NCBI GenBank assembly: GCA_021432605.1
Contig: MU271143.1
Span: 4,260,763-4,324,762, forward strand
Length of the DNA stretch: 64,000 bases
Source: Coniochaeta sp. PMI_546
Lineage: Eukaryota > Ascomycota > Sordariomycetes > Coniochaetales > Coniochaetaceae
Direction of reading: 5' to 3'
Position numbers and translations under genes: made by a program. A model generated the notes under the pieces. That model was not told the DNA's origin, did no database searches, and was given only the letters and a program-made list of their open reading frames with translations. How positions within the stretch are numbered: the first letter of the stretch is position 1; each line of letters opens with the position of its first letter. Positions 1-64,000 of the stretch are shown in pieces.

Positions 1-2
1 AG

Positions 3-1488
3 CAAGACGCCGATGGTGTTACAACCACACTACTCGACAAGATCTCAGGCTCAAGCTATCAGGTCAGGTCCAAGTACCTTTTTGGCGCAGACGGAGCTCG
101 CAGCAACATCATCCGCCAGGCATCCATTCCGCTGATTCGGCGCCCAGGCCAGGGCTGGGCCGTCAACGTGCGTATAAAGGCGGACCTGTCGCACTTGATG
201 GAAGCACGCATGGGCAACCTGCATTGGGTTATTCAGCCCAACCTCGACACACCAGACTGGGCGTGGATCGGCTGCTTTCGAATGGTCAAGCCGTGGTACG
301 AATGGATGTGTATCATCTTCACGGCGCCCACCGCTGAGAGAAAGCTGCGCAGCAACGAGGAGTATTTGGTAAGGGTTAAAGAGCTACTTGGGGATGATAG
401 TGTGGACGTTGAGGTACTGGATGTCTCAACTTGGGCAATCAATGAAACCGCCGCCGAATACTACTCTAAGGATAGAGTGTACGTTAAGATCAACCAGATA
501 TTTCATGGTGCTACCGAGTTCGCTGACTGTGTGAGGCAACAGGTTCTGTTTGGGGGATGCGGTGCACCGACATCCTCCAAACCACGGTCTTGGATCCAAC
601 ACTTGCATTCAAGACGCACATAATCTCGCATGGAAGATCAACTATGTCGACAAGGGTAAGAATTTGCCTTATTGTACACATTGGGCATTCATTGACGTCT
701 TGACCTTCAGGCCTAGCTGGAAATGGGCTTCTTGATACCTATAGCATTGAGCGGCAACCAGTTGGACTAGATGTGGTTACACAGTAAGTCCCAACCTCGT
801 CTATAACAAAACGGGAGAAATAACATTCGTAAGAGCAAACGCTTCTCTCCGAAACCATAAGAATATCTGGAACATCTTGGGCAACCTAGAGCCCACTGTC
901 GAAGAGCGTACGAAGGCACACTCTGAGCTCTACGCCGAGACTCCCGAAGGGCAACTTCGCAGGCAGGATCTAACCAAAGCTCTCAGAGCCATCGACAGAG
1001 AGGAACATGGTCTCGGAATTGAAATGAATCAGCGGTATGAATCCACCGCTGTATACCAGGTAGATCAAGGACCAAAGCCTGCCTTCACTCGAGACGCCCT
1101 TGAATACTACCATCCTACTACCTATCCTGGCGCACGATTGCCGCATGCCTGGCTCGGGAATCACATTCCGTCCAAGTACATTTCAACCATCGACTTAGCT
1201 GGGAAGGGAAAGTTCACCTTGTTCACGGGCATTGGCGGTCAGGGTTGGAAGGCGGCGGCTGCTCAAGTGTCTTCTGAGCTTGGAATACCATTCAAAGCGC
1301 ATTCCATTGGGTATGCCCAAGATTTCAAAGACGTCTACATGGATTGGGAGGCTCAGAGAGGCGTCGAAGAGAGTGGCTGTGTTGTAGTACGACCGGACCT
1401 TTTTGTCGCATGGAGGAGTCCAGCTTGGACGGAAGATGCAGTGGAGAGGTTGAGGAAGGTGATGAAATCGGTACTGTCACTGAAGTAG
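3..1488 (+). CDS. FAD-dependent aromatic monooxygenase (phenol 2-monooxygenase type), 5' truncated
   Basis: Flavoprotein hydroxylase of the PHBH/phenol hydroxylase family, which hydroxylates phenolic rings using NAD(P)H and O2. The start lies upstream of the window. Exons read 3-478, 543-655, 711-783 and 834-1488; frames join exactly with GT/AG introns of 64, 55 and 50 bp. The first exon contains FGADGARS, the second FAD-contact motif. The second exon gives GDAVHRHPP followed by GLGSNTCIQDA, the diagnostic FAD/ribityl motif of this family. The last exon is the thioredoxin-fold C-terminal domain, including GCVVVRPDLFVAWRS. About 438 residues are visible of a usual 600-650. Next to it are a cupin, a CocE-like hydrolase and, at 15 kb, a ring-cleaving dioxygenase, which suggests an aromatic degradation route. 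Substrate is not deducible. Confidence 0.9.
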
Positions 1489-1661
1489 TATTTTCAATTG
1501 TGTGCAGGTCACGGGTTTTGGACAGGCAGCCTTCTAGAGACCGTGACTATCAATGTATTCTGTTTCTTGTGAACTCTATAACTTACGGCACGAGAGCCGT
1601 ATTATTTGTCATTGTTATTGATCAAATATGGATTATAGCACATGTGAGATCAACATCATTC

Positions 1662-2207
1662 TCAGTCAATGCCTCCTTCATCCTCGTCCAACTCCTGACC
1701 AGCTACGACTATCTTCTCAGCTGACTGCAAGACATAAAGCATCCTAGCCCAATCGCTCGCACTCGTGTTCCGCCATGCGTGGTTCGTCCCACGCTGTACA
1801 GCGACATCGCCTCTCCTTAGCAGCCGAGTCTCTCCTGAGTCGAGTACCAACTCAACCACGCCCTCGATGACCACCCCGAAGTCGCACGACTGTGTTCTGT
1901 GCATCGGACTCGTGTATCCTGGGGGGAAATCCACCGTACGACAAACGGTGCCGCCTGGGATTGTGATCTTTGGCGCATTGATGATGAAGTTTTGATAGAT
2001 CTCGATATCTTGGTCTCTGGCCATGGAGACGGGGAAGCTTGAGGTTGCGTACATGAGACTGAACTCCATGTCGCCGCCCATTACGCGTCGGACTGGCGCT
2101 GCCTCTGGTATGATCGTGCTGAAGCGGGCCTTGCCGGAGGCATCATGTGCAGTGATATACCTCGAATGAGGACGGAGGTTGCTTAGCCGTTCTGGTTGAG
2201 TCGACAT
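1662..2207 (-). CDS. Small single-domain cupin protein
   Basis: 181-aa intronless protein on the strand opposite the monooxygenase, the two genes ending tail to tail about 170 bp apart. A conserved cupin_2 barrel spans about residues 85-160: PPGYTSPMHRTQS resembles cupin motif 1 and RRGDVAVQRGTNHAWRN motif 2, with histidines placed as metal ligands. Such small cupins often sit in fungal secondary-metabolite and aromatic-catabolism clusters, acting as dioxygenases, isomerases or decarboxylase-like enzymes; the specific reaction cannot be read from the sequence. There is no signal peptide, so it is probably cytosolic. The ATG at 2207 is the first in frame and heads the conserved part. Confidence 0.85.
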   Translation of the reverse strand: MSTQPERLSNLRPHSRYITAHDASGKARFSTIIPEAAPVRRVMGGDMEFSLMYATSSFPVSMARDQDIEIYQNFIINAPKITIPGGTVCRTVDFPPGYTSPMHRTQSCDFGVVIEGVVELVLDSGETRLLRRGDVAVQRGTNHAWRNTSASDWARMLYVLQSAEKIVVAGQELDEDEGGID

Positions 2208-2354
2208 GTTTGCAGGAGTTCAGTATTCACATCAAGATGTTGAAGACAGATAATGAAGGTTCAGATCTGCACAGTACACGTTCAAGCAAAGATATACATC
2301 GAGGCGCATAGAGACTATATATATGTGCGTGTACATAGCATGGAGGTCTCTCTA

Positions 2355-4202
2355 TCATGCAGATGCCAATACTGGAATCATAGGGAGTCGAATCCAGTTG
2401 TCATATCCCGGGCCGAAATGGATGCTGTTCATTCCCTCCAATAACTCCCGAGGTCGGTCCACCTCGGAGTTATGCTCAAATAATCCCGCCCCCTGCGTAT
2501 CTCCCGACGATACCTCCAGCACTAATCTGTGACCAGGTCCAACAACCACATTGGTGGGCCACACCTCTACATCCACAGGGTAAACCTCGCCCGCTGTCAC
2601 GGGGAGGACATCAGATGCAAAATATGTTCGATGGGGTTTCCAAGACTGGTGTCTGGGATGGTTCTCAGCCACCTTGCGGAGTGAGGTGCGGAGCCAGCCC
2701 TTGGTCACGGGAACTGGATCGCCGACAGTTCCGGTGTAGAGGATCTCGGCACCGTTTGCGTCAAGGTGTCTCAAAGTGATGAAAATATCAATCTCGGATG
2801 GACTGGTATTACTGGTCGGAAGACTTGATGCTGAAATATTGAGATGGACGACGATGTGACCTGTAAACTCAGTCTTTTGAGCGAAAGGCTCCGTGGTGAA
2901 CTGGACAAATCTGGGGTTGCTTAGGGTGCTAGGTGCTTGGTACGAGACGGTGGTCAGTGCCTGGAGACTGTGAGACTCTACCAGTCGCTGATCAGCGGTG
3001 AGGAAGTATTGGGTGTAGACTGTTCGAGCAATCGGCCACTCGTCCTCGTAGCGTTGGGGGTATTGTTTTTCAGCCACTGCATCATTGTATCCAACATTGC
3101 CCTCTCGCAGCACCAAACCGACTTTAGGCGCCTCCCCCGTCGACCATCCGCCTCTATCTTCCCCTTTCAAAAAAGCATCCAAGAAGCTCTGCTGCATGCT
3201 GACACTCTCTTTTTCATAGAACGGCAGGTCGTGGCGTCCAGTGAGAAATCGAAGATACTTGTGCTTGGAGCTGGCGTTGAGGTACCCTTCGACATTGCCG
3301 CGCAGGTGTAGGAGTATGCCGCCCCAGTTGCCTACGGAGAGAACGGGCACCTGGATATCTGCCATGTCGTAATCCTTGGAAGCGTAATACTCCTCGTCCA
3401 GAAACCGGTGAACCGCATTATCTTCGTTTTGATCTCGACGGTTGGCAACAAGCTGGTCTTCGGGGAGATCCCCCTCGATGGTGTCATGACCCCATTTCCT
3501 CGCAGCTCTGCCGGGGCGGCCATACTGATTGGTAACAACCTGTCGATTCCACCAGAAATTGATGAACGTATTCGACAGAATCCCTCCGTGTCTGCATCGA
3601 TCACGGTAGTAGTCCGACATGCCTTCCCAAGGCACGATGCAGGCGAGTCCCTTTGGCTGTAATGCTGCAACCCGCCATTGACTTCCGGCAAAGTAACTGA
3701 TTCCCAAGAGACCTACACGGCCGGATGACCATGGTTGGGAAGCAGCCCACTCTATGACGTCGAAGAATGCCCGGCTCGTGCTACGGGACATGGTGTCGAG
3801 CACACCAGGAGACTGCCCAGTGCCCACCTCGTCAGCCCTTACAATCGCGTATCCATTCCGGGTCCAGTATCCTGGATCAGGTGTTTCCCACGATGAATGA
3901 GGAGAGTGGTGCTCTTCGGGGACTTCTGCGTACGATTCAGGGTGGAACCTATCACGGTAAGTAAAGGTAATCGCCGTCATAAAACTTGGGCCATCCTACA
4001 CGCTGTAATGGACGTCTTTGCCGTAAGGTCCGTACGTCACCAGGACTGGATAGCTTCCCACCTCAGAATCCTTTGGGCGGTAGACGTTACATCTCACAAT
4101 ACCCTTGTCGTCCTTCAACACTATCGCAACATTTTCTTCATAGACGTAGTCGAATGAAGTTCTGTCCACCTTGTGGGCATCTGTGATCTTCGGCACCCCC
4201 AT
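2355..4202 (-). CDS. CocE/NonD-type X-Pro dipeptidyl-peptidase-like hydrolase
   Basis: Alpha/beta-hydrolase of the S15/CocE family, which cleaves X-Pro amide or aromatic ester bonds. Exon 1 is 4000-4202 and exon 2 is 2355-3948; the 51-bp intron (3949-3999) starts GTAGGA and ends GATAG and joins in frame, giving 598 residues. Visible family marks are the N-terminal VTYGPYGKD, then ETPDPGYW, RADEVGTGQSPG and the nucleophile elbow GISYFAG with Ser near residue 152. GRHDLPFYEKES, typical of fungal members, precedes the C-terminal jelly-roll X-Pro domain. Length fits the family (about 560-620). Located between a cupin and a regulator, in a neighbourhood with aromatic oxygenases, it may release an aromatic acid from an ester; that role is inferred. 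Confidence 0.9.
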
Positions 4203-4607
4203 TGTGACTTAGACTTTGTCTGGTTCTCCAACTAGTAGCAAATGGTCATATACGTCTTACTGAGGACTTTAAGTAGGCAGTTTGGTCTGTCGGGACGTCA
4301 TGCATCGGTGCTGAATTCCCGCGCGGAAAAGAGTACGGTTGCTGTGGAGGTTAGAGCGGGAATTTTGCACAGTTCAACGGGCCAACGGCGTAAATGCCGT
4401 TTAATTGATGACAAAACACGCAAGATGCCACGTTTAGGGTCACATCTGTTAGTTTTTGAGACTTGTTCTCGTAATTATTCTATCTTTATCTCCCAAGTCC
4501 TTTTCAAATAATCTCTGGCTTATATCGGTCTTCGAGACTTGACTCTACTGCTTTGGATTATAGCTTTTAGCCTTTGCTCAGGGGCTGCATCAACTGCATT
4601 GCAAATA
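4203..4607. other. Intergenic region upstream of the hydrolase gene
   Basis: About 400 bp between the hydrolase start and the stop of the next regulator gene; both lie on the minus strand. It should hold the hydrolase promoter and the regulator terminator. I see no RNA gene, clear repeat or conserved open frame here. Confidence 0.5.
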
Positions 4608-7143
4608 TCAACTGATTACATCCATCATATCACCAGCCTCTGGTTCAGCACCATGTCTGGTCTTGATTTCGGAGGAGATCAGGTCACAGAGAGCAGTTCC
4701 CAAGAACTTTGCCATAGGAACTCTCAGCTTAAACAAGAGCTGCGACCCGGCGTCTACTAAATCACTAGCTGAGCTAGCATTATCTCCTCCGGACTTTGTT
4801 TCCCCGAACCATACAACCAGTGTTGCAAAGTACACACACAGAGGCAGGTGTGGGGGCTCAGCAACTTGTGTCTTGTCTCTATTTACTGACGTCGAGGCTT
4901 TACGTTGAGGCGCCGTCTTTCCCTCTTGCGCGATGCGAAGTATAGCCTTTGAATGCCAAAGAGCGATAGCACACTGACGATTGCTGGTCCAGGGCCGGAT
5001 TCCATCATTTTGAGCTTGGTTTGTGGGCAATGTCGATGTCGATCCAGCTGCTGCTTGTTGTGCAAGGCGGTGAAGAACTGCCATATTGGACTGAAGCGAG
5101 ACGTGTGCGAGGTGGTAGAGAAGCATTTGAGACGGTTCAAGAGGACATTGACCGCTCGGATACGAGTTGGACTGCATCCAGCGATCCAGGGCAAGTTGAA
5201 CAAATTCGGCCTTCCACAAGCGAGGCAAGGCGCAGCCGTCAGCATCGCGAGGACTTGCCATCCAGCTGTAGCGTATGCATGATGCCAGGTGGTACATATC
5301 TCCATCTGAGGAGGCGGCTGAGTTTGCATCAGCTGAGTCCGGGTCCGACGATTGACTTTGAAGAAGAGGGGATTCCAGATCGTCAACGAATGATGGGGGA
5401 CGCTGCAGAAGCAAGACCCTGTAACTGTCTAGGACGTGCATAGCCTCGGAGAGCAGCCTCGTCTCATTTTGCTGCTTCATTCCAGCCTCCGTTGGTAGTG
5501 ATTTGATACAAGAGGTTGCTGCGTGTACTTTGCTTCCATGGAACACCTCCATGAACTCATACGCGCGCTTATCTCCGCTGCATAGTCCGTACACTTCGAG
5601 AAGGATGAACGTCTTGGCAAAGCTGAGATAATCCTCGAAAGAATTCTGGCGATACTGCAAGTAGTCCTGCAACATCAGACGTCGGGCGTCATTAAAGAGC
5701 ATTTTTGCAATTTTGTTGCTATCGGGACAAGTGCAGTAAAGGCCCCCGACTGCGGCCATCGCCAAGCACAGCTCCACTCGGGTCCCTGGTCCTACTTCGA
5801 AGTCGACAAATATGGCAAATGTAGATGAAATATGCCGTCTTGAAACGTTGAGAAGGACGTTGATGAGGTCCTCATCATAGACTCCGAGCTGTGGCAGAGC
5901 TGAGTACCAGGACCATCGCTGTGCCTCTCGGGATGGGGACGAAGCTCGGGAGCGGCGCTGGAGCTGATCCTTCATCATGTCTATGGCGCTGTCCATTGAC
6001 GGATCGAGGTCGATGTCAAAGGCTGTCGAAGTCTGGGGCCAGATGTCGTACATGTGGGATATGGAGAACTCGTTAGGGTCTTCGAGCCAGTTGCCAAAGT
6101 CCTAAAAAAGAGGTCAGTATCTACACCCTACAGAGCTGTGCTATAAATGAGAGTCTCACTGCAGATGGAACCAGGTCATTGAGGAAATCCATCGTGTCCC
6201 ATGTCTGCTGCAGATACGCTGCACCGGCTTCGAACGGGGCTTCGGTTGACGGGATGCTCGCTACCTCGGATGCTACATGTATCCATTGATCAGTACCAGT
6301 TATCGAGGTCCTGGAGGTATCATAGTACGTATCCGGGACCGCGGTATTGGCTGTCATGTTGGTCGGTTCGGAGCTATGGGGCCTAACAGTCAGAAGCGTC
6401 GATGGCGGTTCGATACTATTCGGCGTCCAAGGCCCGAGGAGAGAATCTACTGCATTCATCTCGTTTACTGTCTCGTTCACCTCTCGCTCATTGCCTAGAT
6501 CCGATGACTGGCAAGCCATACTGTCGTGGTCAGTTGGAGACACGAGGACTACCTCAACATTGCGAGGCCGTCCAGGAGGTCTACTTGAACTTGAGACAGT
6601 ACAAGTGAGGAGCTTTGATTTGCACGAGCGACATGGTCGGAAATTGTCGCACTTCAGCTTTCGCTTCCGGCACTGGTCGCAAGCCAGTCGAGATCTCTCC
6701 CTCTCCCTCGGATTGCCGAGTTTTTCGTTTGTTCGCTGGGAATTCGTGGGTCCTGTCGAAGCTCCATGTTCTCGATGCAGTTTTTCCATGTGCTTCGCCA
6801 GCACATCGGGACGTTGGAAGCCGGCCTTACAGTGCGGACAGTGGAAAGGCCGCTCTCCTGTATCTGTCAGGCAGGTTAGCATCAAGTACTGCACCTAGTA
6901 TGGAGTGCGACCCCTCACGTATTCGTTGATGTCGAACGAGATGCTCATTACGAGCAAAACACCTCCCGCAAAACTCGCACTGCGCCATGGCGAAGAAATT
7001 CGGTAGGTCACCGCGTCAATACTAACAAACAATTCGTTGGCTACTTTCACTTCAGCGACACTCCCCGCATTCGAAAATCCGGTGGTCTGGGAAATCTGGG
7101 GTGCTTGAACTGGGGTCGGGCGAAGATGGGGTCTGGGGTCCAT
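4608..7143 (-). CDS. Transcription factor with two C2H2 fingers plus a Zn2Cys6 cluster and fungal regulatory domain
   Basis: Predicted 783-aa nuclear regulator in five parts: exons 7051-7143, 6919-6979, 6160-6863 and 4608-6101, with introns of 71, 55 and 58 bp all joining in frame. Finger 1 (C32, C35, H48, H52) ends at an exon junction that restores the HTGERPF linker; finger 2 uses C60, C63, H76 and H81. A canonical zinc cluster follows at C113, C116, C123, C129, C132 and C139. The long C-terminal exon is the fungal-specific transcription factor middle homology region, with FAKTFILLEVYGL as the conserved core. An alternative start is the ATG at 6988, which would drop the first 31 residues but keep finger 1. 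It is flanked by catabolic genes and is a candidate local regulator. Confidence 0.88.
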
Positions 7144-7545
7144 GTCGGTATTTACAATAGGAGGTCTTCGTCTGGTACTCTAGTGTACATCCTTTTCAAT
7201 GCCTTGGCTGGTTCAACTACCCAGAATAGGTGAATCTTATTAGTGCCCGCGTGTTCCGATTCACAAGCGAATACGCTCCAATTAGCGTGTTATGCTGCCC
7301 AGAATCTTGCCTTCGAGGACCCATACGCGACCCCACCACCGCACCGCAACACCGAACCGGTCAGGCTGAGACACTGGAGATGGATCCGGGAACTCTTGTA
7401 ACGCTCTCGTAGGTATGAATATTCCATGTTGTATATGACAGGGTCTGCTGGGATCTGCCAGGATCTATGCTGCCGTCTGGATTTGTGTGATCAAACTGGA
7501 ATTCAGCCTTCGCCTATATCTACCAACTCCCTCTATGAACTGGTC
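7144..7545. other. Intergenic region upstream of the C2H2/Zn2Cys6 regulator
   Basis: About 400 bp separating the regulator start from the stop of the next minus-strand gene. It presumably contains the regulator promoter. No RNA gene, repeat or convincing small coding frame was seen. Confidence 0.5.
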
Positions 7546-8828
7546 TTACTTGGACCTGCCTACTCCAATAACAACAACTTGGCCCTTGATCGCAACAAAT
7601 ACCCTCAATCCGCCACTAGTGACTTCTGCTTCCGGATTGTTCTTCGCCTTGCGGAAAGCTTCCTCGAGCTTCTTGCCTTCCACGACGCTGACACCCGACG
7701 ATCCTTCAGAAATGACCGCAATACCAGGTTCCCAGTCAAACCCCTGCAAAGAAAAGATGTTAGCCACGCATGACACAACCAAAACGGGAGCCAGGGAAAT
7801 GGGTGGCGTACGACTGTGAAGTCCATATGAGCCTTCTTATCAGGAGTCTCGGCGCAAAAGGATACAGCGGCACGGACGAATCGCCCGTTGGTAACAATCT
7901 TCCTCAAAATCCCGTCGCCCGAGGCTCCTCCTAAGAGAGCAAAAGTCCCTTGCTTATTCCTGGGGTCGATAGGGCGCAGCGAAAATGGCCCCATCTCTGG
8001 GAGGCTGGTCCTCCGGAGAGCAGACACGGGGAAGTAAGTATCCAGACAAACGATCTTCGCCGCAGCTTCGTTCATGACATTGACACGGAGATAGATCTCG
8101 CGTCTGTCCAACGCCACCTCATACGCCTCTTTCGGTGTTTTCTAGATTCATGCGACAACCATTAGTACGTGATTAGAAGCACCAAAAAGGTGATGTGCTC
8201 GCTTTCGTACCGCAAGAGCAAACTTGACAATTTGCTGGAGTTCTCCGAAACCTCCCTGATCCCTTGCTTCAATAAGTCCTTCGCCTTTTTGAAGTCCGCT
8301 AATGGGACCTTTGAGAGTTTTCACAAGGTCTTTAGAATCTTTGGCGATGCCGACTCCCTTCACGGTGAGGTCGAAAGCTTCCTTCTGGCTGTCGGTTCTG
8401 TCAGACGCTGCCTGTTCCTCCTTGGTGCCGAAAGCCGCGGTCTTGATGGCTTCCTTGTTCATGGCCGGCGTTGCTGGTGCTGGCTGTTTCTGTGCGACAG
8501 GAGCCGGCTGCTTCTGTGCGACAGGAGCAGGCTGCGCCATCTTCTTCTTGATCGCGGCGACATGGTCCCGGGCAATCTTTGCCTTGTACCTGTATTTCGC
8601 CGCGTCTTTCCCACCATTCAACCCCTTGCCATAACTGGTCCCGAAAAATCCTTTCTTGGCCTGTGGTTTTTGCTTATTCGCCAATTCATCGAACTTGCTC
8701 ACCCAAGCTTCAGCCTGCCACAGTTGGTCTTTGAGTGGCGCCGTCTCAGGAAGCATATAGACGTAGCCTTCGGTACCCCATTGGTTATCCTGCTTGTCCC
8801 AATCGTTTACGGCCCATGTGAGTGACAT
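7546..8828 (-). CDS. Uncharacterised 381-aa protein with a repeated Pro/Ala/Gln linker
   Basis: Function not recognised. Three exons, 8211-8828, 7812-8141 and 7546-7743, join in phase 0 through introns of 69 and 68 bp; the first intron has a CTAAT branch-like site and a TCTAG acceptor. The N-terminal part (about 1-90) is Trp- and Lys-rich and begins with an acidic, aromatic stretch around DWDKQDNQW. A linker near residue 100 repeats QPAPVAQK twice in tandem. The C-terminal half contains a compact alpha/beta-looking region with GTFALLGGASGDGI and ends in a Val/Ile-rich strand. No signal peptide or membrane segment is evident. Its neighbours do not explain its role. Confidence 0.75.
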
Positions 8829-10129
8829 TGTTGGATGAGGGAGGCGTCAAGCGCCGGACGGGGGGGAAAAGAACAAGAAGGTGCAGCTGTGAGGTGTAGC
8901 TGGGCGACAGGCTGGATCAAAGAACACCAAGTCTGGCTGCCCGCTTAACGATAGTCGGTTTACTAGGTTCTTATATATGAACAAACCCCTAACATTCCCC
9001 GTGTCCCAAGAACAGGTCTATTGGTTGGGCTTGGGTACGTCCGGGCAAAACCATCTGCTCACTTTAGGGTGGTGGGGTTGGCAAGAAAGCAGCTGAAGAA
9101 GGGGGGCTGTGGTTAACTATCGAAAAGCTCATGGGTCTGGCTGCTCTGCTGGGAAACTCGGCCGTAGGCTCATATCCTGAAGCAGTAAAGCGAGCTTTTC
9201 GATAGCGCGACAGGCGAGAACTATTGGACTTGAGCATACCTCGACTTTTCCAGGGGCGAGTCGGTTTTGGCCTAGATTGCCTTAGAAGAACCAGCTAGGC
9301 GGCTAGTGTCTTCAGCTGGAGCCCTCCGGGAGTCACGGCCATGGCCGAGATCTGCCAGATACCGCTAAGTACTGGAGCCAGGGTCGCGGTGGGGCGCCCG
9401 CTAGCGAACTGGCCCCAGTAAGTCACTGGTGATTCCAGTGGATGTGCTGTGATTGATAAGACTGATAAGGACAGGAATGAACTCGCTAACGCTGGAACTA
9501 TTGAAAGTGCAACTCTAGACTCAGTCGTACAAGTCCTCCTCAGCCGACCTGCATTCCATCCATTCGGTTAATCTAGGGGTCCAGACACGTTTATGTTGCA
9601 AATGCGAGGTGCGGCCCTCCACTAGCTCCGGGCGCTATTGGATGCTCCTGAATCAGCTGAGCACCAACTGAGGCCGCTGCCCCACTGCCCTCGATTTTCA
9701 GTCAGGGCTTCCTCCACTACTTCTCGGTTTATTGAGAGCTGACGAAACGTCTAGACTCGGTCGAGGTGGTAGACTGAGGAGGAGTAGGAGATAACGCTTC
9801 AGTACCTGATCCGACAAAACAGGCTATCATTAGCTGCGGTACGATCCACCTGTGATCCAGGGATACTAATGCATTTTGGGAAGCCTCCGCAGAACAAAAG
9901 TCGCCAGCATTCAAGGTCCCCTTAAAGCAGCACCTACCTCGCTGATTTTCCCCGTGGTTGGAGGTCAAGCCGGACGGTTTTTTCTTTTCTTTTGAGAAAG
10001 CAGAGGCATTTGCCCCTTTTCGCTGTCATCTTTCCTCCTCCTCCTTTCCACTCTCAACCTACCATCTTGAAATAAAAAAAAGAACAAACAAAACAGAACC
10101 CTCCCCGGGTCCCATAATCTTGTTGGGAG
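8829..10129. other. Gene-free 1.3-kb region with a perfect 14-bp inverted repeat
   Basis: Divergent promoter space between the uncharacterised gene (minus) and the acidic-repeat gene (plus). No credible coding exon was found. A perfect 14-bp inverted repeat sits at 9117-9130 (CTATCGAAAAGCTC) and 9192-9205 (GAGCTTTTCGATAG), with a 61-nt spacer. A pyrimidine-rich tract lies at about 10000-10060, shortly before the acidic-protein start, as is common in fungal promoters. Confidence 0.55.
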
Positions 10130-11047
10130 ATGTCTGAATATACAACGGAGTTGCCTAGCCGGCCTCGTCGGACGCAAAACGGATACACGGAAGATGCCCT
10201 GCCAGAAGGACAATACCTTGACGAAGAATCAGGCGAAATCTACGACGCTGATGGCAACGTCGTAGACCATATAGCCGCGGAAGATCCGCAGGCTGAGAAT
10301 GCGGACGAGGAGGAATATGCGGGCGACGCACAGCCAGCCCAGGATGACGAATACGCAGTGGATCAACAAGATGTTGAGGACGCCGGAGACCAGACGTATG
10401 AGACGGATGTTCAAGCCACTGGCGCTGAAGAAGGTGTCGAAGGTGAAGGAGTTGAAGGTGAGGGTCAAGAAGTCGAGGGTGAGGAAGTAGTCGAGGGCGA
10501 GGAAGTTGAGGGCGAAGGAATCGAAGGTGAAGAAGTCGAGGGTGAAGAAGTCGAGGGTGAAGAAGTCGAGGGCGAACAAGTTGAGGGTGAGGAAGTCGAA
10601 GGCGAAGGAGCCGAGGGTGAGGGTGAAGAGGTTCAAGGTGAAGAAGTTGAGGGTGAGGAAGTTGAGGGTGAGGCAGTTGAGGGCGAGGAAGTTGAGGGCG
10701 AGGAAGTTGAGGGCGAGGAAGTTGAGGGTGAGGGCGAAGAAGTCGAGGGCGAGGAAATCGAGGGCGAGGAAGTCGAGGGCGAGGAAGTTGAGGGTGAAGA
10801 AGTCGAGGGTGAGGGCGAAGAAGTCGAGGGTGAGGGCGAAGAAGTCGAGGGCGAGAAAGCGGATGAGGGTGAAGAAGCCGCTGAGGATGCGGAAAAGGAC
10901 GAGGTCGAGGAGGAAGATGAGGATGACGAGTTTCCTGAGGATTGGGGTGACCTGGCAAATGAGTCCGACTGCTCTTACGATGATGATGACGACGAAGACC
11001 AAGAGTACGAGGAAGACCCAGACGCGCCGGGTTTACATGAAGAGTGA
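10130..11047 (+). CDS. Highly acidic protein with degenerate VEGEE repeats
   Basis: Intronless 305-aa protein. Residues 1-95 form a unique acidic N-terminus with [15 protein letters not shown]. Residues about 100-245 are almost entirely Glu, Gly and Val, built from more than 25 copies of a five-residue unit close to VEGEE, encoded by a 15-bp minisatellite. The C-terminus is an Asp/Glu tail with EFPEDWGDL and a run of aspartates. No enzymatic domain, signal peptide or membrane segment is seen; it should be disordered and extremely acidic, which suggests a histone- or cation-binding or scaffold role, but this is a guess. The repeat number is likely polymorphic between strains. The conserved non-repeat ends and the clean start and stop support it as a real gene. 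Confidence 0.75.
10430..10860 (+). repeat. 15-bp coding minisatellite (GAGGGCGAGGAAGTT-like units)
   Basis: Tandem and interspersed copies of a 15-bp unit encoding VEGEE, with 6-bp GAGGGC insertions producing GEGEE variants. Differences between copies are mostly third-position (GTT/GTC, GGC/GGT, GAA/GAG), as expected for an expanded coding repeat under selection for the amino-acid pattern. Confidence 0.85.
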
Positions 11048-11582
11048 GAAGTATATAGTAAAGCGTCAAGTATCTTTCGCCTGTTGAGATACCCAGTTTC
11101 TCTATCAGATCAGCACGAGAGAGCCAAATTATAAATATCACGATGGGGATTTAAAGAAGGGATTTTGCCGGCTTATGTTATCGTCTTTTTAGGTTTGCAG
11201 CAACCTTGAATCGAGAAGGCGGAATGTGGCTCCCTCCGGCAGCACAGATAGAAGCACTAATAGCACCAGACCAATTACGAAGACGGAAATGGTCTAGATC
11301 AAACCCCGAGCGGTGTCTTAATCTGGAATACGCACTTTTTGTACGCTAGCGAGTCGGGGAAAGGGTCCAGTGTGCATGACGACGCAGGAGTTGTGTGCGG
11401 GGGAGCGAAGAAAGGGCCAGCACCCTGAACGTAATTCTCTGGATCCGAGGCTTACCGTGGGCCGATGGGCGCTAGTATCAACCGGCATAGATGGCCTTCG
11501 CGCTGTGAAGCATCTGGGGTGGTGGGATACATAATAACGCGGCCTTCCCGTTCTGTGCCTTCCCCTGTTCAATGCTACCACA
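11048..11582. other. Intergenic region between the acidic-repeat gene and the MHR-only gene
   Basis: About 535 bp. I searched it for Cys-rich exons that could supply a zinc cluster to the downstream gene and found none. No RNA gene or repeat seen. Confidence 0.5.
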
Positions 11583-13284
11583 ATGGCGCCCACAGGGAAG
11601 AACTCAAGCTGGCCAGGGGAGCGCGACCCTTCCTATCGAGATGTCGCTTCTGCTAGCGAGCGGCCCGACCCAGCTTTGGTATCCAATTTCAGAAGACTAC
11701 TCATGGCTAGCGACGACGCGGCAGGGGTCCAGCAACTCCTACGGACCAAGCTGAAAGATCAAGTGAGTGGTCTCCGTCTGCTTGGAACTCGGGGCGCAAG
11801 AGACATTTGTTCTGACTGTGGTAGCAACCTCGGTTGTCGGGCAAATACACTTATCCCCTCGCACTGCTCTCTAGCTTTCCTAAGCTACCTTCCCCTGACC
11901 GTACAGCTGAGCTTTGTAGGTTATTTCCCAAGCGATGCCTGCAACACGTCATGTTTGAACACTTCCCTACGCCTACGCTGAGCCACGATACAATCGCACC
12001 GCTGCGCTTCGGAGTTGCGGCCCTGGCGTCCGTGAGCAGCGGTGGTGGCACTGATGAGATCGAGACGCTGTATTTGGCAGGGGCGAATTTGTGGCCAGCC
12101 ATGGTTGAGGTTGATAATAGCCTGGCAAGATCTATCGAGATGCTGTTGGCGGTAAGTTCTGGTAGCTAATTATCGTATCATCGTTCAGTGCTATAAGCCG
12201 CTGATACTGGAGGACCTTAAAGGCAGTGCTTCTCATTCCATGTGGTGTGCTGGCAGCGACGCAGTCATTGCGAACCCGGGCAGCTCTCCTTCTGCCTGCA
12301 ACATTGACGGTTTGTAGTACCATTTCCGACAGCAATGTGGGCACTTCTGACCAAAATCTCTTCACCTAGATCACGCGAAGAATGCAGCTACATAATCCGG
12401 GGCAGCTGGAGTTGGGTCTCCGCCAGCGACTATCATCATACAGCTCCATGCTGTGGTCACTCTGGCTATGGGATATCCTTCACGCACTCCACTCAAATCA
12501 GACTCTTAACTTCTCGGCCACCGAGATCTTGTCTACCGAGCCCTCGCCCGCCATTCCATTTCAGCACATCTACCGTGACCTCTTGCAAGACGGAAATGAA
12601 CACCAGCCCATTCTCCTCGCTATGAATGGCGATCCGGATCGGGATCAAGCATTTCTCTTGCTCCTTGCTATCTTGTCGGACTCTATCACCGTACGCCGAT
12701 CTATAGGGAGTGTCATCAATGCTGTGAACCCTGCCCACTCACTCGCCCGCGAGGTCAATCCGTATGTTCTGTTTTCTGACCATGCAGAGCTTGATAGAAT
12801 GCTGGGGCAGCTCTCGTTAGCTTTGGACCGATGGGACGCCCGATTCACGAAATTGAAGAGGCCCGACATCAAGGTTCTGAGCCTCTATTGTAGGTTATAT
12901 CTTTCCTGCCCAATCCTGGCGGCTCTGCATGAGAGTGCCCTCAGCCAGGGGGAACATTCAGTTTCACTCAAAGACTTGAGTGCATCGTTCAACATCGATG
13001 TGTCGAATCGATCGGTCGATTATGCGTGGGCTTTGCTTGATACAGCAGCCGCGGTAACGACACCACTGCCGGCAGAAAGTTCGCTCTGTCCGGCTTGGAT
13101 GCCAATATGCGTCTTTCACGCAGCATTGGTCGTCTGGGCTAAAATTCGTTGGGATAAGAGCAGCACGAGTACTGGACATGGCAGTATCCGAGCTCTACTG
13201 GCATTCAAGGTCGAGTTAGAGGGAATGCAATGGCCCTGCTGTACAGACATGGCTAAAGCATTACAAAAGCTGATGTGTGGTTAA
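11583..13284 (+). CDS. Fungal transcription-factor-like protein lacking a visible DNA-binding domain
   Basis: Four exons are proposed: 11583-11762, 11825-12161, 12227-12309 and 12370-13284, giving 504 residues. The first and last junctions are clear (GTGAGT...GTAG and GTTTGT...CCTAG, both phase 0). The second intron is less certain: a GTAAGT lies at 12152, but only the donor at 12162 keeps the next conserved stretch (LLIPCGVLAATQSL) open. The order of segments, FEHFPTPTLSHDTIAPLRFG, then ITRRMQLH, then SMLWSLWLWDILHALH and a C-terminal WAKIRWD, follows the middle homology region of Zn2Cys6 regulators. No zinc cluster or C2H2 finger is seen at the N-terminus or upstream, so it may be a co-regulator, a truncated paralogue, or have a missed distant exon. 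Confidence 0.72.
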
Positions 13285-14828
13285 TTGGCAAGTCGGATTA
13301 TATCTGAGAATCACCATTAATTACCTGAGTTCAGATGTGACAGGAGATAGGCTCAAGGCGGGCATACCAGGGTCGACGGCTACCCTTGTCGTTGAAGAGG
13401 CTACCGTTAGTGTCTGGTTGCGCCGCGTTTCAGTACGTCACAATTCTTGTTTTGGTACGATATGTGAAGCCCAGAGGCCCCAACTCCCCGCCAGATCCAC
13501 TCTGCTTGTGCTCGCCCAAAGTGATGCATCTCAAGCCCGCCGTGCACCTACAGGGGCCCAATCTCTACAGAACTGGCGATACCTCATGCACGCATGTGGT
13601 TGCAGCAGTAGGCTGTGGCTCTTCAGCCGATATTCGTGTTGTTCGCGCGTGCAGTGACTTCTGCATCGGGTCTGGGGAGGGGGGATGGGTGAGGCCAAGC
13701 ATAGAGCTAATCACAGGGTACATAGATCCAGATAGCTCCTCTTGGACGATGCGGGTGGTCTCCGGCGGTTTTGCTACGATCGCCGGCGCAACAAAGAGAC
13801 CCGAGAGCAGTCAGAATTGAGGAACCTTGCCACTGCCAAATGCAACTCCTACTTGTTTCCTTCCACCACCCCCCCAAGTCTGTGTGATTTGACCTAACCC
13901 TGTCACATTGCATCCTGTTCCGAAATATAAATAGGAGTACAGAAACCCTCTCTCGTCTTATCAAAAACCATGATAGCCTCGGCATGTTCTATGAAGCCAG
14001 CATATGCAGATTTATGCATGACGTACACTTCATCGCGTGGCTCATCTGTCCCGGGTGTGGGAAGCAATCAACGGCCGTAGATTGCGCTGCTTCGAATATG
14101 TCGAAGGAAGTCTCCCATTATGATTGCTGCGTCGTTTTCTCCTTCACTCATTCAAAAATGAGCGTATCCTCTAGATAGGTATGAGACAAAGGGGAAAACC
14201 TTGCAGTGCAAGATTACTTTCATGAGCGCATTAGCCGCAGGTCTCGTGATCATCCTGCCCGTATCTGTAAAACCAGGAAATGAGACCCGTGGACCTTGGG
14301 AAACTTCAGCATATGGCGCGCATATTTAGATAGGAAGACGTACGAAGGTTTGAAAATGACTGTACAGCCTGCCATAGGTGTCAAATCAATTCTGAGAACC
14401 TCTATGCGCAGAAATAACCACGCTTAACCGTGACTTGAGCTTTTGTGCAGCTGTCGAACAAGTGCACAGAAGGAAGAATCCATTGTCGTTCTGGACGTTT
14501 CTTATTCTTGGTTGCCGGCAGGAGCGAGAAAACCATTTAGAGGCGCGGGATGCACGACGACACCCACAATATATGTTGGTGTACAATTCGTCGAGATAGA
14601 GATGCGAGAGCAGGCTGGCCGCTCATTTCCAGGTCTTTGCTGGAGTTTGCTTGAGCTATGTTAATGTCTAGTCGTCCACTCCACTTCGACTACCGAGTTT
14701 CCGACGCAGGGCTTGCAATATCCATGCATCTGAGGTAATCAGCATGTCGTTTACAGTATCACTAGATCGTATTGGGCCATGATTCATCCGAAGTCTAGCA
14801 TAATAGACATTGACTTAGGTCTAGACTT
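13285..14828. other. Gene-free 1.5-kb region
   Basis: Lies between the MHR-only gene (plus) and the dioxygenase (minus), whose ends converge on it. Open frames exist on both strands but show no family similarity, no plausible splice extension and skewed composition, so I call none of them. No tRNA, repeat or transposon remnant recognised. Confidence 0.5.
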
Positions 14829-15874
14829 TTAGTCCCACTTTGTCGGAAGTGGAGGCCCCCAAATAGCCGCAGCCGTGCCCGCGGACCTCACTGTGGGAGT
14901 GTTCTCGTTGACCACGTCCCCATCAGCGTAATGTTCAATCACGAAGCCTGAAGTGTCCCACCAGTAATCAAAGATTTGAGAGCCCATGATGTGTCTGCCC
15001 ACCCCCCACATCAGCTTATACCCTTTCTCCTCAAGCCACTTGTGGCCCATCATCTGTGTGTCCAAGTCTTCAACCTCAAAAGACGAGTGGTGAACCTTTG
15101 TGCCCTTGCCCTCGCCGTGATGTCCTGCAATGAGGAGGCAGTGATGGTCGGAGTATTCGAGACCAAGGTCGAGGTGGAAGAAGGACATCAATTCATCATC
15201 CGGGGCGCCTGGCTTGTACACAATGTCGGTAGCTTTGAAGTTGAAGCGGCTGGTGTACCATGCGACTGTCTGAGTGTAATTGTCTGTCATGTAACCAAAG
15301 TGACCAAGTTTATGGATCTTTGCTGGGCCACTGCCCATGCGGTTGAAGACGCCTGCAAGGTGTTAGCTACTAAGACTCGTGTCGCATCGAGGCAAGTGAG
15401 GAACTGGCCCTTTCTTGACTTATTGACTGTCCCATTGACGTTGGGACGACCCTCATAGACATTTGACAAGCCCTTCTCGGGAACAGGTCTCTCATCTTGA
15501 CCGTACACGATCTGGACCTCGAACCCGTTCACGTCTGATACACTAACCATTTTGCCGCCGCCAGGCAGACTCGATATGTCTTTCACCTCGGCACCTTCGA
15601 GCCTACACGCACGCTCAAAGTCTTGAGAGGTCCGCGCTAGAAAACCAGCACCGTGGAACTTCTTCTCTTGACCCTCTGGTGCCTGCCTCGCCACGTAGAT
15701 GTACGGATCTGGCCCGTATCCTCGAAGAAGGACATCTTTACCATCGGAGAAGCTGGTGGATTCGAAACCAAAGTCTTGCGCAAACTGCAAAAACCCATCT
15801 CTGTCCGGGTGCTCGTATATTACGTAGGATAGACGTGCAAGGTTGATTTTCTGAGGAACAGTCATTATGGGCAA
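14829..15874 (-). CDS. Extradiol ring-cleaving dioxygenase (two-domain VOC family)
   Basis: Non-haem Fe(II) dioxygenase of the type I extradiol (catechol 2,3-/2,3-dihydroxybiphenyl 1,2-dioxygenase-like) family. The N-terminal VOC module is in exon 1 (about 15409-15874), the catalytic module in exon 2 (14829-15352); total about 329 residues. Candidate iron ligands are His in KLGHFGYM, His in VHHSSFEV and Glu in VIEHYADGD, in the H-H-E order of the family. The intron (15353-15408, 56 bp) ends GCAG. The family expects RKG followed directly by VFNRM, and the only junction giving it starts with GC (GCCAGT), so this looks like a GC-AG intron. It faces a divergent MFS gene across 730 bp. Probably cleaves a catecholic product of a hydroxylase such as the one at 1-1488. 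Confidence 0.87.
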
Positions 15875-16607
15875 ACTTCACAGTAAATGGGGCAAACGGG
15901 AAGTGGTTGGCGCTTCCTTGTGCTGGGGAGTGAAAGGGTTTCTTAAACATGGGAGTTTGTTTATACATATTCCTAGAGAAGTTAGTGCCGGCTATTTCTT
16001 TTCTTTTTGCTTAGAGAGACGTCTTTCTGAATTAATTCCCGACGGTCAGCTCTCCACCTTCCGAGGTCCCTGGCGAAGTCGGGCGGAGTGATCCGTGACT
16101 GCAGCATACCTATTTGGCCAGGGTAAGCACTGATAGATATATGCATCCGCGTTTTGTTGCTGACAATAACGCCTTAGGATGCAGGAGGAAATTGGAAGCG
16201 CGTATTCACTGAAATTAACTTTGATCTTACCCCAGAAACCCCAGCTTTTGGTAGTTTGGCAAACGTTCCTAACAGACCTACACGCCCAGGCTTGGCGCGG
16301 GGAAGATGCGGCCATCATGACCGTCGGCAGGAGATAAAAGAAACCTCTCCGCCCTTGTAGATGGGCAATATCTAGTCATGCGATACGCAGTGCAGAACTA
16401 CCGGGTCCGTGTCTCCACTGCAACCTTGCAACAGACTGCGTCAAGATCTTCGATTTACCTCTGAGTGATCACCCCTTATCATTAGCCGTCTGGAACAGAG
16501 TGACTGCATCGCCTGCTATCACCGCCAGAGTCACAACGCCCGTTTTCCAGAACTAGTCGAAATTCCGTCTCCATATCCACCGCAAATTAAATTTCTGCAC
16601 TACTATC
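15875..16607. promoter_or_regulatory. Divergent promoter region between dioxygenase and MFS genes
   Basis: About 730 bp between two head-to-head starts, so it should contain both promoters and could co-regulate cleavage enzyme and transporter. No single operator can be assigned with confidence, and no coding frame is supported. Confidence 0.55.
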
Positions 16608-18413
16608 ATGTCTCATGAACCCAAGGAGACCAAGGAGCTTAGATCAGAAGTTGTTGACGGCTCCGACCAGACGCTTTCTGATGGTGCCGAGGATTTTGAC
16701 GAACCTCGACCTCAGCTCCACGCCAAAACATGGCTTGCTATTGTTGGGGTAGGCCTCGTGTATTCCGCTCAGCTCTTCAGCCTCGTGGGCGCTGGAGTGG
16801 TAAGTGCGCACTGCTATCACGTTGAAACAAGCCACACATTGACTTGACTCTAATAGCAAGGCAATGCAATCGGTGGGCATTTTGGTCAACCTACCAAAGT
16901 CACTTGGATCACCACCCCCATCACAATTCTTACCGTCGTTCTGTCGCCCATCGTCACGCAGGCGGCAGACTATTGGGGCCGCAAGTGGTTGCTCATTGGC
17001 ATGACATTTACGGGAGTGATTGGTAGCATTGTTGTATCCCGTGCGAATTCGTTCAACGTTGTCATCATCGGATTCACCATTACCGGTATCGCCAACGGCG
17101 CTCAGGCTCTCGTCCACGTCGTCACGTCTGAGGTGCTGCCCCGCCGCTGGCGTGGTTATGCGCAAGCTAGCGATATGATCGCAACGGCCCTGGGTGCAAT
17201 TACCGGTCTACTTGCTGCGGGAGGACTTAACCGGAGAAGCAGCCCAGTGTCGGAAGGCTTCCGCACCTTCTACTATATTGCTGCCGGAATTTTTTTTGTC
17301 TCCTGTGTGCTATGCGTGTTCGCCTATAACCCACCCATGACCGAAAAGCAGCTCGAGTATAAAGGGAAATTCTGGGCCAAGATGGCCAAACTTGATTGGG
17401 TGGGCTACATACTACTCGCGATCAGCCTCGTGTTGTTTTCAGTCGGTCTATCCTACTCGAAGAACCCTTATTCTTGGTCAGACCCTCATGTCTCGGCCAC
17501 ATTTGCGGTTGGCATCTTCTTTGGAATCTTGCTTGTTGCTTACGAGACCTGGGTCAAGAAGGACGGAATGATACACCATGAGCTCTTCAGTCACAACCGC
17601 AACTTCAGTATCGCTACGGTCTGTTCTTTCGGAGACGGAATCGCTTTTTTCGCGACAAACACCTACTTTGCTTACCAGGTCAGCTTCTTATATGAGCATG
17701 ACGCTTTACGTACCGTTACACACTACGCTATCGTCTTCCTCGTTTCGATTCCCGCATCCGTTCTTACAGGGACGTACATATCTATCATGCGGGAAGTTCG
17801 ATGGATAACCGTTCTGGCCTTCCTCATCTTCACTTCCTTCTTTGGAGGGCTGGCTTCAACCAACGAAGACTCAAGGACTCTTGTTTGGGGGCTTCCGGTC
17901 CTCTTGGGCGGAGCCTTGGGTATATCCCTCAACACTTTAGTCACCATTGCTCAAATTTCGACGCCAGTTCATCTTATCTCCTCTGCCACTGGTGTCCTGA
18001 TCGGTGTGCGATCCTTGGGAGGGGTTGTCGGACTTGCCATCTACCAGGCGCTCTTCGTTGGTGAAGTGGCTAACCTACCGGCCAATGTCGGAATGGCTGT
18101 TATCTCGGCCGGTCTTCCCCGAGGAAGCGTTGCTAGTTTCATCGCAGCTCTGAAGGCTGAGAATGAGACTGCGTTGGAGGCTGTGCCGGGCATTACCGCC
18201 GAGATCATCGAGATAGGTGAGACAGCATTGAAAGAAACGTACCTTGGTGCTTTCCATCACGTGTGGATCGCAGCATCGACTTTCGTCGGAGTCGCCGCGT
18301 TAATCGCCGCGTTTCTATTCAACCCAAAGAAAGAATTTAATATGCATGTTGATGCGCCGGTTGAAGAGCTTGAGGTGGAGGAAAGGGCTGGAGGAGCAGC
18401 CTCCCACGCTTAG
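16608..18413 (+). CDS. MFS transporter, TRI12/siderophore-transporter-like
   Basis: 582-aa integral membrane protein in two exons, 16608-16799 and 16857-18413, joined in phase 0 by a 57-bp GTAAGT...ATAG intron that falls within the first membrane helix (as is frequent in this family). About 14 hydrophobic segments are visible. ADYWGRKW is the loop 2-3 MFS signature, and EVLPRRWRGYAQA followed by GLLAAGG matches the TRI12/ARN branch; the C-terminus has the conserved IGVRSLGGVVGLAIYQALF. The hydrophilic N-terminus (1-40) and Glu-rich tail are cytosolic. It is divergently paired with the extradiol dioxygenase, so export of an aromatic or toxic substrate is plausible; iron-chelate transport is the alternative within this family. 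Confidence 0.9.
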
Positions 18414-21400
18414 ATACGGAGCTTGAAGGAGACAGAAAGCACGACTTCTATTCCTTGCTTGTGTGGTTTCTCCTCTGCCAGAGTGTCGTCTCATCCTGTG
18501 TTCATCTAAAAATGAAACGAAAATTTCACCATCAAGTATTGGTCCGAGCATCAGAAGTCACACTGTTGCTCTTGTCAAATTCACACATATTTATTTTTAG
18601 CCAAATACCATGGCCACAATGCAGAATTTCTTAAGTCACTCGAAAAACCCTTTATTAGTTCATAAAGTTCATACCAACCTGGAAGTCTGAGCATGCACAC
18701 CAAAAGAGCTCTTGGCCAACACATGTTCATATTCTTGCTTACACACTATATGATGCTTACCCATAGTTGGTGAGGTTTTAACCAGACTTATAGGTGCGGT
18801 CTGCTGGTGTTTATTTACGCAAGCTAGATAGTTCCTGACAATCAGGTATTTCTCGCAACATATTGGCAATGCTAACAAAGAAAACACCAGGTGAGGCCGG
18901 CACGAGACATTGGGTCCTCAATCAATCCGCGCGTTTTTGGACTCTATTACTGCCGCCGTTGCAAGTTCTTAAACATATGTCTCGTTGGCGGTTTTGATGT
19001 TAGTGACCGCACAGGCGTTCAGATGGGGTGTTGGCAACGTTTCCAGTACCATTATGACTGTGTTGATCCAAACAGCTGCAACTGATGTCAAGACCGTGGA
19101 GCCCGGCCACGATTGGGCGTGTAACACAGTCTGATGATCGCAATAGTTTTGAGCGCCAGCATAAAGATCTTTCTTGAGTGTCTCCTCACGTAAGCCTATT
19201 TAGTCTTCAGCAGAAACACCGGGACATATGAGCCACAAGACAGCTGGAAGGGGGCGCCTGAATGCGGTCTTATTACCTTCTTCAATCGGCTATCTAGTTT
19301 GCCGTTGCTGTCGAGTTGGCCAGCATCGTAATCCTTGTCAGGGAAAACTAAGAGCTCAGCACCGAGGTTTTTCGCGACATCCAGGCCCAGATCAGCTGGG
19401 CTGTCTCGGCGATTGCATCCTAGTGTCTCTTTATCCTGTGGCCCTGCTGGACTGGGGCAAGTTAGCACATCGATACCGTCGCGAGAAGAAAAAGCTTAAG
19501 GACGACAGATCGAGATGCAGGATCCGCAAATTACTCTATGATCTGACCTTCGTTATGTTCTTCTACTCTTTTGTGTCCCAGTGCATACACAATTGGGCGC
19601 CGCCCATAGTGGGAGAGGAGAATGCGCCTGTCTAGACTAATTAGATCACAGACTCTAACAAACAACACTGGCGCACTTAGTCGACCCGCTAAGCAGTCCT
19701 GAATCGAATGTCATTGCCGTTTTTGGGCTGGTCGACTCGCTAGTCGTCTTCTAGTGTACTACGGTCTGTTCGATGTCATGAACCAGGTTAGGAAAGTCAG
19801 TGGGGGCATGCTCCTCAACTTCGCTGGAAGCGCCAATGGCCGCCCGCCGTCCGCGGATGGATCTTTAGATAGGTAGCTACTTGGTGATCCACAAGGAGTC
19901 AGCTTTTGACGGCGTGACGATTGTCGGAATGGTGACACTACTTGGCCCCTTATTATTGCCAATGGCCATCTTGTGGGGGGTTTGTCCGAAGAGGGATTCA
20001 ACAGGAGCTTGGGAAGGTTACAAGCGATGCATATGCTGTTCACGACTGGAGCTTCGCTAGGTTGAAATAATTGTCTTGTTCGCCCCTGTCGTGGTTGACT
20101 TTGTCCAAGGCCGTGCTCGACTCTACCCTTTCCACTTTCCAAAGGGAACAGTTACGGCGACCGTGGATTTTGAACTGCCCCGCGCTCCTAGTATATTTCG
20201 GTGCTACGATATCCACTTTGCGGGCCAATGATGATCAGGGGCCTGATACAGGGTTACAAGGCGACATCTTGGCGGCGACATGGGATTGTGTGTCGTTTCC
20301 AAGGAGAAGGATGACCCAGGCAGCCGGGACCAGGAGTATAGTATAGGTGTAGTAGTGGGGAGTAGCGGGGGGTTACTATGTTGCCGAACATGGTGTTTCT
20401 TTGACAGCGGCTCCGGCGCATTATCTGGCACAGTCGTTTCGGAACACCTCGACACCATAGTAACGTGCCAAGTACCTACGTGATATCTTGCTAATAGTGA
20501 GCCGATGCCGTATGGAAAGGAATTCCGGAAGAGATGTAGACGCATTTCATGAGTAGGAACTGCTACGTAACTCTTGTTCCATTGCACAAACTACGTGTAC
20601 CTAGTCTAAGTGTCTGAGGTTGACTTTCACCGCATAAGTGCCGACCCCACTCCTCTCAATCCTTCCTTCCCTTGTGTGGCTTCTTTTAGCAGCCATCTCG
20701 AACTCGTTCGTGCCAGTGTTGCAGCGCCCCACAAAGGACCGTCCTGATCAGGCAGGTATGCCCGTCAATCCTAACCCTTGCGGGGTCATAAGATAGGAGC
20801 TTGGACGCGTACAGGGGGCCGCCATTGGTACACGATAAAACCAAGCTTTGACTATATAGTACGGACATATTCCAGATACTACCCTACACTATGACCGAGG
20901 TCGTGTCCGGTAAATTCGGTTCTAACCGACAGACTGCATCTGTTGACAGCTCAACGGCTAAGCTAGGATAAGTGACTGCAGAGGGTCAATGGTAGAACCC
21001 AACACCGAAAATTCCCTTGTGAGAGCAGGATCGCCAGGTCGTAGAAGATGCACCATATACCAGAAAATCTAGTACCACCATTTTCGCGGAGGTAGACACA
21101 TATTTTTAGAGACGTCAACCTTAACAACACCTCGGCATCAGCCGGGTATCTCGGCTAGCGTCATCTTTAACTTAAGCTTCCCAGTAGTCGGTTGCTGTGC
21201 CGCGCGAAATTTCCGCACCCCAGACTTACCCCAGATGCTATCCCGCTAGCCTAATGCGGAGGGGTGAGAGCCCCGCTCAAAGGTTACATGGGGGTATAGT
21301 AGCGAATATAAGATGTCTTGCCTGCTTCGATATGGCCTTGACCTGTTTCTCTTTTCCTCAGCATTCTCTTCACCAGAGTCCGGGCTATCAGGCTGATCAG

Positions 21401-21481
21401 AGAGAGCCTGCTCGTAGGTTTAACTTTATACCCAACTTTTTTGAACCGTCCCAAAACACCAACACTCAGGACAGCGAAGCC
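18414..21481. other. Gene-free 3.1-kb region
   Basis: No exon chain with family similarity could be assembled on either strand; open frames up to about 135 codons are scattered and mutually inconsistent. Composition is ordinary, not RIP-like, so a very old decayed gene or simply long intergenic DNA are both possible. The final 300 bp should be promoter and 5' UTR of the Dal5-like transporter. Confidence 0.5.
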
Positions 21482-23260
21482 ATGGCCGAGCATACTACTG
21501 CACCCGATGTAGAGAAGCCGGCGACGGACATGGAGCAGGAAGAATTCAAGAAAGACTTCACTTACGACACCGATCCACGTATCAACGCCTTCACTCTCAA
21601 GGAGCAGAGAAAGATATACCGTCGAATCGACATCCGGCTTGTCGTCACTCTTGGGTGCATGTACATGATCAGTCTGCTTGATCGCACCAACCTAGGTGCA
21701 GCTTCGGTTGCAGGGTAAGTTGTTGAAAAGCCATTGCCTCAGTAACAAAGAGAAGTACATGCTGACGTATATCTATAGGATGCAAAAGGAGCTGGGAATG
21801 AACAGCATCAACAACGCGTACACCATCGTTTCGCTCGTCTTCTTCTTTCCATATGCTATTTGCCAGCCCCCGGCTACCGTGGCCATCAGGAAGATTGGTC
21901 CCCGCCTGTTTTTATCCTTTATTGTCTTTGGCTGGGGCGCTGTTATGATAGTAAGTGCATTCCGAATGTTGATGTGCGCCATTCACGCAGCTGACATATA
22001 CAGGGCTTCGGATTTGTCCACTCGTGGCAGGTCATGGCCGGTCTGCGCGTGATCCTTGGTATCTTTGAGGCCGGCTTCTACCCTGGATGTGTCTATCTTC
22101 TTAGCACGTGGTATCCACGCTACGAGCTGCAGAAGCGCAATGCCGGGTTCTACCTCATCGGAAGTATGGCTTCTGCCTTCGGAGGCATTCTTGCTTACGG
22201 ACTCATGCAACTTAATGGAAAGGCGAATTTGTCGGGTTGGAGATGGATCTTTGTCGTAAGTTTGACCTGCTTCTACGCACCCGAGCCACGCGCTATGGTT
22301 GTATTTTCAACTCTCCATGTATGTCAATATTGGCCCTTTTGAGCTGAAGCTAACGATGTGAACTTGACAGATCGAAGGAGTGTTGACCTGCGTGCTCGCC
22401 TTCGTAGCGTACATACTTATCGTTGACTTCCCCGAGAACTCCCCGAAATCATGGCGATTTCTTTCTCAAAAGGAAGCAGACCTAGTGGTTGCACGGATTG
22501 ATCACGACCGCAACGACGTAGAGACAACACCATTCCACCTAGGCTCGTACCTGCGCAACGGTCTCGATAGCAAGGTGTGGGGTTTCGCATGGCTTTATAT
22601 GCTGACAACTACCAACACCTATGCGATCGCCTACTTCCTACCCATCATCCTCCAAGGCGGTCTGGGCTTCGATGTTGCGAGCGCCCAGTGTCTCGTCGCA
22701 CCCCCCTACGTCGCGTCTGCAGTGGTCATGATCATCCAAGGATACCTCGGCGACAAATGGCATCTTCGAGGTCCTATCATCGTGTTCAACTGCGCCCTAG
22801 GTATGTTCTCGTCCTTGTCTCGAGCTCATCGTACCTGCGTCAATGCATTCAACTAACTGTTCTGTTACTTACAGGCATTCTTGGACTTGGCCTTCTGGGT
22901 TACGTGACGCAGAGCGGCGTACGGTACTTCGGCGTCTTCTTGGCCACAATCGCCTGCAATGCCAACTGCCCAGTGCTACTGACATACCAATCAAACAATA
23001 TTCGAGGCCAGTGGAAACGAGCCTTCACCTCGGCCACATTGATCGGCGGCGGCGCCATCGGCGGCATCATTGGTACCAGCGTGTTTCGGCCCATCGACTC
23101 TCCGACTTACCGACCCGGCATCCTTGCCTGCTTGATCGCCAACGTGCTTATGATTCTCATCGTACTTTTACTGAGCTTGAAGTTCTACCGTGCTAACAAG
23201 CGCGTCGATGCTGGGGGTAAACAGATTGAAGGATACCCCGGCTTCAAGTATACATTCTGA
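21482..23260 (+). CDS. MFS anion:cation symporter, allantoate permease (Dal5) family
   Basis: 490-aa plasma-membrane transporter in five exons: 21482-21714, 21779-21950, 22004-22255, 22371-22800 and 22875-23260; every junction is GT-AG and in frame. Family marks are RRIDIRLVVTLGCMYMISLLDRTNLGAA at the first helix (typical of Dal5/Tna1 proteins), IRKIGPRLFL after helix 2, and GLRVILGIFEAGFYPGCVYLLSTWYPRYE at helices 4-5. Twelve membrane spans are expected. Substrates in the family are organic anions such as allantoate, nicotinate, pantothenate or small peptides; which one cannot be told here. It stands alone between two long gene-free stretches. The ATG at 21482 (MAEHTT) begins a short acidic cytosolic leader. 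Confidence 0.92.
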
Positions 23261-24574
23261 AGCCGATCAGCAGGGACAGATAACAAGACAACGGCCCCTG
23301 TCAAGAGCATACTTTACTTGTTTTTTCGTGAATGGAAATGCAAATATGATCCCGAAAATCTCTGCTTCTCATAGGTTTTGACGTAGACGGGTTCTCTCCC
23401 GGGATATATGCGTGCGCAAACACGTAACAATATCACCCTAACTACTTCTTGGGCCTTGGAAAGTATTTATAACGACGACGTAGATCACGCTCATGAGCAG
23501 ATATATCCGATGCCTTTAGCCAATGGTTGATGAATATCAACTCAACTTGAACATGCAATTTGGAAAACAATCACGACAAGACTCCGCTTATCGAGTTAGG
23601 TGAGATGGTGCTGATGTCATGGAGTACTTGGCTAATGGGTGTGCTGGTAGTGGCTCAAGTGGTTAGTGCCACATACGTCTTAGTGGCGAAGGACTTAAGG
23701 TTCGTTCTGCTGACGCATTCGTGCCAAGGGCTTACCACCGATACTAGTCGGATCGCGAGCATAAGACTCGGCGATATTCTACTCCGGCACTGTTAACGCC
23801 GTGCTACGGCTATAGCCTTTAATCGAGCAGAGACTTTGCTCGGTCGATCTCGTAATCTCTAAGGTCAACACACACCCCATCTCCGTGGGCCGTCAAATTA
23901 GTGACATCGTCTGTCGACCGAAACCTAACGGAGCTAGAAGTCAGTAGCACGCAGAAGGCATCTATGTCTGATGTGGACCGAGTAATACTAATCAGTAACA
24001 AATACATTGGGCAACTTGTTTGTAATCAAGAAAGTCAAGTACTACTAACTCAGAGATTACTTGAAAGTTACACTTACTACATGTTAAACTTAACAAGGGA
24101 GTGCCTAATGAATGTCAGCTGACAATGTAACTAGACCCAAAGCGGTGTACTTTGTTGTCTTGACTTAAGCTTGTGATAGACACACGGCCTTGGACCATTT
24201 AAGCCATTCCTCTAAAATGTAGGTCTGAAGTCCAATAGTCATGCTACGTCTTGGCAGATACGTAGTATGTCTCTGCCTTATGAGTCATATATGAACGGTG
24301 ACCTATTTGTCATCGACAACCGCATGCCGAAGAACAGATCGAGCAATCACTGCTTGATTAACCTACCCACATTGTAGCGTAAGCCGGACCAGTGAGCTGA
24401 CGGGAGAGCTAAGAGAAGCGCTGACAGGAAAGCTAGTCTGGCAGAGCTGATGTTATTACGTTGATACATCTGTACTGCTCGCGTCCATCTATAAGAATCT
24501 TGCGGCGCCCTGGGTGTCAACCTCGAAATCAGGACCGATCACTTACCTTGCCCAAAAAAAAAAAAAAAATCAGG
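23261..24574. other. Gene-free 1.3-kb region ending in an A16 tract
   Basis: No supported coding exon. A run of 16 adenines at 24554-24569 lies 5 nt before the start codon of the next gene and is probably in its 5' untranslated leader or core promoter. No RNA gene recognised. Confidence 0.5.
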
Positions 24575-26635
24575 ATGGCATCTCCGACTCAGATTTCCAG
24601 CGGCACTTCGAAGGAGACACTGCAGGACCCAGAGCAGTACCACGAACAGCAAGAGGAGAAGAAGACGCTCGAAACGAAACCAGCGCCAGCCAACCACACA
24701 GGTGCCTCAGATAGTCCACAAGAAGTTAGTGACATCGAAGCCAATGAAGCCGCTACAACCGAGGCTCCGGCAAGAGACATGTCCACGTTCAAGGTAGTTA
24801 CGCTGTCCGCGATTAGTAAAAAGTCGAATGTTAATGATCGTGGCATTACAGTGGATCTTCATCCTACTAGCAATATATATTTCCGCTTGGCTATACGGTC
24901 TTGATACCACAATCGCTGCTGACGTTCAAGGCACTGTACTCCAAAGGTTTGGGCAGCCTGAGAAGCTGGCTTGGATTGGCGTTGGCTTTCCACTAGGGAG
25001 CATCGCCATCATTCTCTCACTGTAAGCAAAAACCTCTGCCTTAACCCTATGAGAGATGGTTTCAGCCTTGTTAACCTTGTGGCTATTGTTATTCAGCGGC
25101 AAAGCATATGGCATCTTCGACATGAAATGGCTCTATGTCGCGAGCCTTATATTGTTTGAGGGTGGCAGTGCCCTCTGTGGCGGTGCACCGACTATGGATG
25201 TAAATGCACCTTGAAGCTCTCTTCAACATACCTCTAGCATCTAACGACGTTCTTCTAGGCTTTGATCGTTGGGAGAGTGATTGCTGGTGCTGGTGGAGCT
25301 GGCATGTACCTCGGGTCAGTACCGCCCGGCCATACCATTCTATCACAGCTGAACTAACTTTTCACAGAGCACTGAACATTTTAACCGGACTTACCACGGA
25401 ACGCGAGCGGCCCGTTTACATGGCGTTGCTCGGTGTCTGCTGGGGTATCGGAACCATACTAGGTCCGGTAATTGGAGGCGCATTCGCAGGAAGCTCAGCG
25501 ACCTGGCGTTGGGTGAGTGCTCTAGTGTATCTTAACCACCAGCGACACTGACAATGAGCAGGCATTCTATATCAACCTTGTTATCTGTGGAGTATTTGCG
25601 CCTGTCTATCTTTTCCTCATCCCATCTATGAATCCACAGCCGACTCGAAGCATGATGCAAAAACTGAAAGAGATCGACTGGATCGGTAGCATTTTGAACG
25701 CCGCCATCTATGCCACCTGGGTACTGGCTCTCACATTTGGTGGTGCACAGTGGCCTTGGAGCGATGGTCGAACTATCGCTTGCTTTGTGGTTTGTGGCGT
25801 CCTTATAATTGTTTTTGGACTGCAGCAGCGGTTCAAGATCGGCACCAGCTTTGAACAGCGAATTTTCCCGGCGGGTTTCCTGACATCACTATCCCTGTTG
25901 CTGCAGTATTTCACAACGGCGTGTACTGCAACCGCTCTCTTCGTCCCAATTTACTATATTCCGATCTTTTTCCAGTTCACTAGGGATGATGGCGCCCTCA
26001 AAGCTGCAGTCCGCCTTCTTCCGTTCATTGTCGTCACTATCTTCTGCGTCATGCTCAATGGGGCACTGATGCCGCAGATCGGATACTACAAGCCATGGTA
26101 CACGGTATCCGGAGCGTTCATACTGATTGGGGGTGCCTTGATGTTCACAGTCGATTCTGACACATCGCCAGCCAGGGTCTACGGGTATAGTGTCCTAATC
26201 GCCATCGGGACGGGTGTGTCTGCACAATCCGCGTACTCTGTTGTACCCATCAAAGTAGCCATGGACCCACGTTACGGCCCGCGGATGATTCCTGACGCCA
26301 TTTCGTTCATCAACATGGCGCAGATCGGGTCCATCGTCCACGCTTTGGCTATCTCCGGCACCGTCTTCCAGAATCTAGCATTTCAGAATCTCCAGCACGC
26401 GTTGGCAGGCAGGGGCTTTACAGATGCCCAGCTACACGGTGCAATTTCTGGTGCGCAAAGCCAGGTTATCTCTAATGCGGGCGAGGAAGTCAGGGCACTG
26501 GCCGTAGCGGCTATTGTCAAAGCTATGGATCGGGTTTATATTCTGGTCATCGTTGCTGGCGCTTTCTGCTTCCTTGCGTCGCTACCGATGAAGTGGGAGA
26601 AGTTGTTCATGAAGATGTCTGCTGGTGGAGGTTAG
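24575..26635 (+). CDS. MFS drug/toxin efflux pump, DHA2 (14-TMS) family
   Basis: 588-aa protein in six exons: 24575-24793, 24852-25021, 25097-25199, 25259-25314, 25368-25512 and 25562-26635, all GT-AG and in frame. A long hydrophilic Glu/Ala-rich N-terminus (about 70 residues) precedes the first span, where WLYGLDTTIAADVQ carries the LDTTI motif of fungal 14-span multidrug and toxin pumps (GliA/ToxA type). Further marks are GRVIAGAGGAGMYLG and GVCWGIGTILGPVIGGAF (the antiporter motif C region of helix 5). Adjacent genes give no biosynthetic cluster, so the exported compound is unknown. Confidence 0.92.
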
Positions 26636-26757
26636 ATTTGAGCTTGACCGGAAAGTGCTCCACACAGCAGATGCGCAATATCTGCAAGGCAATTCAAGTT
26701 TGGGAAATGTTGGTCACGGACGATAGATCTAGATTAAAATGTGCAAGCACGGGGTTG

Positions 26758-28101
26758 TCATCGCGTTGACGTCGCTGAAGCTACGACTTTCTGCTTCTCC
26801 GGCATTCTCTCGTTTACTATGGGCAGCAACTGCATCTTCGGCTGCGGGCGGCTGTTGTAGAGATACATGGCCAACAAGACCACCACAGCGCCTGACGTAG
26901 ACTACTCAAGCGTTAGTAGATCATCGATCGATGAGAGTTCCTCGACGGTACGTACGTGAAACATCAGGGGCTTGCGAAATACGAGGGCGCTCGCCGCATA
27001 GGTGACGACAATGCTGAGACTTGCAGCGAAATTCTTTGCCACATTGTCAGCATACGCGATGCAGACAGCCACCACGAGTCCACCTAGCGCCTGCAATGCG
27101 ATCGTGAGCCATACTATCGGGTTGTACCCCGCAAAGAAGCCATCTCTCCATATTACGGCACCGTCTTGCCAGAGCACGCCAATGAAGAGTGCTGGAAACA
27201 AACTGAAGAGCGACAGCTGCACGTTTCGCGTCCATATTGACACAGATGTAAGCGAGTCCTTGACGAGCTTCTCAAAATAAACGCATGTCAGGCCTGAGGT
27301 CAGAGATGCCGCCAATACCGCTAGTAGGCCTTTCGAGGTATTTGACGTGGGCATGGTCGGAGCTTCGGAGAAGGCGGCGAGTCGATCCCTCCAAGTTGGC
27401 CCAGGTGACGAGGACGAGCCAGCAGAACTGGAGACCTGGAGCAGAGTCACACCGCATGTGAGGAGTATGAGGGCAAGCCATTGCCTCAAGGACACATTCT
27501 TGCCCCGCAGGATGACGCTGAAGAGAACTGTCGTCAGGATCTTGAGCTGGTAGGTGACCTGAAACGTTACAGCATCAAGGTTGCTGATTGCCACATAGAC
27601 CAGAGTGCTTTGGAGGGTGTAGAGAGCGGCCGGCACGACAAGCTTCCAGCTATCTGGGGTCAAGACGGATCGGTAGAGGAGCAAGGCGCGCTCAGACGGC
27701 TTGCTTGATCGGTAGGACTGGCGTAGACTATGGGTCTCCAGGCCTAAACTCACAAGAAGCTTCGTGATCTCTACAAATAAGACCGCTGTCGATGCTAGAT
27801 ACCGAGGTTCGGAGCCGATGGCCTTGTGGCGCGAGTAATGCATCACCTGAGATGTATCAGATTTCGCTTCAGGGGGAGGAAAGGTTATAAGGCTGAGAAC
27901 ACACCATGACCAGTGCAGAGTTTTGCACGACAAGCTGCGTGAAGTCATTAGACTTGGCACAGATAAGCTTTTTGGAACTTGCTGTGCATCGCGTACCAGA
28001 ATCAGGGAAAACCTCTGGATGGATAGATGCCGGTGTCTTGGCGAAGCTTGCACGACTGTGTGCCGGGGGAGATCGGCCTTGGAAAGTCCATTGCCAAGCA
28101 T
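26758..28101 (-). CDS. Nucleotide-sugar transporter (SLC35A/UDP-galactose or UDP-GlcNAc transporter family)
   Basis: 389-aa Golgi/ER membrane antiporter exchanging a nucleotide sugar for the monophosphate. Exons are 27997-28101, 27905-27934 (only 30 nt), 26956-27846 and 26758-26901; introns of 62, 58 and 54 bp. The splicing rebuilds RFSLILLVVQNSALVMVMHYSR in two steps, matching the first helix of the family. Further marks are VPAALYTLQSTLVYVAISNLDA, FQVTYQLKILTTVLFSV, GLTCVYFEKLVK and the final helix GAVVVLLAMYLYN, in the last exon. About ten membrane spans. It is divergent to a GPI-pathway de-N-acetylase gene, so both act in secretory-pathway glycan synthesis. Exact sugar specificity is not evident. 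Confidence 0.9.
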
Positions 28102-28796
28102 GGTAACTCCCGTGTAACAGTACTTCGAGACTCACTCGTTACACTATAGGATCGAGGAACGTAGGCGAGAGCAACGAAATCAAGCCGATTGTGTCTCAAA
28201 GAGATCAACTCCAGTCGATGGGTTTTGAAGTGCAAACCCTCGGATGAGCGGATCAACCCTAACCCATGCCAGCTCAAGATAACTGTCGTCAGGACTCGAC
28301 CGACTTCTGTGCTCGGCAGGACCAATTTCAGCTGCTCCTGCAAGCTCGAACGGACGGGATGCCCCGGACGAGTTGAAAATCCTTTAGCGAGTTCGCGAAC
28401 CGAATGTCGGACCGGTTACTGTGCGTATCCCACAAGAGTTGGGAGTGGTTTGTTATTTGCTGGCTCGCACCGTAAGCCGAGTTCATACCTTTGTGCGGCA
28501 CCGCCGAGCTGATATTCCGCGGCGCCCGTACACAGTCTCTGCCTAAAGTAAACGACACTGTGCGCGCGTTACCGCAACCCCTGCTTAGCGTCTTGCATTG
28601 CCTTAGGCACAGCGGGTACCTTAAGGTCGGTAAAGTAAGGTAAAGGTAGGTAGTGTGATTCCCAGGATCGCCAGAGGGGAGCCTACATCGCGCCTCATCA
28701 TTACCTCTCGATTCTTCTCACCGCACCACGATACTAACTACGTTTATTCACTTTGCCGAAGCTCAAAAGGAACAGTCAAATACCTACCGAACCGCG
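28102..28796. promoter_or_regulatory. Divergent promoter between nucleotide-sugar transporter and GPI12-like genes
   Basis: About 695 bp between two head-to-head starts. It contains a short tract with repeated AAGGTA-like steps near 28620-28650, and no supportable coding frame. Presumed to carry both promoters. Confidence 0.5.
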
Positions 28797-29937
28797 ATGC
28801 TGCGGAAGCTTTTCGCCACCAAGGCGACCCAACTGCTAAATAGCGTCCCCCGGCGCGCCTGGCGGTGGCTTATTCGTATCGGCGTTCTGGTACTTGTCAT
28901 TCCGCCCATCTTACAGTTGGTAATCGCGTATCTTGTCGGCAGCGATGCAAGGATATTACCACCGCAACTGCTGGCTGCCAAAAATCTATTGATCGTGACG
29001 GCGCATCCAGACGACGAGTGTCTGTTTTTCTCACCCAGCATCTTGGGGGTGCTGGACAGGAACAAACACACCACTGGCAGCTTGTTGGTCATGTCAAATG
29101 GTACGTCCCTTTTTCCAGGGCTACAGCACCGAGGGTCGTCCTCTTGTCCCCGCCATCCTCACGGCCAAGTTCCACTGAAAACTTGTCTAGGCAATAATTA
29201 TGGAATCGGTGAATTACGGACAAGCGAACTGAAAGGCTCCTGCCAGGCCTTGGGCATCAATGCCGGGAGATGTATCGCACTTGATCATCCTGCCCTGCAG
29301 GACAACCCCAAGCTTTGGTGGGACATTGATTTGATTGAAAGCATCGTTCACGAATACGTCAAGAAGTGGGACATCGACGCGGTAAGCTGCTTTTTCCTTC
29401 ATGCCAGCACCACATTCGGCTCTCCCCCCTCGGAATTGAGCTGACATGCCATCTGACTGCAGATCATCACGTTTGACGAAGGTGGGGTCTCTGGCCATAT
29501 CAACCACAGAGCGGTCAGTGCTGCTGTCAGGTAAGCAACCAATAGACATCAGCCACAGCTGTTGGTGCAGGCCATGCGCTGACCAATCTCCCCCCAGCAA
29601 TTATGCTTCAACGAGTCCCGAAGCCCCTGTGACATTCAAGCTCACAACCACTTCCCTGCTACGAAAATACACTTTTCTTGGCGATCTGCCACTAACTGCA
29701 CTACCATTCACATGGCGCATCATCGAAGCCCTCTCCTTCCCCGCAACTACCGCAGACCCAAAAGACGGTACCCGAGTACTCGTCGCAAACACTTGGCACC
29801 GTTACCTCATGGCTCGAAACGCATTTGCATCACACGACAGTCAATATACCTGGGACCGCCACTTGTACATGATTTTGAGTCGTTATGTGTGGTACAACGA
29901 CCTCAAAATGATTCACCGCTCAACTCACAAGAAATAA
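28797..29937 (+). CDS. GPI12: N-acetylglucosaminyl-phosphatidylinositol de-N-acetylase (GPI12/PIG-L family)
   Basis: 300-aa ER membrane enzyme performing the second step of GPI-anchor synthesis, deacetylating GlcNAc-PI. Exons 28797-29100, 29191-29381, 29463-29530 and 29598-29937 join in frame. One N-terminal membrane span (about residues 25-47) is followed by the catalytic LmbE-like domain: the zinc motif AHPDDE (His70-Glu74), GNNYGIGELR, ITFDEGGVSGHINH with the metal-binding His, and a C-terminal ILSRYVWYN typical of GPI12 proteins. It is divergent from a nucleotide-sugar transporter and precedes an Och1-like transferase on the same strand. The symbol reflects orthology by motif only; a second paralogue elsewhere in the genome cannot be excluded. 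Confidence 0.9.
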
Positions 29938-30454
29938 TAGCCTCTTGGCAACTTTGGTGCTTCTTTGGTAATTTCTTTGTGCGTTGGCGTGACCATCACG
30001 CGAATGGGTCCCATCCCTTGTTCGGCATTCTACGAAACCCCGAGGCTGCAAACCACGCTCGGAAGGCTCGGATAGCGTTGTTACTCGTCGGATGTATCCG
30101 TGCGTCTAGACCATTCTATTGTAAAACTGGACTACTACCGTTGTATGGCAGAGGGCATCCCTGCTGACGATTGAAAGCTTACACAGTGTAAGCATTTGGT
30201 CTAGGCATCCGAGGAACCTTCGCCTTCAGCCCAAATCCTTTCGCATTCCATCGGACCACCCACTAGCCGGCCATCGTAAACGCTGCCCCACTTGACCAGA
30301 TCGTAATATCTTGTGCCATAGGAACCATGTACTTTAACATTGCTCTTGGCACGAGCTTGATTTGGGGAAGGGGGGCATCCTTTAACCTCTGACTCCATCC
30401 TTTCCTGCTGCTTCACATTTCTTGTCGCGATCTTCTTCATGGACCGATAGCACA
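29938..30454. other. Intergenic region upstream of the Och1-like gene
   Basis: About 517 bp between two plus-strand genes, presumably holding the GPI12-like terminator and the promoter of the glycosyltransferase. Nothing else recognised. Confidence 0.5.
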
Positions 30455-31526
30455 ATGGGACTATTCCCTCTGCCGTCTGGCCGTGTGCACCGGACTCACC
30501 CTATCTTGTTGACCTGTGGCCTTGTCATCGGCTTCCTCATTCTGTGGTGCTCCCGCGCTGTGCTCTACGATACATGGACCCTTGCTGCCCTCCCTCTCGT
30601 GTGGTCCCACAACTCGGAACGATTCGTCATTTCTGCTGCGGCCGATGGGTTCGACGTCGCGTTCACGAACTACAGTCGCCAACAGCTCAGCGCCGCACCT
30701 TACGAGGACAAGATCCCCCCCATACTACATCACCTCGACTTCGGGTCGGGTGCATCAGCGCATTCAAGATGGAAAGATGCTCGGCAGAGCTGCCTCGACA
30801 TGCATCCTGGATGGGACGCATACCTCTGGACAGACGAGACAGGGGATGCCTTTGTCGCCGAACACTTCCCGGAATTACACCATATGTGGAAGACATACCA
30901 ATATCCGATTCAAAGGATAGATGCGCTGCGGTACATGGTACTATACCATTACGGAGGAGTCATTCTTGACCTGGATCTGCAGTGCAAGCGAGCTCTGGGT
31001 CCGCTGCGGCGGTTCGACTTTGTTGCCCCGGCAGCACACCCGCAAGGATTCTCTATTGGTTTTATGATGGCCAGCAAGCAAAACGAATTCGTTGGGAAGC
31101 TTGTGTCAAACCTGATGAGATACAACAGGCATTGGCTTGGGCTGCCGTATCCGACTGTGATGTTCAGCACCGGCTGTCATTTTGCCTCGTGAGTTGCCGT
31201 ACCAGTGTTACTCGTTGCCCAACCAACCCACAATTGCTAATGCGTGTCATGACAGTACGATTCACTCCTTACAGCGCGATAGATCCGAGTTTAAGATCCT
31301 GTCTGGCCCTCAAGATAATGCTAAGATGCACAGGCTTAATGGTCATGTGTCTACGCCACTCTTCAACCATCTGGGCAGCTCATCGTGGCATTCATATGAT
31401 GCTGCCATGATCGTTTCTCTCGGGAGGTTTAGAAGGTGGCGTGCCACTGTATTCTTTATAAGTGGCGTATGTATCGCAGTATTTCTAATGCGAAAGACAA
31501 AGCGACGATATTTTATTAAAGGTTAA
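30455..31526 (+). CDS. Och1/GT32-type glycosyltransferase, single-pass Golgi membrane protein
   Basis: 334-aa protein in two exons, 30455-31188 and 31256-31526, with a 67-bp GTGAGT...ACAG intron. A short cytosolic leader and one signal anchor (about residues 13-45) are followed by a DXD-type catalytic domain: KIPPILHHLDFG, then SCLDMHPGWDAYLWTDE, RIDALRYMVLYHYGGVILDLDLQC with the DLD metal/nucleotide-sugar site, and SIGFMMASKQNEFV. The C-terminus contains a second hydrophobic stretch (FFISGVCIAVFLM) and a basic tail. The closest group is the inositol-phosphorylceramide mannosyltransferase/alpha-1,6-mannosyltransferase class. The ATG at 30455 is the first in frame; upstream in-frame codons contain no other ATG. 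Confidence 0.9.
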
Positions 31527-33660
31527 TATAGAAACTTATAAATAATACTAATACATTTAAACACAAGAAAGTATACGATAAGCCTCTCTTGGACCCCTAT
31601 CAGCCTATAGACTAAGAACCCGACATTTGAAAAGCTTGGCTAGTTCGAGCACCTATATGTGCAGATGTTAGTGGGTTCGCATCACCCGGCGCTCTTTCTA
31701 CATGTCTCTTCCTCGACCGATCTGTAGGTCCAGCTGTTGTTTCGGCGCGGCAAGCGCAAGTGAGAGCAGGGACTCCGGTCTAAATAATAGATACCGTTTT
31801 ATCGTCGGGATAGTTCTACACCTGCCGAGCGATGACCTTAAAAAAAGAAAGAGACGGAAGAAAAGGGTTGTACTAGACTAGATGTTTGCGGAGAAAGTCT
31901 CTCGATGGGCGGCTCGGCTGGTCTTCGTAGCTTGATCACAAACGAAGTCAGGGTGCGGCAATCTGTTCAGAATACCTTACAACCGGTCTATAACGTGACG
32001 CGTCTTAACCATGATTATAGGGACTCAGAAGCTACCCTGCCTTATGCTAGGTTAATTACCAAGCATTAAATACTAGGTTGAATCATACTTCTACGTTTAC
32101 TTGGTCTGGTCGTTGTGGTTGTACTCGCTGTAAAAATAATACTCGCTGGCGATGAGGAACACAAAACTCTGGGATACTTTCTAGCACCCCTGATATTACA
32201 GAGAGAAAGAAGAAGAATATTCCCCGTGATTGGGCTTTGTGTTCGATCGCCATGGATGGACCTAGCACCTGTCTCCAGCCAATATGCCTCCACCACTTCA
32301 TTGATTTGTGCACTCCGCTCATTTTTATAACGAACACACTTTACCTCCGTAGATCGCAAATATAATAATGACCAATGCGAGGAGAAGCTGTGAGCTAATA
32401 GGTGAGAGAACAAAATCAACAGACGTCTCGATTATGACGGGGGCAGAAGTGCGAAGTCAAAACATAATCGGATGGAGTGGACGAAGTGGTCTTGGTAGGT
32501 GTCATGGTGGGCTACAGATCGACCCAAGCCATGCCGACTTGGTTCGGCAGCTCCTCTAACACGCTGCCGGGTTCTGAACTCCACGCCATCGGTTGTGTTC
32601 AGCTACCGATGCTGGCCGTCACGATACTGTTGCATATGTCGCTCCTCTTGACTGCGAAAGGTTTAAGCGTTCAGGGGCTCGGGATGAAGCGGCGCACCAT
32701 GGTCGGGAGATGCAGCCTAGAGTTATTAGCGGGTAAGAGCTACACCGTGTCGATGGTTTGGCTGAGCAACACAAATAAGCGCGCGTTTCTAGACTTGAGA
32801 CCGCAAGTGTTGTTCGCGCACTTTGTGCATGTGGGTGTGGACGTGCTAGGGATGGTGCCAGTGATAGAGCATGCCGTCGACGCCGGCTTTATAAGGGCAA
32901 CGGAACCGAACTTTCTGTCTAAGAAGGAAGAAACAGGAATGTAAGAGTGGGCAGCGCGATGGCACGAGGTCGCAGCTAGAAGGAATAGCAAGATTTGACT
33001 CAAGACAACTTGAATGTTTACCGTCGAATCGGGCGTAAAAGCGACATTGTCGGTGTCCTACCTTTAACAAGAAGTTTGTGTTGGTTAGCACAGCTCCTGC
33101 TGCTCTTGGTGCCCCTGCTTCCAAAATACCTTGCAACCTCGCCGGCTGAAGCTGCATTAGTTACGTAAACAAACCCTAGGGGTTTCGTTAACTTCTGCTG
33201 CCTCTGTCTCCGTTGCTCTATAGTGAATCGGTGCTGTTAAGGTGGTACGCCCCTTTAGATTACCCTTTACCCGCGTTGTTAACCTATAACGACGGATTTA
33301 TATAACTAAGCTCCTAGGTAACATTTGTGTAACATATACCGTATAAGTAAGAACTAATACTCAGTTTCAAGTGTAATTTTATAGGTATTGAATCCCAAAT
33401 AAAATATTGATGTCATGATGTCTTCTTAATCTGAGGCCCAGTCCTAGTTCTAACTCCGCCTTCTATAGAGATATGACGACCAACACGACAACTATCTTAT
33501 TTTGATCCCCTAATCGCAATCTGCGTTTGGAACTGCAACCTTTGAGCAAACCATTACGAGGGAAAGCTTGCGCAGAAACGAAAGGTGAAAAAGAACTATA
33601 AAATCCAGTTGGTTCTGGTCTTTGAGACTCTCGACAGCTCCAACATAATTAACAAGCAGA
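31527..33660. other. Gene-free 2.1-kb region
   Basis: No supported gene. Frames of 60-155 codons around 32.0-33.1 kb overlap on both strands without family similarity. The part after 33,150 is moderately AT-rich. No tRNA could be folded convincingly, including around 31,630-31,690, where a loop resembling GGTTCGC occurs. Confidence 0.5.
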
Positions 33661-34008
33661 AACCTTAACCAGACCTGGCGCGACGTTGTCTTTAAACAGT
33701 ACGAAGAAGATCATGCGGTTGACGTCCCCTTCCCTGTCCGCTACTTAATCAACGCCCTACAGTGGAAGAAAGACATCTTCATCGAGATTCCCACTAAGAT
33801 CGACGTGCCTGTCTTCCGTCAAGCCGTCCTTCACTTCGCCAGCACAAGACGCCTTGCAGACGACCCGGCATACGAAGACGACATTAATAAAGTCCGAGCA
33901 CGCGTTTCACGTTCCGGTCTATCTTCCTCTGCTCAAGGCAGTGATGATGCTCCTCCGCAAGATAACACTGACCAGCCTGAGCCTGGTGCTGCTGGCAAGA
34001 GCGGCTAA
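33661..34008 (+). pseudogene. Relic of a larger protein, possibly a DUF3435-type fragment
   Basis: An open stretch of about 115 codons with no start reads through TWRDVVFKQYEEDHAV, YLINALQWKKDIFIE and KIDVPVFRQA. The Trp-Lys followed by PVFRQ pattern reminds me of the DUF3435 (tyrosine-recombinase-like, transposon-associated) proteins of filamentous fungi, but the match is short and from memory of pattern only. No downstream continuation fits that family, so it would be a broken remnant. Alternatively it is a chance frame. Confidence 0.3.
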
Positions 34009-34126
34009 TGCTTGGGATTTTACCATCTACGGTGACAGCAAATGCGAGACAACGCCGACGGCCCATTTTTGGGAAAGTGGTAATAAAGGTACTTGCCCCT
34101 TTCCACTAAGATCGACTTTTGAGTAG
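33944..34126 (+). CDS. Putative small secreted protein, 60 aa
   Basis: From tandem ATGs at 33944/33947 the frame encodes a textbook signal peptide: a basic start, a Leu/Ser-rich core and ARAANA before an expected cleavage ahead of WDFTIYG. The mature part has about 37 residues and two cysteines (DSKCETTP and KGTCPF). WDFTIYGDSKC resembles starts of fungal small secreted proteins. A GT donor after GNKG (34089) might have led to more exons, but no in-frame acceptor follows, so the gene may be truncated. It overlaps the preceding relic in another frame. Could be a decayed effector-like gene. Confidence 0.4.
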   Translation: MMLLRKITLTSLSLVLLARAANAWDFTIYGDSKCETTPTAHFWESGNKGTCPFPLRSTFE

Positions 34127-34539
34127 AATCATGAGACTCGTCAAACTATACCAACTTTCTACCCCTGGCATGGTAGTCTAGTAAAAAACAACCGAGGTAC
34201 AAGTGATTCGCCCGCTCGTAATATTTAGGTGCGTGCCTGTCACATCCACCGCCTGCATGATGCTGATAACGGTGACAGGGAAAAATAGTACATACTCGTC
34301 AAGCTAACGTTTCCTCCTGCCCTCCGGGAAATGGAGTCGGTCTTTCAGATTTGAGCAACGAAACAAAGCCTATAGAGCTAGGATCGTGACTACTGTGTCA
34401 TGTTCAGAGGATTCGAGCATCGTATCCGTACCGCCGAAGCGCATTGTCAACGCGACATCCAGTGTCATGTGAGCGGACGATATCTGTCGAGTTAATGCTG
34501 GTAAAGCGTATGGTCCGTGGTTCATGGCAGAACGTTGCT
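34127..34539. other. Intergenic region 3' of the 34.5-kb regulator
   Basis: About 413 bp with no supported gene, presumably including the 3' UTR of the minus-strand regulator that begins at 36913. Confidence 0.45.
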
Positions 34540-36913
34540 TCATCGTTGCTTAACCGGCGGTGCATGTTCATCTATGTTTTTCGCTGTCCAGCCTGCTTCA
34601 AACATCTGGCCAGAGAACCAAAGTGGCTGGTCGGGTCTGTCGCTCATCTGGGCGATATGGACGTCGTGCGCTGTCAGATAAGGTTTCTTAGCCGTGGACG
34701 TTCCTTAACACTGTAGAAGTAAAGAGGTATCGGCATGGCTGAGGGGATATGAACAAGACGCACCGTCTTCTTGGATCTTGTATACGAGCGTCTTAACAAA
34801 GGCGACCTCCTCGGCACTCAGCTCGGCCATGGACTGCGCCGACGGACACGACCAGTCAAAGTCCTTTTGAAAGGGAACCCCACCTTTGCAAGCGTGGTGA
34901 AAATGTGCTAGGAGGTTCTTAGCCCCCTCGTTTAACTTCTGTACGCGGCCCGCGTCTGCATATCGCGTCTGTCGCTGGTTGTCAGACGCCCAGTACTCCA
35001 GTATGTTACCAGGAAAATCGAGGAGGCTAGTAACTCACAGGGTAATTGCGCTTCCGCGTCCATGAGAGCTCGTGGGTAAAAGCAAGCTCGTATCCTTGGA
35101 GGAGGACAAAAATGACAAGGAAGATGTGGAACCAGTTTTTGGTCCGGTTGGCTAGTACCATCTCCTCGAGTTCCTTGAGGATGCGGCCCTGTAGTGGCTT
35201 CAGAACGCGTTCCATAACGACGGCCGCTATTTGGAAGTCGATATAGGGTGGAGGGGCAATGAGGGAGGGTGGATTAAGTGGGTCAGGAAGCTTGTCGGCA
35301 TTGAGAGTCTCGGATCCGCAGCATTGCCAACCGCCCTCTATGAATCGTGCTGCGACCCAAAACTGTAAAAGGCTGCGGAAGAGGGCTTTCCTCTGGTGTT
35401 GTATGTAGAGTTAGCAAGTCGGGTACTCAATTAGTACCTTACGTAACGCAGGAGGGAGTGAGATCATGTAGACACGCACCTCGCATCGAGAAGTTGTATT
35501 ACAGTTTCTAGCGGCACCGATCACCAGACGAGTAATTTCGTCGAACTCCTGGAGGTAATGATCGAGATATACATCCAAACTTTCTTCTAGGTATGTGCGT
35601 ACCGAGGAGAGGGCTTCTTCGGCATTCGTCAACGCCCACGGCACAGCGTAGATGCTTCGGCCTCTGGAGTCGACCCCGTTAATATCATTTGGCGGGGCCT
35701 TAAATTCGCGTACCCTGAGGTGCAGAACAGTTCCGTAGCCCTGTGTCAGGTCGAGTATCTTGATCGGCGAATCAGCTGCCCACGTCTTCGGTTTATGGAA
35801 GTCGCCGTATTCTGGACCTGTAAGTTGTGGCGCAACAAATGAAGGTGAATGGTTGTTTGTCCGATATAGTGAACTGTCGACAATCTTATATCTGAAGCAA
35901 GGTATCCGGCTAACACTAAGTATGGCCCTCTGGCATGTCAAGCACGGCGCTTCTGGATCTCGGTTTAAAGGGTCTGGAAAACACTGCACCTGAGTTAGCG
36001 TTTTACTTTCTTTTGTCAGGGTTTTCTCGCTCTCAGTTCCCGGTTGGGAAAGTTAAGAACATTAGTACTGTGTGCAGAAACTTCAGAGTCTTACTCTTTT
36101 TCTTTTCTGACGGCACTGTATGCATCCTCGTATCCTCCTTGTAACAGTGGTGTCGTGGCGATCTGCAGGGTTGAGGCTCCTACGTTTAGGAGCCGGCTCT
36201 CGAGTTCGGGATGCGCGCCTATTTCGGCCTCTCGCCCTTCCGGGTACCTCAGACCATGTCGCCCCCCGTATAGATGAGGCCCCTTGTAAATGAGCGGTTT
36301 GGTTGACATCGCCCTCGTCAGGAAAAGATGTTGTGAGAAGGTAGCTAGTATGTGCGGTCGGTTCGACATCCGTGAAAGCGGCAAGGGAATGACCGGCAGA
36401 AGAGAACTTCAACAGATCATTGGGTTGACACTGAGTGCCAACGGAATAAGCTGATGAGGCTGGCCAGGGATTATCTATCTCGTCGGAGGCTAAGGTGCGG
36501 TACACGCTTGGGAACCAGGGGGAGAAAACGGCGCTACCTGGTTGGGCAGCAGGCTCCAGCTCACATGGCATTGTTACATTCACACCATGTTCAACCGTGT
36601 CGCTTAGCAAGGACAAATCAATCGGGTCATTCAGAAGAGATAAATCGAAAAGTTCGGGATTGTTTGCGATCGAAAACCCAAGGGCCTGCGATGCCGAATT
36701 TGTCGCATCGGTAGGAAGTAGATCGCCGTTGTGTGCTGACTGGGCGTATCCTTGCCGCTGTGGTGCATGGTTTGACCCGGAAAACGTGTCGACGCTTGGG
36801 GCAGCGTCCCCACAGGGCTCTAAGAGACTCAGTACAGGAACACCTAAGTCTAGTATATTCGCGGCATTCAGGACGGTCTCCCACTCGTCGTCGGTAAGCG
36901 GGGCGTGATCCAT
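34540..36913 (-). CDS. Zn(II)-cluster transcription factor with an internal, widely spaced Cys6 motif
   Basis: 681-aa regulator in five exons: 36095-36913, 35480-35989, 35039-35392, 34764-34995 and 34540-34670; introns of 105, 87, 43 and 93 bp, all in frame. The N-terminal 250 residues are acidic/Ser-rich and probably an activation region. A basic stretch (about 235-260) leads to six cysteines at 264, 267, 276, 289, 292 and 304, spacing wider than the canonical cluster but typical of one fungal C6 subfamily, followed by FRYKIVDSSLYR. The first intron splits the cluster after the third basic block. Downstream come ALFRSLLQFWVAARFIE, a hydrophobic helix ILFVI-like region, LNEGAKNLLAHFHHA and a C-terminal LWFSGQMFEAGW motif. 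The 43-bp intron is the least certain junction. Target genes are unknown. Confidence 0.85.
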
Positions 36914-38600
36914 TTTGCTGAGGATGGTATGATTCAATTCGAGGATCCCTAACCGATGTGGTCGGCCGAGCTGTCCTAACACTGATGGTCTCCTCGACCA
37001 TCAAATATAGACAAGCCGCGAGGCCTCATCGCAGTAAGCTCGGGCACCAACAGCTGCGGAGGAGTCGCAAATTCTTGCCTAATCAGGTTTTCGACGTTGA
37101 CCAGGGTGGCCGATGAAGGAAGTTGGCGGGCACTAGCCTAGAGTTACAGGGGCCACCGATGAGAGAAGATGGAGGGACGGGTTGGTGGCTGATTGGACTG
37201 GCCCAGCGCGGGAACTTCTGTCACCCAGTCCATATTTCCGCTGGTTAATCTACTACGCAGTACAATCTCGTCTCGCATCCCATCGTCACACTCATCGGTC
37301 CAGTCGCCGGAGGTTATATCGAACTGAAGATGGCTTCATCGTTCTTTCGGCCTTCTAGACTTAGTTCGTCTGGGATGGACCTCTCGTTCCAGAGCGGATG
37401 GCCTGCCCGAGAGGAAGACAAAATGACAGAGACTTGAGAGATCAGTAGGTATTTATAAGTCTAGTGGAAGCTCTGTAAATGTGTTCCGCGCAAATACATA
37501 GCAAAGAGTAGAAATCCAAGTGCCAGCACCAACGATGGAAAAGGATTGCCTTCAGACCGTGATCCGGCTTGAGGATACATCCGCTTGGTGTCCCAATTAT
37601 GAGAAGCCATACACTACATTGATCGCGAACAATGGTACGCTCCTCGTTACACCTAGCATTCATTCTCTGAAGTCTTTGATGCTAATCAAAGCGTACGCAG
37701 ATTTTTATGGTCAGTGGCCTGCCGCACGTGTGCTGGACACTACCTCTAGGGAACACAGTCGGTCATCGTCCCTTCATGTGGCCATTGCCTCGGAGACAGA
37801 TACCGAGGACTGCGGCAAACAGTCTGCCTTGGGCCCCTCTTCGACAAAGGCGGAAAATAGATAGCTTTAGGAACGGCATAATCCAATGCCATACTATAAA
37901 CTAAAGCAGGTTTGGAATTATGGAGGTATAGAAAGACAACAAAGATGTAGAAATTAATCGAGGGCTCAGAACTCACACAAGTGGTCGTATAACGCCATAA
38001 TACGGGCGATCACAGTTTTGCACCACCACCAGACACTCACCGCACATGTGATTGTGCAAATCTGTGAGTTGATAGATTGCAGACAACTTAGATGCAGAGA
38101 ATCGACGGTGTTATGGTGACAGAATGACGTTACAGCTCCTACTCCGCGCATACCCCTGGGCTTACCTGGGTACTCGGCTTCCTGATATGTCATCTGCAGC
38201 CGGTCTTTGCAAAATCCCGGATAGACGTCCTCCGCCTGACTCCCTTTCTTCTAATCGCCTTCATCATCTTCTACGGAGTCGAGGAGCGGGTTCCGTTCCC
38301 CGGGACTATCTGCCTGCTCCAGAATGCCAGCGCTGCTATGCCACCGCGTCCCCAGATCGCGTCCATATGTCTGTCTTCGAGGCTCTGTGCAAGACCGATC
38401 CCGCCTAGCGGCACCTCGCCACCGTGCGAGGCTGGTACCCGTGCAAATTAAGACAAAATCAACTTGAAAACTTAGGTCTGTTCAACACAAACATTACCAC
38501 ACACAAAACACACAGCAAATACTAGGTAGCAAGGGATATATCAAGCTGTAAAAGAAACCAGCCGCTCCACAGACGCAGACAACGTCTTGTGCACGGTATC
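36914..38600. other. Gene-poor 1.7-kb region
   Basis: Contains the promoter of the minus-strand regulator and the 3' flank of the NCS1 permease gene. An ATG frame of about 108 codons at 37538-37864 shows no recognised domain. Near 37,300 one frame reads VTLIGPVAGGYIE, faintly like an MFS antiporter motif, but it is too short to call. No RNA gene seen. Confidence 0.45.
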
Positions 38601-40777
38601 TTAGACTTTATCATCAATGACAACCACCTGCTCATTATCTTCCATCGACGGTGGCTGACCGTTCAGCGACTCAGTCTCGGATAGGAACGGCAGGTCGACG
38701 CCGAGGCCAGACACGGGAGAGAAGTAGTTCAGGGCCAGGAACACGACAAAGCTGATAGCCAGGCCGACGAGGAAGGTGAGGTTGTACAGGCGGGTCCAGT
38801 TGGTCCAGTTGGGCCCGGTGTACGCATTGACAGAGGCAGCCAGACCGGCTATAAGGTTGGTAAGAACTCAATCGATACTTGACAAGTGACAAAGGAGAGG
38901 AACATACGCAGAAGAGGCCACACGCCGGAAAAGAAGGCAACGAAGGCGCGCCAGTTAAAGCCGTGGCTGAACCAGTAGTGGGAGCTGGAATCGCCAATGT
39001 ACAGCTCGTTGACACGGAGCTTGTGCTTCCGGAGAACGTGGTAGTCGGCAAGCATAACGCCCCTGGTTTGTTAGTAAACATAATAGAAAAGGCGCGGAGA
39101 CAATTGTCAGACTGTGTCAAAAACTTACGTTGCAGGAGCCATGAAGACACCGAAGCCGCTGAGCACGGACAGGAACTTGGTCGCAGTGCTGATGAGCTGC
39201 CATGGTCTAGGGACATGTTAGAGGAGTAGCTCTTGTTTGACAGGTGTACGAGGGTTAGAGAGAACATACTGGACGGCGATACCGATGCAGGCCATGATGT
39301 AGCTGCCGCGCACAATGTTGATATACTTGGGACTCAGACCAGCCATGTCCATGCCAGTGGAGACGGAGTTGAGAACTACGGAGATCTGACCAGGGAAAGT
39401 ATCAACAACTGTATCTCCAAAAGAGTAACCTCGGTACGACTTACGGAGAACTGGGACGCAGCACAACCAAGTGCGCCAAAGAAGACACCGGCGCGTGCAC
39501 CAGAACTCGAGTGATAGTACTCCTGGATATCTGCCAAGAGGTAGATGGGATTCCAGACAAGGTCACCTCCTAGGATGTCGTGTGAGGCACTGGTGACAAT
39601 AATGCCAATAGCTGCCGTGACAGTGATGGTGAGAGGAGCAGCAAGTAGCTGCGACAAGGTCGGAGCAAAGCGGCGATCGGCATAACGTGTCCAGTCGGAC
39701 TGGCCCAGTGTGCCGGCACCCCACGCGCCGAGAATGGCAGTGATGCCAAACATGAAGCTCCAGCCGATGTTGTCGGCGGTACCTGGTTCGTGAAACATAC
39801 TGCCAATGCCGCCGGCCTGTGAAACACTCCATGCCAGGCAGCCAAAGGCCGAGCCAGCAAAGAGAACGAAGCAGAGGACGAAAGGTTTCTGCAGCTTCTC
39901 TGGCTTAATCAGAACGCCGGGGATAAAGGCAGCCATCCAGATGACCAGACCAATAAAATCTTTGGTCTCAAGATGTGCTCCCTTGGCAAAGTGGTTGTTC
40001 ATGTGTGCGAGTCCTGGAATCATGGCACCAAACATGACACGAGTGGCCTGGCCACCCCAGAAAGCCTGCATGCCGAACCACATGCAAGCAACAAAAATAC
40101 GAAGAATAACCGGGACTGTGCGCCTTGTCAGCTTGTGGTATGTGGGAATGTCACAAGTTGCACATATACAGTTAACTCACAGTAGGCACCGCGCATGCCC
40201 CATGCCGAACGGCTTGATACAGTGAAGCCGATGTGGTGAACCTCGCCCAGCCAGCCGCAGGCGACAGCCAGGAAGCCGGTAAGAATACCCCCGATAGCCT
40301 GGGTATAATCAGCAACCTAGCTATCATAAGCGGAATCGGAAATCATGGCTTAACTCACAACCGTACCAATGGCCTGCTGGGGGCTGAGACCATATGACAG
40401 AAGGGTGCTACCGGTTGACCAGGCCGAGATGCACGAACCAGAGACAGTCCAGTAGCCTGGAAGACAGCATCTTGAGTATACCATCAACTGAACACAGCGT
40501 AAGGGATACATAATACGCACCAAAGTATGACCAGATGCCGTAAGTACGACGGTCAGGCGGGATGGGAATCAAGTCCCGGTTACACCACGTGGTGTTTTCG
40601 TAGTTGGAGTTCTCATCCTTAGGCCTGAAGTAATTCTGTTAGGCATACATTACTTCCATGTTAGGATGCAGAAAATATGTCCACAAGATGACGAATGTAC
40701 AGAGTAATGAAGATCACACATATGGGGTGAACTCACACTTCAAGCCGTTTCTTGATCGTCGGCCAGTCGAGCCCCAT
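38601..40777 (-). CDS. NCS1-family permease (nucleobase/hydantoin/allantoin/thiamine-type symporter)
   Basis: 542-aa plasma-membrane cation symporter. Nine exons: 40737-40777, 40521-40624, 40359-40456, 40181-40298, 39445-40115, 39270-39385, 39129-39206, 38908-39062 and 38601-38848; all phases agree. The N-terminus has KKRLEVP then CNRDLIPIPPDRRTYG, followed by SGSCISAWSTGSTLLSYGLSPQQAI (helix 1, substrate region), FFGALGCAASQF, SVVLNSVSTGMDMAGLSPKYIN and WRAFVAFFSGVWPLLPGL, all standard NCS1 landmarks; about 12 spans. The C-terminal tail is acidic and cytosolic. It is divergent to an aldo-keto reductase and close to a hydantoinase fusion; bacterial Mhp1 of this family imports hydantoins, so an amide-ring substrate is a reasonable inference. 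Confidence 0.93.
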
Positions 40778-41503
40778 TTTCGGTCTATTTGACAGTGTCG
40801 TAGGGACAGAGTCGGTGAGATGGCAAACAGAAACCAGCTGCGAAGAGCAACAGAGTTGGTGGCAGCTTTGATAAATCGGCGAGTCGAAGAAACCGTGCAA
40901 GAACAGCGCTCCTTCGGTGGGGTACTGAGGAGAAGCCGACGACCTTTTATGTAACTTTGTTTATCATCGCCAGTCTGCCGAGTCTGATTAGATAGACCAG
41001 GTTGGCTGACCGCTGTGGTACAGAAGAGGTACCAATAAAACGAGGCGTCGAACTATCTCTCACCATGCTGTACTACAACTTGATTGTGTTTCTCGTGCTG
41101 GTATCTTTATCACGCTCCCTTTTCTATCGTGTCACCCAATTTTGGTTACACGCTTTGGGGCCTGTCTCTATCCTTGAAAATAGGACATGCTTATCTGAAG
41201 TACGTTGTGTGACCCACAGTCTATCTTGCACTACCTGCATCCGCGTGGAAGTTGGCCGATCTCGGTAGACTCCACCCGGATGGTTGACCTAGCTTGTAAG
41301 TGCGAGATGGAGCTGTCTTCGGTCAACTAGACCACACGCACTAATAGCCGATAGCATGTGGACAAGACCTGCCCGACTGTTTATTTGCATAGATCTGCAT
41401 ATAGAATAAAGTTATTGATTGTGCAGCCCAAGGCTATTGCTCCCGCTGTTTGGGGAGCTTTCTCAATCTAATCCAACTTTCCACACTACCGACAAAGTTC
41501 ACA
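40778..41503. promoter_or_regulatory. Divergent promoter between NCS1 permease and aldo-keto reductase genes
   Basis: About 726 bp between head-to-head starts. A TAACGAT search by eye gave no hit here, unlike the regulator promoter at 46.5-46.9 kb. No coding frame supported. Confidence 0.5.
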
Positions 41504-42648
41504 ATGTCAAAGACGTCTTTCCCCCTCAACAACGGGCTTTCCATCCCGGCCGTTGGTCTCGGCACCTGGCAGTCCAAGCCCAAGGAGGTGCAGGATGCCG
41601 TCAAGTTTGCCATCCAGCATGGTTACCGGCACATTGATACTGCCCTCAACTATGGCAACGAAAAGGACGTTGGCGAGGGTATCCGCGCGTCGGGTGTGCC
41701 CCGCGGAGATATATGGGTGACGACCAAGCTGGATAACCCATGGCACCACCGGGTGGCAGAGGGTTTTGCTAAGTCTTTGGGTGACCTCGATATTGGCTAC
41801 ATTGACTTATACCTGATGCACTTTCCTTGCTCGACTGATCCCGAAGACAGTACGAAGCATCTCCCTGACTGGGACTACGTCAAGACATGGCAGGAAATGC
41901 AAAAACTGCTGGATACAGGGAAGGTTAAGTCCATTGGCGTGTCTAACTTTCAGATTCGCCATCTTGAGAAGCTCTTGGCCGACCCCTCCTGCAAGATCGT
42001 GCCGGCCGTCAACCAGATTGAGGTAAGTCACCACAATATACTACCACGGCTGTAAGGTCATGTGAATGGTTCAACTAATTTGGTAACATAGCTTCATCCC
42101 AGTAATCCGTCGTATGTGTCGTTTCCTCTGTCATCTTGCAACAAAGCATCAAAAAAGGAAAAAAAAAAGAAAGAAAAGTACACAATCTACGGCAATCTGA
42201 CGCGCAGATAATTAGACCTAAGCTCCTCGACTACTGCAAATCCAAGGGCATCCACTGCATGGCCTACTCCTGCCTCGGTGGCACGATTGGCTCACCCATC
42301 AACAACTCTGGTCCCCTCCTGGAAGATCCAGCTATTTTCGAAGTTGCCACGGCCAAGGATAAGACGCCCCAGCAGGTTGTGTAAGTTTCAATACTGAACT
42401 GTAAGAGTCTCGGGTGACAAAAAACGCAGACTAATAAAGCTTGGAACAGTCTGATGTGGGGTCTCCTGCGTGGCACCAGCATCATCCCCAAGAGCATTAC
42501 TCCCTCTCGCATTGCGCAGAACTTTGAACTGGATGGTTGGACGATGACGCCAGAAGAGATCAAGAAGATCAGTGGCGTGCAGACACGCTTCAAGGTGGTG
42601 GAAGACAGCTGGATGCCCATCAAGGTGTTCTTTGGTGACGACGAATAG
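41504..42648 (+). CDS. Aldo-keto reductase
   Basis: 300-aa NADPH-dependent (beta/alpha)8 oxidoreductase reducing aldehydes or ketones. Exons 41504-42022, 42092-42111 (only 20 nt), 42216-42380 and 42450-42648. The 20-nt exon restores QIELHPSNPSPKLLDYCKSKG, matching the family. The catalytic tetrad positions are seen as Asp/Tyr in HIDTALNYGNE, Lys in TTKLDNPW and His in LMHFP; cofactor motifs are GVSNFQIRHL and IIPKSITPSRIAQNF. Length fits the AKR superfamily (about 300-320). Divergent from the NCS1 permease and convergent with the hydantoinase fusion, so it probably processes a carbonyl intermediate of the same pathway. Confidence 0.93.
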
Positions 42649-42881
42649 CGCAGGATGTATATAGCTTTACCACAAACACAATTTGAATCGCAAATCTAAG
42701 ACTCCAAGAACGAGCAAAAGCAAGACACAATTACGGAGAGACAAAGTTAATAGAATTCCACTTATACAGCACAAGGAACTACTTCTAGAGCATGTAGCCG
42801 GAAATATATCAGAATCAGTATATATATTACTTTGAACATGGTGCCTACAGATAACCATTTGTGTAACTATCAAACTAAAAT

Positions 42882-45800
42882 TCACTGGTCGTACTCATCA
42901 ATGACACTGACGGGCTTGACGTACGAGCCCAGCGGAGAAAATTTGAGATGGTTAAAGCCAAAACCCTTCGGGCCGCCGATATCGATGCCGCGCTGGGTGC
43001 CAGTCCACCGATCACTTGCTGCAATACCAATGACAATTACCAGCAGGCCATACCTGTAATCCTGAGTGCCGATAGCTTCGCCACTCTGCGCATCAATCAC
43101 GGAGATGAGGTCAGGCACCAGTGCAATAACATCGTCCTGCGTCTCAGTAGGCTTGCCAGAACCAGCCAGGTCTTTATCACCAGTGTAGTCCTCAGGCACA
43201 CAAATGACGCCAATGTTCTCGTTCTTAAACGGAATTTTAACACGGCCAACAAACTCCTGCTTCTCCGTACCGGTGGGAACGAGAGCATTGGACTCGACGG
43301 CGCCTGCAACCTCACCGCCCTCAATAATACATTCACCGTAGATGTGGCCCGTGCGAAGGGTACGCTGGACACCGACAATTTTGCCCTTCCAGAGCACTCT
43401 CGCGCTCTTCGCACCGCCGCACTCGTCAATGATGGACTCGGCAACAGAGTCGACACGGTTGTTCCGGCGAGCACGGTCAACGGCACGGCCGATGCGCCAT
43501 GCCTGTGAGATGGTATGCTGAACAGCCCATCGCTTGGTCTCGTCACCAGTCACAGGACCTTCGGCACATCCTGTGTGGGAACCCATTTGACTAAGGGCTG
43601 CACGCATGACGTTCTCCGCCTGGAGGTCGGACTTGGCGCTGGTCATGGTCACCACGTTTCCGTTGCCATCGCTCATCGCGATAGGGCACCACACCGGCGA
43701 CCGCTCATTGAAGACAACTGGTGTCGTCTGCCACTTGGTGGGATACGCGCGGCCCATCCAGTCGGCATCCACAACAGGCAGATCCATGATGGTGCTGGCG
43801 CCGAGGATCATGCTCTGGATTCCATTTCCACCACCAATCTCAATTGAGATCATGTGCGTAGGGCCGGAGCCGCCTTCTAGCTTGACCATTTTAGCCAACT
43901 CGTATTGAGCGCCCTGCATCTCGTCGGCTGGGAGCTTCTCGATGCCAACAGATGGTGATCCCATACCACCTCCAGTGTACACAGATGCGTTTTCTTCCAG
44001 GTCGTCTGGGTTGACAACACGGACAACGGCGCCATTACGGAGCATCTCACGCATTCGGATCATGTGTGGGTATGACGAGCCACCACCGCCGGTGCCAAGG
44101 ATATAGCATCCAGAAGCAATCCAGTATAAGTCGGTCTCGTTGACGAACCATTCGCGGTTGCGGACAGTGGGGCGGTATGTGTTAATGTCCACAGACAAGG
44201 GTCCCTTGTCCGGAACGGGCTTCTCTCCATTGGCTTCCGACGCAAGATTGGCTGTTTTCTCGTACTCATCCATACTCGCACTGCTGTCACACTCGGAGTC
44301 ATCTTCCCTTGCTGCCAGGCTGGTAGACGATTCCGATAATGAAACACGGCTGTAGTCAAAATCTCCTGCCGCACGAACAATGAAGCGTGACTTATTGGAG
44401 ACGTACTGCAATGGCAGGGTTTCCATCTCGACAATCTTGACCGTCTCTTTGGATGCACCGGCAGTAACAGTGCGCTCAACTACATCTGCACAGATAGTGT
44501 TGAGAAGGTCCGAGGCCGTGGTACCCTCGGTAGACTTGACGGTGTCGATAACAGCGCTGACACGAGCAATTGCAGCACCGATGGCGTTCGCAACACCGGC
44601 CCACCGAGGTTTGATCACACGACTAGCACCGAGAAGTGTATCCGGGGCGATAACAGCGCCACCACCCACAAGTAGAACCGGGAGATCTGCTGGTGAAGTC
44701 TTCATTGTGTCAATGATCTTTTCGAGTTTCTGTCGGATGATCACCTGGCATTCGGCGAGCTCAGCCTCAGTGAGCCTTCCCTGGACCAGAGAGCTGTCTC
44801 CAATTTCAGTTGCGGCACCAGACAGAACTGTACAGTCGGTTGTTGTCATGACATCCCCCCCGAAAACAACGGCCTCCCTTGTGAGCTTGTAGCCAACACT
44901 GTCAGGACCGACAGTTATGCGTGAATCGGGTGCTGACGTATTCCGCCTAACGATGGAGCCACCGCCAAGACCGATGCTTTTAATGTCGGGGCATGAGAAG
45001 TTCATGCGGACTCCAGCAAGATCACTGTAGGCGGCCTGCTGGCGGGGGAAGCCGTTTGCTTGCAACAATCCGACATCGGACGTGGTGCCGCCAATGTCGA
45101 CGACCATAATGGCCTCGTCAAGACCGTCATTGCCCACCAGAAACGCTGCACCGCGCATACTGTTTGTAGGGCCGCTGGAGAATGTCCGGATGGGGAGTCG
45201 TGCTGCCATATCACCCGACATGATGGTGCCGTCATTCTGAGTTATAAAGACCGGGCACTTGAGCCCGAGCTTCTGTACCGGATCCTGGAAGGAACGGATG
45301 GTCCTGCGAGCAAACGACAGAATAGCTGCGTTGAGTATGGCTGCATTCTCCCGCTCCACGAACCCCAAGTTCGCAACCTCTTTGGATAGAACAATGTCAC
45401 ATCCAGCTGGCATGGCATCGCGCACGATATCAGCTGCACGTTCTTCCTGGCGCTGGACTGTGTCGATGGGGCTGAATACGCCACAAATGACAACGCTCTT
45501 AATGTTCTTGGCGGCGATCGCCGCGCACTCTGCCCGGATAGCTGACTCGTCGATATCGCCAATCAGAGATCCGTCGACCTCGAGACCGCCGGGGAGGAGT
45601 GCATAGTGCCGCAGGACCAGCTCGCGCATGTCATCAGGCCAGTCAATGCACGGAGGTGAGTGCTTAGAGAAGGGGCCACACAGTCTCAACACCGCGACAG
45701 GCGACAAGCGGCGAGCATCACGCTCCACAACGGCGTTGACAAAGTGTGTTGTGCCAATCGTGACGCTAGCGACATCTTCAGCGGCCACACCAGCCGACGC

Positions 45801-45977
45801 CATCATCGTGGTAATCGCTTCACTGATGCCGTGGCTGGGGTTGGTTGTTGTCGGTGCTTTGTGCCATGCAACAATACCCTTGTCCGTCTCATGAGCGCGG
45901 GTAGGGTCGAGGATGACACCATCTGTATTGGTGCCGCCGACATCGACGCCGACACGTAAACGACTCGGAGAGGCCAT
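42882..45977 (-). CDS. Hydantoinase/oxoprolinase (HyuA-type) fused to a DUF917 domain
   Basis: 1031-aa intronless protein. Residues about 7-180 form the HyuA_N domain starting VGVDVGGTNTDGV, an ASKHA-type phosphate-1 loop; about 200-500 is the hydantoinase A/oxoprolinase core with VVDIGGTTSDVG, LGGGSIV and VLLVGGGAVIAP. A Ser/Glu-rich linker (about 560-610) joins a C-terminal DUF917 domain (about 620-1020), beginning REWFVNETDLYWIASGCYILGTGGGGS. The HyuB half of classical 5-oxoprolinase is absent. Known relatives hydrolyse cyclic amides (hydantoins, 5-oxoproline) with ATP. The gene lies between an aldo-keto reductase and a divergently read regulator. It is most likely cytosolic, opening the ring of whatever the NCS1 permease imports; that pairing is inferred. 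Confidence 0.95.
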   Translation of the reverse strand: MASPSRLRVGVDVGGTNTDGVILDPTRAHETDKGIVAWHKAPTTTNPSHGISEAITTMMASAGVAAEDVASVTIGTTHFVNAVVERDARRLSPVAVLRLCGPFSKHSPPCIDWPDDMRELVLRHYALLPGGLEVDGSLIGDIDESAIRAECAAIAAKNIKSVVICGVFSPIDTVQRQEERAADIVRDAMPAGCDIVLSKEVANLGFVERENAAILNAAILSFARRTIRSFQDPVQKLGLKCPVFITQNDGTIMSGDMAARLPIRTFSSGPTNSMRGAAFLVGNDGLDEAIMVVDIGGTTSDVGLLQANGFPRQQAAYSDLAGVRMNFSCPDIKSIGLGGGSIVRRNTSAPDSRITVGPDSVGYKLTREAVVFGGDVMTTTDCTVLSGAATEIGDSSLVQGRLTEAELAECQVIIRQKLEKIIDTMKTSPADLPVLLVGGGAVIAPDTLLGASRVIKPRWAGVANAIGAAIARVSAVIDTVKSTEGTTASDLLNTICADVVERTVTAGASKETVKIVEMETLPLQYVSNKSRFIVRAAGDFDYSRVSLSESSTSLAAREDDSECDSSASMDEYEKTANLASEANGEKPVPDKGPLSVDINTYRPTVRNREWFVNETDLYWIASGCYILGTGGGGSSYPHMIRMREMLRNGAVVRVVNPDDLEENASVYTGGGMGSPSVGIEKLPADEMQGAQYELAKMVKLEGGSGPTHMISIEIGGGNGIQSMILGASTIMDLPVVDADWMGRAYPTKWQTTPVVFNERSPVWCPIAMSDGNGNVVTMTSAKSDLQAENVMRAALSQMGSHTGCAEGPVTGDETKRWAVQHTISQAWRIGRAVDRARRNNRVDSVAESIIDECGGAKSARVLWKGKIVGVQRTLRTGHIYGECIIEGGEVAGAVESNALVPTGTEKQEFVGRVKIPFKNENIGVICVPEDYTGDKDLAGSGKPTETQDDVIALVPDLISVIDAQSGEAIGTQDYRYGLLVIVIGIAASDRWTGTQRGIDIGGPKGFGFNHLKFSPLGSYVKPVSVIDEYDQ

Positions 45978-47087
45978 TGTGTTTTGTTTCAGTGTTCTTG
46001 TCGCCGTATGATGCTCGAGTGCGGTCGTGGTATTTGCTGAACTTCGTTGTCGAGATTGCCGAATATTACGGAAATATGTACAAGAAATCTAATTAAAGGT
46101 GAAGAAGATGCCACAGTCTATATGCAGCCTCGATAACAGGTATTTTTGGTGGGATGAATCGTATTGTGCAGTTGCCCGAAGGGTAAAGGGAGAAACAAAA
46201 CGACCCCCCCAGCACGTATCATGCCAGGGCGCCTTATCCATTGATTTAAGAAGAAGAAAAAAAAATATACGCCGGTCAAGTTGTTCGTCTTACGAGTTGA
46301 CACTTAGGAACACAAAGCCTTGTATCAATAACAAACCGATCATGTCTATTTTCGCCATCAGAAGCTTCAGAAGACTACAACACCCAACCATAGATCAACT
46401 TCGGCGAAAATTGCGAGACGCGACTCCAGTCAAGATAAGTGAACGGGCCCCATAAATATTGTTACTCCGAGGACGTTGTTTTGCAGTACAGTAAACCTTG
46501 TGCGTAACGATCAGAGACATAACGATATCCTAGGTATAATGATCAGACCCAAGCCTTACAAGGTAAATAACGATACTTTACCATGATTTGCATACTCATA
46601 CAGCAATACGTATCGGGATATTCTAAGCCGAAGGAGGCGGGGTTTCAGCCGCCACCCCCACATTGGCGCCAGTTTCCAGTCGGTCCAATGGGCTACAAAG
46701 TATTACCCGCCAAGCCCGCCATCTGTATTGCCAGCGATTTTGAAGCTACCGTCGATATGTCACAGCACTTGCGGCGCTGGCAGAAGGTTGGGTAAAGGCG
46801 TATTTGGGCAAGGACTGGCTGACTCTGCACTTGGCCCTATTTGGTCCCACTTTGACCAAAGCGATAATCTGCCCGGGTATAACGATCAACTAGTCGAACC
46901 CCGGGCTGATCGTTATGTAGAAGGTTTACCGTAGTGTGATTCCTGAAACCAAGCCTACAAGTACCGATGTGGGACTTATCTATGGCGTGCGGTTTGCCCC
47001 AGTTAGCCGAGTCGGTGACGAGGAACATGAAAAGGGTCATATCCACCATCGTCGGTCAACTTTCGACATTGGTCAACGAGAGAAATC
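45978..47087. promoter_or_regulatory. Divergent promoter region with repeated TAACGAT motifs
   Basis: 1.1 kb between the hydantoinase fusion (minus) and the Zn2Cys6 regulator (plus). TAACGAT occurs at 46505, 46520, 46568 and 46880 on the plus strand and at 46909-46915 on the minus. The last pair forms a perfect 10-bp inverted repeat, ATAACGATCA (46879-46888) and TGATCGTTAT (46907-46916), interleaved with GCCCGGG and CCCGGGC. A TAAGCCGAA site sits at 46624-46632. No coding frame supported. The layout suggests operators for a local or autoregulating factor. Confidence 0.55.
46879..46916. promoter_or_regulatory. Perfect 10-bp inverted repeat, candidate operator
   Basis: ATAACGATCA and its exact reverse complement are separated by 18 nt and overlap a pair of CCCGGG palindromes at 46872-46877 and 46900-46905. 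It lies about 170 bp before the regulator start. Dimeric Zn2Cys6 or other factors often bind inverted half-sites, but which factor would bind here is unknown. Confidence 0.45.
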
Positions 47088-49797
47088 ATGGTTAACACCA
47101 GCCAGAATAGCTCGCCCGCGTTGGTGAAACGGCGCAGGTTCCGCATCCAATCTAAGTTCGGCGAGCCTCGACAATGGCGCAGCCGCAAGAGCCGGCCCTG
47201 TGATGCATGCCGGCGAAGGAAGACTGCCTGCGTGATCGATCATCGCCCTCCATGTGGGTTTCCGAGGAATCTCTCTTCTGCTGACTGCTTGGCAGAGTAG
47301 ATGAATGAAGCTTATCAGAATGGTTTAGGTCGATATTGTGCAAGCAAAGGCCTCGAGTGTGTGGCAACGGCGCTCGATGTTGCTTCTGCTTCCGAACCCG
47401 GGTCTACGGCCGGATCATTAGCTACTAATACCAGAGCCGACAGATCCAGTACTTCGTCTCCGCAGCAACACGGGCAAGATGTTTCGATTCTGGTAGATAC
47501 CAACGAGGACTCCCTAGCAATTTCCCCGCTGCCAACATATCGGCCTTCTGTGCAGCACACATACCTCCCTTCGATCACTGTTCTAGCTGACGCAGCAGCC
47601 AGTCTTGCACATGCAGAGGTACACGCTGCCACTCTCTCACCGCCATGGTCTGTTACCGAAGTATCCCTTCCCGTACAGGCAGAAGCAACCGCGCTTCCAG
47701 AGGACGTACCTGCGTCGCCAGGCATTTCCGCGGAACTACCTGGCCCGCCTGTTACTGACGCAACTTCACCTGTTGAGTCGGTTCTCTCCGTGTCTGTCCG
47801 TGCCTCTCCTGCGGAAACTCCCACGGTTTCTGTTCCTAGGCCAGGCTCAAAATCAACTTCGGTAGCGACTTCTGCACCTGTGTCATCTGCTGTTCCGTCG
47901 TCCCTAGCAGCGCGCATCTATACACTGGAAGACAACCCCAAACGAACAGCACACTCAATGGGCCTAGCGGGCGAACAAGATGCCGAGCTGATGGTGTCAT
48001 TTCGGTCTTCAGTCATGAACGAAGCCAACCAAGTCGACGCAGATATCATGCAGGTCTATGCTGGTGACCTCGTGAGCAACCACCCACCTGTACACTTTAA
48101 TATGCTACACGACAGCTTTGCTCCTCAAGACAATGCCGCCAAGGATGCTGCCTCGGAGCGCATCGAAGCTGCTGTTTCTGGGAACGCCGATGAACTCGTG
48201 CGTCTATACTTTAGACACGTGCATCCAGTCTACCCTGTCCTGGCCAAGACGAGGTTTCTGCAGGTTTACTTTGGCGATTCGGACATTGAGGGAACAAGAG
48301 ACACTGTTTCTACCCCTGCAATATCGACTTGCGGAACACCTGAAAGCACTACTCGGGGAACTTCAGGCACTAGAGCTGGAAAGCTTTCTATACCAGCATC
48401 AGTGCGTGGTGTTGTCTATGGTCTGGCGTCCAACTTTTGGAAGCGAAACCAGGCCAACGCAGCTTTTCCGCTGAACCAGCACGAGCTTTTTGAGGATGCA
48501 CTTGCCTCGTTGCAGCGCGAGTTCCATGGACCAGATTTGTGGACTTTGCAGGCGTGTCTACTACTTCTCCACGAGAACTCTGCTGAAAACGCAACTATCG
48601 AGACACCGCGGGTATGGACCTTGACGGCACAGGCAGTTGCATGCGCACAGGTCATCGGTCTTCATCGGGATCCGACAAACTGGAGCATTGCACCATGGGA
48701 GAAAAGCCTCCGCAAGAAATTATGGTGGGCAACATTCGCTGCTGACGTGTGGTCGTCTGTCTGCCATGGCAATCCACCTCATATTTACCGTGAGAGTTTC
48801 ACGACACCCTTACTTACGATGGACGACCTCGCCATTGATGAAGATGTGCCACCCGCACTGGCGGGACGTATCCAATGCTTGGTTGATCAGGCCACAGTAC
48901 GTACGGACGTAGCAAAATGTGCGCGTTTCTTTCAGACTGTGGCCGTCAGCCGAATCGTACACGAGTTGCTGCATTCGTCTTTGTGAGTAGCATGCCCTGT
49001 TTGATAACACTTGCTTGATTGACGTATTAGCTTACCTTCTCTCCAGCTCTGACGTTGTGTATATAAAGTCGATGCAGGATCCTCTCGTTCGCGAGGCTGG
49101 GCTGCTGCAGATCCGGCAGAAATTGAAGGACTGGTCATCGCTTTTGCCACGGTGCCTCGACACAGGCTCTCTCGGCAGCGCCGTCCACAACAACGGTTCG
49201 TCGTTACCTAGGATATACACAATAAATTTATTTCACTCTGACACAACTTAGCACCTGTTCACCTGGGTTACTTTGCCGCTGTGACGCTCAATTTCCGCGC
49301 GCTGATGAGTCCCGTCACGAAAGCTGCGAAGCAAGATCCCCAATCAAGTCTGCGGCGACACTTTCGCTCCGCTATCAACGACTTCCGCCCATTTATCGAC
49401 TTCATGGACAATATATCGCCCCAATGCATGCATGCTTTCTGGGGATTGCGTAAGTCCACGTGGTATACTTTAGAGGGGAGCGGCTCTATCTGCATCAAAA
49501 GTATGAGCTGACACACGACAAACAGACGCCCGATCACAACTTATATTGTGTGGCAATTTCTTTATCTACTTGTTTTTACTTGCCCCGGACCCGGAGTACG
49601 TGCAGGACGCGTTTCAGCTACTCGGAAAATTTCATGACTCCTTGCAGCGCCTTAGTGCTGTGGCCGATAAGTATGCTATTAGCATACTGCGGCCTGTCGC
49701 TCTACGGATCGATTCGTTCTTTACTCAGGCAGCGCAAATCATGCGAACCGGCCAACGCGCAGAAACGGCGCCTATATCACCTCACTTGTCAAGATAG
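47088..49797 (+). CDS. Zn2Cys6 transcription factor, probable regulator of the adjacent hydantoinase-type cluster
   Basis: 812-aa nuclear regulator. Exons 47088-47253, 47329-48982, 49047-49195, 49252-49449 and 49526-49797, all in frame. The canonical zinc cluster uses C38, C41, C48, C56, C59 and C66, and is split by the first intron exactly in the codon of C56. A Ser/Thr/Pro/Ala-rich stretch (about 80-250) follows, then the fungal middle homology region with YFRHVHPVYPVLAKTRF, GLHRDPTNWSIAPWEKSLRKKLWWATFAAD and DVPPAL, an arrangement like the DAL81/TamA group of nitrogen-catabolism regulators, although orthology is not claimed. The C-terminus ends in a helix-rich segment with PEYVQDAFQLLGKFHDSLQ. 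Its position inside the five-gene group and the repeated motifs in its promoter suggest pathway-specific control. Confidence 0.9.
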
Positions 49798-50190
49798 GAG
49801 CAAAACTCTAGATACGGGCTGATGTTATTGGAGTATTGCCGGCCATACGGGTTATCGGACCTTTGTCGGCGAACAAGATTTCCAAGGGTATCTTGTGTGG
49901 CATCTCGGCCTACTTTTGATCGGCTAACTTTCATGCGCCCCTGTTGCTATCTCCCCGCATCTTATCACCCCGTCAGATTGCCGTGCTAACATTCGGCTTA
50001 ACCTCTTTAAGGAACATCGGCCAAAGTGTAGCCGAATGTAAGTGATCTATATACAGCGAGCGGCCCGCACTTTCAACAGACCATTGCGCCACTCTTGTTT
50101 CTATGCACTTATGCATCTACGCCATCTACTCCAATCATATCTACATCCATAGTCAAAGAAGGCAACCGCACCATATCCCTCACCTCGAAA
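49798..50190 (+). promoter_or_regulatory. Promoter region of the 2-oxoglutarate oxygenase gene with inverted ACATTCGGCT repeat
   Basis: 393 bp. A perfect 10-bp inverted repeat, ACATTCGGCT (49989-49998) and AGCCGAATGT (50030-50039), lies about 150-200 bp before the start codon, followed by a TATATA-like box near 50049. TTCGGCTTA from the first half also occurs, inverted, in the regulator/hydantoinase promoter at 46624-46632. Confidence 0.5.
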
Positions 50191-51285
50191 ATGTCTACTG
50201 CAGATCCGAGTCTCAGTATCCCCGTTGTTGACTTTGGCCCTTTTAGTAGTGGCCGCCGAGAGGATGTTGCTGCGGTCGGCAAAGCCCTGTACGAAGCATT
50301 CCGCGACTACGGCTTTGCTTATGTCTCAAATCATACGGTCCCTCACGATATTGTAGACGAGGCCTTTGCTTGGGTGAGTTCAAACCTATCAACGTCTGTG
50401 ATCAGTGCATACTTTTGACACAACACTAACACCGCTTTGCAGAGCGCGAAGTTCTTCGCCCTGCCACAGGCCGTCAAAGAAAAAGCTCCACATCCACCAT
50501 ATGGCTGGTGGCATCGCGGCTACAGCGGGGTCGGACGTGAGAAGGTTGTACAGATGGTGTACGACGAGGAAAGCATCGGCGAGCTCCGTAAGGTTCCAGA
50601 CTTTAAGGAGTCTTTCGAGATTGGCCGCGATGGACCAGACACAAAAACGCCCAATATTTGGATCCCAGATAAGGACTTGCCAGGATTCCGGGAGTTCTTC
50701 ACCCGATTCTTCGAGATCGGATATGATATGGAAGTGCAGATGCTCCGCGCTATTGCTATCGGCATGGAGCTCCCCGAGGAGTTCTTCCTTGGGTACCACC
50801 AAAGAAAAGACAACCAGATCAGACTGCTTCATTACCCTCCTGTACAGGAGTCCTTGCTGACCGATGGCAAGATGGAGCGCATTGCTAGTCACACTGACTT
50901 TGGGACGATGACTATGCTTTTCCAAGACAGTGTTGGTGGTCTCGAAGTGGAGGACATCCACGAGAAGGGCAAATTCAATCCCGCGCCTTACATCCCGGGC
51001 ACGATTGTTGTCAACATCGGAGACTTCTTGCAGCGCTGGAGCAACGACCACTTGCGCTCAACACTACATCGCGTACGTGCCCCGCCAGTGGACGAGACGA
51101 CGCAAGGAATACATGGCGCACAGAGAATAACGCGTGCTAGGTACTCTATCCCGTACTTTGTCACAGCGGACCACGAAAAGGTGATTGATACGCTTCCTGG
51201 CTGCTTCAACGAGAGCAACCCCAAGAAGTATGAGCCAATCAACAGTGGCGAGTACATTTCGCGGCGGCTGAACGCGACATACTAA
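50191..51285 (+). CDS. 2-oxoglutarate/Fe(II)-dependent oxygenase (isopenicillin N synthase-like)
   Basis: 341-aa cytosolic oxygenase in two exons, 50191-50373 and 50443-51285. The DIOX_N region (about 10-130) begins IPVVDFGPF and includes YGFAYVSNH. The double-stranded beta-helix core holds the facial triad His211, Asp213 (ASHTDFG) and His270 (STLHRV), plus Arg294 and Ser296 (RYSIPYF) for 2-oxoglutarate. Length matches the family (320-350). Relatives hydroxylate or oxidatively cleave small molecules, including pyrimidines and xanthine-like rings. It is the last gene before a RIP-saturated repeat block and its promoter shares a motif with the cluster regulator promoter, so it probably belongs to the same pathway. 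Confidence 0.93.
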
Positions 51286-52379
51286 GGTTATATAACAACG
51301 AGTTAATATTATAAAGTTGTAGATATATAAGTAGTAATCCTTTATTATTTAAAGATATTAATTTAATTTTAGTAAAGTATTTTTCTTTTAGATATAATTT
51401 TATAATTATTATTATATTATTATTCTTTAATAACGTAGATATTTTAATAAGTTTTAACTTTAAGTTTTAATTATAAGTTTATATCGTAAGTTTCTTATTT
51501 TAACTTCCGGTAAACCTTACCTTTTCGACTTTTTTTATATTAACGCTTTTATTCCTTAATCGACTTTATTAATTAAAATAATTAGTATAAATACGAATGT
51601 ATTAAGATAATATTTTTCGATAATTATCCGGCTTTTATTTCTACTTTTATTAGATACTTTTAAGCTTAAGCTTTACGGTAAAGTAAAAGAAATATTTATA
51701 AGTCTCTTTTATTTTTATTAGTTCTATCTAAAAATATTACGAAAACGGGAAAAGTTTTGTTTTATAAGGTAGAATTTAAATAGTTCGAATAATAAATAAT
51801 ATATAAGTAGTTTAACGTTTTTTTTTTTTTTTTTATCTTACTAACTTTTTTTTAATTAAAATCTAATATTTCTAAACTTATTAACAAAACTAAATAAATT
51901 TATCAATTAATAATTCTAAGATATATATTTAATTAAAAGTTAAATTATTATATATAATTATTATAGGTTTCGTATTATATTTTTTATAAATAATATATTA
52001 AATTCTAATATCTTAATTTTTTTTTTTATTTTTTATTAGAAATATAAAATTAAACTTATTTTCGACCGAAAACTTTTTTTTTCGTAAATATAAAACAATA
52101 AATATCTCGTTATCTTTATAAACCGGGATTTTAAAAAAATATCTTTTAGGTTTTTTTTACGTTTTTATTTTATTTTTATTTTTAACCGTTTATACCGGAA
52201 CCGAAAAACTTTAGTTTAATAATTTATCTTGTTCGGGTTTATTTTTTAAAATCGAATTATTATTTAGTTTTTTCTTAATTAAATACCGCGATATATTTAT
52301 AAAAGATCGCGTTTTCGACTAAATATTTATTCTTTTATTATATATAAAAACCGAGTTTTAAAACTTATAAAAAATATCG

Positions 52380-52830
52380 TATTTCGAATAATTATAAGAA
52401 GAAATATTTAATATTATATTTATCTTATACCTTATTATTTATTAATAAGAAAAACGTTAGTTACGGTAAACTAAAAAGGAAATAGTTTTAATACCGTATT
52501 TATTTTATATTTCGTTATTTATTAATAAGAAAAGTATTAATTACGGTAAGTTAAGAAAGAGGTAATCTTAATACCGTACTTATCTTATATTTCGTTATTT
52601 GTTAATAAGAATAAACTTAATTATAGTAAGCCGGAAAAGAAGAAGTATTTAATACCGTAATTACTTCGTATATCGTTATTAGTTAATAAAAAGAACGTTA
52701 GTTACGGTAAGTTAAAAAGGAAACAATATTAATACCGTACTTACTTTATACCTTATTATTTATTAATAAAAATAGATTTGGTTACGGTAAGTTAGGAAAA
52801 AAAAAGTAGAATAAATACCGGCGTTATACC
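52380..52830. repeat. Tandem array, about 80-bp unit, main block
   Basis: TTAATAA-containing units recur at about 52441, 52521, 52601, 52682 and 52762, a steady spacing of 80-81 bp. Each copy follows the same order: a TTATTTATTAATAAGAA-like core, then GTTACGGTAAGTTA-like, a purine-rich tract and AATACCGTA. Copies differ mainly by transitions, as expected after RIP. Confidence 0.8.
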
Positions 52831-53059
52831 TACCTTATATATAAAGATCATACTTATCCGTACTTATTTTATATTAAAAAACTTATATTTATTCTTATAT
52901 TATATACGTAAACTAAGTTTTAAAGTTTATAAGAGATATCGTATTTCGAATAACTATAAGAGGTAATAATTCTAATACTTACTTATTACCGAAGTTTTTA
53001 ATAACTTAATCTTTATATACCTTTATATTTTAAAAGTTATTATAAAGTTTATCGTTTTC

Positions 53060-53210
53060 TAAAACTTATTATTTATTAACAAAAAAGGCTTTAGCCGTAA
53101 TAAGTTAGGAAGGAAGTAATACTAATATTATACGTATCTTATACCTCGTTATTTATTAATAAGAAAAGATTTAGTTATAATAAGTTAAGAAAAAAGAGAT
53201 AGAATAAATA
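53060..53210. repeat. Tandem array, about 80-bp unit, second block
   Basis: Two further copies of the same unit, with TTATTTATTAA cores at about 53077 and 53157, again 80 bp apart, separated from the main block by about 230 bp of other sequence. Confidence 0.7.
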
Positions 53211-53383
53211 CCGGCGTTTATACGATATATTTCTTACCGTTATACTAAGAGTCGGTTATTTATTAACCGCCTTTTTTACCTAAGGTTATTTTTTAAAGCC
53301 GTACCGCCGTTTTATTTCTTATTAACTACCGTCTTTACCGTTCTACCGTACTTATATTACGAAACCGTCCCGAACTTATTATA

Positions 53384-53640
53384 TTATAACGATCTAAGAC
53401 GGGGTTTAAGATCAAAAGGTAAGTTCTATTATTTAGAGTAAGTGAGTTAAGGTATAACAAACAATCTTTACTTTGGTATCGTTAAGATAAATATCTTATT
53501 CAAATAATAACCTCAATTAAATATTTAGATTGATTATTAGGTAATTAAGAATTATCTATAACGGAATCCCGAGAGATTCTTTCTTATATATTAATAGAGA
53601 TTATAATAATCATTATGATAGTTATAATCATACCGACCGT
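53384..53640 (-). repeat. Partial LTR in inverted orientation
   Basis: Reading the minus strand from 53640 to 53384 gives the same order of motifs as the two LTRs of the chromovirus: GATTCCGTTATA, TTCTTAATTACCTAATAATC, a run ending CTTACCTTTTGATC-like and CCCGTCTTAG. The outer half of the LTR is not clearly recognisable. This is a solo or truncated copy of the same family. Confidence 0.7.
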
Positions 53641-54755
53641 AATCCTCCTTAATTATTACGATTATAATCTTAGTAACGTAGCCTTCCTCGCCGAGTTTAG
53701 CGGCATTTTCTTAATACTTCACTTATTTTCGTTATTCGAAATCTAACAAGACCTATTTTATTCTTTATATACCCCTTCCCCCTTTCTTACCCCTTTCTCC
53801 GCTTTTCTTCCTTTTTATAAGCTAAAGCTAAGCTATTTATTCTCAATAATGATATTGATATTATATTCGTAATCTATTATATATACGACCTTTCGAGTTA
53901 GGTATTCCCTTACCTCGATCTATAAGCCGTTCTTAGTTATATTTCTAAAGATCCTATTTCTTTTGCTATTCAAAGCTAGTTAATAATAATAACTAATTGT
54001 CATTTCTTTATATTAATCTGGTCGTTAGACGTAAAAGATTTGGTATTTCTACTTTATTAGTTCTCTTTACCGGATATTTCTGAATATCGTATAATATTAC
54101 GCCGACTTAACGTTCGGTACCGATTACCCGACGTAATAAGATAGGAAAGACCGATTATATCTTTCCCTTAAGTTTAGACGAGGTATTTTTACCTATACGG
54201 TTATATCCGTAGGGATTTTCTATTAGTTCTAGCTAAGATATAAGAGAAAGGTTATAACGGTTAAGATACTATTCTACTATCGGTATTATTATTACCTCTA
54301 GCTTTTGACGAATATAGTCAAATATTACCGGATATCCAAGAACCCGAGTTTAGATAACGCGTTAAGAAGATCTATTGTTCTAAGATATCTCAGATACGAT
54401 ATCTATAGGTTAAATAAGGAATTAAAACGTTATTTTACTAGTTCGATTACGAATACTTATAAGTATCGGAGTTTCTCTACGAGATTTATCGACGATCTAG
54501 AATATACCGGCGTTTAGAAAGGAATACGAATTATCTTAGCTTTCGTATAGACGGAAGCGCCGGGAGGATAGTATCTAACTGTTATTTTTATATAATATAA
54601 ATCTAGATAGTAAGGAGGACGTAAGAACCTAGAAGTTTAAAAGAGGTGGTTATATATTTGGGCGTAATATTATTATATTGAATTAGGAAAGTTACGGAAT
54701 AGAACGGAATCTCGGAATATTTAATAGGTCGGTCGAAATATCAAGTTTAAAAAGG

Positions 54756-55151
54756 TGTTACGAACCTATAGGTAATAAAGGGTTCCCTACCAATAGATAA
54801 GGAATATATATGCGGAGGGCTTATCGTACTATATAGGATAAGGGACCCCGGGTCACGTGACTGATAGGTACGATAGCCGTCTATTAGGGCTATTATTAAT
54901 ATTCCGGATAGCTATCTATTATAGCTATTACTATAGTTTCTATAAATATATAAGGAAGAATCTCTTTAGATTCCGTTATAAATAGTTCTTAATTACCTAA
55001 TGATCAATCTAAGTATTCAATCGAGGTTATGATTAAATAAGATACTTATCTTAACGATACTAAAGTAAAGATTACTTGTTATACTTTAACTTATTTACCT
55101 TAAATAATAAAATTTACCTTTTGATCTTTAGCCCGTCTTAGGATTATTATA
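54756..55151 (+). repeat. Left LTR
   Basis: About 396 bp starting TGTTACGAAC and ending near CTTAGGATTATTATA. It aligns along its full length with the right LTR, including the landmark GGGACCCCGGGTCACGTGAC-like core and the ATTCCGGATAGCTATC stretch. Confidence 0.85.
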
Positions 55152-55299
55152 TTTTGATTATTCTTATTCGGTAAGTTAACCCTATACCAAGTAGTTAATA
55201 TAGTACCTAGTATACCTATACCTTAATAAACAACCGTAACTTAGACGTAGGCTAACGATATAGTAATAATAATTACGTAACTATAAGTAAAAATAGCGG

Positions 55300-56100
55300 T
55301 TTTTAAAGAAAGATTTAAGGTCGACTTTACGGTTAAGATTAAAGTTCTACGCCTTAAACTTTATAATAAGAACAAAAAAGGATTATAAGCTTTTATTACG
55401 TAAATATATACGTATTTCAAAATATATTTAAAGTCTTTCCCTAAAAGAATACGAGAAGGTAATTTATATAGGAAATCTATTAAAAAGGAAGGCGGCCGAA
55501 TAATTCGAATTTAACCTTCGGGACTTTTTAAACAATTGGTTAAATACGGAAAGATAGAAACCGGAAACCCATATTATATTTTCAAACGTCGATATATTAT
55601 TCGAAAAACTTAAAGAAACTTTCGGTAATCCGGACAAATAGAAATCGGTAGAACGATAATTTCTATCTTTAAGATAAAAGGGTTCGGTAGGAATATATAC
55701 GGTAGAATTCAAACGAATTACGGCTAAATTTAACTTAGGAAAATAGGCCTTATTCTTTTATTTTTACGGAAGATTACGGGATAACGTTAAAGATAAACTT
55801 AATAAAGAAGATCGACTAGATACCTTATACGAATATATCGTATCCGTAATTAAGATCGATAACCGATTTTACGAACGAAAATTCGAAAAAGGGAAAGGAA
55901 AAGCTTTTTAGACGATAAAAGAAATTATAAATTCGGGGAAAAAACGATCTACGGTTACGGGTTCTTATCCGGGACCTATAAACCTAAACGTTATTTAACG
56001 AAGTTAACTTAAGAAAAAAGGTAAATACTTTAATTATAAGAAATAGGGATATTACGTAGATAAATATTACTAACCTAAAAAAACTTAGAAACTAATCCTT
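55300..56100 (+). pseudogene. Degenerate gag region with a mutated CCHC zinc knuckle
   Basis: Gag-like frame with many stops. At 56026-56067 the spacing of a CX2CX4HX4C knuckle is preserved exactly, but all four ligand positions now encode Tyr (TAC or TAT), as expected from CpA-to-TpA mutation of TGY and CAY codons. Confidence 0.7.
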
Positions 56101-56299
56101 AAAAATAAGGTTTAGGTAATAATAAAAAACGATAGATCCCGCGTTATTACGATAATATGTAAAGAATAATAATACGAAGTATTTCTTAGATTACCGGGAA
56201 AAGAAATCGACCTAATAATAATATTAAAATATAATATTATAAATATAACGTATCTGGTTAACTTATTAGATCGGGAATAAAACGAAATCGAAGAAAAAT

Positions 56300-59200
56300 A
56301 AACGTTTTTATATAAAGATTACGAATCGGTTTATATTAATTCGGTTTATTATAATTAGATTTCGTAGAATTCGTATATCTTCTACCGTTATACTTAATAT
56401 ATATAAGAAAAACTAGATTATAAATAGATACCGGTACGATTATTAGTAACTAGGCCGATACCTTATTTTTACCGACCTAAAGATATCGAAAGATACGAGG
56501 AAATATATAAGAACGGATAGTACTTATTACTAACGTTACCCGGGATTATATAATTATAATTTAACCCGATAAAATAAAAATTCCTAATAATAATAGAACT
56601 TAAACGAAAAATCGAAAGTAAGAACTAGTTATAAATTATTTACTTACCCGAAAACTCGGTAAGATAAACGGGACGATTAAGATATTCGGTATCGGAAATC
56701 GTAACGTAAGTTACGACGAAAGAAGAATTAACCGAAGAGTTCTAAATACGTTAATAAGCCCGTAACGCGTAGATTAACGCGTTCCTAATAAACTATCGAG
56801 GTTATAAGATATAAATATAAAAGAGAGTTAAAAAAATAAACTAAAAGTAGATTCAAATAGAAAAACGTTTAGAAAAACTATTAGTTTTTAAGTCGGAAAT
56901 AGAAGAGGAAGATTACGGGGAATTATTAAAACCTTTTTCTAAAACTAAAGATAAACTTGAATATTACGGTATTTCGTTCCGAAGATTAAAAAAACGGTTA
57001 AAAAATGATTAACGTCGATTATAAAAAGATTATATCGACGTAATATAGAAAGATCTTTATATACGACCGTAGGAATTAAATATTTACGAGTTACGATTAA
57101 TATATAAGGAAGTTATACCCAAGTAATAATAGGTAACGGAATATAAAGAAATTATATCTCGTTAAATCTCGTTAATATATTACGATTACTTTAGAAGAAG
57201 AAAGACGAGCCCTACCGATTCAAAACTATTAATAGAAACCTTATCGATTATAAAGGAGGAATAGTAGATATAAAGATTACGTTTTTTTAAGTTATTATTT
57301 AAGGTTATAATTACGAGATAACGTTCGATATTACGGAGATCTTATCGTACGGTATAATACTAGGGATACTTTGGTTACGAACGAATAATCCCCGAATTAA
57401 TTAGAAAATAAGCTAATTTTAATAAGATATATTAAAAAGAAAGTTAGCTTTTATAGAAAGTAGACTTTATGGGGAAAAACTTATACGCGATTTTAGAAAA
57501 GCTTTAATAATTTACGAAACGATTATAAAGATTTAGTTTATATCGACGCGAACGATTCCGAAGGAATATTATCGATACGATAAATTGTTCAAACCCGAAC
57601 TTAAGATAGGATTACTTAAATATAATCGTTAGGATTATAAAATCAATCTTTAATTAAGTAAGAAACCCGGATTTTATAAGATTTACCTTTTTAACGACTT
57701 ATAATTATAAACGTTAAGAGAATATATTAATAAAAATCTAAAAAAAGGTTATATTCGATTATTATAATTACTAATAAAATACCTTATCTTATTTATACTT
57801 AAGAAAAATAGGAAGTTACGTTTCGTTATAAATTATCGATAGTTTAATAATATTACTATTAAAGATCGAAGATTATTATTTCTTATATCCGAACTAAAAG
57901 ACCGGTTATATAAAGCCGGATAGTTTATTATTTTAGATTTCAAAAGAGTATATAACCTAATACGAATTAGAAAAAGAGATAAGTAAAAGACGGTATAACG
58001 ATCTAGGTTAAGATAATACGAATATTATATTATACTTTTCGGGCTTATTAACGTATTAGCTTTTTTCTAGAAAATAATCAATTACGTATTTCGAAAGTAG
58101 TTAGACGACTTCGTCGTCGCGTACCTCGATAATATTTTAATCTATTCGGAAAACCTCGAATAATATAAAAAGTACGTCTACTTCGTTTTATAGGTATTAT
58201 AAGACGCGAATTTATTAATCGAACCCGAAAAATATAAATTTTACTAGTAAAAAATAAAAATTTTCGGCTACGTTATATTATTAAGCTAGTTTAAAATAGA
58301 TCTAAATAAGTTAAAAACTATTAAAGAATAATTTATATTAGAAACGGTTATAGGAATACGAACTTTTCTAAAGATTATTAATTTCTATCGAAAATTTATT
58401 AAGGATTACGGTAAAATCGCGATACCTTTTACCAACTTTACTAAAAAGGACCTAACGTTCGAATAGATTTCGAAAAAAGAAAAGATATTTTAGGAATTTA
58501 AAAGAAAGATTTTAAGTTAACTAATATTAATTATTACGGATCCCGAAAAACCTTACGAAATGGAAACCGATACGTCGGAATTCGTATTTGGAAGCTAATT
58601 AGGATAAAAAGATAAATAAGGAAGATTATACCCGGTAGTATTTTTCTCGAAAAAATTAAATAAACCGGAATTCAATTATAATATACTAGATAAGGAGCTA
58701 ATAACTATTATTAAGGCGTTTAAAGAATAGAAATATTACTTTATAAGGGCAAGATATAAGATAAAGGTCTTAACGGATTATAAAAACCTTATTACGTTTA
58801 TTTTTACGAAAAAACTTAATAAACGGTAAATTAGATAATATAAATTCCTTACCGATTTCGATTTCGAAATTATATATAAAAAAGGAAATGAAAATAGTAA
58901 AACGAACGTTTTTAGCCGACAAAAAGATCTAAAACTAGAAAAAGAAATACGTTCGGCGAACTTCTTTAAGACTAACCGATAAAAGAACCTTAAATTCGAT
59001 ACGTAGATCAGAATAATATAAAATATAAAGCCCGAAGAATAATAAGTAAAAAAGATTAAGAGGTATCGGAAGAAAAAAGTAGAAAAAGACGTTACCTTTA
59101 TACTTCCGTTATATTACGGTTTATTATAGTTTAGGAATAGGGTATACGTACCTAGTAAACTATAAAAGGAACTGGTAAAGGAATTTTATAAATATCTATT

Positions 59201-60430
59201 ACGGAGATATTAAAGAGTCTATAAGACTAGGGAATATATACGGCGGACTTACGATTTTCCGGAACTAGATAAGGTAATCAAATAGGTTATTAGCGAATAC
59301 GACGAGTATAATAAAGCCAAGTTAAATAGATATAAGCCGTACGGGTTATTATAACTTATATAACTACCGGAAAAACTATAGGAAATAGTTATAATAGACT
59401 TTATCGTTAAACTATTAGTATTAAAAGAACTTATAACTAAGGTCGTCTACGATAGTATATAAGTAGTTATAAACAAATTCTCTAAGTACGTATATTTTAT
59501 ACCGTATAAAAAGGCGAATATAATAGAGGATATGGCCTACGTTTTCTTAAAGGTAATAATAAGTTAGTATAGATTACCCAAATAGCTTATTACCGATAAA
59601 GATAAACTATTTACCTCTAAGTTCTAGATAACGTTAATACGATAAGTCGGAATTAAATATAAGTTATTAATATCGTTTTACCTATAAATAAATAGGTAAA
59701 TAGAATGAACAAACTAGACCTTTGAATAATATCTAAGGATATATATTAACGAAAAATAAGATAATTAGGTTAGGTAACTATTAGTAGTATAATAGGCTTA
59801 TAACAATATACCTAGCGAAACGTTAAACGGGTACTTACCGTTCTTTATTAATTACGGTCCCGAACCTATTATAAAGAAAGTATTGGGAAACGGATTAACG
59901 CCGTTAGATCCGGAATTATTATAAATAAAGTATACCGCGGAATAAATAAAACTATTTTACGGGAGATTTTACGGATATATAAAACTATTCAACTTACAAA
60001 TAATACGATATACGAATTAGAAAAGGTTAAAAAGACTAACTTTATAAAAAGGAAATAAAGTCTATTTCGTACGACGTAATATTAAAATAAAACGACTAAA
60101 CGATAAATTAAATTAAGAGAAAATCGGACTATTTAAAATTAAGAAAAAGTTATCTAATTTAAACTAGGAATTCTAATTATTAACGAATATACGTATTTAC
60201 CTAGTATTTTATATCTCGCTTTTCGAACTAATATCTAAGAACGCGAAATTAATAATAGATATCGAAATCGAACTAATATAAGAATACGAAATAGAAAAAA
60301 TCTTTAGATATAAAAAGGAAAGAAATATAGATTTTTATTACGTTAAATAAAAGAACTATAACGATTCGGAAAATATATAAGAACCCGAAACTTACCTTAC
60401 GAACTATTAGTAATTACTATAGGAATTTCG
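56300..60430 (+). pseudogene. Degenerate pol region (protease, RT, RNase H, integrase, chromodomain)
   Basis: Reverse transcriptase is clearest around 58010-58280: LPFGL-like, then a YLDN box at 58122-58133 where YLDD is expected, then LIEPEK and FFGYVI. RNase H-like KVLTDYKNL and TKKLNKR occur at 58760-58860. Integrase follows at about 59340-59900: LPEKL, VIDFI, LITDKD and NGYLPFFINYGPEP. A chromodomain lies at about 60280-60430: EYEIEKIF, YYVK, NYNDSENI and EPETYLTNY. In-frame stops from RIP occur throughout. Confidence 0.82.
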
Positions 60431-61097
60431 TTTTATAATAATATTATTACGTTAAAAATCGAAAAGGATAATATTACGTCGTTATAAATTACGTCTTAAT
60501 TTAAAATAAAGTCGTTATCTAAGGAAAAGGACGTAATAAAAGGCGGACGATTTTCGGTAATTTTCGTTACTTTACGATCAGTTTTTTCTTTTTCGACCCG
60601 TTTTAATTTTTCTATATTCGTTATACTTTTATATACCGTACGTAATATCTTTTCGAATTATAATTTCTTTTAACGACGTAATCGTTCTAACTTCGTTATA
60701 ATCTCGTTAATTTCTCGTTTTATAAAAAAAAGCTAATCGCCGATCCTAATCAAATCTTTAACGGAAAGACTTTAGACGTCGTATTTCGAACGACTAAGAT
60801 AAATATATTCCGTATAACGGGAAAAGTCGCCTTCCGATACTTAATAGGTCTTAAGACTACGAATCTCGTAAGAGGAATAAATAAGTATTTCGATAGATTA
60901 GAAAAGGACGGCTACCTAAAAAACGTTTTTACGAATAATAAATAATTCGACAGATTTCTTTTGCTTTTATATATTACGGTTAGATATAATAATAATAAAA
61001 AAAAGGAAACCTTCGAACGTGATTTATATAAATTATTAGTATTATTTAAAAGGAATATTAGGCTTTAAAGATAACGGTTAAAGGAAAAAAGGGATAA

Positions 61098-61495
61098 TAT
61101 TACGAACTTATAGGTAATAGAAAGTTCCTTACTAATAGATAAGGAATATATATACGGAAGGCTTATCGTACTATATAGGATAAGGGACCCCGGGTTACGT
61201 AACTGATAAGTACGATAGCCGTTTATTAGGGCTATTACTAATATTCCGGATAGCTATCTATTACAACTATTATTATAGTCTTTATAAGTATATAAGAAAG
61301 AGTCTCTTTAGATTCCGTTATAAATAGTTCTTAATCACCTAGTAATCAATTTAAATATTCAATCGAGGTTATTATTAAGTAAGATATTTGTCTTGACGAT
61401 ATTAGAATAAAGATTGCTTATTATACCTTAACTTACTTACCCTAAGTAACAGAACTTACCTTCTAATCCTTAACCCGTCTTAGGATCGTTATATC
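61098..61495 (+). repeat. Right LTR
   Basis: About 398 bp, starting TATTACGAAC (the first G of TGTTACGAAC changed to A) and ending CTTAGGATCGTTATA. Differences from the left LTR are almost all transitions. Confidence 0.85.
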
Positions 61496-61499
61496 GAGG

Positions 61500-62600
61500 A
61501 CAGCTCTCGGAAGGCTGAGAGCTAGTTGGAATATAAACGACCGACTCGAACTAGTCTAATATAACCGAGAGACTTAACGTATTATATACGTAATCTAAGA
61601 ACCAACGGCAAACTCCCTTCCGGATCGATTGAAACCGTCCTAGCCACTTATACTTAGCAATTCCGACTTCGATATCTTCTTAATTCAACTCGTCGCGATA
61701 TCGACTTAGATAAGTATTTACTAGCGAGATAGCCAATAACGCGTTTATCTTCTGAGCCGCGAGCCCGGTATTAGGATATTTCGGTAGGTTTGCGGAAGAT
61801 TCGAGGAATGTAAGCGAGCACCCGATTTGTATAGCCTTACTTTTTAGAACCTCCCTTGCTACGCGTTATTGAATAATAGAAAACGTAAGTATACCCGGCT
61901 TTATAATTCCGCTCTTGTACCAAGTAATATCTTAAATAATAAGTCCAAATAGGTCTATATAGTCTAAGCCGATAATAGTAAAGCCGTAAGTAACTATTCG
62001 GTCAAAGATATTCGTAATATCCTTCCTTCCGCCGGTATAGACTTTATATATTACTATATCAACCTTTTCTTACTTGAAAACGTATATTAAAAGTAGAGCG
62101 AAGAGCTATAGATATCTTAGCATATCTTGTTCGTCGCTAGCCTTATCGCGTAGGGTATCCTAGACTTCGAAGAAATACTAGGTAAAGATATTTTCTATAA
62201 GGGGTTAGAAATTAATTCGGATACGTTCTCGTTCGGTTCTTAAATAAGGAGATATATATAAGCCAACTTTGATCGGTTTCGAGAGATAGCGGAAATATAT
62301 TCTAAAGAATAACTCTATAATAGCGGCCGTGTTACCTTTACCCTTTATCCCAGTTATATAGATAACCTCGAGATTACTAGTATTCTAATCAATCGGAATA
62401 TATTTGCGAAAGCTAGGCGAAAGCCTTACCTTGTACCCTAAATCTACGAGCTATGATTTCATACCGAAGTTGTTAGGCTGATTTTTCGTCGGCCGAACGA
62501 ACAAAGGCCTCGAACGAGAGCGAAGGATCTAAACGGTATCTTGTACCCGTTAGTAAGTGACATAAGACCTGCTAGGTACTGAATATACTTTATAGAGCTT
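61500..62600 (-). pseudogene. RIP-mutated folylpolyglutamate synthase-like pseudogene
   Basis: Minus-strand translation shows the FPGS (MurC-F/FolC) order with stops: VIYITGIKGKGN (P-loop, expected GTKGKGS), KVGLYISPYLRTERERIRINF, TGGRKDITNIFDRIVTYGFTIIGLD, WYKSGIIKPG, NLPKYP, QKINALLAISLVNTYL, KYKWLGRFQSI and WFLDYVYN. These correspond residue for residue to the ATP-binding, folate-binding and Mur-ligase middle domains. The C-terminal domain is missing where the right LTR begins. The gene is broken by several stop codons, and its mutations are C-to-T/G-to-A, so a duplicated FPGS copy was probably inactivated by RIP. The functional gene should be elsewhere. The N-terminal limit is unclear. 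Confidence 0.82.
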
Positions 62601-62729
62601 GGATATGTTATAATAAGGAATCGTACCGTTGTAGATCTACGTTGTCGGATATCGGTAGTGACCGAGGACTGAATATTTTTCCAAGTTATTTCTCGCTTCT
62701 TAGCCGCTCGTACTTTGCCCCACATATTC

Positions 62730-63829
62730 CTTGATCGTACTAACGCGAGAGGGGTACGGATATACGTAGCTGACTCCGCTGTTAGTCTGTGCCGCTCTGT
62801 CTCACTGAGTCGCCCGGGTTGCTGGCAGCCCTATAATCACTGGTTAGATTTGGACATATACGTGTGGATCAATCAGATGACTTGTGATCTAAATGCTAAC
62901 GAGTGCCTATGTAGCCAAATTTCAAACGATGGACTATTTAGCTTAGTTTAACGTCCTCTAGGGGTATATATTTCCATAGGGCGATTTGGATGGGAACTTT
63001 CTTAGTACAGGTTTCTCGGGGACGATAAGGACCATAGTGCTATAAATAGGCACCCAGATAGGCAGAATGTGGAGGATAGAACATACGAGATATAGCTAGG
63101 AAGGGCGAAGGAAGTGTTTCCTTTTCTGGCATTCCTCTTTAAGCTTTGGCTGGCGGTCGATCTCCCGCTATGGATCGTCTTCAGGGATGATAAGCTACGA
63201 TCAGCCCTACGGGGATGGCGGTGGTGCAGGATTAGACGGACTCAACCATGACGACATATAACTTCTATTTCCAACAGGCACGGAACCCTGGCGTACTGTA
63301 TCTAGAGCCGCCGTGCCGGATTGACCGCGGCTCCAGTAACTACGGCTGGCTCTGGATCCGTTACTGGAGTCTCGAACCCCAATTTCTCCTGAGCCCAGTA
63401 ACCGTGGCTGCCCGTTGTTCCACTACTGGAGTCGCCGTGCCGCATGGGCCGTGAGTCCAGTAACCACCGCTGCCTCTCCCCGCATTACTGGACACATGGT
63501 CTCCCTGCAACCGCGTTACAATACTACACACATGGTCAAGGCGCCATTCTGTTACTAGAGTCTCGAACCCCCGTTTGTGAACCAAAGAGCGAGGGGAGAT
63601 GGGGGGCCCTGGGGTCTACCTGTTTTTGGCGCCCGTCATTACTATGAGTCATATTTCCAGTGGGTCGAAAACCGCTCCTTTTCGATGATACAAGTACTGT
63701 ACTCTAGGCCACTAATTTACACACTGTGAAGAAGCCCCACAGAAACTTGTGTTATAAATTACTTGAAGCTAAAAACCGGAAGCTGAAGCTGGTTTTCATT
63801 ATACTGTAGCAAGAAGAATTAAGGTGAGC
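62730..63829. other. Gene-free transition region with a short repeat cluster
   Basis: Composition rises from RIP-like to about 50% GC after roughly 62,950. No coding exon supported. The repeat cluster at 63,280-63,600 is listed separately. The stretch from 63,680 to 63,829 is AT-richer and is probably the 3' flank of the TPR gene. Confidence 0.5.
63280..63600. repeat. Cluster of short inverted and direct repeats around CTCCAGTAAC/GTTACTGGAG
   Basis: CTCCAGTAAC, CCCAGTAACC and TCCAGTAACC alternate with GTTACTGGAG, CTACTGGAG, TTACTGGAC and TTACTAGAG over about 300 bp, several followed by TCTCGAACCCC or GCCGTGCCG. The inverted pair near 63,332 and 63,359 could form a hairpin. Possibly a short non-autonomous element or a recombinogenic minisatellite. 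Confidence 0.5.
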
Positions 63830-64000
63830 CTAGCTACTCCATTTGGACACAGTGGCCAAGGACGATAGCGTGTCAGGATGCTGAGGTCCGAGGACTCGCT
63901 GCCGAGCCTCTACGCAGTCTTGCATCAACGCTAGGGCATCTTGATGTCGACCTTGACTCTTCCACGTGAAAGCAAGGTTGTTCATGCTGGTCAGCGTGTC
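63830..64000 (-). CDS. TPR (kinesin-light-chain-like) repeat protein, C-terminal fragment
   Basis: The last 56 codons of a gene continuing beyond the window end. The frame contains NNLAFTWKSQGRHQDALALM, then EARQRVLGPQHPDTLSSLA, the 42-residue TPR_10/TPR_12 repeat with the HPDTL signature, and stops at 63830-63832. In fungi such arrays usually form the C-terminal ligand-sensing part of NACHT or NB-ARC NOD-like receptors or patatin-like proteins involved in non-self recognition; the N-terminal domain is outside the window, so the type is unknown. Confidence 0.82.
   Translation of the reverse strand, partial: DTLTSMNNLAFTWKSQGRHQDALALMQDCVEARQRVLGPQHPDTLSSLATVSKWSS

What the first reader, a model, noticed from the sequence alone, without database searches (positions are those of the whole stretch)
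38601..51285. Candidate catabolic cluster for a hydantoin- or nucleobase-like compound
NCS1 permease, aldo-keto reductase, hydantoinase/oxoprolinase-DUF917 fusion, Zn2Cys6 regulator and 2-oxoglutarate oxygenase are packed in 12.7 kb with two divergent promoters. NCS1 includes the hydantoin importer Mhp1, and hydantoinases open such rings. A dedicated fungal pathway with this five-gene composition is not one I know as characterised.
Basis: partly seen in the sequence, partly recalled or inferred. Interest (0 to 1): 0.75.

Follow-up and report, generated by a model that had tools for sequence, protein, structure and literature searches.

The report
Fungal cyclic-amide breakdown gene cluster
A small group of neighbouring fungal genes looks built to import a ring-shaped nitrogen compound and break it open for food, using an enzyme whose two halves are separate neighbouring genes in bacteria; the compound itself is not yet known.

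Summary
The genome matches Coniochaeta sp. PMI_546. The catabolic reading is partly supported. NCS1 and oxygenase homologues share 18 contigs between two 120-row lists, five pairs with locus tags one or two apart. A second HyuA-DUF917 gene in this genome also has an NCS1 neighbour. In bacteria HyuA and DUF917 are neighbouring genes; 5 of 16 neighbourhoods read have an adjacent NCS1 permease, 10 an ABC importer. The permease keeps Mhp1's hydantoin-binding Trp/Gln/Asn. The oxygenase is a paralogue of thymine 7-hydroxylase; a closer T7H candidate lies elsewhere in the genome. An ergothioneine route is unlikely. Gene trees put the window's HYD and NCS1 next to Ophiostoma- and Sporothrix-type relatives, 31 kb from a telomere, so horizontal transfer is plausible. 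Substrate and co-regulation are unproven; linkage of AKR and regulator elsewhere was not tested.

The parts
38601..40777 (-). NCS1 nucleobase:cation symporter (Fur-like by recalled resemblance), 9 exons, 545 aa
   Evidence: Spliced; PF02133 285.6 bits; Mhp1 Trp117/Gln121/Asn318 correspond to W136/Q140/N353
40778..41503 (.). Divergent intergenic stretch of NCS1 and AKR, 726 bp
   Evidence: Between the models; no 8-, 9- or 10-mer is shared by all three intergenic stretches
41504..42648 (+). Aldo-keto reductase, 4 exons, 300 aa
   Evidence: Spliced; PF00248; best solved chains are AKR4-1, aldose reductases and AKR4-2
42882..45977 (-). HyuA-DUF917 fusion (HYD), 1031 aa, single exon: short HyuA ATPase half (about 1-540) and S-Me-THD-like (DUF917) half (about 600-1031)
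45978..47087 (.). Divergent intergenic stretch of HYD and regulator, 1110 bp
   Evidence: Between models; holds all 3 copies of TAACGATCA in the window, 0.63 expected, 2 of 100 shuffles reach 3
47088..49797 (+). Zn2Cys6 transcription factor, 5 exons, 812 aa
   Evidence: Spliced; PF04082 85 bits; other genes of the genome match only in part, at 21-51% identity
50191..51285 (+). 2-oxoglutarate/Fe(II) oxygenase, paralogue of thymine 7-hydroxylase, 2 exons, 341 aa
   Evidence: Spliced; 42% identical to Neurospora T7H (134 of 322 aligned), Fe and 2OG ligands kept, Asn87 to His85, Tyr217 to Phe214, Asn294 to Thr302

Best explanation
A catabolic gene cluster for a cyclic amide or ureide (hydantoin-, pyrimidine- or lactam-type ring). 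NCS1 imports the ring. The T7H-like oxygenase oxidises a substituent or ring carbon. The AKR handles the aldehyde or ketone so made. The HyuA half phosphorylates a ring carbonyl with ATP, and the DUF917 half, standing where HyuB stands in oxoprolinases, completes ring opening, giving an open-chain amide or ureide as a nitrogen source. The Zn2Cys6 protein switches the genes on. Shown here: gene content, kept motifs, repeated linkage of NCS1 with the oxygenase and with HyuA-DUF917. Inferred: order of steps, chemistry, regulation, substrate.
Against: No expression, growth or enzyme data. Linkage of HYD to the other two genes outside this genome rests on shared contigs of 0.68-4.3 Mb in three species. 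On different contigs: HYD and NCS1 in Ophiostoma piceae and Neonectria punicea; HYD and oxygenase in Thelonectria olida, Trichoderma arundinaceum, T. ceciliae, Purpureocillium lavendulum and P. takamizusanense. The third HyuA-DUF917 gene of this genome (C8) has no NCS1 match on its contig. 10 of 16 bacterial neighbourhoods use an ABC importer instead, two of them annotated as dipeptide type, so the ligand class is wide; the 16 were picked from top rows and several are close kin. The bacterial NCS1-linked operons form a clade without the fungal fusions. No motif common to the three promoters. The window NCS1 misses the NCBIfam NCS1 cut-off (331.9 against 353.1) and both allantoin permease cut-offs.
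Confidence: 0.62

Rival explanations
1. Pyrimidine (thymine) salvage: the oxygenase acts as a thymine 7-hydroxylase and the permease imports thymine or uracil; HYD and AKR are chance neighbours.
For: Best solved relative is Neurospora thymine dioxygenase. Phe292, Arg190, Glu122 and the metal and 2OG ligands are kept. In NcT7H, Y217F barely affects thymine activity, N87A does not severely impair it and N294A does not affect activity (PMC4787775, passages), so the three replaced residues do not exclude thymine.
Against: Asn87, which hydrogen-bonds thymine O2, is His in 15 of 16 family members aligned (the sixteenth, P0149, lacks the stretch), so the pocket differs as a family trait. Another gene, C3:857482, is 78% identical to NcT7H over 278 aligned residues and keeps Asn87 and Tyr217, so the T7H role seems taken.
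Confidence: 0.14
2. Sulfur-heterocycle breakdown: the DUF917 half is a thiohydantoin or S-methyl-thiohydantoin desulfurase, as in bacterial ergothioneine degradation (that pathway is recalled).
For: Pfam now calls DUF917 S-Me-THD-like; NCBIfam models of both desulfurases match weakly.
Against: Scores are about a tenth of the cut-offs (46.3 against 450, 40.2 against 440 bits); no urocanase-family match in the genome, which that pathway needs (recalled).
Confidence: 0.06
3. A detoxification or secondary-metabolite tailoring cluster rather than nutrient catabolism.
For: The oxygenase also matches UcsF at 5.1e-41; one relative of the permease is named aclS (that aclS belongs to the aspirochlorine cluster is recalled); subtelomeric place.
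Against: The longest open frame in the window is the 1068-codon HYD frame, so no large PKS- or NRPS-like open frame (introns not modelled, and a backbone gene outside the window is possible); bacterial relatives of the enzyme sit beside importers.
Confidence: 0.15
4. Unrelated genes brought together near a telomere by chance; no pathway.
For: Subtelomeric, beside an AT-rich RIP-like tract; AKR and regulator linkage elsewhere untested.
Against: Recurrent NCS1-oxygenase and NCS1-HyuA-DUF917 linkage; similar nearest kin in the trees of three genes.
Confidence: 0.08

Closest known systems
Bacterial HyuA + DUF917 operons with an NCS1 cytosine permease (Lactiplantibacillus NZ_OX443574, Geobacillus NC_014916, Limosilactobacillus NZ_CP128359, Pediococcus NZ_CP085176, Streptomycetaceae CP108401)
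   Same: Same two enzyme parts beside an annotated NCS1 importer
   Different: Separate genes; by product names no 2OG oxygenase or AKR in the stretches read; PucR, Fis or helix-turn-helix regulators where one is annotated; the fungal fusions form a separate clade. My searches found no paper that characterises these operons
ATP-dependent N-methylhydantoinase, 5-oxoprolinase, caprolactamase (HyuA/HyuB)
   Same: HyuA ATPase half (PF05378, PF01968; PDB 7hk5 and 6yra)
   Different: No HyuB domain among the Pfam hits; only profile positions 1-175 of 291 of PF01968 match; DUF917 takes the second place
Thymine 7-hydroxylase (Neurospora, PDB 5c3p)
   Same: Family, Fe and 2OG ligands, Phe/Arg/Glu of the pocket
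   Different: Asn87 to His, Tyr217 to Phe, Asn294 to Thr; a closer T7H candidate is elsewhere in the genome
Fungal Fur-type NCS1 transporters and bacterial Mhp1
   Same: Trp/Gln/Asn ligand triad
   Different: Substrate unknown; below the NCBIfam cut-offs of both allantoin transporter models
Aspergillus nicotinate (hxn) cluster
   Same: Also holds a T7H-like oxygenase (HxnY) and a cyclic-imide ring opener (HxnM) (PMC9304392, passages)
   Different: The paper relates HxnM to cyclic imide hydrolases and a peptidoglycan-deacetylase-like protein, not to HyuA; MFS rather than NCS1 importers (recalled)

Membership tests
NCS1 symporters | PF02133 over the whole profile | tested here: met
   285.6 bits against 23.5, profile 1-440 of 440
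NCS1 symporters | Trp/Gln/Asn ligand residues of Mhp1 | tested here: met
   W136, Q140, N353; 13 of 13 rows, the window's included
NCBIfam NCS1 and allantoin permease models | Curated cut-off | tested here: not met
   TIGR00800 331.9 against 353.1; NF008476 164.1 against 620; NF047713 127.5 against 800
HyuA/HyuB hydantoinase-oxoprolinase | HyuA ATPase domains | tested here: met
   PF05378 109.3 bits, PF01968 108.3 bits; most motif residues the same in 21 of 21 rows
HyuA/HyuB hydantoinase-oxoprolinase | HyuB half or partner | tested here: not met
   Not among the five Pfam hits of the protein; a separate HyuB gene elsewhere in the genome was not sought
Thiohydantoin or S-methyl-thiohydantoin desulfurase | NCBIfam equivalog cut-off | tested here: not met
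   40.2 against 440 and 46.3 against 450 bits
DUF917 (S-Me-THD-like) | PF06032 and PF20906 | tested here: met
   177.6 and 210.6 bits; fold match to 2o3i, E 3.2e-12, on a model of mean pLDDT 62.8
Thymine 7-hydroxylase | Thymine pocket of NcT7H (Asn87, Tyr217, Phe292, Arg190, Glu122, Asn294) | tested here: inconclusive
   Phe, Arg and Glu kept; Asn87 is His, Tyr217 Phe, Asn294 Thr; single mutants at these three are tolerated for thymine in NcT7H; a gene 78% identical to NcT7H lies on C3
Aldo-keto reductase | PF00248 | tested here: met
   145.6 bits
Zn2Cys6 regulator | Six-cysteine cluster plus fungal TF domain | tested here: met
   Cx2Cx6Cx7Cx2Cx6C in the spliced product; PF04082 85 bits; the zinc-cluster Pfam model itself was not run on the spliced N-terminus
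Nutrient-catabolism cluster | Co-induction by its substrate | not testable with these tools
   No expression data

The most novel reading that the evidence does not exclude
A new fungal nitrogen pathway in which a T7H paralogue demethylates or hydroxylates a hydantoin- or pyrimidine-like ring and a new kind of two-domain ATP-dependent ring opener (HyuA with DUF917 in place of HyuB) breaks it, moved as a block between orders of fungi.
Probability: 0.3. Interest if true: 0.72.

Novelty: new variant of a known kind. Interest (0 to 1): 0.52.

Why it matters
HyuA-DUF917 proteins are widespread: 2,677 proteins match the fusion at E <= 0.001 among 7,992 scored, and all 120 listed carry the HyuA and DUF917 domains; 117 of 794 matching plasmid records cover at least 80% of it. 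Yet a 2024 paper states that DUF917 proteins had not been experimentally characterised (PMC11055893, passage). A single-polypeptide fungal version with a likely importer, oxygenase and regulator beside it is a tractable place to find the substrate and to ask whether DUF917 can replace HyuB. The gene trees also make it a test case for horizontal spread of a catabolic block in fungi.

Tried and rejected
Ergothioneine or thiohydantoin route: disfavoured by NCBIfam cut-offs and no urocanase-family match. Thymine salvage: not the main reading, but not excluded, because the replaced residues are tolerated singly in NcT7H; on re-reading that passage I raised this rival slightly and changed its membership row to inconclusive. 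A promoter motif common to the three intergenic stretches: none of 8-10 bases. A transposon reading of the inverted pair 46484-46514/46906-46936: no second copy found in the genome, left unexplained. Bacterial source of the NCS1-linked arrangement: the fungal fusions do not group with the NCS1-linked bacterial operons. The GTDB contig scan with the fusion alignment gave one locus, 33% identity in its best segment, not followed. The AlphaFold model is weak (mean pLDDT 62.8) and serves only as support for domain assignment. Literature: searches found no paper on this five-gene composition in the held open-access library; subscription papers are not covered. Of the papers fetched I saw passages only: PMC11055893, PMC4787775, PMC9304392, PMC12735256, PMC5737690, PMC10788122, PMC4195764, PMC12915319 and PMC6061476. 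[quoted passage not shown] I could not tell whether they are DUF917 fusions. PMC5737690 reports hydantoinase B/oxoprolinase among genes unique to Geosmithia morbida; not followed. No Rfam match at the gathering score and no tRNA gene in the window. Only the best 120 homologues per gene are shown, which limits the linkage counts. Sporothrix eucalyptigena was dropped from the linkage lists because its HYD and oxygenase rows come from different strains.
Full report
What is there. The five genes are present, intact and at the stated coordinates. Strands are NCS1 (-), AKR (+), HYD (-), regulator (+), oxygenase (+): two divergent pairs, AKR and HYD convergent with 233 bp between them, and the oxygenase downstream of the regulator. 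The genome is most likely that of Coniochaeta sp. PMI_546: homologues of that name (P0109, P0121, P0241) list contigs of 2,357,440 and 4,343,278 bases, which are the lengths of contigs C8 and C1 (the window's) of the own genome.

The ring opener. The 1031-residue protein joins a short HyuA ATPase (PF05378, PF01968) to DUF917, now PF06032 and PF20906. It has no HyuB hit. It lies far below the NCBIfam cut-offs for caprolactamase alpha (88.3 against 1000) and for the two thiohydantoin desulfurases. All 120 listed homologues carry both parts. In bacteria the two parts are neighbouring genes. In one search, 794 plasmid records match and 117 hold one place covering at least 80% of the query; in the spread sample of 60 only the top 9 rows span both halves, so most of the lower matches are to HyuA alone. 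Over 16 bacterial rows (from 15 loci; the pair of H6 was left out) and 5 fungal rows, most HyuA phosphate-motif residues and a set of DUF917 acidic, Asn and Arg residues are invariant, which suggests that both halves are catalytically live. By analogy with oxoprolinase and caprolactamase, where the alpha subunit phosphorylates the lactim and the beta subunit has a role in its hydrolysis (PMC6061476, passages), I infer that DUF917 does the second step here. This is inference.

Neighbourhoods of the bacterial pair. I read 16, chosen from the top rows and from the top of the spread list, so they are not a random sample, and some are close kin (H1 with H6; H11, H13 and H20). An annotated cytosine permease (NCS1) lies directly beside the pair in 5 (H14 Streptomycetaceae, H46 Geobacillus, H47 Lactiplantibacillus, H48 Limosilactobacillus, H49 Pediococcus), ABC importer genes in 10 and a TonB receptor in 1. 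Five of 16 have an Asp/Glu-type racemase (H11, H13, H20, H26, H44) and one an AroM protein (H45). The pair thus goes with importers and often racemases, as expected for a salvage route for chiral cyclic amides. PMC11055893 (passage) likewise reports hydantoin racemases, DUF917 and AroM proteins enriched in some cyclodipeptide-oxidase clusters and predicts hydantoinase activity for DUF917.

The permease. It belongs to NCS1 and keeps the Trp, Gln and Asn that bind the hydantoin ring in Mhp1. PMC4195764 (passage) notes that the equivalent residues also matter in fungal FcyB and plant PLUTO, so this fits a planar amide ring in general, not hydantoin alone. The A. [quoted passage not shown]

The oxygenase. 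It is 42% identical to Neurospora T7H (134 of 322 aligned). The Fe and 2OG ligands, Phe292, Arg190 and Glu122 are kept; Tyr217, Asn87 and Asn294 are Phe, His and Thr. In NcT7H the single changes Y217F, N87A and N294A leave thymine activity largely intact, though N87A strongly reduces the later oxidations (PMC4787775, passages), so these replacements do not by themselves exclude thymine. His85 holds in 15 of 16 family members aligned; the sixteenth, from Grosmannia, lacks that stretch. The own genome carries a gene on C3 whose main open frame is 78% identical to NcT7H over 278 residues and keeps Asn87 and Tyr217. The window's enzyme is therefore a separate paralogue and thymine is probably not its substrate.

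Linkage in fungi. No fungal assemblies could be fetched, so I used the contig length printed for each homologue as a fingerprint. Between the 120 oxygenase rows and the 120 NCS1 rows 18 contig lengths are shared, the window's own included. The organism names agree, as far as printed, in 16; in the other two (528257 and 4162385) one name was cut at the genus or named a congener. Short ones include Amylocystis (21 kb), a Cordyceps (45 kb) and Ophiocordyceps unilateralis (50 kb); Dacryopinax, Meredithblackwellia and Amylocystis are basidiomycetes (recalled). Five pairs have locus tags one or two apart. HYD, NCS1 and oxygenase share a contig in 3 cases (own, Sporothrix schenckii 4.3 Mb, Niveomyces 0.68 Mb), and HYD with oxygenase also in Grosmannia (1.06 Mb). 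Against this, HYD and NCS1 lie on different contigs in Ophiostoma piceae and Neonectria punicea, and HYD and oxygenase in Thelonectria olida, Trichoderma arundinaceum, T. ceciliae, Purpureocillium lavendulum and P. takamizusanense; some of those HYD rows may correspond to the resident (C8-type) paralogue. The NCS1-oxygenase couple is therefore wide, while HYD is seen with it in a narrower set.

Linkage in this genome. There are three HyuA-DUF917 genes. The window's and the C16 copy each lie beside an NCS1 gene; the C8 copy lies beside an extended SDR-type reductase. Of 12 NCS1 loci 3 have a T7H-like oxygenase match within 12 kb (window, C7, C12). Random placement reaches these counts in 16 of 200,000 and 12 of 20,000 trials, with the caveats given in the observation check.

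Origin. The trees use rows that I picked: 40 of 120 HYD rows plus C16, 17 HYD, 34 of 120 oxygenase and 31 of 120 NCS1 rows, 16 NCS1. The window HYD groups with Ophiostoma, Grosmannia, Sporothrix and Niveomyces, not with the resident C8 paralogue; a tree that holds window, its nearest metagenome kin and C8 together is rejected (AU p 3.8e-10). The window NCS1 is sister to that of Ophiostoma piceae (92% identical), with Sporothrix next; holding Ophiostoma and Sporothrix together without the window is rejected (p 4.7e-7). The oxygenase pairs with Sporothrix with modest support (86) in a set of 9 that also holds Grosmannia, Niveomyces, Geosmithia and Phialemonium. NCBI places Ophiostoma in Ophiostomatales but Niveomyces and Geosmithia in Hypocreales and Phialemonium in Cephalothecales, so the group is mixed. 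The block ends about 31 kb from a TTAGGG telomere and abuts a RIP-like AT-rich tract. Horizontal transfer is the simplest reading; I infer the direction (into Coniochaeta) from the nesting. No other named Coniochaeta was in the trees, so old paralogy is not excluded.

Verdict. The cluster is real and the catabolic reading is the best supported, but the ring that is eaten is unknown. Each protein family is known; the combination and the DUF917 ring opener are uncharacterised as far as my searches of the open-access library show.

Noticed in passing
window 51290-62500: AT-rich tract (GC about 0.20-0.40 per kb, low (CA+TG)/(AC+GT)) that looks like RIP-mutated repeat DNA, starting right after the oxygenase stop codon.
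   Followed up: partly
window 46484-46936: A 31-base imperfect inverted pair (84%) encloses 391 bases of the HYD/regulator intergenic stretch, with TA dinucleotides near both ends, like a small transposon remnant; no second copy found in the genome.
   Followed up: partly
window about 35000-37000 (-): A possible second zinc-cluster regulator (reads GCIQCRQKRKR) just outside the cluster; no Pfam hit in the two open pieces scanned.
   Followed up: no
own genome C16:586489-592901 (L022): A paralogous HyuA-DUF917 gene divergently beside another NCS1 gene, about 45 kb from the contig end: a second candidate cluster.
   Followed up: partly
own genome C7:317420-321062 (L026, L027): An NCS1 gene with a 2OG oxygenase gene as direct divergent neighbour, a different subfamily pair.
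   Followed up: partly
L043, L044, L045, L046, L049, L053: Bacterial loci with two DUF917 genes beside HyuA, two of them (L046, L053) with two HyuA genes, which suggests heteromeric enzymes or two substrates.
   Followed up: no
window 28659-31192: PIG-L deacetylase and DXD glycosyltransferase genes next to a nucleotide-sugar transporter (26902-28131), a separate sugar-related group upstream.
   Followed up: no
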